Of a stretch of 64,000 bases of DNA, positions 1 through 64,000 are shown piece after piece (position 1 is the stretch's first letter; each line of letters starts with the position of its first letter). Source of the DNA: Monilinia fructicola (lineage: Eukaryota; Ascomycota; Leotiomycetes; Helotiales; Sclerotiniaceae). The DNA lies in assembly GCA_008692225.1 (NCBI GenBank), contig VICG01000015.1:1071001-1135000 (forward strand). The letters run 5' to 3'. Position numbers and translations under genes: made by a program. The notes below the pieces were generated by a model, which saw only the letters and a program-made list of their open reading frames with translations, was not told the origin of the DNA and made no database searches.

Positions 1-181
1 GTCTCCCCCAGATTTTGAAGTACAATTGATATTTGTACCTGGTGTACCTGCAGATGATAAATGCAGTGTTAGAATGAAGTGGGCTTTGTGGACGATGCAG
101 TGGATGAGGTGGATGAGGTGGATGAAGGTGGATGCAATCTTACTTTTAATCAAGTTGATCAAGAAGTTCTACTTTTATTAG
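1..181 (+). other. Possible 3' end of a gene cut by the window edge
   Basis: An open frame enters from the left edge (codons in phase with base 2) and stops at TAG 179-181. Its first 25 or so residues look protein-like (Pro, Asp, Val rich), then it runs into a GATGAGGTG repeat that reads as Trp-Met repeats in this frame and as Asp-Glu-Val repeats in the frame opened by ATG 79. I cannot assign a family or decide between the two frames. The start lies outside the window. Confidence 0.2.
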
Positions 182-555
182 TATGTTCACCAGCTTCGAT
201 GCTTGAGGTAATCTGGAAACTCTTTTCTTTTCTTGTAAGGTTATGGATGTATGGATGTATTCAATAAGGAAAAGAATACAAGTAAAATCGATGAAATGGA
301 ATGGAATTGATTTGAATTAAGTTAAATGTACATAATTAATTAATTGATTGATTGATTTGATTACTTGTATCAGATCAGATCAGATCAGATCCAAGCTCCA
401 AAGCTATCAACTAATCTCTTCCTGCCTCTTTTACTCCAAGGAATGTTTTGTTTGACTTAGGGAAGATTTTTAAATGATCCAAACAAAAGAGTTAGAACTA
501 GATGATCTCCCGAATAATGTGGGGGAATCAAACAAGGGGAAATTGTAGAATCATA

Positions 556-808
556 CTTGGTGTTGTTTTGGATCTATGCCGGGGTCAAAAATCTACAAAA
601 TAGTATATCTTTTAACTTCTTTTTTATATATTATACAACTTTCATTTTTAAAAATTTAGATATACCAAACGTTTATTTTTTTAATTCAATAATACTATAA
701 AGCATTATTTATAATTTTCAATGGATTCGTTGATTTATTATTATTTTTTAAAATAAACTCCGTTTTCACTTGATTTTTATCTTGGCATAGACCCAAAACA
801 ACACCAAG
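556..808. mobile_element. Small TA-flanked inverted-repeat element, copy 1
   Basis: A 253-bp element with terminal inverted repeats of about 25 bp (left end CTTGGTGTTGTTTTGG, right end its complement CCAAAACAACACCAAG), flanked by TA on both sides (554-555 and 809-810). The interior is AT-rich and has no coding potential. Two further copies with the same ends lie at 3277-3535 and 26015-26267, the latter also 253 bp. TA target duplication, short length and inverted ends indicate a non-autonomous Tc1/mariner-class MITE; the superfamily is inference. Confidence 0.88.
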
Positions 809-859
809 TATATGGAGTAGTAAAGGGAGGAGTAAGTAAGTTAAGTAGAGAAGTAAATG

Positions 860-1241
<382 letters not shown>

Positions 1242-1960
1242 TAAAGTAGATATTAGAGTAAATATTAGATTATCTATAAATATATATTATAAATAGAAAG
1301 ACTATAATAGCCTTAAGAATATATAAATATATAGACTTATATAAAGAGAAAATTATATTTAAATAGTTATAACTTTATTTAATAATCTTATAGTTTTATA
1401 ATTTAATAGTTTAATAGCTTTAAAGTCTTATAACTTTATAATTATATAAATAATTATAATTATTTAAAAATATTAATAGAAAATATAAATTATAATAAAG
1501 TTAATCTTTATTAAAACTAATTAATACTTTTTATTTATAATTATACTATTTAAGCTACTTTTATTAATAATATTAAGTATATTAATAACATTACTTTTAT
1601 TAATATACTAAAGCTATTAGTTTTATTATCGTCGATTCCTTCTATAACGATCGTTATAAATATTATAATATAATAAGAATATTTATATATTTACTTATAT
1701 ATATATCTCTCTCTCTCTCTTTATATATATTAACTTAATATAAAAATAGATTGTTTATAAATTCTTATTTTAATACTAATATAATAATTAATACTACTCG
1801 AGTAAATACTCTTTATTAATTAATAAATCTATAAATAAATTCCACTCCTTAATAGCTTACCCTAAATTATAAAATAATAATTATAATCATCATCTACGCT
1901 TAATATTCTATCAAAGTCCTAAGCGTATAATAATTAATCTTATAATGAAACCAACCTTAG
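1242..1960. other. AT-rich degenerate DNA, no gene
   Basis: Very AT-rich sequence dense in TTAATA and ATAATA words, with stops in all frames and a short TC tract near 1707-1721. Base composition returns to normal near 1910-1960. It resembles the RIP-degraded DNA of the large island, but I could not identify a parent element. Unique, normal-composition DNA without a recognisable gene follows to about 2400. Confidence 0.6.
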
Positions 1961-2401
1961 AAATCCAAGCATCTCTTGAAAAACAGGATAAAGGTAAAAG
2001 AGGGATCCAAGTATTATTAAGTATCATCTCCAGCTATCATTTGTCGTTTCACAATTACCCATTCACAGATGATTATGTGATTATATGATTGATTCTATGA
2101 TTAAAGCTCACTCACTCACGCCCATCCCTTCCTTGGCATTTCAAGAATTCCTCCTCCCTCGCCCTTCTCCCTTCGCCCTTCGCCCTTCTCCCGCATCATC
2201 TCTTCCCGACGCATCCGAGCTCCCTTTTGATCATCTGAGCATACGGACATACCTCCCTAGTAGGCCATTAGTCCCTACCCATCCACACCTACATCACGCA
2301 TGCCCAGAGCCCGTTCATCTCAATTTAAGGTGCGTTTAGTCTCAATCAATAGTTTGTTTACCGAGGCACCTCGAATGATGATGATGAGCAAGAAAGAGGT
2401 C

Positions 2402-2592
2402 GGTAGGTAGGTAGGTAGGTAACTAACAAACTAATACTACTAAACAACTAATGCTATTAAACAACTAATACTACTAAACAACTAATGCTACTAAACAACT
2501 AATACTACTAAACAACTAATACTACTAAACAACTAATACCACTCAACAACTAATACCACTAAACAACCAATACCACTAAACAACCAATACCA
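2402..2592. repeat. GTAG tetranucleotide tract and 17-bp minisatellite
   Basis: A short TAGG/GTAG tract (2402-2420) is followed by about ten tandem copies of a 17-bp unit, consensus AACAACTAATACTACTA, from about 2426 to 2592. Units differ by a few substitutions, most often TACTACTA versus TGCTACTA or TACCACTA. The variants group from left to right, as expected for an array that expands locally. No open frame is maintained through it. Confidence 0.9.
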
Positions 2593-3276
2593 ATACCCGG
2601 CAAATACCAAACAGCAAACAAACCCCATCCATCAATCACCAGAAACAATCTCCCTCCCCGTCAACACTAGTCGCCCTCACCCCGAGAATCATTCCCCTTC
2701 CATCACAAGGAATGTCGCGCGAGGTTCTGATAAGATCACTTGCTGCACTCATATCCATCATCAGATCGCCTCTCCAAGTCACATCGTACCGGCGATACCG
2801 CGATCGACTGGTTGGTGTACATACACTGACTGTGCAGGTGGAGGGGAAGATCTTTTGACCAGTACTGTACTTTGGTAGGGGTAGTATCAATCGATATATT
2901 GGGTAGGTGGGTAGGTAGGTAACCTGATGATTCCACCTTTGAATACCTGGTGGGTATGGATGCGATGGGATGGTAGGTAGTATGTACTCTGTCATCCCAA
3001 CCAGGAACTAGGAATATTGATTGCATCATCGGTCCAGGTTGATGATATTATTATGAGGTAGTCAAGACCGTACTCTGGAGGTATATAACGTGATCAATAC
3101 TGTAGATATATATGTACGTATAAATTATCAAGGTATTTTACTTGAGCATGCTAGGTAGGTAAGTCGAGGTCTTGGGAGATGGTCATTTGATACTAGGTTG
3201 GTACCAATGGAGAACAATGTACATACTGTATATAGATTCCGGCAATATTAAATTATGGGAGAAATGTACGATCTTA
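2593..3276. other. Intergenic, no gene recognised
   Basis: Normal-composition DNA with short GGTAGGTAGG tracts (2904-2921, 2971-2980, 3150-3160). Overlapping minus-strand open frames at 2636-3029 are rich in Tyr, Pro, Ser and Thr, match nothing I know, and are most likely chance frames. The next TA-flanked element begins at 3277. Confidence 0.5.
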
Positions 3277-3535
3277 CTTGGTGTTGTTTTGGATCTATAC
3301 CGGGGTAATAGTTTACAAAATAATATATCTTTTAAATTCTTTTTAATATATTATAAAACTTTTATTTTTAAAAATTGAAATACATTCAACGTTTATTTTT
3401 TAACTTAATAATATCATAAAGGATTTTTTATAATTTTTAATAAAGTCGTTGATTTATTATAATCTTTGAAAATAAATTCCGTTTTCAGTCAATTTTTATC
3501 CCGGCATAGATCCAAGACAACCTTGGAACACCAAG
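3277..3535. mobile_element. Small TA-flanked inverted-repeat element, copy 2
   Basis: Second copy of the element at 556-808, 259 bp, with TA at 3275-3276 and 3536-3537. It aligns along its whole length with copy 1. The right terminal repeat is disrupted (AAGACAACCTTGGAACACCAAG), with about 6 extra bases accounting for the greater length. Confidence 0.86.
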
Positions 3536-4104
3536 TATACTCCGTAATGATTGATGATGAATGACCAATCAATGACCAACAAATGACCAATCAACAGCCA
3601 ATACCAACAACCAACAACCAAGAAGGATAACGATGATCAAAATGTCTTTCTTCCCAAGAGCGCGCCAATTAAGATCTTCCATTCATTCACCCGGGGACAG
3701 ATGCAGAAGCCAGAGCCTCGAGTAGCCCACTCATTCTCTGCTGGGACCGTAAGGATGACAGCTAGGTAGGTAGAACCAAATGAAGGTATCGCCATCTTCA
3801 GCTAGTTCGATCTATCCACCATCCCACCTCATCATAAGACAATAAGGCTGAAGACCTCACGCAAAGCAGGTCAAGTAGAACTACTACTTGTGGAACGAGT
3901 AGCTAGCTACCTGCTGGACCTACCTAGCTAGTTAGTTACCTGGTAGTCAGTTCCAAGGTCACTTTGGCATCCCCAGCCAATAACATTGCAGATTTCGACA
4001 GTTCAGCCTTGAAATTGAGATTGAGATTGAGATTGAAATTGAAATACAAGATTATACATATATGACTTTGTCGCAGGCCCAAAGACAAGATCTTCAGTTG
4101 AACC
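3536..4104. other. Intergenic, no gene recognised
   Basis: Normal-composition DNA with simple tracts (ATGACCAATCA repeats near 3551-3595 and GAGATT/GAAATT repeats at about 4015-4046). The exact 9-mer TACTCCGTA lies at 3538-3546, beside the MITE right end. I see no coding signal. Confidence 0.5.
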
Positions 4105-4180
4105 AGTATAAGTAAGTGAGTAGTAAGTAAGCTTGGAAATCAAAGAAAGACCAATCAACGAGCTTTTAATATTGATAGAA
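4105..4180. repeat. Host tandem duplication, copy 1, left part
   Basis: This segment (AGTATAAGTAAGTGAG to ATTGATAGAA) is repeated with transitions at about 11935-12010. In the second copy the DNA runs straight on into TTACTTTTATTTTATT, the counterpart of what follows the retrotransposon here at 11701. So 4105-4180 and 11701 onward were contiguous before the LTR element inserted. Relative to copy 2 this stretch keeps its G and C bases. Confidence 0.85.
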
Positions 4181-4346
4181 TGTTACAGTGTATTATCAAT
4201 CTCATGATCACATAACTATACTAGCCTAATTCGCCTAACTTATCTTAGATTAGCTTAGCTTAACTTAAATAAACGGGGCCTATAAAAAGAGCTTCGCTTA
4301 CTTTTATAAATCCTTATTTTAATTTAATTTAATTAAAACATTTACA
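4181..4346 (+). repeat. 5' LTR of retrotransposon 1
   Basis: 166 bp, begins TGTTACAGTG and ends CATTTACA. It matches the 3' LTR over its whole length, including TTAGATTAGCTTAGCTTA and GCCTATAAAAAG. The last may hold the TATA box of the element promoter. Differences are mainly C/T and G/A transitions. Confidence 0.93.
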
Positions 4347-5046
4347 AATAATAACAAGCTTTTTTATTGTTTATTACTATTAGTTATATATATTAACATT
4401 AAGGATAAATACAATTTATTTAATCGAATCTTTTTTTTAGCTTTTATTTTATACGTTAATTATCCTTTTTAAACTTTTTTTGATATATCGTTTGTATAAT
4501 CTTATTATATTTTAATGTAATATAAATGGTACTATTATATTTAAAGCATTATCTTATAATCAAATTTAGCTTTAAATCCTCAAAAAAGCATAATTTATTA
4601 ATTTTTTTTTTTACTTAAAAACCCAAAGCTAAAAAACAGATTATTAATAAATTAAATTGAAATTATCATTTGGATTTTCGAAAATTACAACGGAATAAAC
4701 AAACTATTTGCATTTTTTTTAATATTTTGAATATATATCTATTGCATCAATTAATATTATTTTTGTATTATAGATTTTTTATTAATTAACAAAATAATTA
4801 TATTAGATTTGTAGAATTTATACAAGAGTTTATAAACTCTCTAAATAATCTATAATCATTGCATAAACTTTAATCTTTTTAAATGTTAAATCAATTTTCT
4901 TTATTATTTATATCTTTATTTACATTTATATTAAATATTAAGAATATAAGTATACTTAGTATTATTGCTTTTTATAATAGATTAATTCTAGCAGTTTTTT
5001 GTTGTTATCCAAAAATTATTTTTGTAAACTATAATTAATGAATTTA

Positions 5047-5849
5047 CTCGGGCGGGTTTTAAAAAGAGGCATACGCTAAAATATAACTTATAATTATTCA
5101 ACGGAACCTTAATATAATTTTATAAGATTTATAGGTATTATAGATTTAGTATTTTTATATTTACTATAAAAATTTCGTAATATAAAATCCAATATTAAAT
5201 GAATAATAGGATAATAAAATATATGAATATTGAAAATTTAATAAAAAATTAGAGATTTATATTAATATTAAATAGTTTAACGAATATCATAGTTAAACTT
5301 ATCAAACTTTGTTAACTAATAAAAGAAAAGCTAAATTTTAAATATATTATTTTAGAATTTTAATATCTTTATTGATATTTAAAATATATATTAATAAAAT
5401 TGAAAATATAGGAAAATTTACGAGTTTTGAAGGGGTAAATTCGCTTATTTGGATTATATAAGCATATTTTTTCATTCAAAATTTGAATTTTTTGCTTTTC
5501 ATATCAACATATATATTAATATAATAGATAATATTAAATTATGAAAAATATTTAATGAAACGTTGAAAGATTATATTATTTTTCTATGATTTTATTTTTC
5601 AAAATTTATATATCGTTGAATTTTAAGTTAATATATTAATAAATTCTTAAATTTTAAAGTTTCTAAAGTCATTAACTTTATAGTATTATTATTCTCTTAA
5701 AAATTATTCTTATAGTATTAAAACTTTATAGAAAGATGTTAAAATACTAAATCTAATATATATATAAATTATATAAGAATTATATTAAAGTTTCGTTGAA
5801 TAATTATAAGTTTTATATTCGCCTATGCCTCTTTTAAAACGCGCCCGAG
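5047..5849. mobile_element. Nested long-inverted-repeat element inside retrotransposon 1
   Basis: An 803-bp element whose ends are inverted repeats of about 130 bp (left end CTCGGGCGGGTTTTAAAA, right end complementary, GCGCGCCCGAG with minor differences). It is flanked by TA (5045-5046 and 5850-5851). Widening the window gives ATTT/ATTT around ACTCGGG, so the exact duplication length is uncertain. The outer 30-40 bp keep G and C; the interior is about as AT-rich as the host element. No coding frame. It interrupts what should be the leader/gag region of the host. Confidence 0.82.
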
Positions 5850-8699
5850 TATTTGGTTTTGTTTATAAAATTTAGGCTACTTTAATTTTGATAATAAATT
5901 AAAGTTATTTATGAAAATTATTAATAACAAAATTGTTTACTATAATGTTTTCTTTTTTATTATTTAAATTAAAATAAAATCTATTAATATTATTAATAAA
6001 TTATTTGCTTTATATATTATTATTTTTTAGCTTAATTAATATTTTAAAAACAAAATTAAACTATAATATATAAATAAAATCTTGAATACTATATATACAA
6101 GATTTAAAGCTAATATTGAAAATTGATATACTAAACTAAAGATTTGCTTTAGGATATTATTTAAAGTTATATTGGAAAAGTTCGAAAGATTGAAATATAT
6201 TATTGGCAATGTATAAAAGTATAAGAATCTCAAAGAGTTTATTCAAAAGTTGATGATTTTTAAACGCAGTATTAGTATAATCAAATTTGAATATATTTAA
6301 ATGTTTATTATTCATTGTTATTTATTTACTAAACTATAAATTTATATTTTTACTTTTACCTTTAAAACAAATCTATTAATTTTTATAAAGTAAATCGAAT
6401 AGAAAAAAGATGATTAATTTAATATTTAATATTTAAATAATATACTATACAATTAATACAATAATAAACGGTTTTTTTATATTTTATATTATTAAAACAA
6501 TTATAAAATCCTTTTTCTCTTTTCTTTTTTTTATTATTTAATAAAAAATTCTATAATAATAAAAAATTAGATATTAATAAATCAAAGAATAATATTAAAA
6601 AAGATATTATATTATTAAAGAAAAAGCTATATTAAAGAAAGAATTTTTATTGTAACCGAAAATCTAGAGTTTAAATAATCTTCAAAATTAGCAAAATAAC
6701 TAAAAAAATTAATAATAAAGTTATCGCTACAAAGCATAGTAAGGATAATTTATATAATTAAATTTATTACTAAAATTTAAAAAATAATAAAAATAAATTA
6801 AATTAAAAATTTAAGAGCAATAATAAAAATTCGGATGTTTAAAATATTTATTTAATCTATTATATTAATATTAGATTATATAAATTATTAATATTAAAGG
6901 TTGCTAGAAATGTAAGATTTAAAATCGTTTATTGCTTAAATATTAATATTTTAAAATTTTATAAAAAAAATCAAAAGTTAAAGAGTACCCTTTTAATTTA
7001 TATTTCCAAATATAATTTTACTTTACTTTTCATTATTTTTAATATTTATATAAATAAAAATTATTATAAGTACTTTATATATAAAGAATTTTTTTTATTT
7101 AATAATAAATTATATTTATATTTCTGCAATAAATATTCAAAATTTAAATCTATTATATAACATTTTAAATCCAAAATTATTAATTAATTATAAATTATTA
7201 AACCTTCAACTTTTTGCATTATTAATAATCCTAACCAAATCATTTTAATAAAATCTATTAGAATAATTTCTTATATTGTATTTTTACTATAAATTATTTA
7301 ATTTACTATTTTAAAAAGCAAATTATTATTAGATTACACTTTTAAAGATTAAAAGTACATTAAGATTATATTAATATTAAATAGTTTTTAAAATAATATT
7401 TATTTTGTTTATTTTAATATTAATTATAATATAAATTTGATTAATAAGAAATTCCTATTTAAGATATATTTTACTATTAAGATTTATATTATAAAAAAAC
7501 TTTTGAAAATTCGTGGTTTAGGGTTTTAATTTTATAATATTAATAATTTTGTAAATTTAAACTTTTTTTTATTTATTATTAATAATCTTTTTATATATTT
7601 TTATTATAAGATTTATATTGTTGATAAATTGAATATATAAATTTTGTTAAGCTTTAATATTATTATTACAAAAGGTTAGGTTATTAATTTGAATAATCAA
7701 TTAGTAATATTATTTTAATGTATAAATTTGCAAATTAACGTTTTTACGTTAATAAAGTTTATTAAATGTAAAATTTTATTTTTTATTAAGAAAAAACTAA
7801 TGATTTTATTTTATTTTTGTGTTTTTGTTACTATTTTAAATAAAAAAAGCAATAAGTTTATTTTATTAAAACATAATATAATTTATAAACTTATATATTA
7901 AAACAATTTTAGTTCTTTTACATTTTTGATATCTAATATATATAAATCGGTTATAATTAAGAATTTTAGTAATAAAAAAGTTATTATCTATAAGCATATT
8001 AAGCTTAAGGATATAATCGATTTTAATACTTAAGCAATAACAATTATAAATAATCTTTATATATATATATCTTATTTAAATATTAATTACTATATAAAGC
8101 TTTATTAAACATCTTTTAATTAAAGAATTATTAACAATTATTATAATTGTAGTTTTATAAATTAATAAAACTTTTAAAAGCAATTTAAAGATTTTAAAAC
8201 AAAAAGTAATACTTTTAAATAATATAATTTTAAATAATATAATTGTTTTTAGGGATTTGTATTAACAATAAAGATTTTAAGAAATAATTGTAATTAATTC
8301 TATAGTATAAAAAGATTACAAAAAATTTGCTAAAACCCTTAAAAGTAAAAAAATATATATTAATCTTTGCAAGGATTAACAAAAAAAAATTTAAGTTAAA
8401 AAAAACTAAAGTTTATTCGATTAACAAAATGAATTAAAAGCTTATTAATAAAACGTTTAATTAATTATATAAATAAAGTTAGTTTAAGTAAATTATAATA
8501 CTAGTTTCTTTTAATTTTTTTATTTTTTGTATTTACAAAAATGTTATAAACGAAAAAGGAGTTATTAGCAAAAAAGATTATATTGTTATGGATATTAAAG
8601 CTTTGAATTAGATTATTATTCTCGATGTATACCTAATCCCTATTTAAATAAATATTATTACAATAATTGTTAATTGCTTATTTATTTTTACAATTAATT

Positions 8700-11400
8700 A
8701 TATTAGTTTTTTTTACTAATAATGCGTTAAAAAGAAATACTAAAAGTTTTTTACTATATTATTGTATTATAATTAGAAAACATTTATATATACTATAATA
8801 AAATTTCAGAATTCTTTGGCATATATTTAATATTAAATTAACTCTATTTTTCGTATAAAACGAAAGTTTGTAAAAGCCTATATTGATAACATTATTATTT
8901 TTAATTATAACTTTAAAAAACATTTCAATTATCTCCAATAAATGTTTTATTAGTTAAAATAGTATTATATTATTTTAAATTTAAAGAAATGCTTTTTCGT
9001 TTATTTTTTAATTACGTTTTTTAATTAAAAAGTTAATACTTTTAATCTAGCTTCTGCTACAAATAAACTAGCAGTTATTAAGATTTTAACTTTCCTATAA
9101 ATCTTAAAGCAATTAAAGTATTATTTAAGTTTAATTAAATATTTACAACAATATATTCCTTATTATACAAAATTTTCTGCTACGTTACAAAAACGAAAAG
9201 TTGAATTAAATTAAATACTTTAAGAATATAACAAAGATAAAATTACTAAAGTAAAATATTAAAAAAAAACAATTTTAGCAAGATTTAAGAATATTACAAA
9301 AAAAGAAAAAGATTTATTTAATACATTGCAACATACTTTCAAAAAATTTGCTATTCTGCATTATATAAATCCGAAAAAAAGATTATACATTAATATTAAT
9401 ACCTTAAAGAATAATATTGAAGATATAGTTTATTACTCCAATATTAAGTTTTTAATTCAAAAGTTGATAATGTTTATTATATTTTTGTTTAAACTAATTA
9501 TAATTATTAAATTTAATTATTAGTTTATTAAATTAAAGATTATAGGTTTATATTAAATTATTAATAGAATCTAATATTTTATCAAGTTCTTAAAATTGTT
9601 AATTATTGTTTATACTAATTATTCTATTATTATTTAAATAATAATCCAAACTTTAATAGATATTTTATTATTGATTAGATTGAATTTACAATATCTTCAA
9701 AGTTCTGAATATTTATCTAGATTTTGATTTGAAATATAATACAAACCAGGATAATTAAATATTGTACCAAATGCTTTATTAAAACTTTATATTATTAGCG
9801 TTGCAATTAGCAAATAACAAAATTTTATAATTAAATTAATTTATAATATTGATTTAGTGGAATTTTAAGGGTATTTTATAATTGTTTTGTAAATTAATAA
9901 AATCTAGCTATAGAAGTTGAAATAAGCTTACAGTATGGATATTAGAACTTTTAACTTTATTAAGCAAATCAAAAAAAATTCTGAACTAAAAATCAATACT
10001 ATAAAATTACCCTTTGAATTTAAAAATAGAATACTTTATATAAAGGCTAATTAAATCTATTCGCGGGTTTATACAATGGTATTTAAATCGTTAAAAACTA
10101 AGATTTTTAGTTATATACATAATTAATTTGAATATCTTAGTTATAATAGGATTTACGAAAGGGTTTTAATCAACTTTTACGTTTTTGATATTTCAAAAAA
10201 AATCCAAGCTTATCTATATTATTGTTATTAATGTAAAATATTATTAATTTTACATTATTAACTTTATAGTAGTTTATAATTAATCTTAATCTCTTTATAT
10301 ATTTTTTATATGATCTTTATTGATTTTATATTTGCTTTACTTTAATTTATTTTAAATTTGTTTAACTACAGTTTATTAATTATTAATAAATTTTCAAAAG
10401 CTATTATATTAATCCTAAGTAAATCAATCTGAATAACAATTTAATAAAGAAATACTTTGATTATATATTTGTTGCAAATCTTATAAAAAGTTTTTTAAGC
10501 AATAATATCAAATTAAAATAAAAAGTTTATTTTTAAAATATAAAAAAGTATTATAAATTTATTAAATATTAAATTACTCTTTATTATTGTTTAATACCCT
10601 TAAATTGATAATATTAATAAAATATACTAATTAAATAGTTAAAATTGTTTTATACTACTATTTAACTATTATAAAGGATATTTCTTATTAATTTAAAATT
10701 TTGCTTTATTTAACTATTATATTATCAAATTTTATTTTATATAAAATTAATATATCCATTATTATAGTAATGTATAGTTTACAAATCAAAAAGCTCTTTA
10801 ATATTGTAATTGAAACTATTGTAAAACTTTTGGAGATAATCCCTTTACAAACTAAATCTAAACCTACAAAACTTTCAGTCCAAATTTATTTCTATTAAAC
10901 TATCAATTAACGAAAAATACAAATTTACCTTAATTAAAGTTATTAATACAATAAAATTTATAGCAATATATATAAAGCGTTAATATAATAAACGTTATAA
11001 GCTAATATTCTTTAAAATTAGCGATTGGGTTTCGTTGAGATTTTATTGTAGTTATAATATATTTAGTTTTGCGGAGCGAAACACCAAAATTAAGCAATAA
11101 TTTGCAGGATCTTTTAAAGTGTTGAAAAGGGTAAACCATTTGGTGTATTGAATTAAATTGCTTGAATCGATAAAAGTGTATTTAATTATTAATATTGTAT
11201 ACTTTAAGCCTTTACCAAATCTTACCAAAAACTTTTATTAATAACCTTTTACATAGGAAATTTTATAGAATCTAAAGTTAATTGTTAATCAAATCTTGCA
11301 CAAACGAAAACAACGTAAAAAAAATAAAGGAATTATAATAAAGTATTTAATACAATATCAAAGAAAAATTATAAAATAGAATAAATAGTAAATAATAAAA
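8700..11400 (+). pseudogene. pol remnant of retrotransposon 1 (RT, integrase, chromodomain)
   Basis: Translating the + strand and ignoring stops shows the gypsy order. Reverse transcriptase has Val-Lys-Ala-Tyr-Ile-Asp-Asn at about 8870-8890, where the usual Asp-Asp is Asp-Asn, the change a G-to-A mutation makes. The fungal gypsy continuation with Leu-Gln-Gln-Tyr-Ile-Pro-Tyr-Tyr lies at about 9140-9170. The integrase Cys-x-x-Cys region with an Asp-Phe-Ile catalytic start lies at 10322, followed by Asn-Lys-Phe-Ser-Lys-Ala-Ile near 10390. A GPY/F-like stretch is near 11105-11165 and a chromodomain-like tail near 11275-11400. Stop codons are mostly TAA or TAG at positions where Gln or Trp would be expected. 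Not translatable. Confidence 0.8.
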
Positions 11401-11534
11401 TATATTCTAATAAAAGTTATTAAAGCTTTTAAGAAATAAAATAGTAAAAGATAATAGAAGATTATACAATATATTTTCTTCATTCTTTTTTTATTTTTAT
11501 ACTTTAAAATAAAGTATTTTCTATTAGCAGTATC

Positions 11535-11700
11535 TATTACAGTATATTATCAATCTCATAATCATATAACTATACTAGTTTAATTTGCCTAGTTTATCTT
11601 AGATTAGCTTAGCTTAGCTTAAGTAAGCAAAGCCTATAAAAAGGGCTCCGCTCACTTTCACAAATCCTCATCTTAATTTAATTCAATCAAAACACTTACA
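11535..11700 (+). repeat. 3' LTR of retrotransposon 1
   Basis: 166 bp, begins TATTACAGTA (5' copy TGTTACAGTG) and ends CACTTACA, followed by the target duplicate TAGAA. Its second half keeps more G and C than the 5' copy (GGGCTCCGCTCAC versus GAGCTTCGCTTAC). Confidence 0.93.
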
Positions 11701-11930
11701 TAGAACTACTTTTATTTTATTTTATTTTGTTTTACTTAATCCTATTCCCTTTTTTAACTAATTATTAACTATTAAATATTGAATTTCAAATTCTAAAAAT
11801 AAAGATTTCTATAAATCTATTAATAAATTAATAAATATAATATAATTAATATCTAATAATAATTTTTATTTTATTTTATTATATTCTATTTACTATTAAT
11901 ATGTTTTTCTATAAATCTTCTTTTCTAAAT
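11701..11930. repeat. Host tandem duplication, copy 1, right part
   Basis: Starts with the duplicated TAGAA, then a short TTTTA tract (11708-11730), then a stretch that aligns with 22932-23080 (landmarks ATTATTAAATATT, AAAGATTT, TATAATATAAT). Against that copy it carries numerous C-to-T and G-to-A changes, so this inner copy was the mutated one. Confidence 0.82.
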
Positions 11931-12062
11931 AAATAAATATAAGTAAATGAATAATAAGTAAACTTAGAAATTAAAAAAAACTAATTAATAAGCTTTAATA
12001 TTAATAAAATTACTTTTATTTTATTTTATTTTATTTTATTTTATTTTATTTTATTTTATTTT
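11931..12062. repeat. Host tandem duplication, copy 2, left part and empty site
   Basis: Aligns with 4105-4180 but with G-to-A and C-to-T changes throughout. It then runs uninterrupted through AATAAAATTACTTTTATTTT, the unoccupied counterpart of the insertion site of retrotransposon 1, and into a TTTTA pentanucleotide tract (about 12006-12062) where retrotransposon 2 is inserted. Confidence 0.85.
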
Positions 12063-12256
12063 TGTAACGGTTGTGTCACGACCGATACGGAAGGAGTCGG
12101 CCTTGGAGCTGATACCCTTAGCGTGTCAGCAAGGATGATATAGTTAGCATTATCAATATTATTAATAGGAGCGGATAATATAAGCTTAGTTATAAATAGA
12201 TAGTATTAAATAGTTTAATATAAATCAATTTTTATTATAATATACATTTTTTACTA
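12063..12256 (+). repeat. 5' LTR of retrotransposon 2
   Basis: Begins TGTAACGGTTGTGTCACG. The first 110 bp or so keep a normal GC content (ACGACCGATACGG, GAGTCGGCC), while the matching part of the 3' LTR is strongly AT-shifted. From about 12175 on both are comparable (GCGGATAATATA). Confidence 0.92.
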
Positions 12257-14929
12257 TATAGTAATAAATCCTAAAAAAACAAACTATTTTATATTATTAT
12301 ATTTAAAATAATAATAATTAAGTAAAGTTGATTATCATTTTATAGTATATAAATAATCAATCTTTAATAGTATTAAGATCTTAAAATAATTTGTATTTTT
12401 TTTTTTTTTTTTTTTTCTTTTTTTCTTTAATTTATACCTTTTTCAAATTTTTAATAAATTTAGAATTTATTATAAAAATATAACAATTTCAGATTTTTTT
12501 TGAAATAGAATATTAGTTTTGTAAGTATTTTTCTTGTAAATTATGGGATATTGTTGAATATGTATATAATATCTATATAAACAAAGAATTATATAATATT
12601 AATAATATCAAAAAAACGAGATGAATAAAATTAAAGATTATTATAAAAGTATATTTTCTACAAAATTAAATTATTAATAAATTAATATTCCAATTAATAA
12701 TAAACGCTTTTAAAAAAAAATTGAAATTATTAATAAATTTGCTAATTTTCGGAGTAATACTAAATGTACTAAAAAAGTAGGGTAAATTCAATACAGAACC
12801 AAATTTAAAAGCAAGAAGTAAAAACTTTATAAAATATATTTAACAAAATTAAATGAAAATCTAAATCTTTAGGAATATTAATATTAATCAAAACTTTGAT
12901 TATAAAAAATATTAATATAATATTAACAATATTATAATAAACATTAAATTAATTATAAAAAAACAAGATAATATTATTATAATCTCTAAATTTTGTATAA
13001 AAATTAATATTTATATGAATACTTGAATTATTATTTATTAAAATTATAAAACAGAATAAAACGGATATATTAGTAATTTTGTATATAATATTAAAACAAA
13101 TATTGTTAAACGTATTATTAAAAAACAAATAGCATTAAAAGGTAGAATAAAGATTTGTAATTAATAGGATAGTAAATAATGTTAATATAAAATTTCAAAT
13201 ATTCAATAATTAATTATTAGTATAAGAGAATTAAGGTAATAATAGGCTTAACGATTATGGATAAAATAACAAATTATATACAAACCCAAGTTTTTTAGTA
13301 ATACAATTAAAATAATTAATAGTTGTAATAATAAACTAAATCTAAATTTAATTACTAATTATAAAATCCCTAAATCTATAGGATAATTAGATATAGTTAT
13401 ACAGTATAATATTAAAAGTAGAGGATGTAGGATATTTTAATTTTTCAATAAAGAATATATAAAACGTAAAAATGGTAATAATAAAAAAATCAATGATATA
13501 TATAGATATATATACTTTTATATCTTGATTAAAATATTTAATACTAATAGATAGTGATATAGTGATTATAAAAATCTTTTTTAATTGTTTTTGTGGTATT
13601 GTTTATGTATGGTATATTATAGAACTAATAGATATTAAATATATGTTAATAATAATAACAATAATAACTATATTTTATAATATTCTGAAAAAATGGTTTT
13701 GGATATACTTAGGGACTATAATACAGAATTTATTAAAAAATAAATATTAGATTAAAAATTTATAAAAAGATTGTTTTATTAAAAGCTTTTTTAATATAGT
13801 ATTATAAAATGCAAAAACAACCAAAATATTCTTAAAATATAATTAGTTTATAACAATTTGGAATAGTTTAGTGCTAGATTTTAAATTATATATCAAATAT
13901 CTTTAATCAAAAATATAATTAACTAAATTTTTCAAATAAATTGATAATTTGAAACCAATATTCTAAACTTTTACAAAAAGATTTTTTATAAAAAACAAAA
14001 ATTAGTAAAAAGTTTGTGGGCGATTATAGAGAAGATAATTAAATAATTTAGCATTAAAATAATGATTATAGTTAACTTAGTTATAGAAAATTTGTGTATA
14101 TTCTTTATTAATAAGAAATTAATTATTAAAGATAATAAACATTATTTATTAGTGTAAAATATTAAAGATTATAGAACTTATAAAAAAGCTATTAACCAGC
14201 GAATAAACTAATACAATCCGGAGAATAAAGCAAATTAGTTCAAGGATACAATAAGTTAAAGTAGAATAAACAATCGTAATAATAAGGATACTAAACTTAT
14301 AATTAAAAATATTATTAAGGATATCAAAATCAAAAACAAAATCAAAAATATCGATTGTAAAATAACTTTAAACAATAATAATAATGGTAATAATTATAAA
14401 GATAAATAACCTTTTAAGTAATAACAAAAAATCCAATAAATATTAAAAATAATATTGATTATTAAAATAATATATAAGAAGGAGTTAACAAAAATATTAA
14501 ATACGAATTAAAAGAGAATGATTATAAGGTGTATTTAAAACCAAAAATTAAAAATTATAATGCAATATTAGTTTACTTTTTTATATTTGGATTAAATAAT
14601 TATACAAAAAAATATTATAATAAATCAATCAATTATTTTATAGCGATAATAATATTTAAGAAACAATATATAGATCTATTAATTTATAAAAAGTATAATA
14701 AATAGTTTAATAATTATAACAAATTATATAAGTATATATATACAATATATAAACAAAAAAAAACAAAAGAAAATAATTATATTATAGATATTGGAAGAAG
14801 TTAAGATATTAAACAAGGAATTAATGTATATTAATTTAATAATAAATGTAAGCAAATTTATTGGAGTAGATTATAGTTTTTATAATTAGCATTTTATTAC
14901 TATTAAAATTTAATTTAATATATTATTAA

Positions 14930-17900
14930 ATAATATAATCAATATATATTTAAACTCCGGATTACAAATAATAATAGCTAGTAAAAATTAATTTTTAAAT
15001 ACATTAAATAATATTAAAATATATACGTATATAAAATCGGTTAAAGTAGAAAGTATTGATAAAAATAATATTTAATTAATAGAATATATAATTATAATCT
15101 TTATATTCCCAAAAAACAAGGATGATAAAGCAGTAATAACTTGTTTTCAAAGGAAGATATATTTTATAAAGGAATTAATGGTTAATATAATTATTAATAA
15201 TAATATATTAGTACCTAAAGGAATTAATATTATTATATTACAAAAAAAAGCAATTATTATCTTTTATAATATTATAATATTTATTATTATAGTTACTAAA
15301 GATTTACAATAATATCGAATTACAATACAAACAATTTAAAAAATAAAGATTCTATTAAAATAAAAAGCTTTAATAATAGTATATTACAAAGCTAAAAGTT
15401 TGAATAAGGATATACTATTTAAACCATATAAAATATTATTATTAATATATATTTAATGATATAACTTAAATTTCTTTTATTATATTGTATATAATAATTC
15501 GGAGGAGGAAGTATATTTTATAGCAAATACAATTATAGGATCCTTTATTAATTTCGATTTTGATAAAGTATACAAAATAATATACAATACTAAAAAAATA
15601 ATAAATTTAGTATTACAAAGTCCACTCCGAATAATAATAGTAATAACAAATAAAATGTCTAATATAAAAGAGATAATAAGTCGCCTACCCTACTTCTCGC
15701 CACCCCCCCCATTTGGCCAGCATTTCACACCAAAAACGGCCATTTTAACGTATTTATAACTCTCTACGAAAAATAAATATATATATTTTAAATTTTAAAT
15801 GAAGCTTTTATATATAATTATTAATAGATTCTGAAAATCTTAAATTTTTGCGATTTTTTTTATAAAGAGTAATAAAAGATTATATAGAAAATTAGAATTT
15901 TCGGTTTTGGATTTGTATGGAAATCACATACAAAATTGAAACTTTGAAATAAATATTTATAATTTCTAAACAAAAATAATTAAAAATAATCTGTAAATTT
16001 TTATAGAATTTATTAATCAATATATAATGAATAAGCTATTTAAAATATATATAATAATTTGAAACTATTGAGTAAATTGAAATTAGAAAATTTTTACTTA
16101 AAATTTTATCGTTAAAATCTAAGAATCTATATTAAACATTTATTATAAATAATAGTATATTATTAAAATAATATATTCAATTTAAATTAGCTTTAAGATT
16201 CTTGAAAATTTTTTAGATTATTTTTAGCTATTTTTATTAAATAAATATAACTTTTTTTAAAGATTTTGATTTTGTATGGGATTTACATACAAATCGAAAA
16301 TTAGAATTTTAATTTTCTATAATCTTTTATAACTTTTTATAAAAAAATCGCAAAAATTTAAGATTTTTCAGAATCTATTAATAATTATATATAAAAGCTT
16401 TAGTTAAAATTTAAAATATATATATTTATTTTTTCGTAGAGTTATAAATACGTTAAAATGGCCGTTTTTGGTGTGAAATGCTGGCCAAATGGGGGGGGTG
16501 GCGAGAAGTAGGGTAGGCGACTTATACAATATTAAAGTTATAATATATAGAAATAATAATATAATAAAACAGTTTATAAAGTTATTTAAATAAATTTTTA
16601 AGATAATTTATAAAATAATTTGGAGTTTATTAAATTTTCCAAAAATAAATGATTAACAATAAAATTATACTTTGAATAGAAAAAAAAATTTAAAAGAAAG
16701 ATTAAGATTTATTTTTTAAAAATAAAGGATTATATAGCAATAAAAAAAATATTCAATAATTTAATTTAACAAGGAAGATTAGAAAAAACAAAATTTCTAA
16801 TATTATTTATTTTCCCTATATTTATAATATATAAAATATTACTTAGAAAAATAAAGAAAACTTATATTATAATTAACGTTCGCAACTTGAATACAGAAAC
16901 TATTCCGGATATATATTCTATACCGTTATAAAAAAATATATTACAAATAATATAAGGATACAAGTATATTACAATTATAAATTATATAATGTTTTTTTTT
17001 TAATAAAAAGTTTACCCTTCCACAATAAAATATTTTATGGTTATAATATATATAGAACAATATACTTTTAATTATTCACTAATAGGATTTAGGAATTTAT
17101 TAATATATATATAACGTTAAATAAATTTAATTCTGGAAGATCTTAAAAAATTCGCAAAAGTATATATTGATAATATAATTATTACCAATTAAATATTGCA
17201 AAAGCATCTGCAATATATTTTAAATAAGTTTTTTATTGTTTTATAGGCTATAATATTATTATCAAAGGAATCAAATATTTTATTAGATACCTATCAACAA
17301 TTGTATTAGGATAGAAGGTAAATATGTACAGTTTATTTAATATTAAAATATAAATTAATAGTTTTAAAAAAAATTTTGTTTTTAAAAAACCTTTAAGATT
17401 TGAAACGTTTTTTAAGCATTATAGGATACTTACAATACTTTATTAAAAATTATATTGAAATTATAGATTCGTTACAAAAAAGAAAGATATAGCTATTAAA
17501 GAATGCTTTATACAAAAAAAGAATTAAATATAACTTTATAATGTATAAAATATTTAATATATTATTTATAGCAGAATTAACAATATTTATTAAAGTTAAA
17601 GCGATATTACTACAAAAACAAGTATTAGTATATATAAATTTGGTATACTTTTTGCTTATAGATTTTAATATATTAAAAGTAAAGGATATTAGAATTATTT
17701 TATATTATATAAAGAGTAATAAAATAATAGCTAAAGTACTTAGTATAACAAATATAGAATTAATTTTGTTTTTATTAAAATAATTATAGGATATGGAAAT
17801 ATGTTATTGATTATTAGAATTAAAGATGATAGTGTTGGTTTAGGGCTTATATAAAATAAATTATATTATTTAATATAATAAAGTTTTATTAATTATTATA

Positions 17901-19651
17901 TATATTAATTATAATATATTAATTAATATTTTCAAGAAAGTAGATATTGTAATGATTATATCTATTAATAAATTAAACCTAAAATTAATATTAGCAATTA
18001 AGTTTATATCTATTTTTAATTTTGATATATAATATAAAACCAAAAAAAGAGAATATAATTTTGGATATATTATTGCATTTATTTTATAAAGGAGATAATG
18101 AAGATAAGAATTATAGCTTTAATAAATTTAAAGCGTTGTTTGCAACATTAAAAAACAAAAGAATCTTTTTAATACAGTTTTATAATAATATTTATAAAAA
18201 TAACAAATAATTTTTATAATAAATTATTAAATAAATATAAAGCTAAGCTAGTATAAACAAATGTTTTAGTAATAATCAAAAAAAATGATCTATTAAAAAC
18301 AAATACAACGATTTTATTATTTTATTTCTAAAATAATTTATTGTATAAAATCGATAATGATAAAGGTTTAATATAATTATATATTCTATATACAATACAT
18401 AAGAAAGTTTTTAAAATGCTACACCAAAATTATTATTCAGGCTATGTTAAGTTTATGAATTTGATTAATAAAAACTTTTATATTCGAAAAAATATTAAAG
18501 TTTATATAAAAATATTTATGATATTATAAAAAATATTAAATATATTAAATAAAAAGATATTGATCTTATAGAACGATATAACTAATATTATTATCATTAA
18601 TATTATTTTATATAATCATTATTAATTTTATTTTAGCTTTTTTAATCATGAAAGAAAAGTTTAATTTAGTTTTAATAGAAATAAACAAATTAACGAAAAA
18701 GATATTGCTTATTTCAGGAAAGATAATATAGTTAATTATAAATTGAAGATTAATATTAATTATAAGGATTTATAATTTTAATTAAAATTATCCTAAAGTA
18801 ATAATAAATAATAAAAATCCCAAATTTTTGTTAGAAATATAAAAAGCTATTTTTTTTATATTAAGTATAATATTATTATATTCTATAATATATTATATAT
18901 AAACGAATAAATAATTAAAAATAACTAATTAGATTATAGAAATTACATAATATTTTTATTTAAATTCAATAAAAGATATATAGAAATAAAAAAGTATATT
19001 GTTAATTTTATAATTTTTATTTAAATAATTTTTATTAAACCTTTATTAACAAATTGTTTAATAAAGCGGTATATAATTTTACATTAAACGATATAGTATA
19101 ATTATTGAATGTAGCGAAATAAGGATTGTTAATATTTATTGTATAAATAAAGGTTAATAATTGTATTACTTTTGTAATAATCGTGGTAAAACAGAAGTAT
19201 AATAGAAACTATATATCTATATTCTTTGAGGAGGGCGATTTAGTGTTTTTATGTTTATATAAAAAGTATTCAATTTTAATTGTAAATAACAAAAAGTTGA
19301 AATAATAGTGTATAAAATCTTTTTCGGTAATATAGCAAGTTAGGAAATTGGTTTATAAACTTAATATATTAGAGTATTAATAAATTTACTTAATAATTTT
19401 TAATAGCTTATTTAAAATTAATATTAAAAGATAAGGATTTATACAATCATTCAAAACTGAAACGATTAAATATAGTTACAATCGAGGAATATAAAGAATT
19501 CGAAATTAATAAGATTATCTATAAATGTATTATATCAATAAATATTGTATAATATTTTATTAAATAGAAAAAATATAGCCCAAAATTCGATTAATGAATT
19601 TCCTATAAATATTTTGATTATTGCAATAAATTAATTTAGGAATTTAAGAAA
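14930..19651 (+). pseudogene. pol remnant of retrotransposon 2 (protease, RT, chromodomain)
   Basis: Read on the + strand across stops. An aspartic-protease core has Leu-Asn-Ser-Gly at 14950, followed near 15120-15190 by a fungal gypsy protease signature with Lys-Ala-Val-Ile-Thr-Cys-Phe-Gln-Arg. Reverse transcriptase is seen near 16860-17215, with Pro-Asp-Ile-Tyr-Ser-Ile-Pro, then Phe-Ala-Lys-Val-Tyr-Ile-Asp-Asn. The chromodomain near 19481-19651 keeps Glu-Phe-Glu-Ile-Asn-Lys-Ile-Ile, Tyr-Phe-Ile-Lys, a stop where Trp is expected, Lys-Lys-Tyr-Ser-Pro, and Ile-Ser-Tyr-Lys. Chromodomains in this family bind methylated histone H3 and steer integration to heterochromatin. Both catalytic Asp losses (protease and RT) fit G-to-A mutation. 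Interrupted at 15679-16522 by the nested element. Confidence 0.82.
15679..16522. mobile_element. Nested 844-bp near-palindromic Fot1/pogo-like element
   Basis: Ends AGTCGCCTACCCTACTTC and its complement, flanked by TA (15677-15678 and 16523-16524). The outer 100 bp of each arm are almost identical (TTTGGCCAGC, eight-C run, ACGGCCATTTTAACG on both). Homology between arms continues inward for about 320-350 bp, so most of the element is one large inverted repeat with a small centre. AGTC termini plus TA duplication are shared with fungal Fot1/pogo transposons; there is no transposase frame, so it would be non-autonomous. Assignment to Fot1/pogo is inference. Confidence 0.88.
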
Positions 19652-22439
19652 AAACAATAGAATAACTAAATGACAATAAAACCAAAAAAAAGTAATAATA
19701 ATATAGTAAAAGCAAAAACAAAATTGATTATAAAAGATAATCGCTATAAATTTATTATAATAATAATAATAAATTATAAAATCATTTTTGATGTTAAAAC
19801 TAATATGTTTTTTTATTATATTTTGTTATAATATTATTATTTATTTTTAAAATTTATTTTTTTATTTTTAACAATCTTTTTTTCTTTTTTAATAAGCAAT
19901 TAATTATTCTAAACTTTAAAGGCTTCTTTTTATATTATAATAATTAGAAATATATTTTAAGATTAAGAGTTTATCTTTATTTATTATTTTTTACAAATAA
20001 TATTATAATAACAAAAAACAAATATCGAAATTTATATATACAAAAATAAAAATTAAGCCTTTTTTATTGCAAAATATAGTACAATCTAGATCAAATATAG
20101 GTATAATATATAACAACAAAGAATTAAAATAATTAGCTAAAGTAAATCCTATAATAATAAATAAATTGTTTTATTAATAATTAATAATTTAATTTAAATA
20201 TATTAAAAAGAATTTGTATTATTAAAAAAAAAATATATTTTCTATTAGGATTTAAAAAGCTATTTAAAGAAATAATTATAAAAAAAAAACCAATTATATA
20301 ATCTACAAAAACTAATGTAATAAAGCGATTTAGAATGGTAGCATTTATTATAAAATTCAAAAAATTATAAAAACGTAATAACCAAATCAAATACAATAAA
20401 AACATTAAAAATCAAAGCAATGAAACAGAAATAAAACCAGATAATGAAATAGATAATAGGGATAAATAATGTAATAGCGATAATAATAATAATAACGAAG
20501 ATGAAGATAATAAAAAAAATAATATATTAGATATTGATAATATTAAAGTTTTAAATTTTGAAGGAAATATGAATAATAACAAATTTAGTAATTGTAATTT
20601 AATAGTAAAGAATGCAATATGTAATAAGAACTTTTAAAATATTCAAAAATTGTTTTTATAAAGAATATTAAAGGATACAAAATAAGCTTTAAAGTATAAC
20701 AATAATACCATTATAAAATACAAAAATTTTTGTAAAATCAATTAAAGCAAAAATGATATTAAGCTAACAAAAGAACAATAACAATTAAATAAAAAACGTT
20801 AGAGATTAGAAAATAATAATAGGGATTTGAATAATATAATATTATAAAAGAAATACAATTTATTAATTCTATTGTAAATTTTAATAGTATACTTTTATAA
20901 TATTAATAGAATAAACAACTTTCTAGTATATATATTTCCAAAAGCAAATACTATTTATGTATTATTTAATATATTTATTTTAATTCAAAAATATATAGAA
21001 TACTATTTAGGAACTTTTAGTATAAATAGCAATATTTATAATAATATAATTATATTTAAAAATGCTATAAAAATATCCGAAAAAGAAATTTTTATTATAA
21101 TAGTAGAATAATAAACTATAATTAAAATAATTTTTTTATTTATAGAAACCAAAAAATGATATATATTAAATTTTAGTTTAAAAAATTTGTATAAAATAAT
21201 TTAATATTGAATAGATGATTAATATTTTTTATTATAGTATTTTTTTTTTTATTTTTGATAAGTATAGAGAAAATAATTTATGGATTGTTTAAATTGGTTA
21301 AAAATACAATCAATTTAAAGAGAAAAATAACAAAGGTATAATAAGGATAATATAATGTTGTAGTAAATTCGAGATAGGGATATATAATGTAGGGATATAT
21401 AATATAAAAACAAATAATATAAGGATATATAATATAAGAATATATAATATAAGAAATGTATAAATCGAATAAAAAAAACAAAGCCTTTAAAGTATTAATA
21501 TAATAAAGTTAGTGATTTAAGGAATTAAGAATTTAAGGGAATTGCGGATATTATATTTTGGAAAGATGTAATGTTTTAATTGTAGAATAAAATATTGTAA
21601 TTAAGTTATCAAAATTAAAAATGTTGTTGTATTTTTGTTATATGATATATAAACGCAGGTAAGTGGTATAGTGGTTTATAATATTAATAAAAGTTGAAAA
21701 CAAAGATTAAAAGCAAATAAAATTAAAGAGTGTAAGAGAAAAATAGATTTAGTAAAAGCGAAAAAGGAAGCAAAAGCAAAAGCAAAAAAAGTTTTTTTTG
21801 AAAAAAACAAAAATCAAACTTTCAAATTTTAAGGTTAAAAACTTAATAGAAGTAATTACGATATTAGCAAAACTATAATTAGTAATTATAAATTTACTGT
21901 ATATAACAAATAAGAATAATAAGGTTATAATTGAAATGGTTATAAATATAATAACCAAATTGGCGGTATAAAAAAAAAACAAAGAAATTGGAATATAAAA
22001 ACTAAGTATAGTAAATCAAATTACAAATGTTGAATAATAATTCATAAAATGTTTTTTAAAATTCAAAACAAATGATATTAAATATAATAGTAATTATACA
22101 AACTTATATAATAATATAGTTATACATTGTAAATAATAAATTTGCGATATATTTTATAAATATAATTTTTAATATAGTGAAAACAACAAATAAGATATTA
22201 CAAAAATTGCTGTATATAAAAAAGTTTAAAGTATTGTAGGAATATATAACAAAAAAATCAATAATAAAAAGCAAAAGATATAGTAAAAACGAAATAATAT
22301 TTAAAGAATAATTATTATAATTATAAATTTCTTTTGTTTTTTACTTTTACTAGTTTTTAAAATAGTATATACAATAAATTTTGCAATATTAATAATTTGC
22401 TTTAATAAAGGTATTAAAATTTTTCAAAATAAAAGCAAT
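19652..22439 (+). other. Unassigned 2.8 kb between chromodomain and 3' LTR of retrotransposon 2
   Basis: Chromoviruses normally end soon after the chromodomain, so this length is unexpected. Read on the + strand, 20240-21110 resembles a degraded coding region. It has a basic start, an Asn/Asp/Glu-rich middle (about 20400-20570), a charged Lys-Glu-Gln-Gln-Gln-Leu-Asn-Lys-Lys-Arg stretch near 20768-20800, then a hydrophobic part. The minus-strand open frames here (20181-20405, 21278-21481, 21749-21982) are hydrophobic shadows of A-rich + strand sequence. It could be an extra gene carried by the element or an older nested insertion. No terminal repeats were found. Confidence 0.45.
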
Positions 22440-22634
22440 TATAACAATTATATTTATAATTAATACGGAAAAAGTTGACTTTAAAATTAATACTTTTGAT
22501 ATATTGATAAAGATAATATGATTAACGTTACTAATGTTATTGGTAAAAGCGGATAATATAGGCTTAGCTATAAATAAACAGTATTAAACAGTTTAATATA
22601 GATTAGCTTTTACTACGATATACGTTTCTTGCTA
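22440..22634 (+). repeat. 3' LTR of retrotransposon 2
   Basis: 195 bp, begins TATAACAATTATATTT (5' copy TGTAACGGTTGTGTCA) and ends TTCTTGCTA before the ATTTT duplicate. The first 110 bp are heavily shifted to A and T by changes of both C-to-T and G-to-A type. The last 80 bp keep more GC than the 5' LTR. Confidence 0.92.
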
Positions 22635-22930
22635 ATTTTATTTTATTTTATTTTATTTTATTTTATTTTATTTATTTTATTTTATTTTATTTTATTTTAT
22701 TTTATTTTATTTTATTTTATTTTATTTTATTTTATTTTATTTTATTTTATTTTATTTTATTTTATTTTATTTTATTTTATTTTATTTTATTTTATTTTAT
22801 TTTATTTTATTTTATTTTATTTTATTTTATTTTATTTTATTTTATTTTATTTTATTTTATTTTATTTTATTTTATTTTATTTTATTTTATTTTATTTTAT
22901 TTTATTTTATTTTATTTTATTTATCTTATT
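22635..22930. repeat. (TTTTA)n microsatellite, about 58 units, split by retrotransposon 2
   Basis: About 290 bp of TTTTA repeats with one 4-bp slip near 22670, starting with the ATTTT target duplicate. The left remainder of the same array is at 12006-12062. Read as protein it gives a meaningless Phe-Ile-Leu-Tyr repeat. Confidence 0.95.
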
Positions 22931-23080
22931 TTGTAATTAATTATTAAATATTAAACTTTAAATTCTAAAGACAAAGATTTTTATAAATCCATTAATTAAT
23001 TAATAAGTATAATATAATCAATATCTAATAGCAATTTTTACTTTATTCTATCCTATTCTATTCTATTCAACATCAATACA
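22931..23080. repeat. Host tandem duplication, copy 2, right part
   Basis: Aligns with 11740-11910 in copy 1 but keeps C and G (TCTAAAGACAAAG, ATAAATCCATTAAT, CAATATCTAATAGCAA) where copy 1 has T and A. Normal unique DNA follows from about 23080. Confidence 0.8.
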
Positions 23081-23452
23081 TTACCACATCATCATATACA
23101 TCACCACAATACAACCTCACCCCCTCAATCTACCAACCCACCCACCTACCCATCCATTCATCCATCCACCCACAAAACCAAAATCCCTACACCCCAAACC
23201 TCATCTCAGCCTATAATACAAAAGCAACACCCTCCCAATACTAGTCTCCCGCCCAAATTCACATACGAGTAACGCCGTACCCGACATTCAGCGCGGGAAG
23301 CTACAGAACAGTATGGTAGTAGGTAATCTCATCATGTTCATCCCAAATCTCACCTCTTTGGTATTGATAGGTTTGTTTTGGGGGGACGGGGGTTAGGGGA
23401 TGGGATGCGATGGGGAAGGGAGGGGAGGGGGAGGGGAGAATGCTATATTTAC
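23081..23452. other. Intergenic, no gene recognised
   Basis: C/A-rich then G-rich unique DNA (GGGGGGACGGGGG near 23380, GGGAGGGGAGGGGG near 23418) marking the sharp return to normal composition after the transposon island. Confidence 0.5.
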
Positions 23453-23697
23453 TATATTTACTACTATATTACTATATTTACTATATTTACTATATTTACT
23501 ATATTTACTATATTTACTATATTTACTATATTTACTATATTTACTATATTTACTATATTTACTATATTTACTATATTTACTATATTTACTATATTTACTA
23601 TATTTACTATATTTACTATATTTACTATATTTACTATATTTACTATATTTACTATATTTTTACTATATTTACTATATTTACTATATTTACTATACTA
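23453..23697. repeat. 9-bp minisatellite, unit TATTTACTA
   Basis: About 26 tandem copies of TATTTACTA with very few interruptions (near 23470 and 23657). Because 9 is a multiple of 3 the array is open in all three + frames, giving spurious repetitive open frames of more than 120 residues. No gene. Confidence 0.95.
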
Positions 23698-26014
23698 TAC
23701 TCATTATACTCACTATCCTCACTATACTTCCATCAAAACCCCAAAACTCCATCACAACCTTACAACAATACCCTCACCTAACCCTACCCAACCCTAACCA
23801 CACGGAGAATTAAATGACCTACCCACCCTTCCCAAACGCGGATCCGGAAACCCCTTATCCAAACATGCCGAGATTGTGATACCCGCGCGCGCGCGCGTGC
23901 GTGCATGCGTGCGTGCGGCCCTCCCTCGCAACGTACTCGAAGGGAGGTGGTCGGTAGGGAGGGAGGCTTACTCAGGGATCAGAAATTGGAAGTTGGAGAT
24001 GGTGGGTGGAAGGTGGTGGGTGGTAAGCTGGGTAATTATTCGAGGGTATTATTACTCCGTACAGTAGTGATTCTGTCAGTTGGGGTCGGGTCAGATGGAT
24101 AGCCCGTTGTAACTACTCGGTGGGCGGTAGGGAATTATTAGTCGATCGACGGAGTGGCTGTACTGTGGATGGGGGTTTGGGACCATGTTTAGATGGGGCG
24201 GGTATGGAGATGGGGGTTTTGGGCGAGGATTGGAGAGTTGATGATACTGTAAGTACCGTGAGGGCAGCGCAGTCCAGTGCAGTACAGTGGGATGACCATC
24301 CCACGCCTGGACTTGAGATCAATGCGGAATTGGCGGAAAGGCACGAACTCGGAACTAGAGATTTGGAGAGCGAGGAGGGAAGTTCCTTGTGGGAACGTGG
24401 GAGGTTCACGTTGGGGCGCTCCGAGTTCGAGTACGGATACGGAGGGATGGATGGGGAGTACCCCGTAGATGCTGGGATAGAGAGGAGGGGCTCCGCAATG
24501 GGATTCTTGATGGGACGAGAGTTTTTCCCTCGTGGTGGAGAGGAGGGGGTGGAGATGGGATGGATGAGATGGGACAGGATAGGAGGTGATAGTCGAACTC
24601 TCCTCTTTTGACACCTGATGAATACCAATCTACCTACCTACCTACCTACTGCAGCAACAAATATTTGAACCCAAACTAACACTGTTATTGATCTTCGCAA
24701 TCCATGGGCAAAGAAGATTATGATGGAAATTATCATGGATCATGTACGGAGTAGAGAACGATGTCTAGATTTCTTGAACGCTCGGGCTGTAGAAATCGTC
24801 GCCATTATCGTGGGGCTCGCTAGTGAAATAAATCACCGAGGTGGAATATACTGCAGCTAAAATGCCCTGACGTGCATCTTTATTTTAAGGTGATGGATGG
24901 GCTAGGCCGGGGGGTGGTGATTGATATTCCATCCATGGAAATTATCCGGTCGATTGAATATGAAGCACAGTAGTGCATACAGTATAACTATCTATATCCC
25001 ACACACAACCCGCAAACCATCATCAGAAAACCATCCATCCATCCATCCATCCATTTATCATCTATCATCCCCAACCCCTTACCACCCCGAACCCCCCAAC
25101 AGAACAATCACCGCTCGAAGGTCGAACTCATCAAACGCTACCTACCTCTGATATAAAACCCATCCATCCATCCATCCATTCCTTCCCTCAACCGCAAAAT
25201 CAACCTCCAACTTCAAACCTCCTCCTTAGTACATACCTCCTTAGGACTTACAAAACCCAAAACATCCACCCACCAACCTACCTACCTAGGTACCTATCTA
25301 ATAGCCACCCGCCCAAAACCTCGATTCCCCATCCCCAACAAAGCATTCTACTCTGTAGATTACAGTAAGTAATCTTACAGCAATAACAAGAAAACCATCC
25401 CCCACCTCCCCAACACCGTCGAGTACGGAAATGCAATCTTACAATACAAACCTATAAATAAACACCCCGCCATTCCTCTCTATATCCATATCAGTCTCGT
25501 ATACCCATCCATTTGTTTTCATTGTGTGCTTTCTGTATTTATCTCTTGAGTTTGGTGTATTTATATCTATATCTATATCTATATCTATATCTATATCTAT
25601 GTATATGTATATGTATATTGATCTATACTCTGTACTTGACGTTTTGTTGTGCTGTTAGTTAGTCAGTTGGGCCAGGCTAGGCTAGCTATTTGGTTTATGT
25701 ATGTAATATATATACTAGGTATATACACAAACACCTCATCTTAAACCAACCGGTGAATATAAATAAAAACTATAGCACACTCGGTCAGTAGGTAGGTAAC
25801 GTTAGTGAGTATACTTTTAGGGAGTTGGGAGGTATGGAATAGAGGGAGATGGATGAATAGATTATATATAGATGAAGAGAAGGAATACAAGCGTCTCCGG
25901 GCTGTCCCTCTAAATCCTCACGATAATTATACAATACTTGTTTATACCTAATATACCTAATATACCTAATATACCTAATATACCTAATATACCTAATATA
26001 TATATATATACATA
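23698..26014. other. Intergenic with simple repeats, no gene recognised
   Basis: Contains an alternating purine-pyrimidine stretch CGCGCGCGCGCG plus GTGC repeats (23884-23917), CATC tracts (25027-25060, 25160-25180), a TATATC hexamer array (25557-25602) and about six copies of ACCTAATAT (25947-25998). Open frames on both strands at 24113-24628 overlap each other and read as Ser/Pro-rich or Gly/Arg-rich protein of no known family. They are probably a consequence of G-rich + strand DNA. Exact TACTCCGTA/TACGGAGTA words occur at 24053-24061 and 24745-24753. Confidence 0.5.
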
Positions 26015-26267
26015 CTTGGTGTTGTTTTGGGTCTATGCCAGGGCTAAAATCTACAAAAATATTATATCTTCTAAATTCTTTTTTATATATTATAAAAACT
26101 TTTATTTTTAAGAATTTAAATATACTAAACGTTTATTTTTTAACGTAATAATACTATAAAGCATTATTTGTAATTTTTAATTGATTCGTTAATTTATTAT
26201 CATTTTTTAAAATAAATTCCGTTTTTAGTTAATTTTTCTCCCGGCATTGACCCAAAACAACGCCAAG
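26015..26267. mobile_element. Small TA-flanked inverted-repeat element, copy 3
   Basis: Third copy, 253 bp, TA at 26013-26014 and 26268-26269. Ends CTTGGTGTTGTTTTGG and CCAAAACAACGCCAAG. The interior aligns with copy 1 throughout (TCAAAA/CTAAAA, AAACGTTTATTTTTTAA, GCATTATTT). Confidence 0.88.
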
Positions 26268-26356
26268 TAGATCTAATTTTACCTATTCTTCTACACTCCG
26301 AGTTCCAGCATCATAAAGCCACCACCCACTCATTCACGCTAAGCTCGCATATTAGA

Positions 26357-26440
26357 ATTAGCATTGGCATTGGCATTAGCATTAGCATGAATATTAGCAT
26401 GAATATTAGCATGAATATTAGCATGAATATTAGCATGAAA
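26357..26440. repeat. ATTAGC / GCATGAATATTA tandem repeat
   Basis: A GCATTG/GCATTA hexamer stretch followed by about four copies of the 12-mer ATTAGCATGAAT. Read on the minus strand it gives Met-Leu-Ile-Phe repeats, without other coding evidence. Confidence 0.85.
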
Positions 26441-29400
26441 ATCAACATCAGAATCAGAATTAACATCGAAAAAAAAATAATCAAAAGATGAAGATCTTCA
26501 GCATCTAAGACTCGCTTCTTGGTTAAAGAAATGAAATAACCAACCCAAACCAACCCACGACAGCAAAACTTCTTCAAAAATACCATCCAACAACTATCAT
26601 AAATCCACATGCAAGAACCTTTGCATTCTGATGAGAAACGTCGGGAGCGTGAAGGCTTGGTGTGGATTGATGGGGATACTGATGTGCAATTGTTGATTTT
26701 GGTCCACCAGGTCTGGGGTCTGGGGTGTAGATTGTGAGGAAGCCATTATTTGAAACTCGAGGAACGAAGAGCCTCGGGCCTTGAGCCTCTTCTTCATCAA
26801 AATCACAGCAAATGCCCCAGCACCCTGCCAAAGATAGACAAGAGAAACGCCCATGTTATAATTGATACCAGCAGTCGATTTCAGTCTTCAGGACACGACA
26901 AGGGACGGCGAAACAACGATTGTGAATCATCAGGTCATTCAGCCAACATCCAGTGTCGCCGATCTAAGTCTTCACGATAGCGTCATTTGGAAAACGCACT
27001 AGGCTCTAACGGCCAGAGTCTAGCGGAGTCAAGAGATGAAAGGAAGAATCAGGACGGGGAGATTGCGAGAGGGACGTGTGAATTGTAGCATGACGACTTC
27101 TAGCTTCTGTATTTCTGGTGTAACTTGTAGGCTATTGTTGACCGAAGGATAACGTCACTATTTTGATGTGTGTTTTATTTCATGGGCCTGTGGATATAGA
27201 GAATGTAGGCGAATCACGCTGCTAGCTTTGTTTGGCCCGAGAATCTCAATATGGAGGGCTATCCCATTTCGTATCCACCTGGTAGATCTTTGAAATCCCG
27301 AAACGAGGGTCTGCTTTGTGGAGGATCTGTCATTCTTCGAGATTTCGCCTAAGCGAATTGTGTGCGGCATGCTCGGCATAATCGATCGACCATAAAACTA
27401 GTACGTTGGTCAAGCCTGGGACTCGAAGATTGTGGATTTTCAGTTACACGGGGCATTGGCGGGAGTTGCAGCGGTTGCAAATTCAAAGGGAAGCGGGATG
27501 GTGAGAAGTACACCCAAAGTCTTATTCATGATACCCTCCTGTCAGTCTCCATCGCAGCGTGGAATTGCAACCATACTTATGAGATCAATCAAGGAAACTC
27601 CAGCAAAATAGGTATATATCAGCTACAACAATGGAAATGCTAAAAATTTCATGTTCTTGAAGAATCACTTGTTCAGTGATAATTCCTTCAAGCTATCATC
27701 TCGCATCTAGGAAGCATCTAGGATTCACCAGAGTCACCAGTTGAATGACCTAGCCGGAAACCTTGATCACGCACTATACTTATAGGATGATAACACCACA
27801 TACTCGCCACCCACCGAGAGTCGATAACTTCTCGACAATAGTTTGAATGGAAGCGCAGGAAAAGTTCACGGATAACAGAAAAATCATGGTCCTATGAGTC
27901 ACTCATTCAACGACGGCACGTGATCTAATCCCACAGATAATTCTAATGGGGAAGTGAAGGGGATTCGAAAAACTGGAATAACTAAAAATTGCATGACTCC
28001 AACGGATTCCTCAGTCTTGCAGCTTGCTCCCCCAAATACTCGAAGAGGTTGCAAAATGTGATGCGTAAGTTAAATCATCATCTCCGAAAAAGCCTCATTG
28101 CGATGGACGACTTGATGCCCCCAACAGCATCCTCAAACTTCAATGATGAAATAGAGGATCGTAGAGCTAGCTGGTTGATTTTGATTTTGATCTTAAACAG
28201 GGCAAAGATCTCTCCTAATCATTGAAATTACCTGCGCCAACAGATAAGGGCGGCAAAATGGCTTGTCTCCTCGTGCATTTTTATGGCTAGGGCCATATCA
28301 CCTAACTACCGAACTGGCTACCTACGTGACAGGAGCTACTCGTTTATCGAGCTTGCAGCGAGGTATATATCCTTATCTTGCGATATAGTTGGACTTACAA
28401 GTAAATTGCTCTTGCAGTAAGCTATGAACCACACCTCGCCGAGCCCATACAAGTGGCCCCTAACAGATAATCCAATTTGGAGTTCCGTTGAAACTATGCA
28501 GCAGCTATGTATCAAAGTATTAGACATCCGCTACATCTCTAGATAGTAGGTGAAAGTGTAGCATAATTATACCACCGGGTATATGCAGAGGAAGCCGATG
28601 AGAAAAGCATGACGATTTCATGTAACAGCCATCCTTAGTCACCGCCAGGTAGACAGCCCTAGACACTGGTACTATAGACTCGCTAGACATGAGCTAAACA
28701 TCCGTAAGGGTCGACTTGCTATGTAATATCACCCCATAGAATTGACCACGGCAAGCATATTATACCAAACACACGCTCGTCACATTGACTTGGATGTCCA
28801 CCTCAAATGCCACGATCGGTATGTTTTTCCAAATGACCAATGAAGAGTTGAACAGGGCTCCTGGATCTGGGGTTCCAACCATGGAGAAGCTGGGGCATGT
28901 CTTTATTTACAAGCTCCTTGCTTTATGTCATGCTCTTGACCATCGCCATCCTTGAAGCCTTGTTTGCAAGACCAACTCCGCCCATCATCTCGTCTGTAGC
29001 CCTCACATCAAGGATACCAGGCGCCAAAATTGATGAGTTCAGATGGTACTATATGCAGTTCCTTCGGCCATTTCATAACGCACTTGATACACTTTGTATA
29101 GGAACACTATAAGACCGTGGGAGTTTTGGATCGTCCGTCAAGACATGACGCATCAGTTGCAAAGCCCGAAGATGGGAAAAGGCATGAAGTGGATGCTTCG
29201 CATTATCCAGTGCCACATAAGCTATCGTGCGAAAACACTTGTGCCCTGTATCTTTCTTTGCAGTAGAAAGCACGTTTGCGAAACAAATACACCCACCGGA
29301 AACATATCATCTCTTTCCGCCTGAAAGAAGACCCCTTGCATCAAACTCGAAATTTGTCACTCGAGGTAGTATCGTGAAATGGTGCTTGATGTGGATATCA

Positions 29401-29796
29401 CACAAAGACTACCGGTTGCTATCGTAATAAGCATAGCAGGAGGGATATGAATTCTCTTGAAGTTCAGATGTATGTTCAAGGAATTGTGGGGATCGCCGAA
29501 CCCAGCCTACTCAGAATCTTGGTTCTGTGGGAGATTTCTAGTGTAAGGGTTGGGCACTGATGTAAAAAGTTGGAGTGTGATCATCCAATGCACTTCATAA
29601 TCAATTGTTACAGACGTAGCCTCAATAAAGACCAGACTAACGCTAGAGAGACCGACCAATTCGCTCTCATGAGATTCTTACGATCGCTGTGAATCTCAAT
29701 GACAAAATCAGTGTTTCGACCAGATACTTGATGGATAGCAAGAATATATGGAACGACGATTATGCTTCAAGCGAATATCACAAGTCCAATGCTTTC
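26441..29796. other. Gene-poor stretch, no gene recognised
   Basis: Normal base composition but only short, unrelated open frames on both strands. None shows a family motif I can trust. The longest runs (26597-26854 minus, 28897-29427 plus in two frames) lack splice-joined continuity. It may hold heavily decayed genes. Confidence 0.45.
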
Positions 29797-30861
29797 CTAC
29801 TTCCTGAAAGCCCTCATCTCCCGTCTCCAAAAGCCTGTAAAATCCATCGTAGCGACATTAATGTCCAAATCCTTCAATGCCTTGGTAGACAAATGACAAT
29901 CATAAGGTCTCTGAACACTAGCATTGGGATCATTGCCCTCAGTATTAGCCACCATCCCATCCAGCGGCAGTCCCAAAATCTCCGCAAAAAGTTGACAAAT
30001 CTCATATTTTGTAAATTTGTCCTCAGAAGAAAACTGTAAGATTCTTGGTAAAGAGGATGGATCTTTGCTTTCGAGATATTTGTTCGCGACATCGACGAGT
30101 ACTCGTCCTACATCTTCTGTATTGGTGGGATAGCGAAGAGCCCAGTGATCCATTTTGATGGCAGCATCTTTTTCTTGTGCTTGCCAGACTGACTTTATGA
30201 GAACTGAGACGGCACTTTCTTCAGGTTCGCCTTTTCCGTAGAGGACGGGAACTCGCAAAATGACTCCCAGACCCGATTTACCTGCTTTCTCATATTCTGC
30301 CAGTACTGCTTTCTCGCCCTCATATTTTGTTTCGCCGTATAGATTGGGAGGATTCGCGGGATGATCTGCTTCGTAGGGTGCATCGCCTTCGGTTCCAGGG
30401 AATACATAATCAGTTGAGATGTAAATAAGGAGGATCGATTGTGCGGCACAGAATTTTGCTAATGACGCAGAGGCAGCTATATTGAGAGCGCGTGTTCCTT
30501 CGGGGTCATTATCGCATTTATCGGGGAATCGGTTTGCTGCACCTGCAACCGCAAGTTAGTATTGATGACGATGATAAAACAGTGACCGGGATAAGAACTT
30601 ACAATGGACTACAACTTGAGGTCTTCAAATTTCCTGCCGTCAGTACTGTCTTGGACATCATGGAAGTGTGTGACATTACTTGGACTCATCCAGCACCTTT
30701 GAAACTTCTGATTCGGAACCCAGGTCTACCTTAAGAATGGTAGGAGGCTTTGCGCGTGAGAATCCAGTGCCGACTACATTCCAACTTTCTCGATCAAATA
30801 CTTTGAGAACTTGTCTGCCAAGTAAACCTGTTGCGCCAGTGATGAGTGCTGTCTTCGTCAT
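29797..30861 (-). CDS. NAD(P)-binding RmlD / MAT2B-like protein
   Basis: Three exons: 30861-30680, a 20-nt micro-exon 30622-30603, and 30542-29797; introns are 57 and 60 nt with GT-AG ends. Summed exons give 315 codons plus stop. The product is a short-chain-dehydrogenase-fold protein. It has Gly-Ala-Thr-Gly-Leu-Leu-Gly near residue 8 (dinucleotide-binding loop), Cys-Ala-Ala-Asn after the micro-exon, Ser-Thr-Asp-Tyr-Val-Phe, and Tyr-Gly-Glu-Thr-Lys-Tyr-Glu-Gly-Glu-Lys (the YxxxK catalytic pair). Length and motif order match the RmlD substrate-binding family. Fungal members resemble both dTDP-4-dehydrorhamnose reductase and the regulatory beta subunit of methionine adenosyltransferase; which role applies cannot be read from sequence. 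No signal peptide, presumably cytosolic. It is the only intact gene between the transposon island and the decayed cluster. Confidence 0.88.
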
Positions 30862-33060
30862 GATGAATATATAGTTGTGGTCGTGGTGTATTGAGATGGG
30901 GGTGCAGTTGGATTATCAACAATGGTATTGTTGTTCCTCAACCCTCGTCATTTGTTGAATGACGTTGAATTCTAACAAAACTTGAATTGATTGCATTTTT
31001 ACGATACCATTGACTCGTTACATGGGAATATTTGTTAAGAGGTTCCAAGGTTCTTTCCAATACTGCTGATTCTGATAACTCTCGAGTTCAGTGATACCAA
31101 GACGGAGGTTGTATTCGCCTTATCCTACTCCTACTCGAGTGCCTAGTGCACTCAACACCATTCACTCACTATTAGAATCAGCCAGTATCAGCCAATATCA
31201 CTCAGCATCAGTAAGCACACACAGCACGCACAGCACAGCAGATTAAATAATTTGCTCTGTTCAGTCCAAGTAAGTCGTCTCATTCAGATCCAGCGCATAG
31301 ATTTCTTCGAAGGTTGTCCTTTGTCCTTCTTCCTCTTCCTCTTCCTCCTCCATTTTCATCATCCACACACATTTTTACCTCTCCAATCCCTCCTTCAATT
31401 CTTCTTCACGTCAACCTGCCAGAAGCTGACCGCAATGAAAAACAATAAATAAAATCTCTTTCAGAGAAGATGTTTGGTTCCAAAGATTCCCAGGCCAGCC
31501 GAAGCCAACCTGGAGTGGTCATGGTTATAGTTTTCAACTAGCAAAAACGCAATCTCGGACGAATCCTCACTGATATGCGTAAAACCCATGCACTAAGATG
31601 AAGAAAAAAGGAGGGAATGTCAAGGGAGAGCCGAAGACTTTATAGAGTTTTCACTAGCGGGAAATCGGGGCTGGTTGCTGCAAATGGTACAAACTTGGCT
31701 ACATTAGGCTTAGTGATGATATCGCACGTGCTGTTTCATGGCTATTTGAATCTGATTAACTTTTTGGTACGGTAAGAGCTCCTGGTGGTCATAATTTGAT
31801 CAATACCCAGGCAAGGTTATCATTTATGCAATGAGTCAAGACTCAAAACTGTGGCGGCCCCTTTGACTTCATTGATTCTTCATGCATCCTTCCTTCTTGA
31901 GTATCCTACTGTCAAACCATTTGGTTTGAAAATGTCAACTAGAACTATTGACAAATCAATGCTTTGAGAGTCTTCACCCATGGCCAAATACATCACGCTC
32001 ATCTACAATTCCATCGATCAAGCTCAAGGAAATTGATCCGATATGACTTTGTAATAGGGGTGTAACTTGACAGGCCTCTCAATCTGGAAGAGATATCATT
32101 CAAGTGTTACTGATGCCTTCTTCGGGGAGGATTATCTAGATGAGCATTTCATGGCTTTTACATGATAGTTCTTCTACAAAACAACGATGATTGCGTAGTT
32201 GCATTTCTCATCATGTAGCAGAGAGCTGTATAGTTCAAAATAATCTTCCTTGCCGTGGACAAGATAACAAGATTAGATGAAGACCTGGCGTGAAGCTTCA
32301 TGACCAGGTTCTTTACTGCCATTCTTCCGCTCTTCCCACCAATAGAATATGCCCCAATCGAGCTTGAGGATGATGAGGGTATATTGGGGTAGAACGTGGA
32401 TTTGAAATCACATTATTCCAAAAGGATGCCATGATGAAGCACAATTGACAATGATAGTCACGCAGCTTTCGGCAAAATTCTTAGTTCATTCAGTTTATTT
32501 AAAGTCTCAATCTACAATAGGGATCTGAAAGGGTATACTTACGCACGAGCCGTGACCTCAATTCCAGGCCGTATCAATATTTCGGTATCTGCTAACTCGG
32601 CAGTACGTTGCTGTAGGGCTTGCAACGAGCGCCCTAGACGAAAAACCACCAGGAACATTCAGACATCAGAGATCAATTTCATTCCTCACAATATCATGAG
32701 AAGAGAGCCAAAAGCAATTCTTATTTTTCTCTTGAAATTCAGTTGTATACCAAAAATTACAGGTAGCGGAACTATGAACAGCTCAAGGTCTGTAGTGACT
32801 GAGATATGCATCCTGCATGGGCAGAATGAACACAATCTTTGCATATATTCCGGTACATTAGTATCCCAGTGCTTTGAGTACGGGGAGCGCTTCAGGCGAT
32901 GGCTAATGGTAATTCAACTCAATAAAGCAGTGTAACGGCAAGCACGGTATAGCATGAGCAGCGCAGCCATTCATTCAGGTAGAACACTCGCAGATAGAGA
33001 AATATGATCGTTGCGATGTTGAATCCGAATGTAGCAGAGGAGAGAGCGTCGAATGCAAAC
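30862..33060. other. Intergenic, no gene recognised
   Basis: Upstream region of the RmlD/MAT2B-like gene (CT-rich tract near 31318-31350) followed by DNA with short open frames only. A + frame at 32552-32935 lies just upstream of the oxidoreductase pseudogene and could include its ruined N-terminus, but I see no motif in it. Confidence 0.45.
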
Positions 33061-34092
33061 TTGCGCTAGTTATGAAAAAGTATTTAGATTCAAAAGTGAA
33101 CAATGTGTTCATCGGTGTTGGCAATTCATGGGGTAACGTCTGCAAAGTACTTAATGGCAAGGGTCTTGGTATCATTGGTGGAAGGTTGTCTACTATTGGA
33201 GTTGGTGGATTGACTCCAGGGGGCTAGTTGAATGCAAATTTCTCCCCATGCGTCCACCCCCTTTCAAGTAGTACATATCTGATATTTCCAGGTGGTTTCT
33301 CAATTTTCTCTACAAAAAGACGGTTTTTTGTGACAAAGTGGTGAACTTCGAAGTTGTTCTTGGCAGCTGGAGAGATAGTGCAAGCCAATAATACATCAAA
33401 ACCCGACCTTTTTATCGCCCTGAATGGAGGATCTAACAAATTTGGTGTTGTGACAAAGGTTGACATCCCAATCCTTGAACGAGGCCAAAGGCGAAGCAGT
33501 TCCATCCTCTTCAACAAATCCGCATACGCCTTGCTCATCCAATCCTTTTATGATTTTAATTTTTGATTCCAATACAGATGAAAATACACACGTAATGGTG
33601 TCAAGCACCTGGGTTGGCGGCGGAATAGGCGAATTGGCCGCGGCAAATCTTTACCATACCATTCTCAATACAAACCCTCCATTACTAAAGCCTTTTGCGG
33701 AGGCCCAGCCACAGATACAGAGCACTCTGCGCAATGATTCAACGCTTGGATTCGCAGTGGGGCAATCCACCTATGCTACGGACGCTGATCGACAATGGTT
33801 CTTCACCACAAGTTTCCGAGTTGATATGCAGCTAATATTCGACCCTCATCAACTATGGCTAGATGCTGTCTCAGGCATGAATGATGCAGGTCTTTCGATT
33901 GCTCTTGTATATCAACCCATTGCAAAAGGCACCATATTCAATCCATCGAAAGCCGGGACTAATTCCCTCAGCTTGGATGAATCCGATGAACCACTGGTTG
34001 TTTGTCTTTCAAATGATGTAAAGACACGCATCTAATTATGCAGTCTCTGCGGCAATGCTTAAATTAATTGCGAAAATCCGAGGCCCTGGCCG
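33061..34092 (+). pseudogene. FAD-linked oxidoreductase pseudogene (FAD_binding_4 / BBE type)
   Basis: Pieces of one protein are spread over different + frames. At about 33069-33230 the FAD-binding core reads Gly-Val-Gly-Asn-Ser-Trp-Gly, then Gly-Ile-Ile-Gly-Gly-Arg, then Gly-Val-Gly-Gly-Leu-Thr-Pro-Gly-Gly. At 33335-33480 it continues with Val-Val-Asn-Phe-Glu-Val-Val-Leu, a one-base frameshift near 33359, then Ala-Ala-Gly-Glu-Ile-Val-Gln-Ala-Asn and Leu-Asn-Gly-Gly-Ser-Asn-Lys-Phe-Gly-Val-Val-Thr. A further shift leads into 33550-34092, a middle domain with Tyr-Gln-Pro-Ile near 33910. The extreme N-terminus and the C-terminal berberine-bridge segment are missing. Intact relatives are secreted or cytosolic oxidases that often sit in secondary-metabolite clusters. 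Same strand as the MFS and P450 relics downstream. Confidence 0.85.
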
Positions 34093-36048
34093 CAAAGCGA
34101 AACTTGAGTTCTGAGCTCTGGGTATAGATTTCTTGGTTATGCGTTAAGTGGTCAGAGAGTGATTGAGGGCGATGGTAAGCAAAGCATCATGAGATCGAAG
34201 AGGACAAGTGAATTGTACGGCTCGACAAAACTCTTTCTGGAAAGGGTGTTAAAATCAGCATCGTAGACGATTAAAGTTGGAAATGGGCCTGTAACCAATG
34301 TTTCAATGCGAGCATCAATCTCAGCTTCAATACAAATTGATTCTCGGCCGTGTTGATCCGATACAATGTTTTTTTAAACACCAATATAATGGTCATCTCC
34401 ATCCTAACCTAGCATATAGGTCCCGCGTCGGCTGAAGATTATATTGAGCTGCAAGTGCCCCATCTCCATACTCCGGTGGGTGCGGCTCTTTATTGCTTAC
34501 ATCGGCGGATCCTAGTCGTTGTATACTCCGAAGGGACTTGGAACTCGACAAGGATTTGCTTCGCGGGGGTGTTATTTCAGTGGCTCGATATCATAGTGAT
34601 GCAGTACGAACGATAATAGTATTTTCATCTCGTGCACCTCGAAGAAGCAATCAGGATACGCGTGACAATCATACCCAAATGGAAAAAAGTGGTCGAAGAT
34701 ACAAGTCGGCGATAACTTCTTCGACTTAGCTAGCTTGCTAGCTTCATCGCTCGCACTCCCGTTTTGTCATCTATGTCTATGTTGGTGATTCGGGCGATAC
34801 TAATCTCAAGCGAGTGGGAGGAGGGAAGTGCATCAGAGCATGTTGAACCATATGGAACAGTGGGTCATGACGCGCTTGATCTATTGCTACAGAGAGCCGA
34901 ACTTCCTTTGGAGAATTCTGTGTCTAATTGCTACTCTTTCGAGTGTTCATTCTGTCCTTCTATCAATTTGCCCGGTTGCATATAGAAACACACGAGTAAA
35001 CATACACAATGCAGGTTGAGCAAAGATACGATTTTCTGCTCTTACGACAAGTTTCAAATATTCCTACGGTTTTCAACCCATTCGAGGTGTCCTAAGGAAA
35101 TTCTAGTCCCAGCAGCAATGCCTCTGCAAGATTTTCCGAAAAACAAGCAATTTCTCTCGTAAGCTGGTTTGGTCCAGCTCTGAAGTGGAAGCTATAATCA
35201 TAAAATCTTGTCATCGAGCCTATATCGCGTCATTCTGTGGAGGGGGACGTCGATATTTCGTTCAGTTCCATCGAAGATATCTCTGAGATGACTCAAAGGA
35301 GCATAATCATTGGTTCTGAGAACAGTGTTATACTGGCGTGCGGAATGCCTTTCTGGGAGAACTTATGGGAAGCATTTAGCACATGTGCACAATAAGGCGA
35401 TAGGATTCGAGCACCCTAAATATTCCTCAGCTAGGGTTTGTTGAACGAACTCTCCAGGGCTGTATAAAGATAGGGGATTATCACGCCAGAGTTCACATAT
35501 GCGGTCTCTACGTTGAACCAAGTTGTGCGATGCCCAGAAATTTTCTCTGCTAGCCTTCTTCACGAGGGCGTGTCAATGAAATAACAGATTGTGATGCCTA
35601 TGGCAGACTTGATCAGTATTCTGATAACTATGTTTATATACTGCCATCTCTAGGAGCTGGTATTCTAAGAGCGAACCATAGCCGAGAATTTTGGGTTTTC
35701 GAATTGCGAGGACTTAATTCCACAATGAGAATTGCCTGCTCAGTATATTCGGAGCGGCTTCGAAAGAAACAATTTGTAGAAGTATCCGCGGAGTATATAC
35801 GGGCCTCCCTGTACCTGATTTGGGTTGAAAATATCTTATACCCGATGATACAATAGTAGATACCTACATAACAAAGGCTGCATGTCACATAGTTCTAAAT
35901 CGAGGTTCTTAGCCGATCATTCGAGTTTGAAGTTGCTTAGTTTGTTTGCTTGAGTTCTGTTGGCTGACCTCGGATATATACTAGGTAGCTACTAAGAATA
36001 GACCAAACAGACCCGGCTCGTATTTCTTGCTTGATAGGCCCACATCAT

Positions 36049-36091
<43 letters not shown>

Positions 36092-36378
36092 TTTGTCGAA
36101 CTTACAAAACATGAGCCACTAAGTAGTTGTTGGTGAAGATCTACAGAGGGACTATTTCATGAGTAGATTTCTACAAAATTAGAGCAGGCTGCACAACGCA
36201 TTATGTAGTCGTATGTAGTCGAAGAACCACCCCGACTGAGATTAGTCTTCTCTATCCGTATTTTCCGAGTATGCTCTTAATTTTGACGATTTGAAGTTTT
36301 AAGCATCAACGACTAGGACTTCTACATTCTCAGGAACGAAGGAGGCCATTGTCAAGACTCCTCCACTAGTCTCTCGCA
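34093..36378. other. Gene-poor stretch between pseudogenes, no gene recognised
   Basis: Only short unrelated open frames on both strands. A (CT)n tract at 36052-36087 lies about 290 bp upstream of the MFS pseudogene start and probably belonged to its promoter. One stretch at about 35640-35880 reads as protein-like on either strand but has no motif I can name. The region may contain further cluster genes decayed beyond recognition. Confidence 0.45.
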
Positions 36379-38047
36379 ATGGCACCACCACCATCAACTC
36401 CAACGCACTACGAACGACTCACTCGTGGCGATTTTGATGCGCTTTCTTAGCAATATTCCTCATCTCTTTTGCTTGCAGTATAGACGCCACGATACTTGTG
36501 ACAGCGCTGCCTGCGATCATGAGAGAAATTGAATGCGAAGAGCAATACATGTGGATCGCTAGTATTCGTTTTCGCATTAACTTCGCCGCAACCTCTCTGT
36601 GCTCAAATCTCCAATACTCCTAGAAGACGCAATACGTTTATGGTCGCCATTTACCTCTTCGCACTTGGAAGGAGACTCGCAGATGGTGTCCAGAATCCAG
36701 CTATGCTCATTTACGGACGGATGATACAAGGTATTGGTGCAGGTAGTTGCTATGTACTTCTTGACGTCGTGCTCTGTAACACAGTGCCTCTCCGGGAGAG
36801 GCAAGTATTTTGATATTATGCTCGGGACTTCAGAGATCGGCGTAACAGTTGGACCTCATTGGTGGCGAGCTTGCCTAAGCCAATTGGCGCTGGATATTCT
36901 ATCAGAATCTACCTTTTTTTGAGCTCCTCTCTAGCTTTTGTTCTCAGTTGATTAAAATCGCATTGGCGACAAAGCCTATCATGGGAGAATGCCCCGAAAC
37001 GAGTTGATTTTCATGGTAACGTGATACTCATTTCGGCGATTGTGGCAGTCATGTTTGGCTCAATATTTGGAGGTCTTCATTTCCCATGGAACTTTTATCA
37101 CATCATTGTCCCAGTTATCTTAGGCTTCGCTGGATGGATTCTCTTTCGTTTCTACCAGGAATCATCATTATGTAAAGAGCCTAGTGTTCCTCCACGCATA
37201 CTTAGCAGCCGCACATCCGTTGTCGGCTGATTTCTCGCATTTACATCTGGTCTCTTGCTTGAGTCGATCGGGCTTTTCATGCCAGTGTACTTTCAAACTG
37301 TATTCGGAGCAAGCCCTTCGAGATCAGGTGTCCAGCTACTACCAACCACAATCATCATTGTCCCTTTCGGAGTTACCGCAGGGGTTCTTATATCGAAGAC
37401 GGGCTTGTATCCCCCTTTGCGCTGGGTCGATATGGGTCTTGCTAGTATCGGTGCTGGACTCCTCTCTTCCCTGACAATAAAGTCAAATAAAGCATCATGG
37501 ATCTGTTTTCAGCTAATCATGGCAAGCGGTGTTAGTATCGTTGCTGCATCTACGTTGCCTCCTACACTCGCTGCATTGCCAGAGTCCAATGTTGCGACTG
37601 CCAGTGGGATGTACCCTTTCTTGCGATCGTTTAGTTATATATGTGGTGTGACAGCTCCCCCGATCGTTCTTGATGGCCAAATACAAAAGTACGCTCAGAG
37701 GATTGGTAATGCAGACGTCCAAGCTCAATCGGCAAATAAAGCGGGCGGCATATGGGCAGGTGAGCGGAGGGTGGAATACGACATTCCCTTTAGGAGTCAA
37801 GGAGATGGTTATTGGGGTATATGTGGACGCGTTACAGACTGTGTCGCAGGTGAGCGTTGCTTTCGCGTGCATCGGTTTTCTGAGAGATTTTACCGAAAGG
37901 CACTTAGAACTCAGGCAGGAGCTTGATACTGTGTACGTATACGGCCTTGATGAAGGATCGAAGGATAAGACGAATGGAGATTCAGAAGCTGGCGGTCACG
38001 ATATGGTGCCATTGGCAACTTTGAAACAGGCGCAACAAGAGATTTAG
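36379..38047 (+). pseudogene. MFS transporter pseudogene (DHA2-like, 14-helix drug/H+ antiporter)
   Basis: An ATG at 36379 opens a frame that stops about 70 bp on. Transporter sequence then continues in several + frames. Helix 1 has Ile-Asp-Ala-Thr-Ile-Leu-Val near 36480. Motif-like Gly-Arg-Met-Ile-Gln-Gly-Ile-Gly-Ala-Gly is near 36715-36745. Gly-Val-Thr-Val-Gly-Pro (motif C type) is near 36840-36860. More helices follow at 37021-37230, 37255-37740 and 37745-37900, with a hydrophilic tail to TAG at 38045-38047. The order and the span of well over 500 residues match DHA2-type exporters of fungal toxins and drugs. At least four frameshifts or stops separate the pieces. Some frames rejoin at plausible splice sites, but not all, so it is dead. 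Confidence 0.88.
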
Positions 38048-39350
38048 ATTAAAGGTTTTCGGTGAATGTATTCTATGAGGACAGTACCGATGAAGAAATC
38101 ATTCATGTGGCCGGTGGTGTCTACAGAGGGAGTGTTTATTGTTGTGAGATCTTATATATGCTACCACGTGAAACGATAAAGGTTTCACTAAAATCACACC
38201 TGCCATATTTATCTCTAACACTAATCCTCAAGGTATTGTAATTTACGCATGCACTAACCTTATAGAACCCGGACTCTATCTACTCGGTACACCTCTACAT
38301 ATACTGTACCTATGACTTCATAAAAGGACTTAAGCTTTCTGGCCGAACTTCGGCTGTTGACCACTTCTCCTGTTGGATTTGTATAATCTTCTTACAATAG
38401 CCTTGTTGATTAACAACTATCGATTTACATACGACTTTATTATCATTCATCATTCGTGTCCACTCATATAACTTTTGTAAGTTGCTCAAATATTTGAATC
38501 ATAAATGGCGAAAGAATTATTGGAACAAATCTTGGAGCATGCTTCGAAATTTCTTGTCAGATCTCCACTGCCACTCAAGATATCCATGATGATGTCGCAA
38601 AGGCCAAATTGAGTAGCATTGGGATTTATAATCGATCATGCCCGAGAAGGGCAGAACGTTCTTCACCTCGAATCAAGTTCCATTATTTCTGTATCGACCG
38701 AGGCCAATATCCCAAAAGGCAACCGTCTGCTAACTTCCATTCCCCTCAGACGGTCTTCGTTTGCACTCCATGCGGCTGCTTTCTCAGCATATTACAAATC
38801 AACGTTTAGCTAGCTCTGTCAATCTGCTTTATATGTCTACTTGATGATGAGAAGTGCAGCCTCGATGTTGGACTCGAGTTACAGATCCAGAAGCTAGGGC
38901 CTTCTTCCACACTTTCTGCGTGATAGGTTCGTAGTACGTTGGAAAGCTTATCCAAACAGATGCAAGTAATTCTGGCAAGACATCAAAGACAGTTGAGGCC
39001 CGGCGTGTCTGAAGCCAATCACGAACAACCTTGAAACATTAAAAGAAATTGCAATCCTTTCACGGAAAACGGCGTTTGAGCTTTTTGCAAAAACGAAGCC
39101 ATGATTTCGTATACGATAAGAACGTGAAGTAGTGAAATAAACGAGAAGTTTCTCAGCATTACATTGGGTTCCTAGAAGATGCAGCGGGTTTTGCTCTAAA
39201 GTGTCCTTGTGCTTTACAAAGCAGGCAGGTTGCACAGCCGAGTATACAAAAATTCTAACAATTGTAGCTATCTATATAAGTAAATAGATACGCTTGAAGG
39301 CCTTTGTCAATGTTCATTTATAGATCCTACATCATTATACCCCTAGCAAC
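38048..39350. other. Intergenic between pseudogenes, no gene recognised
   Basis: Short open frames only (for example 38609-38813 plus, 38948-39235 minus), none with recognisable motifs. Confidence 0.45.
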
Positions 39351-41090
39351 ATGGAACTATCATCGGCTGTTTGTGTCGTAGTTTTATCCCTTTCCATATG
39401 GTATTTATCTTCGGTTCCCGTAACTGCCTTTTAGCACAGGAACCTGGTCTGCCCATAGTTCTAGGGCCTGTGAGTCCAGCCAGCCCAATGTTGCTTGTTA
39501 TTGTCGCGCTGCTTGGCTATCGATTCATCTCCCGTATTATACCCAGGTCGACCTTTGAGTCGAGCACACCATTACAGATCAGGAGCATTATGACCGGCAT
39601 TTTGATCATAAAAAGTCGGGTTGCTCCTTCAAACTTGTTTCACCTGGCCAAAGTACTCTTTTTACTGCCGATCCTGAGATATGCATGGAGATTTTAACGC
39701 GAAGGGAAGACTTTGGCCGTATAGAGATTGCAGCTGTGGGTTTGTACTGTGATTCTCTTGATCACGAATTCTGATAGTGAAATAGAGATGCTTAGATTTT
39801 TCGGGCCAAAAATCATCTCGGCGAGAATAATGAACATCATTTATGTAATCAAACCGATGGATAGATGTATAGTTCGATAACGAGTAATGGCAAAGGCATC
39901 GACGAATAGGAGCACCAGCGCTTAGTGAGCGCGCAATGAGAGTGGTTTGGGACGAATCAACGTCACAAGCTTCTGATATGATATCTGAATTGGCCAAACA
40001 GCAAAAAAAACAAGCAATTCATGAAAACGTAATATTAAATTCGAAAAATTGAGGACAATTACCATAAATGTCATCGGATCTATCTGTTTTGGCACTCAAG
40101 GAGATTGGGGAGAAGAAACCGAAAGTTCTCCGCAACCAGCAGGATTTCAGACAACATTCATGATATTAATCTTATCAACCGTAAATAACTTCTTCGCCGC
40201 TGCCCTCATACCATCAAAGTTATCGATGCCCCCTTTTATGCCAAAAGGTGCTGGGAACTTGGGTATATTGAAGACCGAGTTTACTCGCCATCTCAGTCAA
40301 AGTATAGCTGAAGAACGATGCTCCACCAGTTTTTGGAACACTCTCATAGCGTCACCTGTCAGATCAGCTGGTCAGGATAAAAGCTCAACCGCAAGGTCAT
40401 TGAAGACTTCTACATACTTGACGAAGGAGGAAGTCACAGGAAGCTTATTCAACTTCACCATTGCAGGCTTTGATACTACGGCAAACACACTGGCATATGC
40501 TACTATATGTTTAGCTATTGATCCGGAATGGTAAGATTGGATCATAGCCAATATATCCCAAGTCGCAAATGCGCATCCATCACCGGATTATTCGACATAC
40601 TTTTTAGCTCTCACTTGCTGTCTGGCATTAGTGGTACGTATATAGTGTTCCTTGAAAAGCTATCCTGATGTAATAAATTTCTCTAGTTCAAGACCCTTCG
40701 TCTCTATGCACCTGTTGTTCACATAGCAGGACAATCCTGCAACCTCAGAGGATTAAAGAGTTCTTTGCTCCAGGAACCATAATACAGCTTAGTTGTTCTG
40801 TAATACACACTAGGCTCTAAATATGGAGCTTCGACTCCCTTGAATTCAAGCCATCCCGCTGAATTGACTCCCCCAACGACATTCCTGGGAGCGAGACCCT
40901 CTGTGAGCCTCCCCGTGGCCCACTTGTTCCTTAGTCTGCTGGTCCAAGTTTCTGTCATGGCATGAAAATGGCCCAGGTAGAGCTTGTGAGTTTGGTATAC
41001 ACGATTTTCAGTCGATGGAAAGTGGAAATCGGGAAGCAGGAGGGCGAGACTGAACAGCGGCCAGGGACAGACTGGCTGCTATTATATTGG
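39351..41090 (+). pseudogene. Cytochrome P450 pseudogene
   Basis: A full-length P450 is laid out in order on the + strand but broken. An N-terminal hydrophobic segment starts at ATG 39351. The C-helix Trp-Gln-Arg-His-Arg is at about 39888-39902, followed by Val-Trp-Asp-Glu-Ser. The Arg-Thr-Ile-Thr-Ile-Asn-Val-Ile-Gly stretch is at 40052. The I-helix Ala-Gly-Phe-Asp-Thr-Thr-Ala lies at 40463-40483. An intron at 40634-40685 still has good GT-AG signals. The K-helix end Thr-Leu-Arg-Leu-Tyr-Ala-Pro-Val follows at 40690, then Ala-Pro-Gly-Thr, and the heme loop Ser-Ala-Gly-Pro-Ser-Phe-Cys-His-Gly at about 40933-40960. Two stops near 40858 and 40931 stand where Trp is expected (TGG to TGA or TAG). 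Frameshifts occur near 39540, 39700, 40540 and 40750. The open minus frame 40719-40958 is a shadow. Confidence 0.9.
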
Positions 41091-42859
41091 ATAGTTCACC
41101 CAAATTGCCTTTGCAAATCAATGGACCACAAGATGTGGAATTGACGTGGGTTGCGAGGTGAAATATACTTGGATATGAAGAAACTGAAATGGAACCAAAG
41201 TAATAAATATAAAATCACTCAGAAAACCCCTATCAAGGTAGGAATTCAAAACTATCCCTCACAAAGAACCTCTCTATCGAGAAGAGGCAACCCTGAGTAC
41301 CTGGGGGAAGAAATAGCTACTTTCAAGGAGCGTGCTATCTATTGAAGTTGGGAACTAAATTGAAATACTTTCCTCCGTTCTTCCTCTGGATATCTCCACA
41401 CTATTCCTGTTTTATCTGGTATACTCTCTGTCTCGTAACGGCGCGAACAATTACTAGTCACGTGGAAGTGCCTGGAGGTCTGTTTAGAAGCCAAGGTGGT
41501 TTCTACTACGGGCAAAAGGGGTGCTAGTTCGATGCGGAAAAAACTATGTGCTGGATGGTAACTATAGTGTTTAAACTAATGACTGATCTTGAACACAAAG
41601 CTCTCCCTGCAATAGGGAAACTCGTCCTGATCATAGTTCATATAAACCCTCGTTCTTTAAGACCGATAAGTCGAAATCTGATAAACCGATCACCGCAAAG
41701 TCGATCTAGACCTGGCTGTCTATATTCAGGTATTGACGGTATCACAGGTATGACGGATGACCACCTAATCTTTCGGTTATTTGAATAGTTCGGCATCATC
41801 TATGGAGACTGTCAACTGATCCATGTTAATTGTATACAAAGCACAAGAGATCACATAGTTATCACTACTGTACTCCGTATTCTTTGACAACTATCTAGTG
41901 GTGGTGCACGTAGTGGTGTAAGTTCGGCTGAACTATGGAAAGGCGGGGGGATTGATATCAAATCTCATATTGCGTGATGAACATGAACTGATAGTAGTAC
42001 ATTATTACGACATGTATGGAGTACGTACATAGTACATACTCCAAAATTCTGCCAAGCATAATGTGCTGGCAATTTGGCGAGTATGGAGATAGCTGGAGCT
42101 GCCTCCATGATCATCCAAGTTGCAACAGCCTAATTAGGAAGTTCATTAACTCTGGTTCCACATTTTGGTATCGCTCCCTCATCGGAAGATGGATGTAGTT
42201 ACTACTGTACAAGTAGTAGAAGGTAATTGATTACTACTTGTACGGTAATTACTACTGTAGATAGTAATTACCTAAGCAATTACCTAATTAGTTCATTAGG
42301 CAATCTTTTATTCACCTTTCCAAACACTCCTACTGTCTAGACTCTACACTGACTCTACAGTATCCGTGGACTTTCGTTAATGATCTCGGTACTTGATTAG
42401 ACGTTTCCCCTCTTTCGGCAGCCTCCAAACTTCCAAAGATGGCCAGGTGGAAGGAGGCTTCCCCCATTTATTATTACAGCAGTATGCATCTTCCAATTTG
42501 GCATCTGATTTCCTAACGACTTTCCTAATGTAGCAACATCTCCGTGGCGATCTGTTAAAATCCTCCGACAAACACCCAACTGTAAGATAACCTTAAATTA
42601 GTGAAGAAGTCAAGTGTGACTGTGTCGCTCTGTGTGAGTGATTGCAGCGATACGAACGGTGAATATACTACAAAAGGCAGCTGGTAGTACAACTTCTTAG
42701 CTTATCATTGGCTTAGAGAATCAGGTACCGCCTCGGTGCCACAAGCATGTTCAAAACAAGCTCACGCCTTTATCTTGGCCTGTATTGGCATAAGTATGCC
42801 ATGGTACCGCAGTTCTTCGTCGATGGCTTCTTTGTTGTAATCATTCTTCCTTTGGCAAT
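41091..42859. other. Intergenic, upstream of the tripeptidyl-peptidase gene
   Basis: No gene recognised. It contains TACTCCGTA at 41871-41879, a variant TATGGAGTACGTA at about 42014, and two adjacent perfect hairpins at 42208-42272. The last 150 bp are the likely core promoter of the peptidase gene. Confidence 0.5.
42208..42272. repeat. Two adjacent perfect inverted repeats (hairpins)
   Basis: Hairpin 1: TACAAGTAGTA (42208-42218) pairs with TACTACTTGTA (42232-42242), 13-nt loop. Hairpin 2: GGTAATTACTA (42244-42254) pairs with TAGTAATTACC (42262-42272), 7-nt loop. They sit about 590 bp upstream of the peptidase start codon. Confidence 0.85.
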
Positions 42860-44982
42860 ATGCTCCTTCTCAACATATTCTCCGTGGCATTCGCTGCCTC
42901 GGCAGTCCAAGCATTGCCTACCTTTGGCAAGTCCAGCGTTTTTGAGAAGATCGCTGCTCCACCCGCAGGATGGGCGTTGGATGAGAATGCTGTATTCGAC
43001 AAAGATGCCTCAACAATGAAGTTGAGATTACATTTGGTGGCACAAAACATGCAAAAGTTCCACAAGATGGCCATGGATGTATGATCTCCCGTCTTTCACC
43101 TCAGGTGCACCCTTAAGATATGCATTAGAAAATAACCCTTCTGATGTTGTTTGATGTCTCATGAAACAACCCTAAACTAACTACTCATAGATTGCCACCC
43201 CTGGACATGCTCTTTATGGACGTCATCTTGACCAAAGTGTGATCAATGCAATGATCGCACCAAAGACCCAATCGCGAGACTTGGTTCTTCAATGGCTAGC
43301 CACTGCTGGCTTATCCAATCAAACAAGCGTCTCAGCACGAGGTGACTCTGTTGTTGTGGAAGCAAGCATCAGCAAGATTGAGGAACTCCTCCAAGCAGAG
43401 TATAACGCTTACAGTAAGGGATCTAATTCTGTCCATTACTGAACTTGGTTTCTGATATCTCCCAGTTCACACCGGATTATATGAGGGTGCCATCCGAACT
43501 CTCGAATACAGTCTTCCCGATGCTTTGAAGGGTCATGTTGACATTGTTCAGCCAACAACCTTCTTCGGTCTTCGCGCAATGCGCTCCACTATCAAGCAGC
43601 ATGAGGAATTCGACAACAGTGTGCTTAAGACTGATGGCACAGAAGCTGTGACAGGCTGCAGTGGTAGCACCATTACCCCAAAATGTCTTGCAAACCTTTA
43701 CTCCTTCACCTCAGTCTCAGCTACTTTGAAGAGTGGATCTATTGGTATCGCCGGCTTTTTGGAACAGTGGCCATCCAAGTCCGATTTGACCACCTTCTTG
43801 AACAGCTATGCATACTTCGCCAACAAGGCTTATACATACACATGCACTCTTATCAATGGAGGAACTTGCCCATCAAGTGGCAGTGGTTACCCAGGAATTG
43901 AAGCCAACCTTGACGTTCAATATGCTAGAGCTATCACAGCAGAGATCCCCAACATCTAGTAAGCTTTACACCTGCTCGTTTTCAATTGTTTTCTTTGATA
44001 AGCGATGCTAATAGATTCAGTTATTCAACTGGTGGATCTCCTCCAATTGTTGGTGGTGGTTCAAATACCAACGAGCCCTACCTCGAATTCCTCGACTCTC
44101 TCCTCAGCTCCACAGACCTCCCAAACACTATCTCCATTTCTTATGGTGACGCTGAAGATACTGTTCCATTGGACTACGCTAACGAAGTCTGCAATCTCTT
44201 CTCTCAACTCGGTGCTCGCGGTGTATCTATCCTCGTCGCATCTGGAGACTCTGGTGTAGGTGATACTTGTACCACTGGATCTACCAAGGCTTTCACCACC
44301 AGCTTCCCAGCTTCTTGCCCATGGGTGACTACTGTTGGCGGTACCACTGGTAACAGTCCTGAGTAAGTTATATACTTCTTGCTGTGGCCGAAGGACTAGA
44401 TGTACTAACACTTAACAGAGCGGCTTGGACTGATGGTGGCGGTGGATTCTCCTCTGTTTTCGGACAACCTTCCTACCAAAGTTCAGCAGTTAATTCATGG
44501 CTCACAACCGATACCACCCATTCTTCAGTAACTAAGTACTTCAACGCTTCTGGTCGTGCCTACCCTGATGTTTCTGCCCAAGCCACAAATTGTAAGTATA
44601 TCCTGCATCCGGGACCCTACTTCATAGCCCTTTTCTTATCTTAATTATCTTCTTACTAATACTCTGCCCAGTCGTAATCGTTGCCTCTGGCTCCGCCGAA
44701 CTTGTCGATGGTACCTCCTGTGCAACTCCCACCTTCAGTTCCGTAATCCAACTCATCAACTCCAACCGTGTCGCCGCGGGAAAAGCAGGTCTTGGATTCC
44801 TCAACCCATGGCTATACAGCTCTGCCAAATCCGCATTGACTGATATCACCACCGGTAAGATTACTGGATGTAGTGGTGTTATTTCTGGTGCTGGATTCTC
44901 GGCCGTGAGTGGTTGGGACCCGGCCACTGGATTGGGTACGCCTAACTACACCAAGCTGTTGGCAATCAGTAACTCGACTTAA
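42860..44982 (+). CDS. Secreted tripeptidyl-peptidase, sedolisin family (S53)
   Basis: Six exons: 42860-43078, 43191-43413, 43466-43958, 44021-44362, 44419-44591, 44672-44982. All introns are GT-AG (52-112 nt) and the exons sum to 586 codons plus stop. The start is followed by a signal peptide ending near Val-Gln-Ala at residue 19. An activation propeptide follows to about residue 200, then the peptidase domain. Catalytic residues are visible: Glu293 and Asp297 in Gly-Ile-Glu-Ala-Asn-Leu-Asp, oxyanion Asp388 in Ala-Ser-Gly-Asp-Ser-Gly, and Ser499 in Asp-Gly-Thr-Ser-Cys-Ala-Thr-Pro. The C-terminal Asp-Ile-Thr-Thr-Gly and Gly-Trp-Asp-Pro-Ala-Thr-Gly belong to the calcium site. Family members act at acidic pH in the growth medium, removing tripeptides from protein N-termini. 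It is convergent with the AA9 gene, stops 424 bp apart. Confidence 0.95.
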
Positions 44983-45406
44983 ATGACTTGATGATGTAAT
45001 GTGAAAATAGTGGTTGGGGTTGGTATACCGGGATGGAACCCTAGGTATAATAATGAATTACGAGGAATGGATGAATGGCATATATGCACCATGTGCCGTT
45101 AAAATCGACTGGCCAGCTGTACATACTCTCAAAACAAAGTACCAGAAGTTAAATACCACTTGAGCCTAATATCCGCATTCTGCATCTTCGACGTACTACG
45201 CACATACATCTTCAGAATAAAAACTACTCGCAAAGCCTGTGCATAATCATAAAAGCATTCATATATACAATGTTAACAACAACAACACCCAAGCTATCCC
45301 TGCATAGGCGCAACCCATCATATCGCTCACCCCTCCATCCACGCATTCACCTTCATACCACCCTCTTCCTCTTCCGTCATCCCCATCCCCAACTCCATAC
45401 CCATCC
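44983..45406. other. Convergent 3' intergenic region
   Basis: 424 bp between the stop codons of the peptidase (+) and AA9 (-) genes. It must hold both 3' ends. No clear terminator beyond AT-rich stretches (44985-45060, 45230-45300). Confidence 0.6.
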
Positions 45407-46850
45407 TCACAAACACTGACTATAATAAATACTACTCACTGTGCACGTACTGCCCGCCGCACACACCGTTCCCCCAGTCCATCCTTGCCCTCCACACTAT
45501 GATCCACAGCCAAAGTCAGCCATGACACTCTCAAACAAGACTGCATTCCCACTGCAAAAACGAGGCTCTCCCCAACAACGTACAATATACTACACCATTC
45601 ACCACACCAAGATATACAAACCAATAAACAAACAAACAAGCAAACATACCTGACCATACTTCGGCACCAGCGCCCCCGTCGCCGTCGCGCTCGCCGTCGC
45701 ACTGGTGCCCGTCGCCGTGCCTGCCCCTGTCGTCGTAACGCCCGTGGCGGCCGGCACGCTAGCCAAAGTGGTCGCCGCATTGTTGCCCGTGGAAATGCCC
45801 GTGTATGCCGAGGCGCCTCCCTGGGACGGCCAGACGGCGGGGCCGGGGACGGTGTAGTTGTAGAAGTTTGTGTAGATGTTTGCGGTGTAGCCGGGGTCGG
45901 TGGCGGAGAAGGCGCTGGGGAGGGGATGTGAGTTGGGGAGGGGAATGGGGTGGAGAGGATGGGGGAGGGGAAGAGGGGGGGGGTGCGTACCCGGGGATGG
46001 AGACGAGAGGGCCGGGGGTTCCTGAAGCCCCGTTTGTGACGGTTATTTGGGCGCATTCGATGTAAAATTGGGGAATACCTCCTGGACTGCATCGAGGAGG
46101 GAGGTTAGTCAGAGGAAACTCAATCTTGCTTGGGGGGAGGGGGGATAGATATAATGACAACTCACTAGGGGTTATGAATGGCAAGTTGTTGGATTCTCAG
46201 TAGATAATCGCCATTGGGGAGGTTGGGCGGGATGGTATAGGTATATGTTTCTGATTTGATCAGCTCCTCATTCTCCATCAAGTCAAGGAAGAGATTGGCA
46301 TGAATTTGAATTACGGTAGAGGTTCCATGTCGCAACTTGGTTTGTAAATGTCGGACCGATATCCAGTATCTTGAACCAAACCTGTCCAGATCCATCGAAT
46401 GCCGCTGCAGTCGACGGTGCTTTGGCCATGTATCTACAATGATCAATCAAAATCAATTCCATGAAAAATATCCAACAAAATGCAAACAGAGCTTACATGG
46501 ATAAAGGACCCTGATGATAAACCTGAATATCCCCCGTGAACGAAAAGGAATCTCCAGCCTTCACCGTTATAGTCTGGGTCCCGCTACCAGTCCCGCCTCC
46601 GGAGTTGCATCGCAAATCATTGCTTGCAAGATCGGTGATGGGACTATTGTAGTTATCATTCACACGGATGTATCCGTAAGGGGGATATTGTATATTTTTG
46701 TAGGTAAATGACTGGAAGATGTCTAGGTTTGTGTATGTTAGCTTCTATTTTATACTCAGGTTTGGTGAGTGCTCTAGATGAATGCGTACAATGAGCTGAG
46801 ACTTGATATGTTAAGAACAAGAGCCCTAAAGGAGAAGTGAAGGCTTTCAT
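45407..46850 (-). CDS. AA9 lytic polysaccharide monooxygenase with CBM1
   Basis: Seven exons from the start: 46850-46790, 46722-46497, 46433-46315, 46250-46166, 46086-45991, 45914-45650, 45496-45407; they sum to 313 codons plus stop. The signal peptide (residues 1-19) ends in Val-Ser-Ala just before His20, the N-terminal copper ligand of the histidine brace. The second ligand is His90 in Val-Tyr-His-Gln-Gly-Pro. Ala-Ile-His-Asn-Pro and Gln-Phe-Tyr-Ile-Glu-Cys-Ala-Gln-Ile give the family's later His/Gln/Tyr copper-site signature. A Thr/Ala/Gly-rich linker leads to a C-terminal CBM1 (Tyr-Gly-Gln, then Cys-Gly-Gly-Gln-Gly-Trp-Thr-Gly to Tyr-Tyr-Ser-Gln-Cys-Leu). It oxidatively cleaves cellulose outside the cell. 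The intron at 46251-46314 is the least certain; without it the frame breaks. The 218-codon open frame at 45436-46092 is intron read-through. Confidence 0.93.
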
Positions 46851-48535
46851 GATTGCTAAAGTACGTTTGAGTGAGATTCTGAGGGCGTTATGAGATTTAA
46901 TTGAACAGAAGGAAGAGGTATTGGAACTGATATATATGGGCAGAGATGGAACCCGTAAGACATCATTTTGCTTGTCACCAGAACTATCAATTAATCTATG
47001 GAGAACGAATCATTTTCTTGCTAGATTTTTTTTAAATTACTTTTGTTTTAATTACGTGTTCACCAAATGATTCGAAGTGCAAATAATACTTCACTACTTA
47101 AGCTCCATCGAGCCTTTATAGCTAAGTGTGTAGGATAAGATCGGCATTATATCTGACGGTTTGGGCCTTGACAGCCCTTGAGATCCGGGGAAATAAAGAT
47201 GGGGGAAAGGGTCATATATATAAGGATAGTTACTGCCGCTTCGGATGAATGGTAGGAAGCTGCACCCCAGACTTTGGCACTTGAAATGCGTGTGAGGCCC
47301 AGGTTTCCCGAAGAAATGAAACAATGCATTTGCCTGTTACAATTGTAATCAAACACATGCATTAGCGAAGGTCGCCAGAGCATTAGATGTTTTTCTTTCA
47401 CTGTGCATCTTCAAATGCGCGGCAATATGGAGATTCTGCAACAGTATTGAGAGTATAGAGGTGCGTAGGTGCTGTGCGGAGTGGCGGGCCGTGTTACACA
47501 ATTTATACAAATTACACCTCATATAAATCGCGGATAAAATTGACAGTTGATCAGCAGATCCCGGATTGTCAAGTTGGCAATTCAAATTGCAGCACTATTG
47601 CTGATATCATCAAATGAATAATATCTATTATATGATATGGTTGATAATAAAAGAGGGTGCTACTGAAGTTTGCGAGAGATGTTATACCCTTTGTAATTAA
47701 GTCCCCTTTGAATTGTTACTTATTATACCTCGGGACTTAATGATATATAATTTTTAGGTTGAAACTATTCTGTTTTCTTGGAGATTGCCAATTGGATAGC
47801 ATAGAAGTTGATCAATCACCGAATTCCTTTAGGTCATTCCGTTTTCAAATCCATCTCCCAGCGTACCTCCCGAAGCCAGGTCCTCGCAGACACAGTGAAA
47901 GCCGAATCCAATGAAAAAATGACCAACGCAGCTAAAGACGACGCAGCATCCCGCATGGATAGCTTCGAATCACACTGGGATTCTCACAAGTAGAAATAAA
48001 CGAGAGAAGGCCAGGCTCATTAAGCGGCGCGAAGGAGGAGATATAAGGCTCACGGGTAGAAAGAAAAGAGAGAATGAAACCCATAAGTGGGAAGAAAGAC
48101 AAGAGAGGAGGTAGAAAGTCAAGCGCAAATCGGTGAGCTTGCTTGAGCCCATCAGATTGTGGGCAAAAATGTACGTTGATGGTTTATGGAAATTACTAAG
48201 CATTTTCTGAATACTATTCGGCTTAAAAAGGTCTAGAACGAGGGTAGTTTTCATGTTCGATGAAGGAGAAGGGACAGGGGGGTGGGTGCTTGAAAAATGA
48301 CAACATTTTATCTCTGATGTTTCGGCCTGATGAATATAACTCTCAGCTAAATATTTATCAAGCAACGCGTAGTTCCTTCATTTTGCCTATATAAGACGTA
48401 TTTGGTGAAGCCCAGACTTTTGTGGACTCAAGTAACATGCAAATCATGAGACTGACGCTCGTCAGTGTCAGAACCTGTATGAAATCAATATTTATTGGTA
48501 TCTCGGAACTCCTATAAATGCCTATCATTCGTGGC
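46851..48535. other. Intergenic: AA9 promoter and downstream of APC8
   Basis: No gene recognised. Short minus frames at 47094-47585 and 47970-48365 and a plus frame at 47808-47993 lack motifs. AT-rich stretches at 47010-47060 and 47600-47760. Confidence 0.5.
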
Positions 48536-50696
48536 TCACGGTGACGCTAACCCCTCAAGTCTTACTCTGACCTCTCTGACTAGAGCCTTTGCGTCCTCTA
48601 CTTCTACTCCATCTTGACATAATTCCGTTGCCAATTGCATGGCTCTTTTGTAATCACCCGTTCTCATCGAATATTTCGCTAACCACATCCTTGCTTTCGA
48701 TGTAGCAGCGGTAACTCCTGTACCGTTACCCCCCTCAGATGTAGGTGCTATTGGCTGACGTCCTTCATCGTCTGATGATGCTGAATCATTATGAATGTTG
48801 ATACCTGATGCATCTGCGTTATCGCTACCTTCTTCTTGCGCCACGCACAATTCCATATATCCTCGTGCTTCTACTTCATCCTCCAACCTTTCATACATTC
48901 CAGCAATTTGGAGTAAGATTTCGGGATCCATAGTGCCCCCTCTTTCTCTGCCACCACTCCCAAATGAGCTACCAACACCCGCATCATAATAGCTATCTGC
49001 TAAAAGTGCGCGTTTTAATGCTTTGATACCTTCCAAGTCACGTCCCATCTTCTGCAAGCAAGATCCTACTGCCATCCACATTTTGCCATCCCATGGACGA
49101 AGTCCTGCCGCACGCTTGTAGTACCAGAGTGCGTATGCATGCATTTCAAGTACTTCATAGGTTTGACCCAGTCCATACCAAGCTCTATAATCTCTCCTGT
49201 TCACGTCAACTGCGCGACGATACGATTCAATGGCTGCGTGAGTATTTTTTAATTCCACATATTCATGGCCCATAAGCGTCCATGCACTAAGACAAGAACG
49301 GTCTAAAGTTAAGGCGCGCCTGAAATATTGTACAGCCTTTTCATGGCTCGATAATAGCGAGTAATAATTCCCTATCACAACACATGATTCTGGCCGAAAT
49401 TTATCCACACTTGAGCAGAGATGTGCAAGAAACGATAGTTTTGGTCGGAGATTCATGACATAAAGAATATTGGAATAATGGTCGAGTGAGTCCAACCGGT
49501 GAGGATGCAACGCAAGGAGACGGCTGAAGTGAGCGTCGGCAGTGACAAAATCTTTAGTATGATATGATAGAAGAGCCAAGCAAGTGAGTAGAAATGGGCT
49601 GGTCGGGAAGATGGAGAGCAGTTGCTGTAGAGAGTTGGATAATTGGGGCGTAGATTGGTATAATTCTAGAGAAGTATGAAGGTGGAATATGAAGGAGAGG
49701 ATGTTTTGTGGGAGATGCGGCGATATGCGATTTAACTGTCAAATAAGTCAATAATCAATCATTAGTTGTAGGAAGCATCCTCACATCCTCAACTCTAGAA
49801 ATCAGAGATGTCATCTCTAGCCAACAGCCCCAATTCATGGGGAATAACTCAACGCTCCGAACGAGCCAGCGCATTGCCTCATCCTCATTCTTATCCTTGG
49901 CCAAAACCATTCCATAGCTACAAATCGTCAGTAGTCAACCTGTAAATTAGGGGAACTTTGACCAACAGATATTCGAGCCATCCTTGACTACCTGCGAATT
50001 CTCCAGTATCGGTACGTCTTTCCTGGAACCAAGCCTCCAATATTCGAATTATCGTGACCAATTGTTTATTTACTGTATTTCCTCCATCGTGTGGGCCCAT
50101 TACCATTTCGCTATCTTCATCTTTCTTTTTCTCGCCCGACATGAATTTTGCATATAAAGCTAGAAACAAGCTCTTCTGGCTCAACTTTGGGAGCGCTGAT
50201 ATTGCTCCTGTGCTAAGTCGAGTCGACGATGCCTTTTCCTTTCCTTTAGATCTCGTGTTTGCGCCGGTTTGAGTACCTTTTCCAGCTGTCGTTGACAGAA
50301 TTCCAGAGAGTAATCTGTCGGGCAGAAATACAGCCGCACATCGGTCAAACTCTCGACAATCGAAGAAGGACTTCGCCAATAAATACTTGTTGATTTCTCT
50401 CGCCTCGAGTAGTGCTTCTTCAGGATCGAGGTTGCCAGTAACGACGATTGGGGGGAGTCCTTCCGCAGGTACCTCTGTCATTTGAGAGTCCTCGGGTTCC
50501 GATGAATCATCATTAGTCGGTATAGATGTCAAAAGTTCTGCGGCCCTGAACGACAACCATTAGTGAATGTAAGGACATTTGCTGCTGTGGATATATACCA
50601 TTTCGCAGATTGGTATAAGCATCTTTCCGAGCATTTCACAACTGCTTCCTGCAGCGATCCTCGCAATTGCGCCGTTTCCCGTTCAGTCAGTGCCAT
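48536..50696 (-). CDS. CDC23: Anaphase-promoting complex subunit 8 (CDC23)
   Basis: Four exons: 50696-50599, 50545-49967, 49917-49785, 49735-48536, with introns of 49-53 nt; 669 codons plus stop. The N-terminal third (to about residue 250) is the APC8 domain with Trp-Leu-Glu-Tyr-Leu-Tyr-Gly-Met-Val-Leu across the exon 2/3 junction, and an inserted low-complexity Lys/Ser/Thr stretch. The C-terminal half is a run of tetratricopeptide repeats (for example Ala-Trp-Thr-Leu-Met-Gly-His-Glu-Tyr-Val-Glu and Ala-Trp-Tyr-Gly-Leu-Gly-Gln-Thr-Tyr-Glu). An acidic Ser/Asp insert lies near 48740-48850. APC8 is a scaffold subunit of the nuclear ubiquitin ligase that drives the metaphase-anaphase transition. 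Divergent from the farnesyl diphosphate synthase gene. Confidence 0.94.
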
Positions 50697-51663
50697 GCTG
50701 TAATATTTTTACCTCGAGTCTTCGAGAATATGAGCTTCCGAATAGCTCATGAAATTCCGGGTCGTTGTCTGCAGATTAGTAAAGCTGGATATCAATTATC
50801 TTTGCTTCGTCACCTACCTAGGTAGGTGGTGGTTTATGGTAGGGCCCGGATCTTGGAATGTTGTTGTTGGTTTGACACCGCGTCGACCGAGGAACAAACA
50901 CTTCACAATAATATGTTATTCTTGTTGGACTTCTTTTGAATAATATAACTTCAATTCAGCGATCCATAGATGTCTCATACATACACCTTATTGTATCAGG
51001 TGATTAAGAGTGACCTCGGGAGTGTGAGTGGTATGTCAATGAGATTTTCAAGTTTCCATTCCATGATCCTATAAAATTGCCATGATGATCGAGTTATTGA
51101 TTGACATGATAACGATGAATGTAAGCCAGTCAGTCAGTCTTACCTCTTGAGTCTCCTCACCCTCCTAACTTTATATATCTTTGGATCTTTTGATCTTTGG
51201 ATCTGATGGAAAAGAAAGCGCGACTTGGACTTTTCCGCGTTCTGCCCACCCCGCACCTTCACCGCTGTATAAGGTTACAGAGTAGAAAGTGACCTTGGAA
51301 CTTGGAACCTTGAACAATTTAATTTCCCCTGTTGGGTTTCTTTGCACGGCCGGGAAGCAGAGTTACTTTACTAGTCCCTACGTAGGTAGTACAAGAAAGA
51401 AACTGTTCTGTTGGTACCATCCATTCTTTATGCTTAGTCAGTCGACCTAGTTGGCTGTACCACCACCCCATTGTTTACATCCATCCATCCATCCATCCAT
51501 CCATCCATACACCACGTTCAACCTCAACTTTCTTCTTTACATACCTCCCTCCCTCCCTCCCTCCCTCCATACTCCTCTACAGTCTACATCTTCGAGTCCT
51601 CATTATATCAATTGTCCTCTTCCTCATACCTTTCTTTGTTCATATCTCTCAATCACAATTGCA
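50697..51663. promoter_or_regulatory. Divergent promoter region, APC8 (-) / FPP synthase (+)
   Basis: 967 bp between the two start codons. On the synthase side it ends in CATC repeats (51480-51507) and a CTCC/CCCT tract (51545-51568) followed by C/T-rich leader DNA, typical of strong fungal promoters. No gene seen. Confidence 0.6.
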
Positions 51664-52773
51664 ATGGCGAAGACTACTACTCTCAAGGAATTCGAATCCG
51701 TCTTCCCAAAATTGGTTGAGGACTTACTTGCTCATGCCCAAAAGTACAACCTCCCTCAACAAGGTCAAGATTGGTTAAAGGCTGTGAGTGTTCCCTTCAC
51801 AAGCAAAGCAAAGCATTGAATTTCATAAATCCTAATTCTTCTCATCAAGTCTCTTTATGCAAACACAATTGGCGGAAAATGCAATCGTGGAATGTCTGTT
51901 CCTGATTCAGTATCTCTCCTCCTCGAAGCTCCTCTAACCGAAGAACAATATTTTGAATCTGCCACGTTGGGATGGATGACCGAACTTCTCCAAGCTTTCT
52001 TCCTTGTATCAGATGATATTATGGATAGCAGCATCACTCGTCGCGGTCAACCTTGTTGGTACAGGCAACCAAATGTCGGCATGATTGCCATCAATGATGC
52101 TTTCATTCTTGAATCTGCGATCTACTCTTTATTGAAGAAATACTTCCGCTCCCACCCTTCTTACATCGATCTCATCGAGCTGTTCCACGAAGTTACATAT
52201 CAGACAGAACTTGGTCAATTGTGCGACTTGTTGACTGCACCAGAGGATAAGGTCGATTTAGACAACTTCTCCTTGACGAAATATGACTTCATTGTCACCT
52301 ATAAGACCGCATATTATTCCTTCTACCTCCCTGTCGCTCTTGCCCTTCACCACCAGAATATTGCAACCCCAAAGAATCTTAAGCAAGCCGAAGATATCTT
52401 GGTTCCACTAGGCCAATATTTCCAAATTCAAGATGATTATCTTGACAACTTTGGTCTACCAGAACATATTGGAAAGATTGGTACTGATATCATGGACAAC
52501 AAGTGCTCTTGGCTTATCAACAAAGCTTTGGCCATCGCAACACCAGAGCAGCGTAAAATCCTTGAGGAAAACTACGGTCAGAAAGATAAGACAAAGGAGG
52601 CAGCAGTGAAGAAACTGTTTGATGAGTTGAAGTTGGAGAAGATCTACCAGGATTATGAAGAGGAGAGAGTTGGGGAGATCAGAAAATTGATCTCACAGGT
52701 TGACGAATCCGAAGGCTTGAAGAAGACTGTATTTGAAAGCTTCTTGAACAAGATCTACAAGAGAAGCAAGTAA
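51664..52773 (+). CDS. ERG20: Farnesyl diphosphate synthase
   Basis: Two exons, 51664-51783 and 51850-52773 (66-nt intron, GTGAGT to AAG), 347 codons plus stop, the usual length for the fungal enzyme. It shows Gly-Gly-Lys-Cys-Asn-Arg-Gly (residues 48-54), the first aspartate-rich motif Asp-Asp-Ile-Met-Asp (95-99) followed by Arg-Arg at 104-105, Lys-Thr near 192, and the second motif Asp-Asp-Tyr-Leu-Asp (235-239). The two aromatic residues before the first motif (Phe-Phe at 90-91) fit a C15-product enzyme. It condenses dimethylallyl diphosphate with two isopentenyl diphosphates, feeding sterols, prenylation and sesquiterpenes. Cytosolic. The start codon sits just after a C/T-rich leader. Convergent with the membrane-protein gene downstream (423 bp between stops). 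Confidence 0.97.
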
Positions 52774-53196
52774 ATGGACAAGGCCATTCATTGCAACGCA
52801 TACTCCTTTACACTAATAAGCGGCGAGATATTCTACTAAAAGTCGTTGGAATTTATAAAACAGAGGTCTAATATACCCCCAGATGAAGCCTTATGCTTTA
52901 TCCTGGACCAATGGGTCATTGTTTAATTCGCATTGATGGTTTGCTCTTTGCCATTGCATCTTTCATCTCGTTTCATCCTTCTTATGTTCTAGATACCGTG
53001 TCGTTTCGCCATGTACGTTCCCCAAGTAGGTAACGACTATCGGCTGGGGAAAGCTGTGCTTGCCAATTGGCTTGTTTCAGAGCTTCGATTCATACTACTG
53101 TTTCTACTGTTGTGCTTGCAGAATCGCGTTTCTATTTCTGCGCATCTAGTTACTGGTCTTTCATCCAGGCATCCTTGCCCGAGCATCTTCCCGCTT
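52774..53196. other. Convergent 3' intergenic region
   Basis: 423 bp shared by the 3' ends of the FPP synthase (+) and membrane-protein (-) genes. A + open frame (53011-53397) that runs into the membrane-protein gene is its antisense shadow. Confidence 0.6.
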
Positions 53197-54270
53197 CTAT
53201 CCTTTAATTCCGTTCACCAGTCCAACTGTCTCTTCATCTTCAGCTTCCTCCTCAATATTTCTGTTTCTACTTCTGCCTCTATAACCCTCTGCTTCCTCTC
53301 CTTTCTCTTCCGCAGCTCCACCACAAAACCCCTTTTGGCAATTCTCCACGCACCAAATAAGCCCCTTGTACCCTCCCTCAACTATCATTACTGTTAGAGA
53401 AATAGCCGTAACAATCAGACCAAACAAAAACATCCACACACAAGATGGATCAATAGGTATCTTATTTTTCGCTCCGGGTCCCCACAAATCCCGAAACAAT
53501 ATGACCCAACACAAGAAGGATGTAGTAGCTGCCAGGTACATGGGAGAACTTATTGTCCAATAGAAAATAATCCAACCGCTCGATGCCTTTTTCTTGTGGC
53601 TATGGTCATCACAATAGATGAAATATTGGATGGCGAGGGCTTGGAGAAACAAATTGAGAACCAATTGGCAAAATATAAATGTTCCTTTTACGAATTGTTC
53701 ACCAGCTTTCTTGACTGTTTTCGTGGAGGGATCAATAGGTGTGGGAGCGAAAGATGAAAATGAAGTTTGTGTTGTCAATATTGGTATACTCGCCGTATTT
53801 GAGGTTGATGGTTCGTACGGTGGTGGTAACCCCAAACTTTCGCCTTCGCTTTCGTTTTCACTTTCTTCCCCCTTCAAATTTTCCTCCATCCCTCCCCCAT
53901 ATCTCGTCATCGGCACATCCGCAGAAGAAGCAGCCGGCGTAACAACCGTCTCAATCTGTTTAGCACCCCATGTCTCCCACCATCTCGCCCACCGATACTT
54001 ATCTTTCCTATCTTCATCCACCATATGATTCGTAACCACAATCAACCCTACCCCCAGAACAAACGCGAGAAAATATATACTAAAACTGTGAAAAAAGCCC
54101 CAGGTCGACATGAACAATGCGTGGCGCTTACATTGAAATTCATAGTCGCTTTTTTGGATGCTTTCTTGCATTGTTTTGATGAAGTCTTCGGGAATGGCGA
54201 TGGAAGGCATGGTGGGAATAGGGGGTATCGCTATGGGAGGCATTGAGAGGGGAAAGGAAGGAGGCGCCAT
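53197..54270 (-). CDS. Four-helix membrane protein of unknown function
   Basis: A single 357-residue open frame without introns. The N-terminus is Pro/Ile-rich (residues 1-27). Predicted membrane segments are near 57-80, 196-218, 232-259 and 277-299. Between the first and second lies a hydrophilic loop of about 110 residues with an acidic Glu/Ser stretch and Pro-Pro-Pro-Tyr at 149-152, a PY motif that could recruit a NEDD4/Rsp5-type ubiquitin ligase (inference). The C-terminal tail is Cys/Gly then Glu/Arg-rich. I do not recognise the family. Coding reality is supported by length, clean frame and hydrophobic pattern; codon use is like its neighbours. Confidence 0.78.
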   Translation of the reverse strand: MAPPSFPLSMPPIAIPPIPTMPSIAIPEDFIKTMQESIQKSDYEFQCKRHALFMSTWGFFHSFSIYFLAFVLGVGLIVVTNHMVDEDRKDKYRWARWWETWGAKQIETVVTPAASSADVPMTRYGGGMEENLKGEESENESEGESLGLPPPYEPSTSNTASIPILTTQTSFSSFAPTPIDPSTKTVKKAGEQFVKGTFIFCQLVLNLFLQALAIQYFIYCDDHSHKKKASSGWIIFYWTISSPMYLAATTSFLCWVILFRDLWGPGAKNKIPIDPSCVWMFLFGLIVTAISLTVMIVEGGYKGLIWCVENCQKGFCGGAAEEKGEEAEGYRGRSRNRNIEEEAEDEETVGLVNGIKG

Positions 54271-54879
54271 GGTTCGTCGTTCTTTGGAGTTTGTGAAAAT
54301 GGATTCTTGGTGAATAGATAATTGAATGATGTGTTGTCGCCAAAGAAAGTTATTGAAAATATTGTTCTGTTCTTATTTTGGAATTCAGCTCGAGGTTTAG
54401 AAAAGGTAAGGGGGCAAAGGGGCTTTGCAATGTCATTTCAGATCGCTCATATCTACGTAATGATCGTTGCATAGCTGAGGTCAGTGACTCGAGATTGGTG
54501 AGATTTAGATAATCTCATGAAGAATGTGGATTTATTGGTGAGGTTCTGCGGGCAAGCAAGCCTTGCTGACGAGTAGATGCGGCGGGGTGCCCATGTAGGC
54601 TGAGTGGTTCGTCACTTGATGCTGTAGGCATATTTACATATCTCGCATTGCGACTTGGTCAAAATCGTCAGATTCCACCGCTAGGTATTCGATTTCTCGC
54701 AGAATTTGCATTTTCCCGACCCCATGCTATTGTCTACGACGTGTCTTGTACACAATAGTTTGTGTTCGCAAAGGAATGGAGGAATTACGAGCATTAATTG
54801 GAACCCAAAAAAAGATGGGAATTAATAAGGGATTGCCATACTCGCGCATTGTCATACTCTTCACTTCAAAGCCTCCTTC
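54271..54879. other. Intergenic, no gene recognised
   Basis: Promoter side of the membrane-protein gene followed by DNA without coding signal. Confidence 0.5.
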
Positions 54880-55630
54880 TCATCTCGTAGGAGTAAACTC
54901 CGAACTACTCGTAGGAGTAAACTCCGAACTACTCGTTGACGGATAGGTTATTCGTCTGAAGCTTTTGTCCTGGCTTGTTGGTAGGTGCTGCTTTTGTTTT
55001 TGTTGAGTATGGGGGAGAAGGGCTTGTCCCTCGGTAGGAATTTGTGCTTCGATACCTTTTCTCTCTTCTGTCACTTCTGTTTCGGAGTCGGCGGTTTAGA
55101 TAAGCTCTTGCTGTTCTTCCGAAACTTCCGAGTCGTTCTCTTCATTGTCATACTCATTAGCATACTTTGCTAAGAGAGCTATGTTGTCATCTTCCGGCGT
55201 CTTTTTAAATTTTGATTTAACCTTGAGTGTGGCTTCTACTCCTTTTTTTGAACTCTCTTTCATACCTTTCCTGAATATGATTTTTTTTTTTCTTTTTCTG
55301 TGTTTGGTCTTTTCTCTGTCTCCATCTTCATCATATTCTTCGCCTTCAGAAAAAGTCTTCCTCGTCTAGTTCTTCCCCCTTTCTCACCAGCCGTACCTTG
55401 CGCAATGGTTGGTTTCGTCTAAGTCTTACAGACTTGGATTCGTCGCGGCGATCAGTTTCAAAATCACTGTCGCCGTCACCGCTCTCACTTTCGTTGTCAT
55501 CGTTGTCATCTTCATTAAAATCTTTCTGTCTCCGGTTTATCATAGTCTTCCGACGGGGTTTCGAGAATTGGATTGCGCGCGACTTGCAAGCTCTCCGTAC
55601 AGCTCTTTTGCGTGACCTAAAACGGTTCAT
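54880..55630 (-). pseudogene. Degenerating gene for a charged low-complexity protein (candidate)
   Basis: On the minus strand a frame from 55630 encodes an Arg/Lys-rich then Asp/Glu/Ser-rich stretch. It ends at TGA just after an A5 run (55350-55354), where shifting one base opens a continuing acidic/basic frame (Glu-Gly-Glu-Glu-Tyr-Asp-Glu-Asp, then Lys-Arg-Lys-Lys-Lys). That frame stops once at 55096-55098 and then runs on to about 54880, ending in two copies of the 8-residue repeat Ser-Ser-Ser-Glu-Phe-Thr-Pro-Thr. That repeat comes from a 24-bp tandem repeat at about 54885-54935. The consistent composition across breaks suggests one former protein. An undetected intron or a chance low-complexity frame is also possible. 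Family unknown. Confidence 0.4.
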
Positions 55631-58374
55631 CCTGCAATTGTCTCATCTTTCGATTCGGCTGGAAACAATACACCCATCCAAGCTGCATCTTTCACCCCTT
55701 GACCTATCTCTCCTTCCTATTTCCAGATTTTTGTTGATTTGGTATTCCTCTCCAAGTATTTCCAAGACAGGGTTTGTACGATAAAATTAACTAGAAAAAA
55801 ATGTTAGAGCTAGGACTAACACTCATCAATGGACCAACAAATCCTGACTGGTATTGCCTATAGAATATCGTCTTCGCCCTGGAGGGGGACAAAGTGCTTG
55901 CTCTTGTTGTTTCCTACTTTTGCAACGATTAGTCATGTTTCAATTTCCACATCATGACCAGACGATTATGATTCATTCTCTTTCTTCAGAAGACGATTGC
56001 GAGAATACATGTAGATTCAAAATTGTCATATGACATCTTCGGTGAGGTGATGGGGTCGCTATACTCTACCCAGTCCTGTTTATAAATCCTTCGTAATCCT
56101 TTTTTGAGGAGTCCAAGCCCAAGGTCATATCTCTAATGACCGCAAGGACTGCTCTTTGGCCGCAACAATCATCAACGCGCGCCTACGGGGGATTGTTTGA
56201 ACGTGCCATCGCTAGTTAGTTTGCATTGTACGAAAGAAATTGCATGCTAAACTCAGTCAAGGTCTACCATAATCTGAAAACACCACGGGCAACAAAATAA
56301 AACTCTAATATCATAACAATCTTCAAACTTGACCTGAACAATTCTCCCAAGATCAGATTGGAGTGTGAATTCTTTCGTGTGGGTTAGCTGTGGTTGTCGG
56401 AAGTAGATACATGCCGATTCGTAAGTTATCGGTTGTGTTACCATAGAGATGATTTGAGGCAGCCAACTGTTCTGCGTTTTTTCTTCTCCCAAGATTGTAA
56501 AGCATTGATCAACGTGGCCAACGCCATTACTGGTGTGTGAATACTCGTGCAGCTCAATTTATACCCCTTTATTTTTGGGCTTGGATTCAACCATACTATG
56601 ACCTCTCGGCCTTGAGAAACGACGCTTCGTGGACTGTTGGCGAACATCTCATCTACAGGCCAATATTTCGAATTCGTGGATCGGTGAATCTCGCTTCTCT
56701 CATGCTTTCGAAATAATGGACACTTATCTTCCGTTCGAGCTTTGCACGACGTATGCTGATCGGCGACTAAGGTCCCCAAGGAAAACTCTTACGATTTTCT
56801 ATCTGACATCCAGCGCAAGGGTAAATCAAGAGAACTGAGATATGGAAACAATGCTGAGCGTGGAAATATTGTCAGCATTGCTTTCAGTTCTACACTGTAC
56901 CGTGAGATTCTTTTTGTTGGTATAAACTTGGTCAGTTAAAGTGTAAGTACTTAAATCCTGTTGGTATATCATCGTTGTTATTCTCTATGTAACCTATGGA
57001 ATGGAGGACGACTTTATAGACGTCCTCGAGGTGCTAGTACGCCTAATACGGTTAGACGTATTATTCGTACAGCAACTCAATATCACATGATCCATTTCCC
57101 GACACTTTTACTCGCAGTCACAAATGGAGCTGGAATCGATGGAAGTATCAATAATTGCGGCTCATCTCTCAACTTCCTGGTGAGACCGACCTCATGCATT
57201 TGTATCCCTAAGACCCAAGCTATCGTGGAGAGCAATTCGAGCTCGTCTTCTGATGTAAGGTTACCTGTATAATATGTCGAATATTCAAAGCCGTGGTATC
57301 CGGCAGTTGACTTCATATATCTGCATATCTCTTGAACTTATTTCACTTACCGTTCGCTCTGCGTTGTTTACTTGGGTAAAATCATAGATGCCTGCCTCTG
57401 ACTCTCTACTCGTACTTTTCCGCCCGACGCACCATCAACGGCTGGATTTTCCAAATTCCATAGAGATGCAGAGTTTTGATTTCAGAGGGGGGCATCAATT
57501 AAGTATTCCGGATCCAGATATGGGTCGTGGTTCTTGCGGATGTGTGAAGATGCTAAGCTCTTCTACATTTTGCCTTTTCCATTATCTCACTCACCTGGGT
57601 CAAGTCTTTAGATAATCGGTTCTGTGATGCTTCTTGGCAAGATAGGGGTGAGTAGGTCAGCTATCGCTGTGTTTCACTCTGTGGTGGAATCAATTGCTCG
57701 CCATCAGGCAATCCTGTCGAGGTTCTAGAGATGAGATCTAAACTTGCGAGACTGCCTTTTCAAGCGTTGTGATGTTCAAATCGAATTGTGGCGCGGACTA
57801 CGGACTTTACACGCTGGCTCTGCATGGACTTTCTATTGATTCTTCAAGTCGTCAAATCTACTCTGTTCATAGATTACCCGTTCCATACAGAATAATGAAA
57901 CGACTTCTATCACTGCCTTCATTGTTCTTGATCGATTTTGTTGCCATCCTTCAATGAGGGTTGATTTCTGAGGATTACCGCAACATTTGACGATATGAAA
58001 CAGGAAAATTTGAGCTTGAGGGATCTCCTACTGGGTGAAGGAATATAAAATCGATGCTGCCTTTTGCAATAAAGTAGACTGGCGAGTAGAAAGACCTTTA
58101 GATGTGTCGAAGCTCTGGATATAATGATTTTTGAATGATAAACATCAAGATGTGAATTGGACGATTGGATATCCTGATCTGTATGGTGCAGTATGTGAAG
58201 AGGGTTTAGCAGCTGTCACATCGGTATCTTTATGGGGTTCTTGAAAGGGGAGCATGGTGGGAGTTCTTTTTCGTATTTCATCACTATCCAAGATTCATCG
58301 AGTTAGTACACTTTATCAAAACTCACGAGTATCAAGCCACTCCACTCCTCTCTTGATCCAACCTCTTCACCAAT
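55631..58374. other. Gene-poor stretch, no gene recognised
   Basis: Several short open frames on both strands (56253-56779 minus, 56961-57316 on both strands, 57388-57957 plus). The minus frames at 56438-56779 and 57083-57316 read as plausible globular protein but match no family I know and are not joined by convincing splice sites. Possible relics. Confidence 0.4.
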
Positions 58375-59331
58375 CTACACCTTTCCCAGTGCCTCCCTTA
58401 GCCTCCGCACCTCATCCCCATCCACATCCTCTCCCTCTCCAGTAACAGCACTACTATGAAACCACTCCGCCCCCGTCCCCAAAACCAAACCCCCCAAATT
58501 CCCACTTCTCACTCCGCCGCCCACGATGATCTCGATCCTCCCAGCTGCTTGCCGTACCAATTTTGCTATTTGGGGAATTCCCTGTATCGCAGAGACGGCG
58601 CCGCCTGATGTGAGCAGGGATGTGAAGTTCAGGGTTGTCAGCTGGTCGTGTTTAATCTCAAACCTAGAGGTATGGGAGAAGGGGCATCCTCACAATTTCC
58701 AACTGATCCCCCATTCTCGCCACGTCTATCCTATCGAATGCTCGATGGAATGTACATCTTACGTTATCCCCATGCTTTCCTTCCCGTGCTATCTTGATCA
58801 ATTCGGCACATCGCTCTTTATCAACAATTAATCCCCCTTGCCCCTTTCCCCTTTCCCCACCAGAATCCTCATCAGAATCCTTCAAAATCCCAAACACAAA
58901 TCCCGAAGCCCCCAAATCTCTAAATCTCCTCATCTCCCCTTTCATCCTCTCAAATACTTCATCTCCTACCCTGAAATCTTGGTTGGGGCCAGAACCCGGG
59001 GAACTGTTGTCGATGGGTCGGATCATGACATTTATTTCCTTTGGCAAAGGGTCTGGCAGGGAGCCATCGACCTTTTCTTTATCCACCCCATCGACTTTCC
59101 CACTTGCAAGCCCTCATCCTGAACCCCCTCTCCCAGTACATCATACTCTCCACACAACCCCGCCGCAGAAGAAACGCTCAGAAAATCCTGCACGTCAGGC
59201 GTTAGTCCATCTTTCTCTTTGTGAGAACAGAGTTCTATACGTTGGGCACCGGATTCGAGAGCGAGGAGGGCGGAGGGGCGGGTAAAGGTTGCGATTTCTA
59301 GGTGTGGGATGTTGGGGTGCGGGGCATGCAT
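58375..59331 (-). CDS. CutC family protein (copper homeostasis)
   Basis: Three exons: 59331-59147, 59102-58694, 58641-58375, introns 44 and 52 nt, 286 codons plus stop. TIM-barrel motifs appear in order: Leu-Glu-Ile-Ala-Thr-Phe-Thr-Arg near residue 11, Arg-Ile-Glu-Leu-Cys-Ser, Gly-Leu-Thr-Pro, Ile-Asn-Val-Met-Ile-Arg-Pro, Gly-Phe-Val-Phe-Gly-Ile-Leu, Thr-Phe-His-Arg-Ala-Phe-Asp, Leu-Leu-Thr-Ser-Gly-Gly-Ala and Gly-Gly-Gly-Val-Arg. The family is conserved from bacteria to man and was named from copper-sensitive E. coli mutants, but its biochemical role is still uncertain. The first intron is very short with acceptor CAAG; it is chosen because it alone joins the two frames. No signal peptide, probably cytosolic. 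Confidence 0.92.
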
Positions 59332-62300
59332 GTTCGCGGATGGACTTTATCGGATGGGTTGAAGGGTGGGAGGTGGAGGGATTGTGTAGGTATGGGAGGA
59401 GGGATAGGGGGCACGTGGGGGTGAAGATGAAGAGATATACACGTGACAAACGCGTGATTCCACCACATTTCCAAATTGAACCATGAAGTGCACTCGAGAC
59501 AGGTTGATCTCGGAATGGAATGAATTGATGAGTTAATCAAGATATTCAGTGGACTCTATGCTATGCTACCCTGCACAACACACGTGGTATAAAAAGTATC
59601 AAATAAAACGTTGAAATTCTACGACTTTATGCATCATCACTCATCATTCATTCATTGCCTACCGGTGAACCGTTATCCCATTACAAATTCATCCCCCATC
59701 GCATCCCACGTCCATTCATAAATAGCACCCCCGGCCATCCCAATTCGAATCTTCGACATAGTTCTCCCGATTCCCATCCCGGACCATCCATCCATCCATT
59801 CATCACATGACATTACCAAGCATGGAACCAGCAGATCCATACCTCAACGTCTTTAACGTCTTCGAAAAAGCCAAGCCCGATCCGTCCGTTTCAAAAAGCC
59901 GCTAGTCTCTCGTTCATCCCTCCCGAATCTCGGTTATACCATTCCATCCATCTTAAATCTCTTCATCACCACGGTGAAATGAGAGGTTTTTGGTATTCGG
60001 CAGAGATTTGGATTACTTGTCACACTGTAGGTCCCTGGGTAGTCTCACAGTGTTGGTTGGCATGCATTTTGAGGGATGGGGTGGCGCACAAGTGGACGCG
60101 TTGAATCATAGATGATCTTACCCGGTATCTAGGTAGATACGATATTTGGAGCCCCTATTATGTCACGAGGGCTGAGGCGTTGCTAAGGGAAAGAAAGGGG
60201 TGAATTCTTGCTGGGAGGCTTTATCAGATTGATGTGATTAGATTCGATTTAGATGGTCATGCTGGTGGGTATGCATATCGAGAGGACGTCCTGAGTACCG
60301 AGTCCTGTGGATTCGTGCGGATGGCAATGATGAATGCTGGCACGGTGAAAAAACGACACGTAACGAAGCTTCACGACTCGATAATCGTAGACGTCCGTTC
60401 GTTCATGAGTCTGTTCTTATGAACAGAGAAATGAAAATATAGCATTGACAAATGGTATCCATCAATTCCATCTATACCAAGTCAACGTGGGTAAAATACG
60501 AGAGGGATGTGAAGAAATGAAGAGGGTTCAGGAACAGTAATTAAAGGGATCGTAGCCGGGTATGTTTTCGAGAGTGGAGATTAGGAGATACATTGTTGTG
60601 CAGATCGAACTGTGATCAACATCTAATCTGTACTCTGTACTGTACTCTATCATTAATTAGACCATCTATCTCTATTTACCCAGGTTCCTCGCTCGTTGGT
60701 ACAAATATATAAATATCCTTCGTTCATCATTCTTTTTGCTTATAGTATGATGAATTTCTAACTCGCCTAATAATGAAGTTTATGAAATACAACTCGGGAT
60801 GAAATTAATTGATTCATCTTTAAATCTTCTACATATAGACCAAGAATTGATGAACTACAGCGATAAATGATATCCATATATAACCTCACATACTTATTAT
60901 TGGGAATATGATCGATCTATGGATACTTAATAAGGACTTAGTAGTAAGATTACCTAAGTACAGTAGTACCTAGGGAACAATATATGCTTCGTACTAGAGT
61001 AGAACTAGACGAACTAGATACACTACTGTAACCTAGATATTATCCTTTTCTCTTTCCCCTGAACTAAACATTCATACCCGTGGACCCTGCTTATCAACTA
61101 CAGTAGTACAGATAATACCCACACAGTACCTGCATGTGTACTGTATACCAACTGTACAAGTATGGAGAAGTAGTAGATCTCATCTAATCCGGTGCTCATA
61201 CCCTATATCCTACTTACTCTAGCATCCAGAGCTCACTGGCTAGTAATACTAACAATACTATTAATCAGTCCCTCCCTAGTACCTAGTGAGGGAGTGACTG
61301 ACTGTATTCTTGAAAATCCCTCGATAACCTTGGAAATAGATGTTGTCCTAGATTTTCCCCCTGAAATCTGAAACCTCATTTGACTAATTAAGAAGATTGA
61401 AATAACAAAAGATAGGTACTCGGTACTCGTGAACTACCAAGATCTTCTAATTCCACGTTTGACTCTACCCAATTAGAGGGTATTAGTTTGTTATTCAGTT
61501 CTTTTTTTGTATGATATGTATTAGGTGGCGTAGAAGCAATAGAAGCAATGGAAGCTTTGTATTACTGTCTAGATGTGCTTAGATAGGTTACTTATTTGTA
61601 TCTATTTGTATCCATTTAGCTATCCATGGATCTGATTACCTACATCTATCTAATAAGATCTTACCTACTTATAAATTACCACCTAATTACTCCTCCTGCT
61701 ACTCCTCCTACTCCTCCTACTCCTCTTACTCCACCTACCACCATCTACTACTCCCGAGGTCCGTACCTCGCCCATATGCACGTTCCCTTCCCTTGAAATT
61801 TAATTTGCATTGATTGGCATCGCTTGACATTTCTAATAATCTAATTTATTAACTTCCCAATCTCTTTCCCCAATTTCTATCTTCGTCCGATCAAGAAGAG
61901 CATTTAACCTATGTAGGTACAAGTACCTAAGTAGGTATTTAATCAATTAATGAACTAACCCTAACTGACTACCTAACTACTCCGTAATCAACCAATCCTC
62001 CCTCATTGCTCCACTTTCTTTTCAATGTCATTCATTCCTCTCTCTCTCTTTCTTTCAAATCTCATCAATCTCACATTTTGAGTATCATCACCTTCATTTT
62101 TTGCTTTTCTTCTTGGTGCACTCATTGCCCGTTCCTTTCCTTCAACAATCAATCACCTTCTCCTTGTGGAAAGCGTGACACGAGTCACTCATTGAAAACC
62201 GCATCCATCATTGTAGTTGAATCAATAATTATCAGCCCTTCCTTACGAAATTCAACCACAACAACATTCTTTAAAAAAAACAACTATACACAGAGATACA

Positions 62301-62363
62301 CAGAGATAGAGAAATACAGAAATATAGAGAAAAGAGAAAGAGAAAGAAGGAAGGAAAGAAACA
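59332..62363. promoter_or_regulatory. 3-kb intergenic region upstream of the Crh/GH16 gene
   Basis: No gene recognised in 3 kb. It is rich in short motifs of the TAGGTA/TACCTA and CAGTAGTA/TACTACTG kind (60950-61290, 61905-61945), has CTCCTACT repeats at 61690-61740 and TACTCCGTA at 61978-61986. An A/G-rich leader (GAGAAAGAG, GGAAGGAAAG) precedes the start codon at 62364. The unusual length suggests a long regulatory region or long 5' leader for the cell-wall gene. Confidence 0.5.
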
Positions 62364-63789
62364 ATGCAATTCAAATCTTTACTTCTCCTAACGGGAGCAA
62401 CTATTCTCTCACCATTCCTGGTTCAGGCTCAAAACCTTTACGGATTGTAATCCTCTCAATAAAACATGTCCAAATGATCCAGCTTTGGGTACAAATCATA
62501 CCTTCGTCTTCAATACATCATCTACCGTTACTGATTACTTCAATATTACTGCTGGATCTCTTACATATGGCGACAATGGAGCAGAATTTACCATCAACAA
62601 ACAAGGAGAATCACCTACTATTCAATCCAAGTTCTACATCTTTTTCGGCCAAGTATCTGTGATTATGAGGGCTGCATCTGGAGTTGGAATTGTCTCAAGT
62701 ATTGTGTTGGAAAGTGACGATTTGGACGAAGTGGACTGGGAATGGATTGGAGGTAACAACACTCATGCTGAGACCAATTATTTTGGAAAAGGAAATACTA
62801 CCGCCTATGATCGAGCCATTTGGTATCCGACGCCTGCAGATCCCAGAGAAAACTTTTACAATTACACCGTCGATTGGACTGCGGAGAGAATTGAGTGGTG
62901 GATTGATGATAGTCTTGTTCGAACCCTCAAATATGAGGATGCGCTTAATGGTCAGAACTTCCCGCAAACTCCCATGACTGTTCGGTTGGGAATTTGGTCT
63001 GGTGGTGATCCAAAGGGCAATAATAAGGGAACAATTGAATGGGCTGGTGGAGAGACCGACTTTAGCAAAGTTCCCTTCACCATGTATGTGAAGAGCGCAA
63101 CGATTCAAGATTACAGCACGGGCTCAGCATATGAGTGGGGTGATAAATCCGGAAGTTGGCAATCCATCAAAGTCATCAGGTAAGTCATTGATACCAGCAC
63201 GTTCAAGAAAGCGCATTAATAAAATCTCGACAGCGGTAATTCCACCATCGCAGACACCATCACCAAAAATTCCACTCCCACCCTCTCCCTTGGCGAAAAA
63301 TGGGGCAACCTTTCCAGTACCACTAAACTCGCCGTTTATTGTGGAGGAGGTGCCGCAGCTGCCGCCGTCGTCTCAGCCTTCCTCTTCACCTTCTTCCGTC
63401 AACGCCGCAACGGCCGCTTGGAACGTGAAGCTTACAACCAACTCATTGAAAAGCAACAGCAAGACGCTTACGCCGACCAAATGGAACTGCACAACAAGGG
63501 ACTCGGTGGTTTTGACCAAAACTCGTATGCAACTCAGGGTGATGATGCATTAGGAGGTTGGAGCAATAATCACGGGACTGGGTATGTGGGACCCATTGGA
63601 AGTGCAAGCTCGATGGCCATGGGTGCGAATGGAAGCGGGAGCCCTGTGGTGGTGCAGGCGGCCGAGCATGGTCCCAGGAGTCCGAATATGGTTGTGCATG
63701 ACGAGGAGATGAATCCACAGACTGCAGAGTTTAACATGAAACCGAGATTTGGGGCTAATTCGAATGGGGGCTCGTACATGAGAATGTGA
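62364..63789 (+). CDS. Crh-type cell-wall transglycosidase, GH16, with one-base frameshift
   Basis: Exons 62364-63179 and 63234-63789 with a 54-nt GT-AG intron. From ATG 62364 a signal peptide of about 22 residues is encoded. Right after it an A4 run (62431-62434) has one base too many for the frame that follows, and as written the frame stops at 62448. Ignoring one A restores about 456 codons. The catalytic site Asp-Glu-Val-Asp-Trp-Glu-Trp (Glu122, Asp124, Glu126) matches the ExDxE core of GH16. Cysteines near the mature N-terminus fit Crh proteins, which cross-link chitin to beta-glucan. A membrane helix near 304-326 and a basic then Gly/Asn-rich tail follow, so this is a membrane-anchored rather than obviously GPI form. 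Everything else is intact, so a sequencing error is likelier than true loss. Confidence 0.88.
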
Positions 63790-64000
63790 GGTGCGAGCAG
63801 AAGGAAAGGAGGCCGTGGCCGGGGAAAGCGAGAATCAGATTGATGCGGGCGCCGGAGATGACAAGTGGCGGGCCGGCAGGTGTCAGGAGTTTGGATGTAA
63901 ATGACTTTCTTTGCACTGTTTACAATAGCGAAATAGGATGTTTCAGCGCAGAATCGTTTTTCTTTTTTTTTCTTCTTCTTCTGGAATACCTAATAGGGGA
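63790..64000. other. 3' flank of the GH16 gene
   Basis: About 210 bp to the window edge with a CT-rich tract (63960-63982). No further gene visible. Confidence 0.5.

What the first reader, a model, noticed from the sequence alone, without database searches (positions are those of the whole stretch)
4105..23080. Tandem duplication with a different retrotransposon in each copy, filled and empty sites both preserved
Segments 4105-4180 and 11935-12010 are homologous, as are 11740-11910 and 22932-23080. Copy 1 is split by element 1 at TAGAA. Copy 2 reads straight through the same site (AATAAAATTACTTTT against GATAGAA plus CTACTTTT) and is split 50 bp later by element 2. Seeing an ancestral empty site within the same window is rare. 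It orders events: the duplication existed before, or arose with one side empty before, both insertions.
Basis: seen in the sequence. Interest (0 to 1): 0.75.

Follow-up and report, generated by a model that had tools for sequence, protein, structure and literature searches.

The report
Tandem repeat split by two retrotransposons
A short stretch of fungal DNA was duplicated side by side, each copy was later interrupted by a different jumping element, and the copy that one element missed still shows the uninterrupted site; it is a tidy but ordinary fossil of genome decay, overprinted by mutations of the kind fungi use against repeated DNA.

Summary
A ~274-bp unit is tandemly duplicated. Copy 1 (4107-4180 plus 11706-11905) is split by LTR element E1 (4181-11700, TSD TAGAA). 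Copy 2 (11938-12062 plus 22635-23082) reads through the E1 site and is split 53 bp further on by a different LTR element, E2 (12063-22634, TSD ATTTT). With one TSD removed, copy 1 aligns to copy 2 across the site without a gap there. Mutation-tolerant patterns from each half (34 and 35 bases) match without mismatch at two places each in the 44-Mb genome, all in this window: not a many-copy repeat.

All 14 substitutions in segment A are C>T/G>A in copy 2, none in copy 1. The 0.35 kb between the elements is 9.7% G+C. Each element also holds a nested ~0.8-kb inverted-repeat insertion, whose site is empty in both relatives examined per family. The host is a Sclerotiniaceae fungus, perhaps Botrytis.

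Verdict: real, and the order (duplication before both insertions) follows; but a known kind, degraded elements in an AT-rich block. No sister genome or reads were available.

The parts
4107..4180 (+). Unit copy 1, segment A1 (left of E1); last 5 bases TAGAA are the E1 target-site duplication
4181..11700 (.). LTR element E1 (LTRs 4181-4346 and 11535-11700; TG...CA on the left, TA...CA on the right); 7.52 kb, against 6.68-6.79 kb for 12 LTR pairs of the family (two further pairs are 3.1 and 4.3 kb). Orientation not established by coding domains
5049..5849 (.). Nested ~0.8-kb terminal-inverted-repeat element inside E1, TA on either side; flanks contiguous (to within 4 bases) in the two relatives L051 and L053
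11701..11705 (+). Right copy of the E1 target-site duplication TAGAA
11706..11905 (+). Unit copy 1, segment B1 (right of E1), strongly C>T/G>A mutated
11906..11937 (+). Spacer between copy 1 and copy 2; origin unresolved; shares a 13-mer with 11806 but not above control
11938..12062 (+). Unit copy 2, segment A2, then (TTTTA)n; contains the uninterrupted E1 site at 12009|12010; last 5 bases ATTTT are the E2 target-site duplication
12063..22634 (.). LTR element E2 (LTRs 12063-~12257 and ~22440-22634); 10.57 kb, against ~9.72 and ~9.74 kb for the two relatives measured. Orientation not established by coding domains
15680..16521 (.). Nested ~0.84-kb terminal-inverted-repeat element inside E2, TA on either side; flanks contiguous (to within 2 bases) in relatives L052 and L054
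22635..22932 (+). Expanded (ATTTT)60 microsatellite of copy 2, right of E2; its first 5 bases are the right copy of the E2 target-site duplication
22934..23082 (+). Unit copy 2, segment B2 (right of E2)

Best explanation
A ~274-bp unit holding a short ATTTT microsatellite was tandemly duplicated at one place in a Sclerotiniaceae genome. Afterwards LTR retrotransposon E1 integrated into copy 1 (5-bp duplication TAGAA) and a different LTR retrotransposon, E2, integrated into the microsatellite of copy 2 (5-bp duplication ATTTT, which is also the repeat unit). Both elements, as members of dispersed families, were mutated by repeat-induced point mutation, and the mutations spread into the ~0.35 kb caught between them (B1+A2) and much less outside (no change seen in A1 relative to A2, few in B2). 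Two short inverted-repeat elements also landed inside E1 and E2. Shown: the unit, its two copies, target-site duplications, empty sites, direction of the substitutions, nested empty sites. Inferred: RIP as the agent, spreading from the elements, and that the join is biological and not an assembly error. Unknown: whether E1 or E2 came first.
For: Alignment through the E1 site without a gap there after removal of one TSD. A 34-base pattern of A and a 35-base pattern of B, widened for C/T and G/A, have 0-mismatch places only at A1, A2 and B1, B2 in 44.03 Mb; the backward-read controls find none. Perfect 5-bp TSDs by the same procedure at 9 of 10 other E1-family elements (10 pairs chosen from the 40 LTR matches) and, by inspection of printed ends, at 2 of 2 E2-family elements. 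14 of 14 polar substitutions in A lie in A2; enclosed (A2+B1) 28 against outer (A1+B2) 5. In the enclosed copies CpA is mutated at 13 of 14 sites and CpT at 13 of 23 (p 0.027, from the counts). LTR pairs of 10 relatives differ by 21-31 transitions and 0-1 transversions each.
Against: No sister genome or reads. Sites mutated to T or A in both copies are invisible, so 'no change in A1' is relative to A2; A1 itself is 30% G+C and its small-sample RIP index is 0.86 (6 against 7 dinucleotides), below the 1.32 of genic DNA. CpA preference in A alone is not significant (5 of 6 against 7 of 13, p 0.33). B alone is 14:5 in direction (p 0.064). Independent dating is weak: 4 of 223 transversions between unit copies against 2 of 2002 between LTR pairs (p 0.0013), but against E1 and E2 alone 1 of 357 (p 0.075), and three of the four lie near an end or a gap; with one counted the contrast is gone (p 0.27 and 1.0). 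The 32-bp spacer is unexplained. No reverse-transcriptase match in either element, so 'retrotransposon' rests on LTRs, ends and TSDs. The patterns sample 34-35 bases of each half, were built from these copies, and would miss copies with indels or more than 3 other changes.
Confidence: 0.87

Rival explanations
1. Assembly artefact: two alleles of one undivided locus (one with E1, one with E2) were joined end to end by the assembler.
For: Copy 1 and copy 2 each hold one element at nearly the same place, as two alleles would. No reads were available to exclude it.
Against: Only the 274-bp unit is repeated: the unique DNA left of 4107 does not recur left of A2 (extension score 1.6, within controls) and similarity to the right stops at 11905/23082. 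A false join of two alleles would be expected to repeat longer flanks. A 32-bp spacer sits between the copies. The genome is in 20 contigs of 44.03 Mb in all.
Confidence: 0.06
2. The unit is itself a dispersed repeat (a small transposon) that inserted twice side by side.
For: Unit of ~274 bp with definable ends.
Against: Patterns that allow C/T and G/A find A and B only twice each at 0 mismatches. Eleven other loci brought in score 11-20 (A) and 13-33 (B) against 39 and 78 for the true partners; one search listed 31 places, of which only those with loci (7 besides the query's own) were scored so. By eye no terminal inverted repeats and no target-site duplication at the unit's ends.
Confidence: 0.03
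3. Chance similarity of AT-rich sequence.
For: The block is 11-21% G+C, and unrelated AT-rich stretches match by BLAST at E 8e-15 (for instance 10184-10681 against 18476-18979).
Against: Shuffle controls and slide, collinear order, exact TSD and the genome-wide patterns.
Confidence: 0.01
4. The enclosed segment was mutated because A1/A2 and B1/B2 are themselves a duplication recognised by RIP, not by spreading from the elements.
For: RIP acts on duplications.
Against: Then A1 should be mutated too, yet 0 of 14 polar changes lie in A1. A 274-bp repeat is below the length usually needed for RIP (recalled from Neurospora work, no call).
Confidence: 0.1

Closest known systems
AT-rich, RIP-degraded transposon islands of Botrytis (B. 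fabae, B. cinerea; PMC10971195, found, passages read)
   Same: Blocks of transposon remnants with low G+C and RIP signature between normal gene-bearing DNA
   Different: Here a duplicated host segment is caught in the block with filled and empty sites side by side
RIP leakage into single-copy DNA next to repeats (Leptosphaeria maculans; PMC2973834, found, passages read, which also cite at least 930 bp in Neurospora crassa)
   Same: C>T changes in non-repeated DNA beside RIP-affected repeats
   Different: Here a second copy of the same DNA outside the elements serves as reference, and a segment enclosed by two elements can be set against one touching one element
Filled/empty-site comparison of transposon insertions (general method, recalled)
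   Same: Pre-insertion site read from another copy defines TSD and ends
   Different: The empty site lies next door in a tandem copy and not in another genome

Membership tests
LTR retrotransposon (E1) | Paired direct LTRs with TG...CA ends | tested here: met
   166-bp LTRs, 24 transitions and 0 transversions in 164 aligned columns; TG...CA left, TA...CA right
LTR retrotransposon (E1) | 5-bp target-site duplication | tested here: met
   TAGAA both sides; identical 5 bp at 9 of 10 family elements tried, the tenth with an alignment that stops short of the LTR end
LTR retrotransposon (E1) | Reverse transcriptase / integrase domains | tested here: inconclusive
   No RVT_2 (6 matches in the genome) or RVT_1 (16 matches) in the window; 8 of 13 open pieces of two relatives gave no Pfam match near its cut-off (best E 0.052). 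Integrase not searched
LTR retrotransposon (E2) | Paired LTRs, TG...CA ends, 5-bp target-site duplication | tested here: met
   ~195-bp LTRs (1 transversion in 193 columns); ATTTT both sides (trivial inside an ATTTT repeat), right end TA; relatives L052 and L054 show ATAAT and GAAAA on both sides and end in CA
LTR retrotransposon (E2) | Reverse transcriptase / integrase domains | tested here: inconclusive
   No RVT_2 or RVT_1 match in the window; integrase not searched
Tandem duplication | Two collinear copies of one unit, same orientation, adjacent | tested here: met
   A1-B1 / A2-B2 in order, 32-bp spacer
Tandem duplication | Unit not repeated elsewhere | tested here: met
   No further 0-mismatch place for either pattern; 2 (A) and 1 (B) places at 3 mismatches, which align poorly. 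Patterns sample 34-35 bases of each half
Repeat-induced point mutation | C>T/G>A substitutions in repeats | tested here: met
   14 of 14 in A in one direction; LTR pairs of 10 relatives differ almost only by transitions
Repeat-induced point mutation | Preference for CpA | tested here: inconclusive
   A alone 5 of 6 CpA against 7 of 13 CpT (p 0.33); A2+B1 together 13 of 14 against 13 of 23 (p 0.027). Index (CpA+TpG)/(ApC+GpT): E1 0.85, E2 0.90, middle 0.42, genic 1.32, but A1 also 0.86 on 13 dinucleotides
Repeat-induced point mutation | Premeiotic, dependent on its DNA methyltransferase-like enzymes | not testable with these tools
   Needs crosses and mutants

The most novel reading that the evidence does not exclude
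RIP in this fungus spreads into unique DNA mainly when that DNA is enclosed by two RIPed elements, and little from a single edge: the same 74-bp sequence shows no change 0-74 bp outside E1 and, with the first bases past the site, 14 changes when enclosed between E1 and E2. Against it: B2, which touches only E2, has 4 such changes about 0.31-0.35 kb from E2, and 3 of 20 outer flanks of E1 relatives are at or below 24% G+C.
Probability: 0.13. Interest if true: 0.45.

Novelty: new member of a known kind. Interest (0 to 1): 0.2.

Why it matters
It is a clean relative-dating fossil and a small natural experiment: two copies of one otherwise unrepeated sequence, one outside and one between RIPed elements, let the spread of mutations be read site by site. 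It changes no view of how the elements work.

Tried and rejected
Plain DNA searches of the own genome with 4000-4180, 11706-12013 and 22936-23120 did not list the known partner copies, so their silence on further copies was not used; patterns tolerant of C/T and G/A replaced them.

A longer unit was tried by anchored extension. To the left nothing significant beyond 4107 (score 1.6; 150 random anchors, mean 0.6, highest 5.2). To the right the similarity ends at 11905/23082 (score 17.5; 150 anchors, highest 7.5).

The spacer 11906-11937 was tested as a fragment of B: best place about 11806, score 21, reached by 6 of 60 control pieces, so not claimed.

Element class (Copia or Gypsy) could not be assigned. 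A primer-binding-like stretch after the 5' LTR in some relatives resembles initiator methionine tRNA sites, from recall only.

LTR divergence was not used as a clock because nearly all differences are transitions. The BLAST of E1 and E2 against relatives with relaxed gap costs gave many spurious diagonals and was not used for numbers. In one search the nested elements themselves were also aligned to the relatives (best about 59-60% identity); no control was run for that, and the empty sites rest on the contiguous flanks. Searches joined the flanks two bases too far right (into the LTR); one search repeats the join at the right edge, and its numbers are used for the site. One search used slightly wrong column totals for the transversion tests; one search repeats them with the counts. 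Gene conversion between the copies was not tested.
Full report
What is there. The window is bases 1071001-1135000 of contig 15 of a 44.03-Mb genome in 20 contigs. An open frame at 48539-49738 (minus) is 98% identical to Cdc23/APC8 proteins of both Sclerotinia nivalis and Botrytis cinerea, so the host is a Sclerotiniaceae fungus. Two small contigs of 356 and 312 kb would suit Botrytis but do not prove it. G+C is 44% over 27-60 kb and 11-21% per kilobase from 4 to 23 kb.

Observation. Self-comparison gives LTR pairs 4183-4346/11537-11700 and 12131-12256/22509-22634, and the pairs 4107-4181/11938-12010 and 11710-11897/22880-23067. Since other low-complexity or AT-rich pairs in the same list reach E 5e-17, I used controls: local scores of 39 (A) and 78 (B) against 2000 dinucleotide shuffles with maxima 20 and 35, and in a stepped slide over the window the best place outside the query itself is the partner copy in both cases. 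Patterns of 34 (A) and 35 (B) bases that allow C or T and G or A have 2 places each without mismatch in the genome, all four in this window. The other hits have 3 mismatches (2 for A, 1 for B), and the backward-read controls find none. That the known copies match is by construction; the information lies in the lack of others. Plain DNA searches missed the known partners and are not evidence either way.

The empty site. E1 spans 4181-11700 with TAGAA on both sides. Copy 1 with one TAGAA removed aligns to copy 2 through the site with no gap at the site: 14 substitutions over 79 ungapped columns, all C>T or G>A in copy 2, and 2 one-base gaps further left. E2 (12063-22634) begins 53 bp right of that site inside an ATTTT repeat; copy 1 has the short repeat uninterrupted. 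Hence the duplication preceded both insertions, unless the region was later rewritten by gene conversion, which I did not test.

The elements. E1 belongs to a family with 40 LTR matches scored of 42 candidates. I took 10 element pairs from these, and 9 of 10 show identical 5-bp duplications; the alignment of the tenth stops short of the LTR end. E2 belongs to another family (40 scored of 58 candidates); both full-length relatives examined show 5-bp duplications on inspection of their printed ends. Neither element has a reverse-transcriptase match. E1 is 7.52 kb against 6.68-6.79 kb in 12 LTR pairs of its family, two more pairs being 3.1 and 4.3 kb. E2 is 10.57 kb against 9.72 and 9.74 kb. In each a palindromic element of about 0.8 kb with terminal inverted repeats and TA on both sides accounts for the surplus, and its flanks are contiguous, within 4 bases, in 2 of 2 relatives of each family.

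Substitutions. A: 14 of 14 polar differences in A2. B: 14 in B1 and 5 in B2. Enclosed against outer 28 to 5, p 6.6e-5 if sites were independent; B alone p 0.064. Four of the five B2 changes lie in its first 50 bp, the side nearest E2, though a 0.3-kb microsatellite lies between. CpA is mutated at 13 of 14 sites and CpT at 13 of 23 in the enclosed copies (p 0.027); in A alone 5 of 6 against 7 of 13 is not significant. CpG is 2 of 2 and CpC 0 of 2 in A. The middle 11706-12057 is 9.7% G+C; A1 is 30%, lower than the 44% of the unique DNA left of it, and its RIP index (0.86 on 13 dinucleotides) does not mark it as clean. Sites changed in both copies cannot be seen, so A1 is unchanged only relative to A2. 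The 75-bp outer flanks of 10 E1 relatives average 37% G+C (20 flanks, minimum 19%, 3 at or below 24%). This is the known picture of RIP and its leakage: passages on Botrytis AT-rich regions (PMC10971195) and on leakage beside repeats in Leptosphaeria maculans, citing at least 930 bp in Neurospora (PMC2973834).

Age. Transversions between the unit copies, 4 of 223, exceed those between LTR pairs of E1, E2 and 10 relatives, 2 of 2002 (p 0.0013), but against E1 and E2 alone the contrast is with 1 of 357 (p 0.075). Three of the four lie near an end or a gap of the alignment, and with one counted nothing remains (p 0.27 and 1.0). The order therefore rests on the empty sites.

Literature. (15 of 50 and 9 of 9 papers listed) led to the two papers cited, of which I read passages only. 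Two searches for precedents listed 6 and 5 papers; I saw only titles and the starts of abstracts, and none is evidently about a tandem copy with filled and empty sites under RIP. That is no claim that none exists.

Verdict. The feature is a fossil of ordinary processes: duplication, two insertions, nested insertions, RIP with spreading. The most novel reading left open is that enclosure by two elements, not mere adjacency, governs spreading; one locus cannot show it, and B2 and some outer flanks speak against a strict form of it.

Noticed in passing
window 5049-5849 and 15680-16521: Two nested ~0.8-kb palindromic elements with different inverted repeats and TA on both sides; by eye their G+C-rich ends are almost unmutated although the host elements are heavily mutated, so they either came later or were too short for RIP.
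   Followed up: partly
window 537-802, 3257-3521, 26011-26272: Three copies (84-88% identical) of a ~265-bp element with inverted-repeat-like ends on both sides of the AT-rich block, perhaps a miniature transposon.
   Followed up: no
window 22635-22932: (ATTTT)60 right of E2, against ~10 units left of E2 and about 5 by eye in copy 1: large expansion since the duplication or the insertion.
   Followed up: no
window 861-1240 and 23443-23694: Pure (AAT)127 array and a ~28-copy CTATATTTA array.
   Followed up: no
window 12063-12120: The first ~60 bases of the left LTR of E2 keep a higher G+C content while the right LTR is strongly C>T/G>A mutated there (by eye).
   Followed up: no
window 11906-11937: Unexplained 32-bp spacer between the two unit copies; shares the 13-mer TTTCTATAAATCT with 11806 (not above control).
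   Followed up: partly
window 31467-31599, minus strand: U4 spliceosomal RNA gene (Rfam RF00015, 103.6 bits).
   Followed up: no
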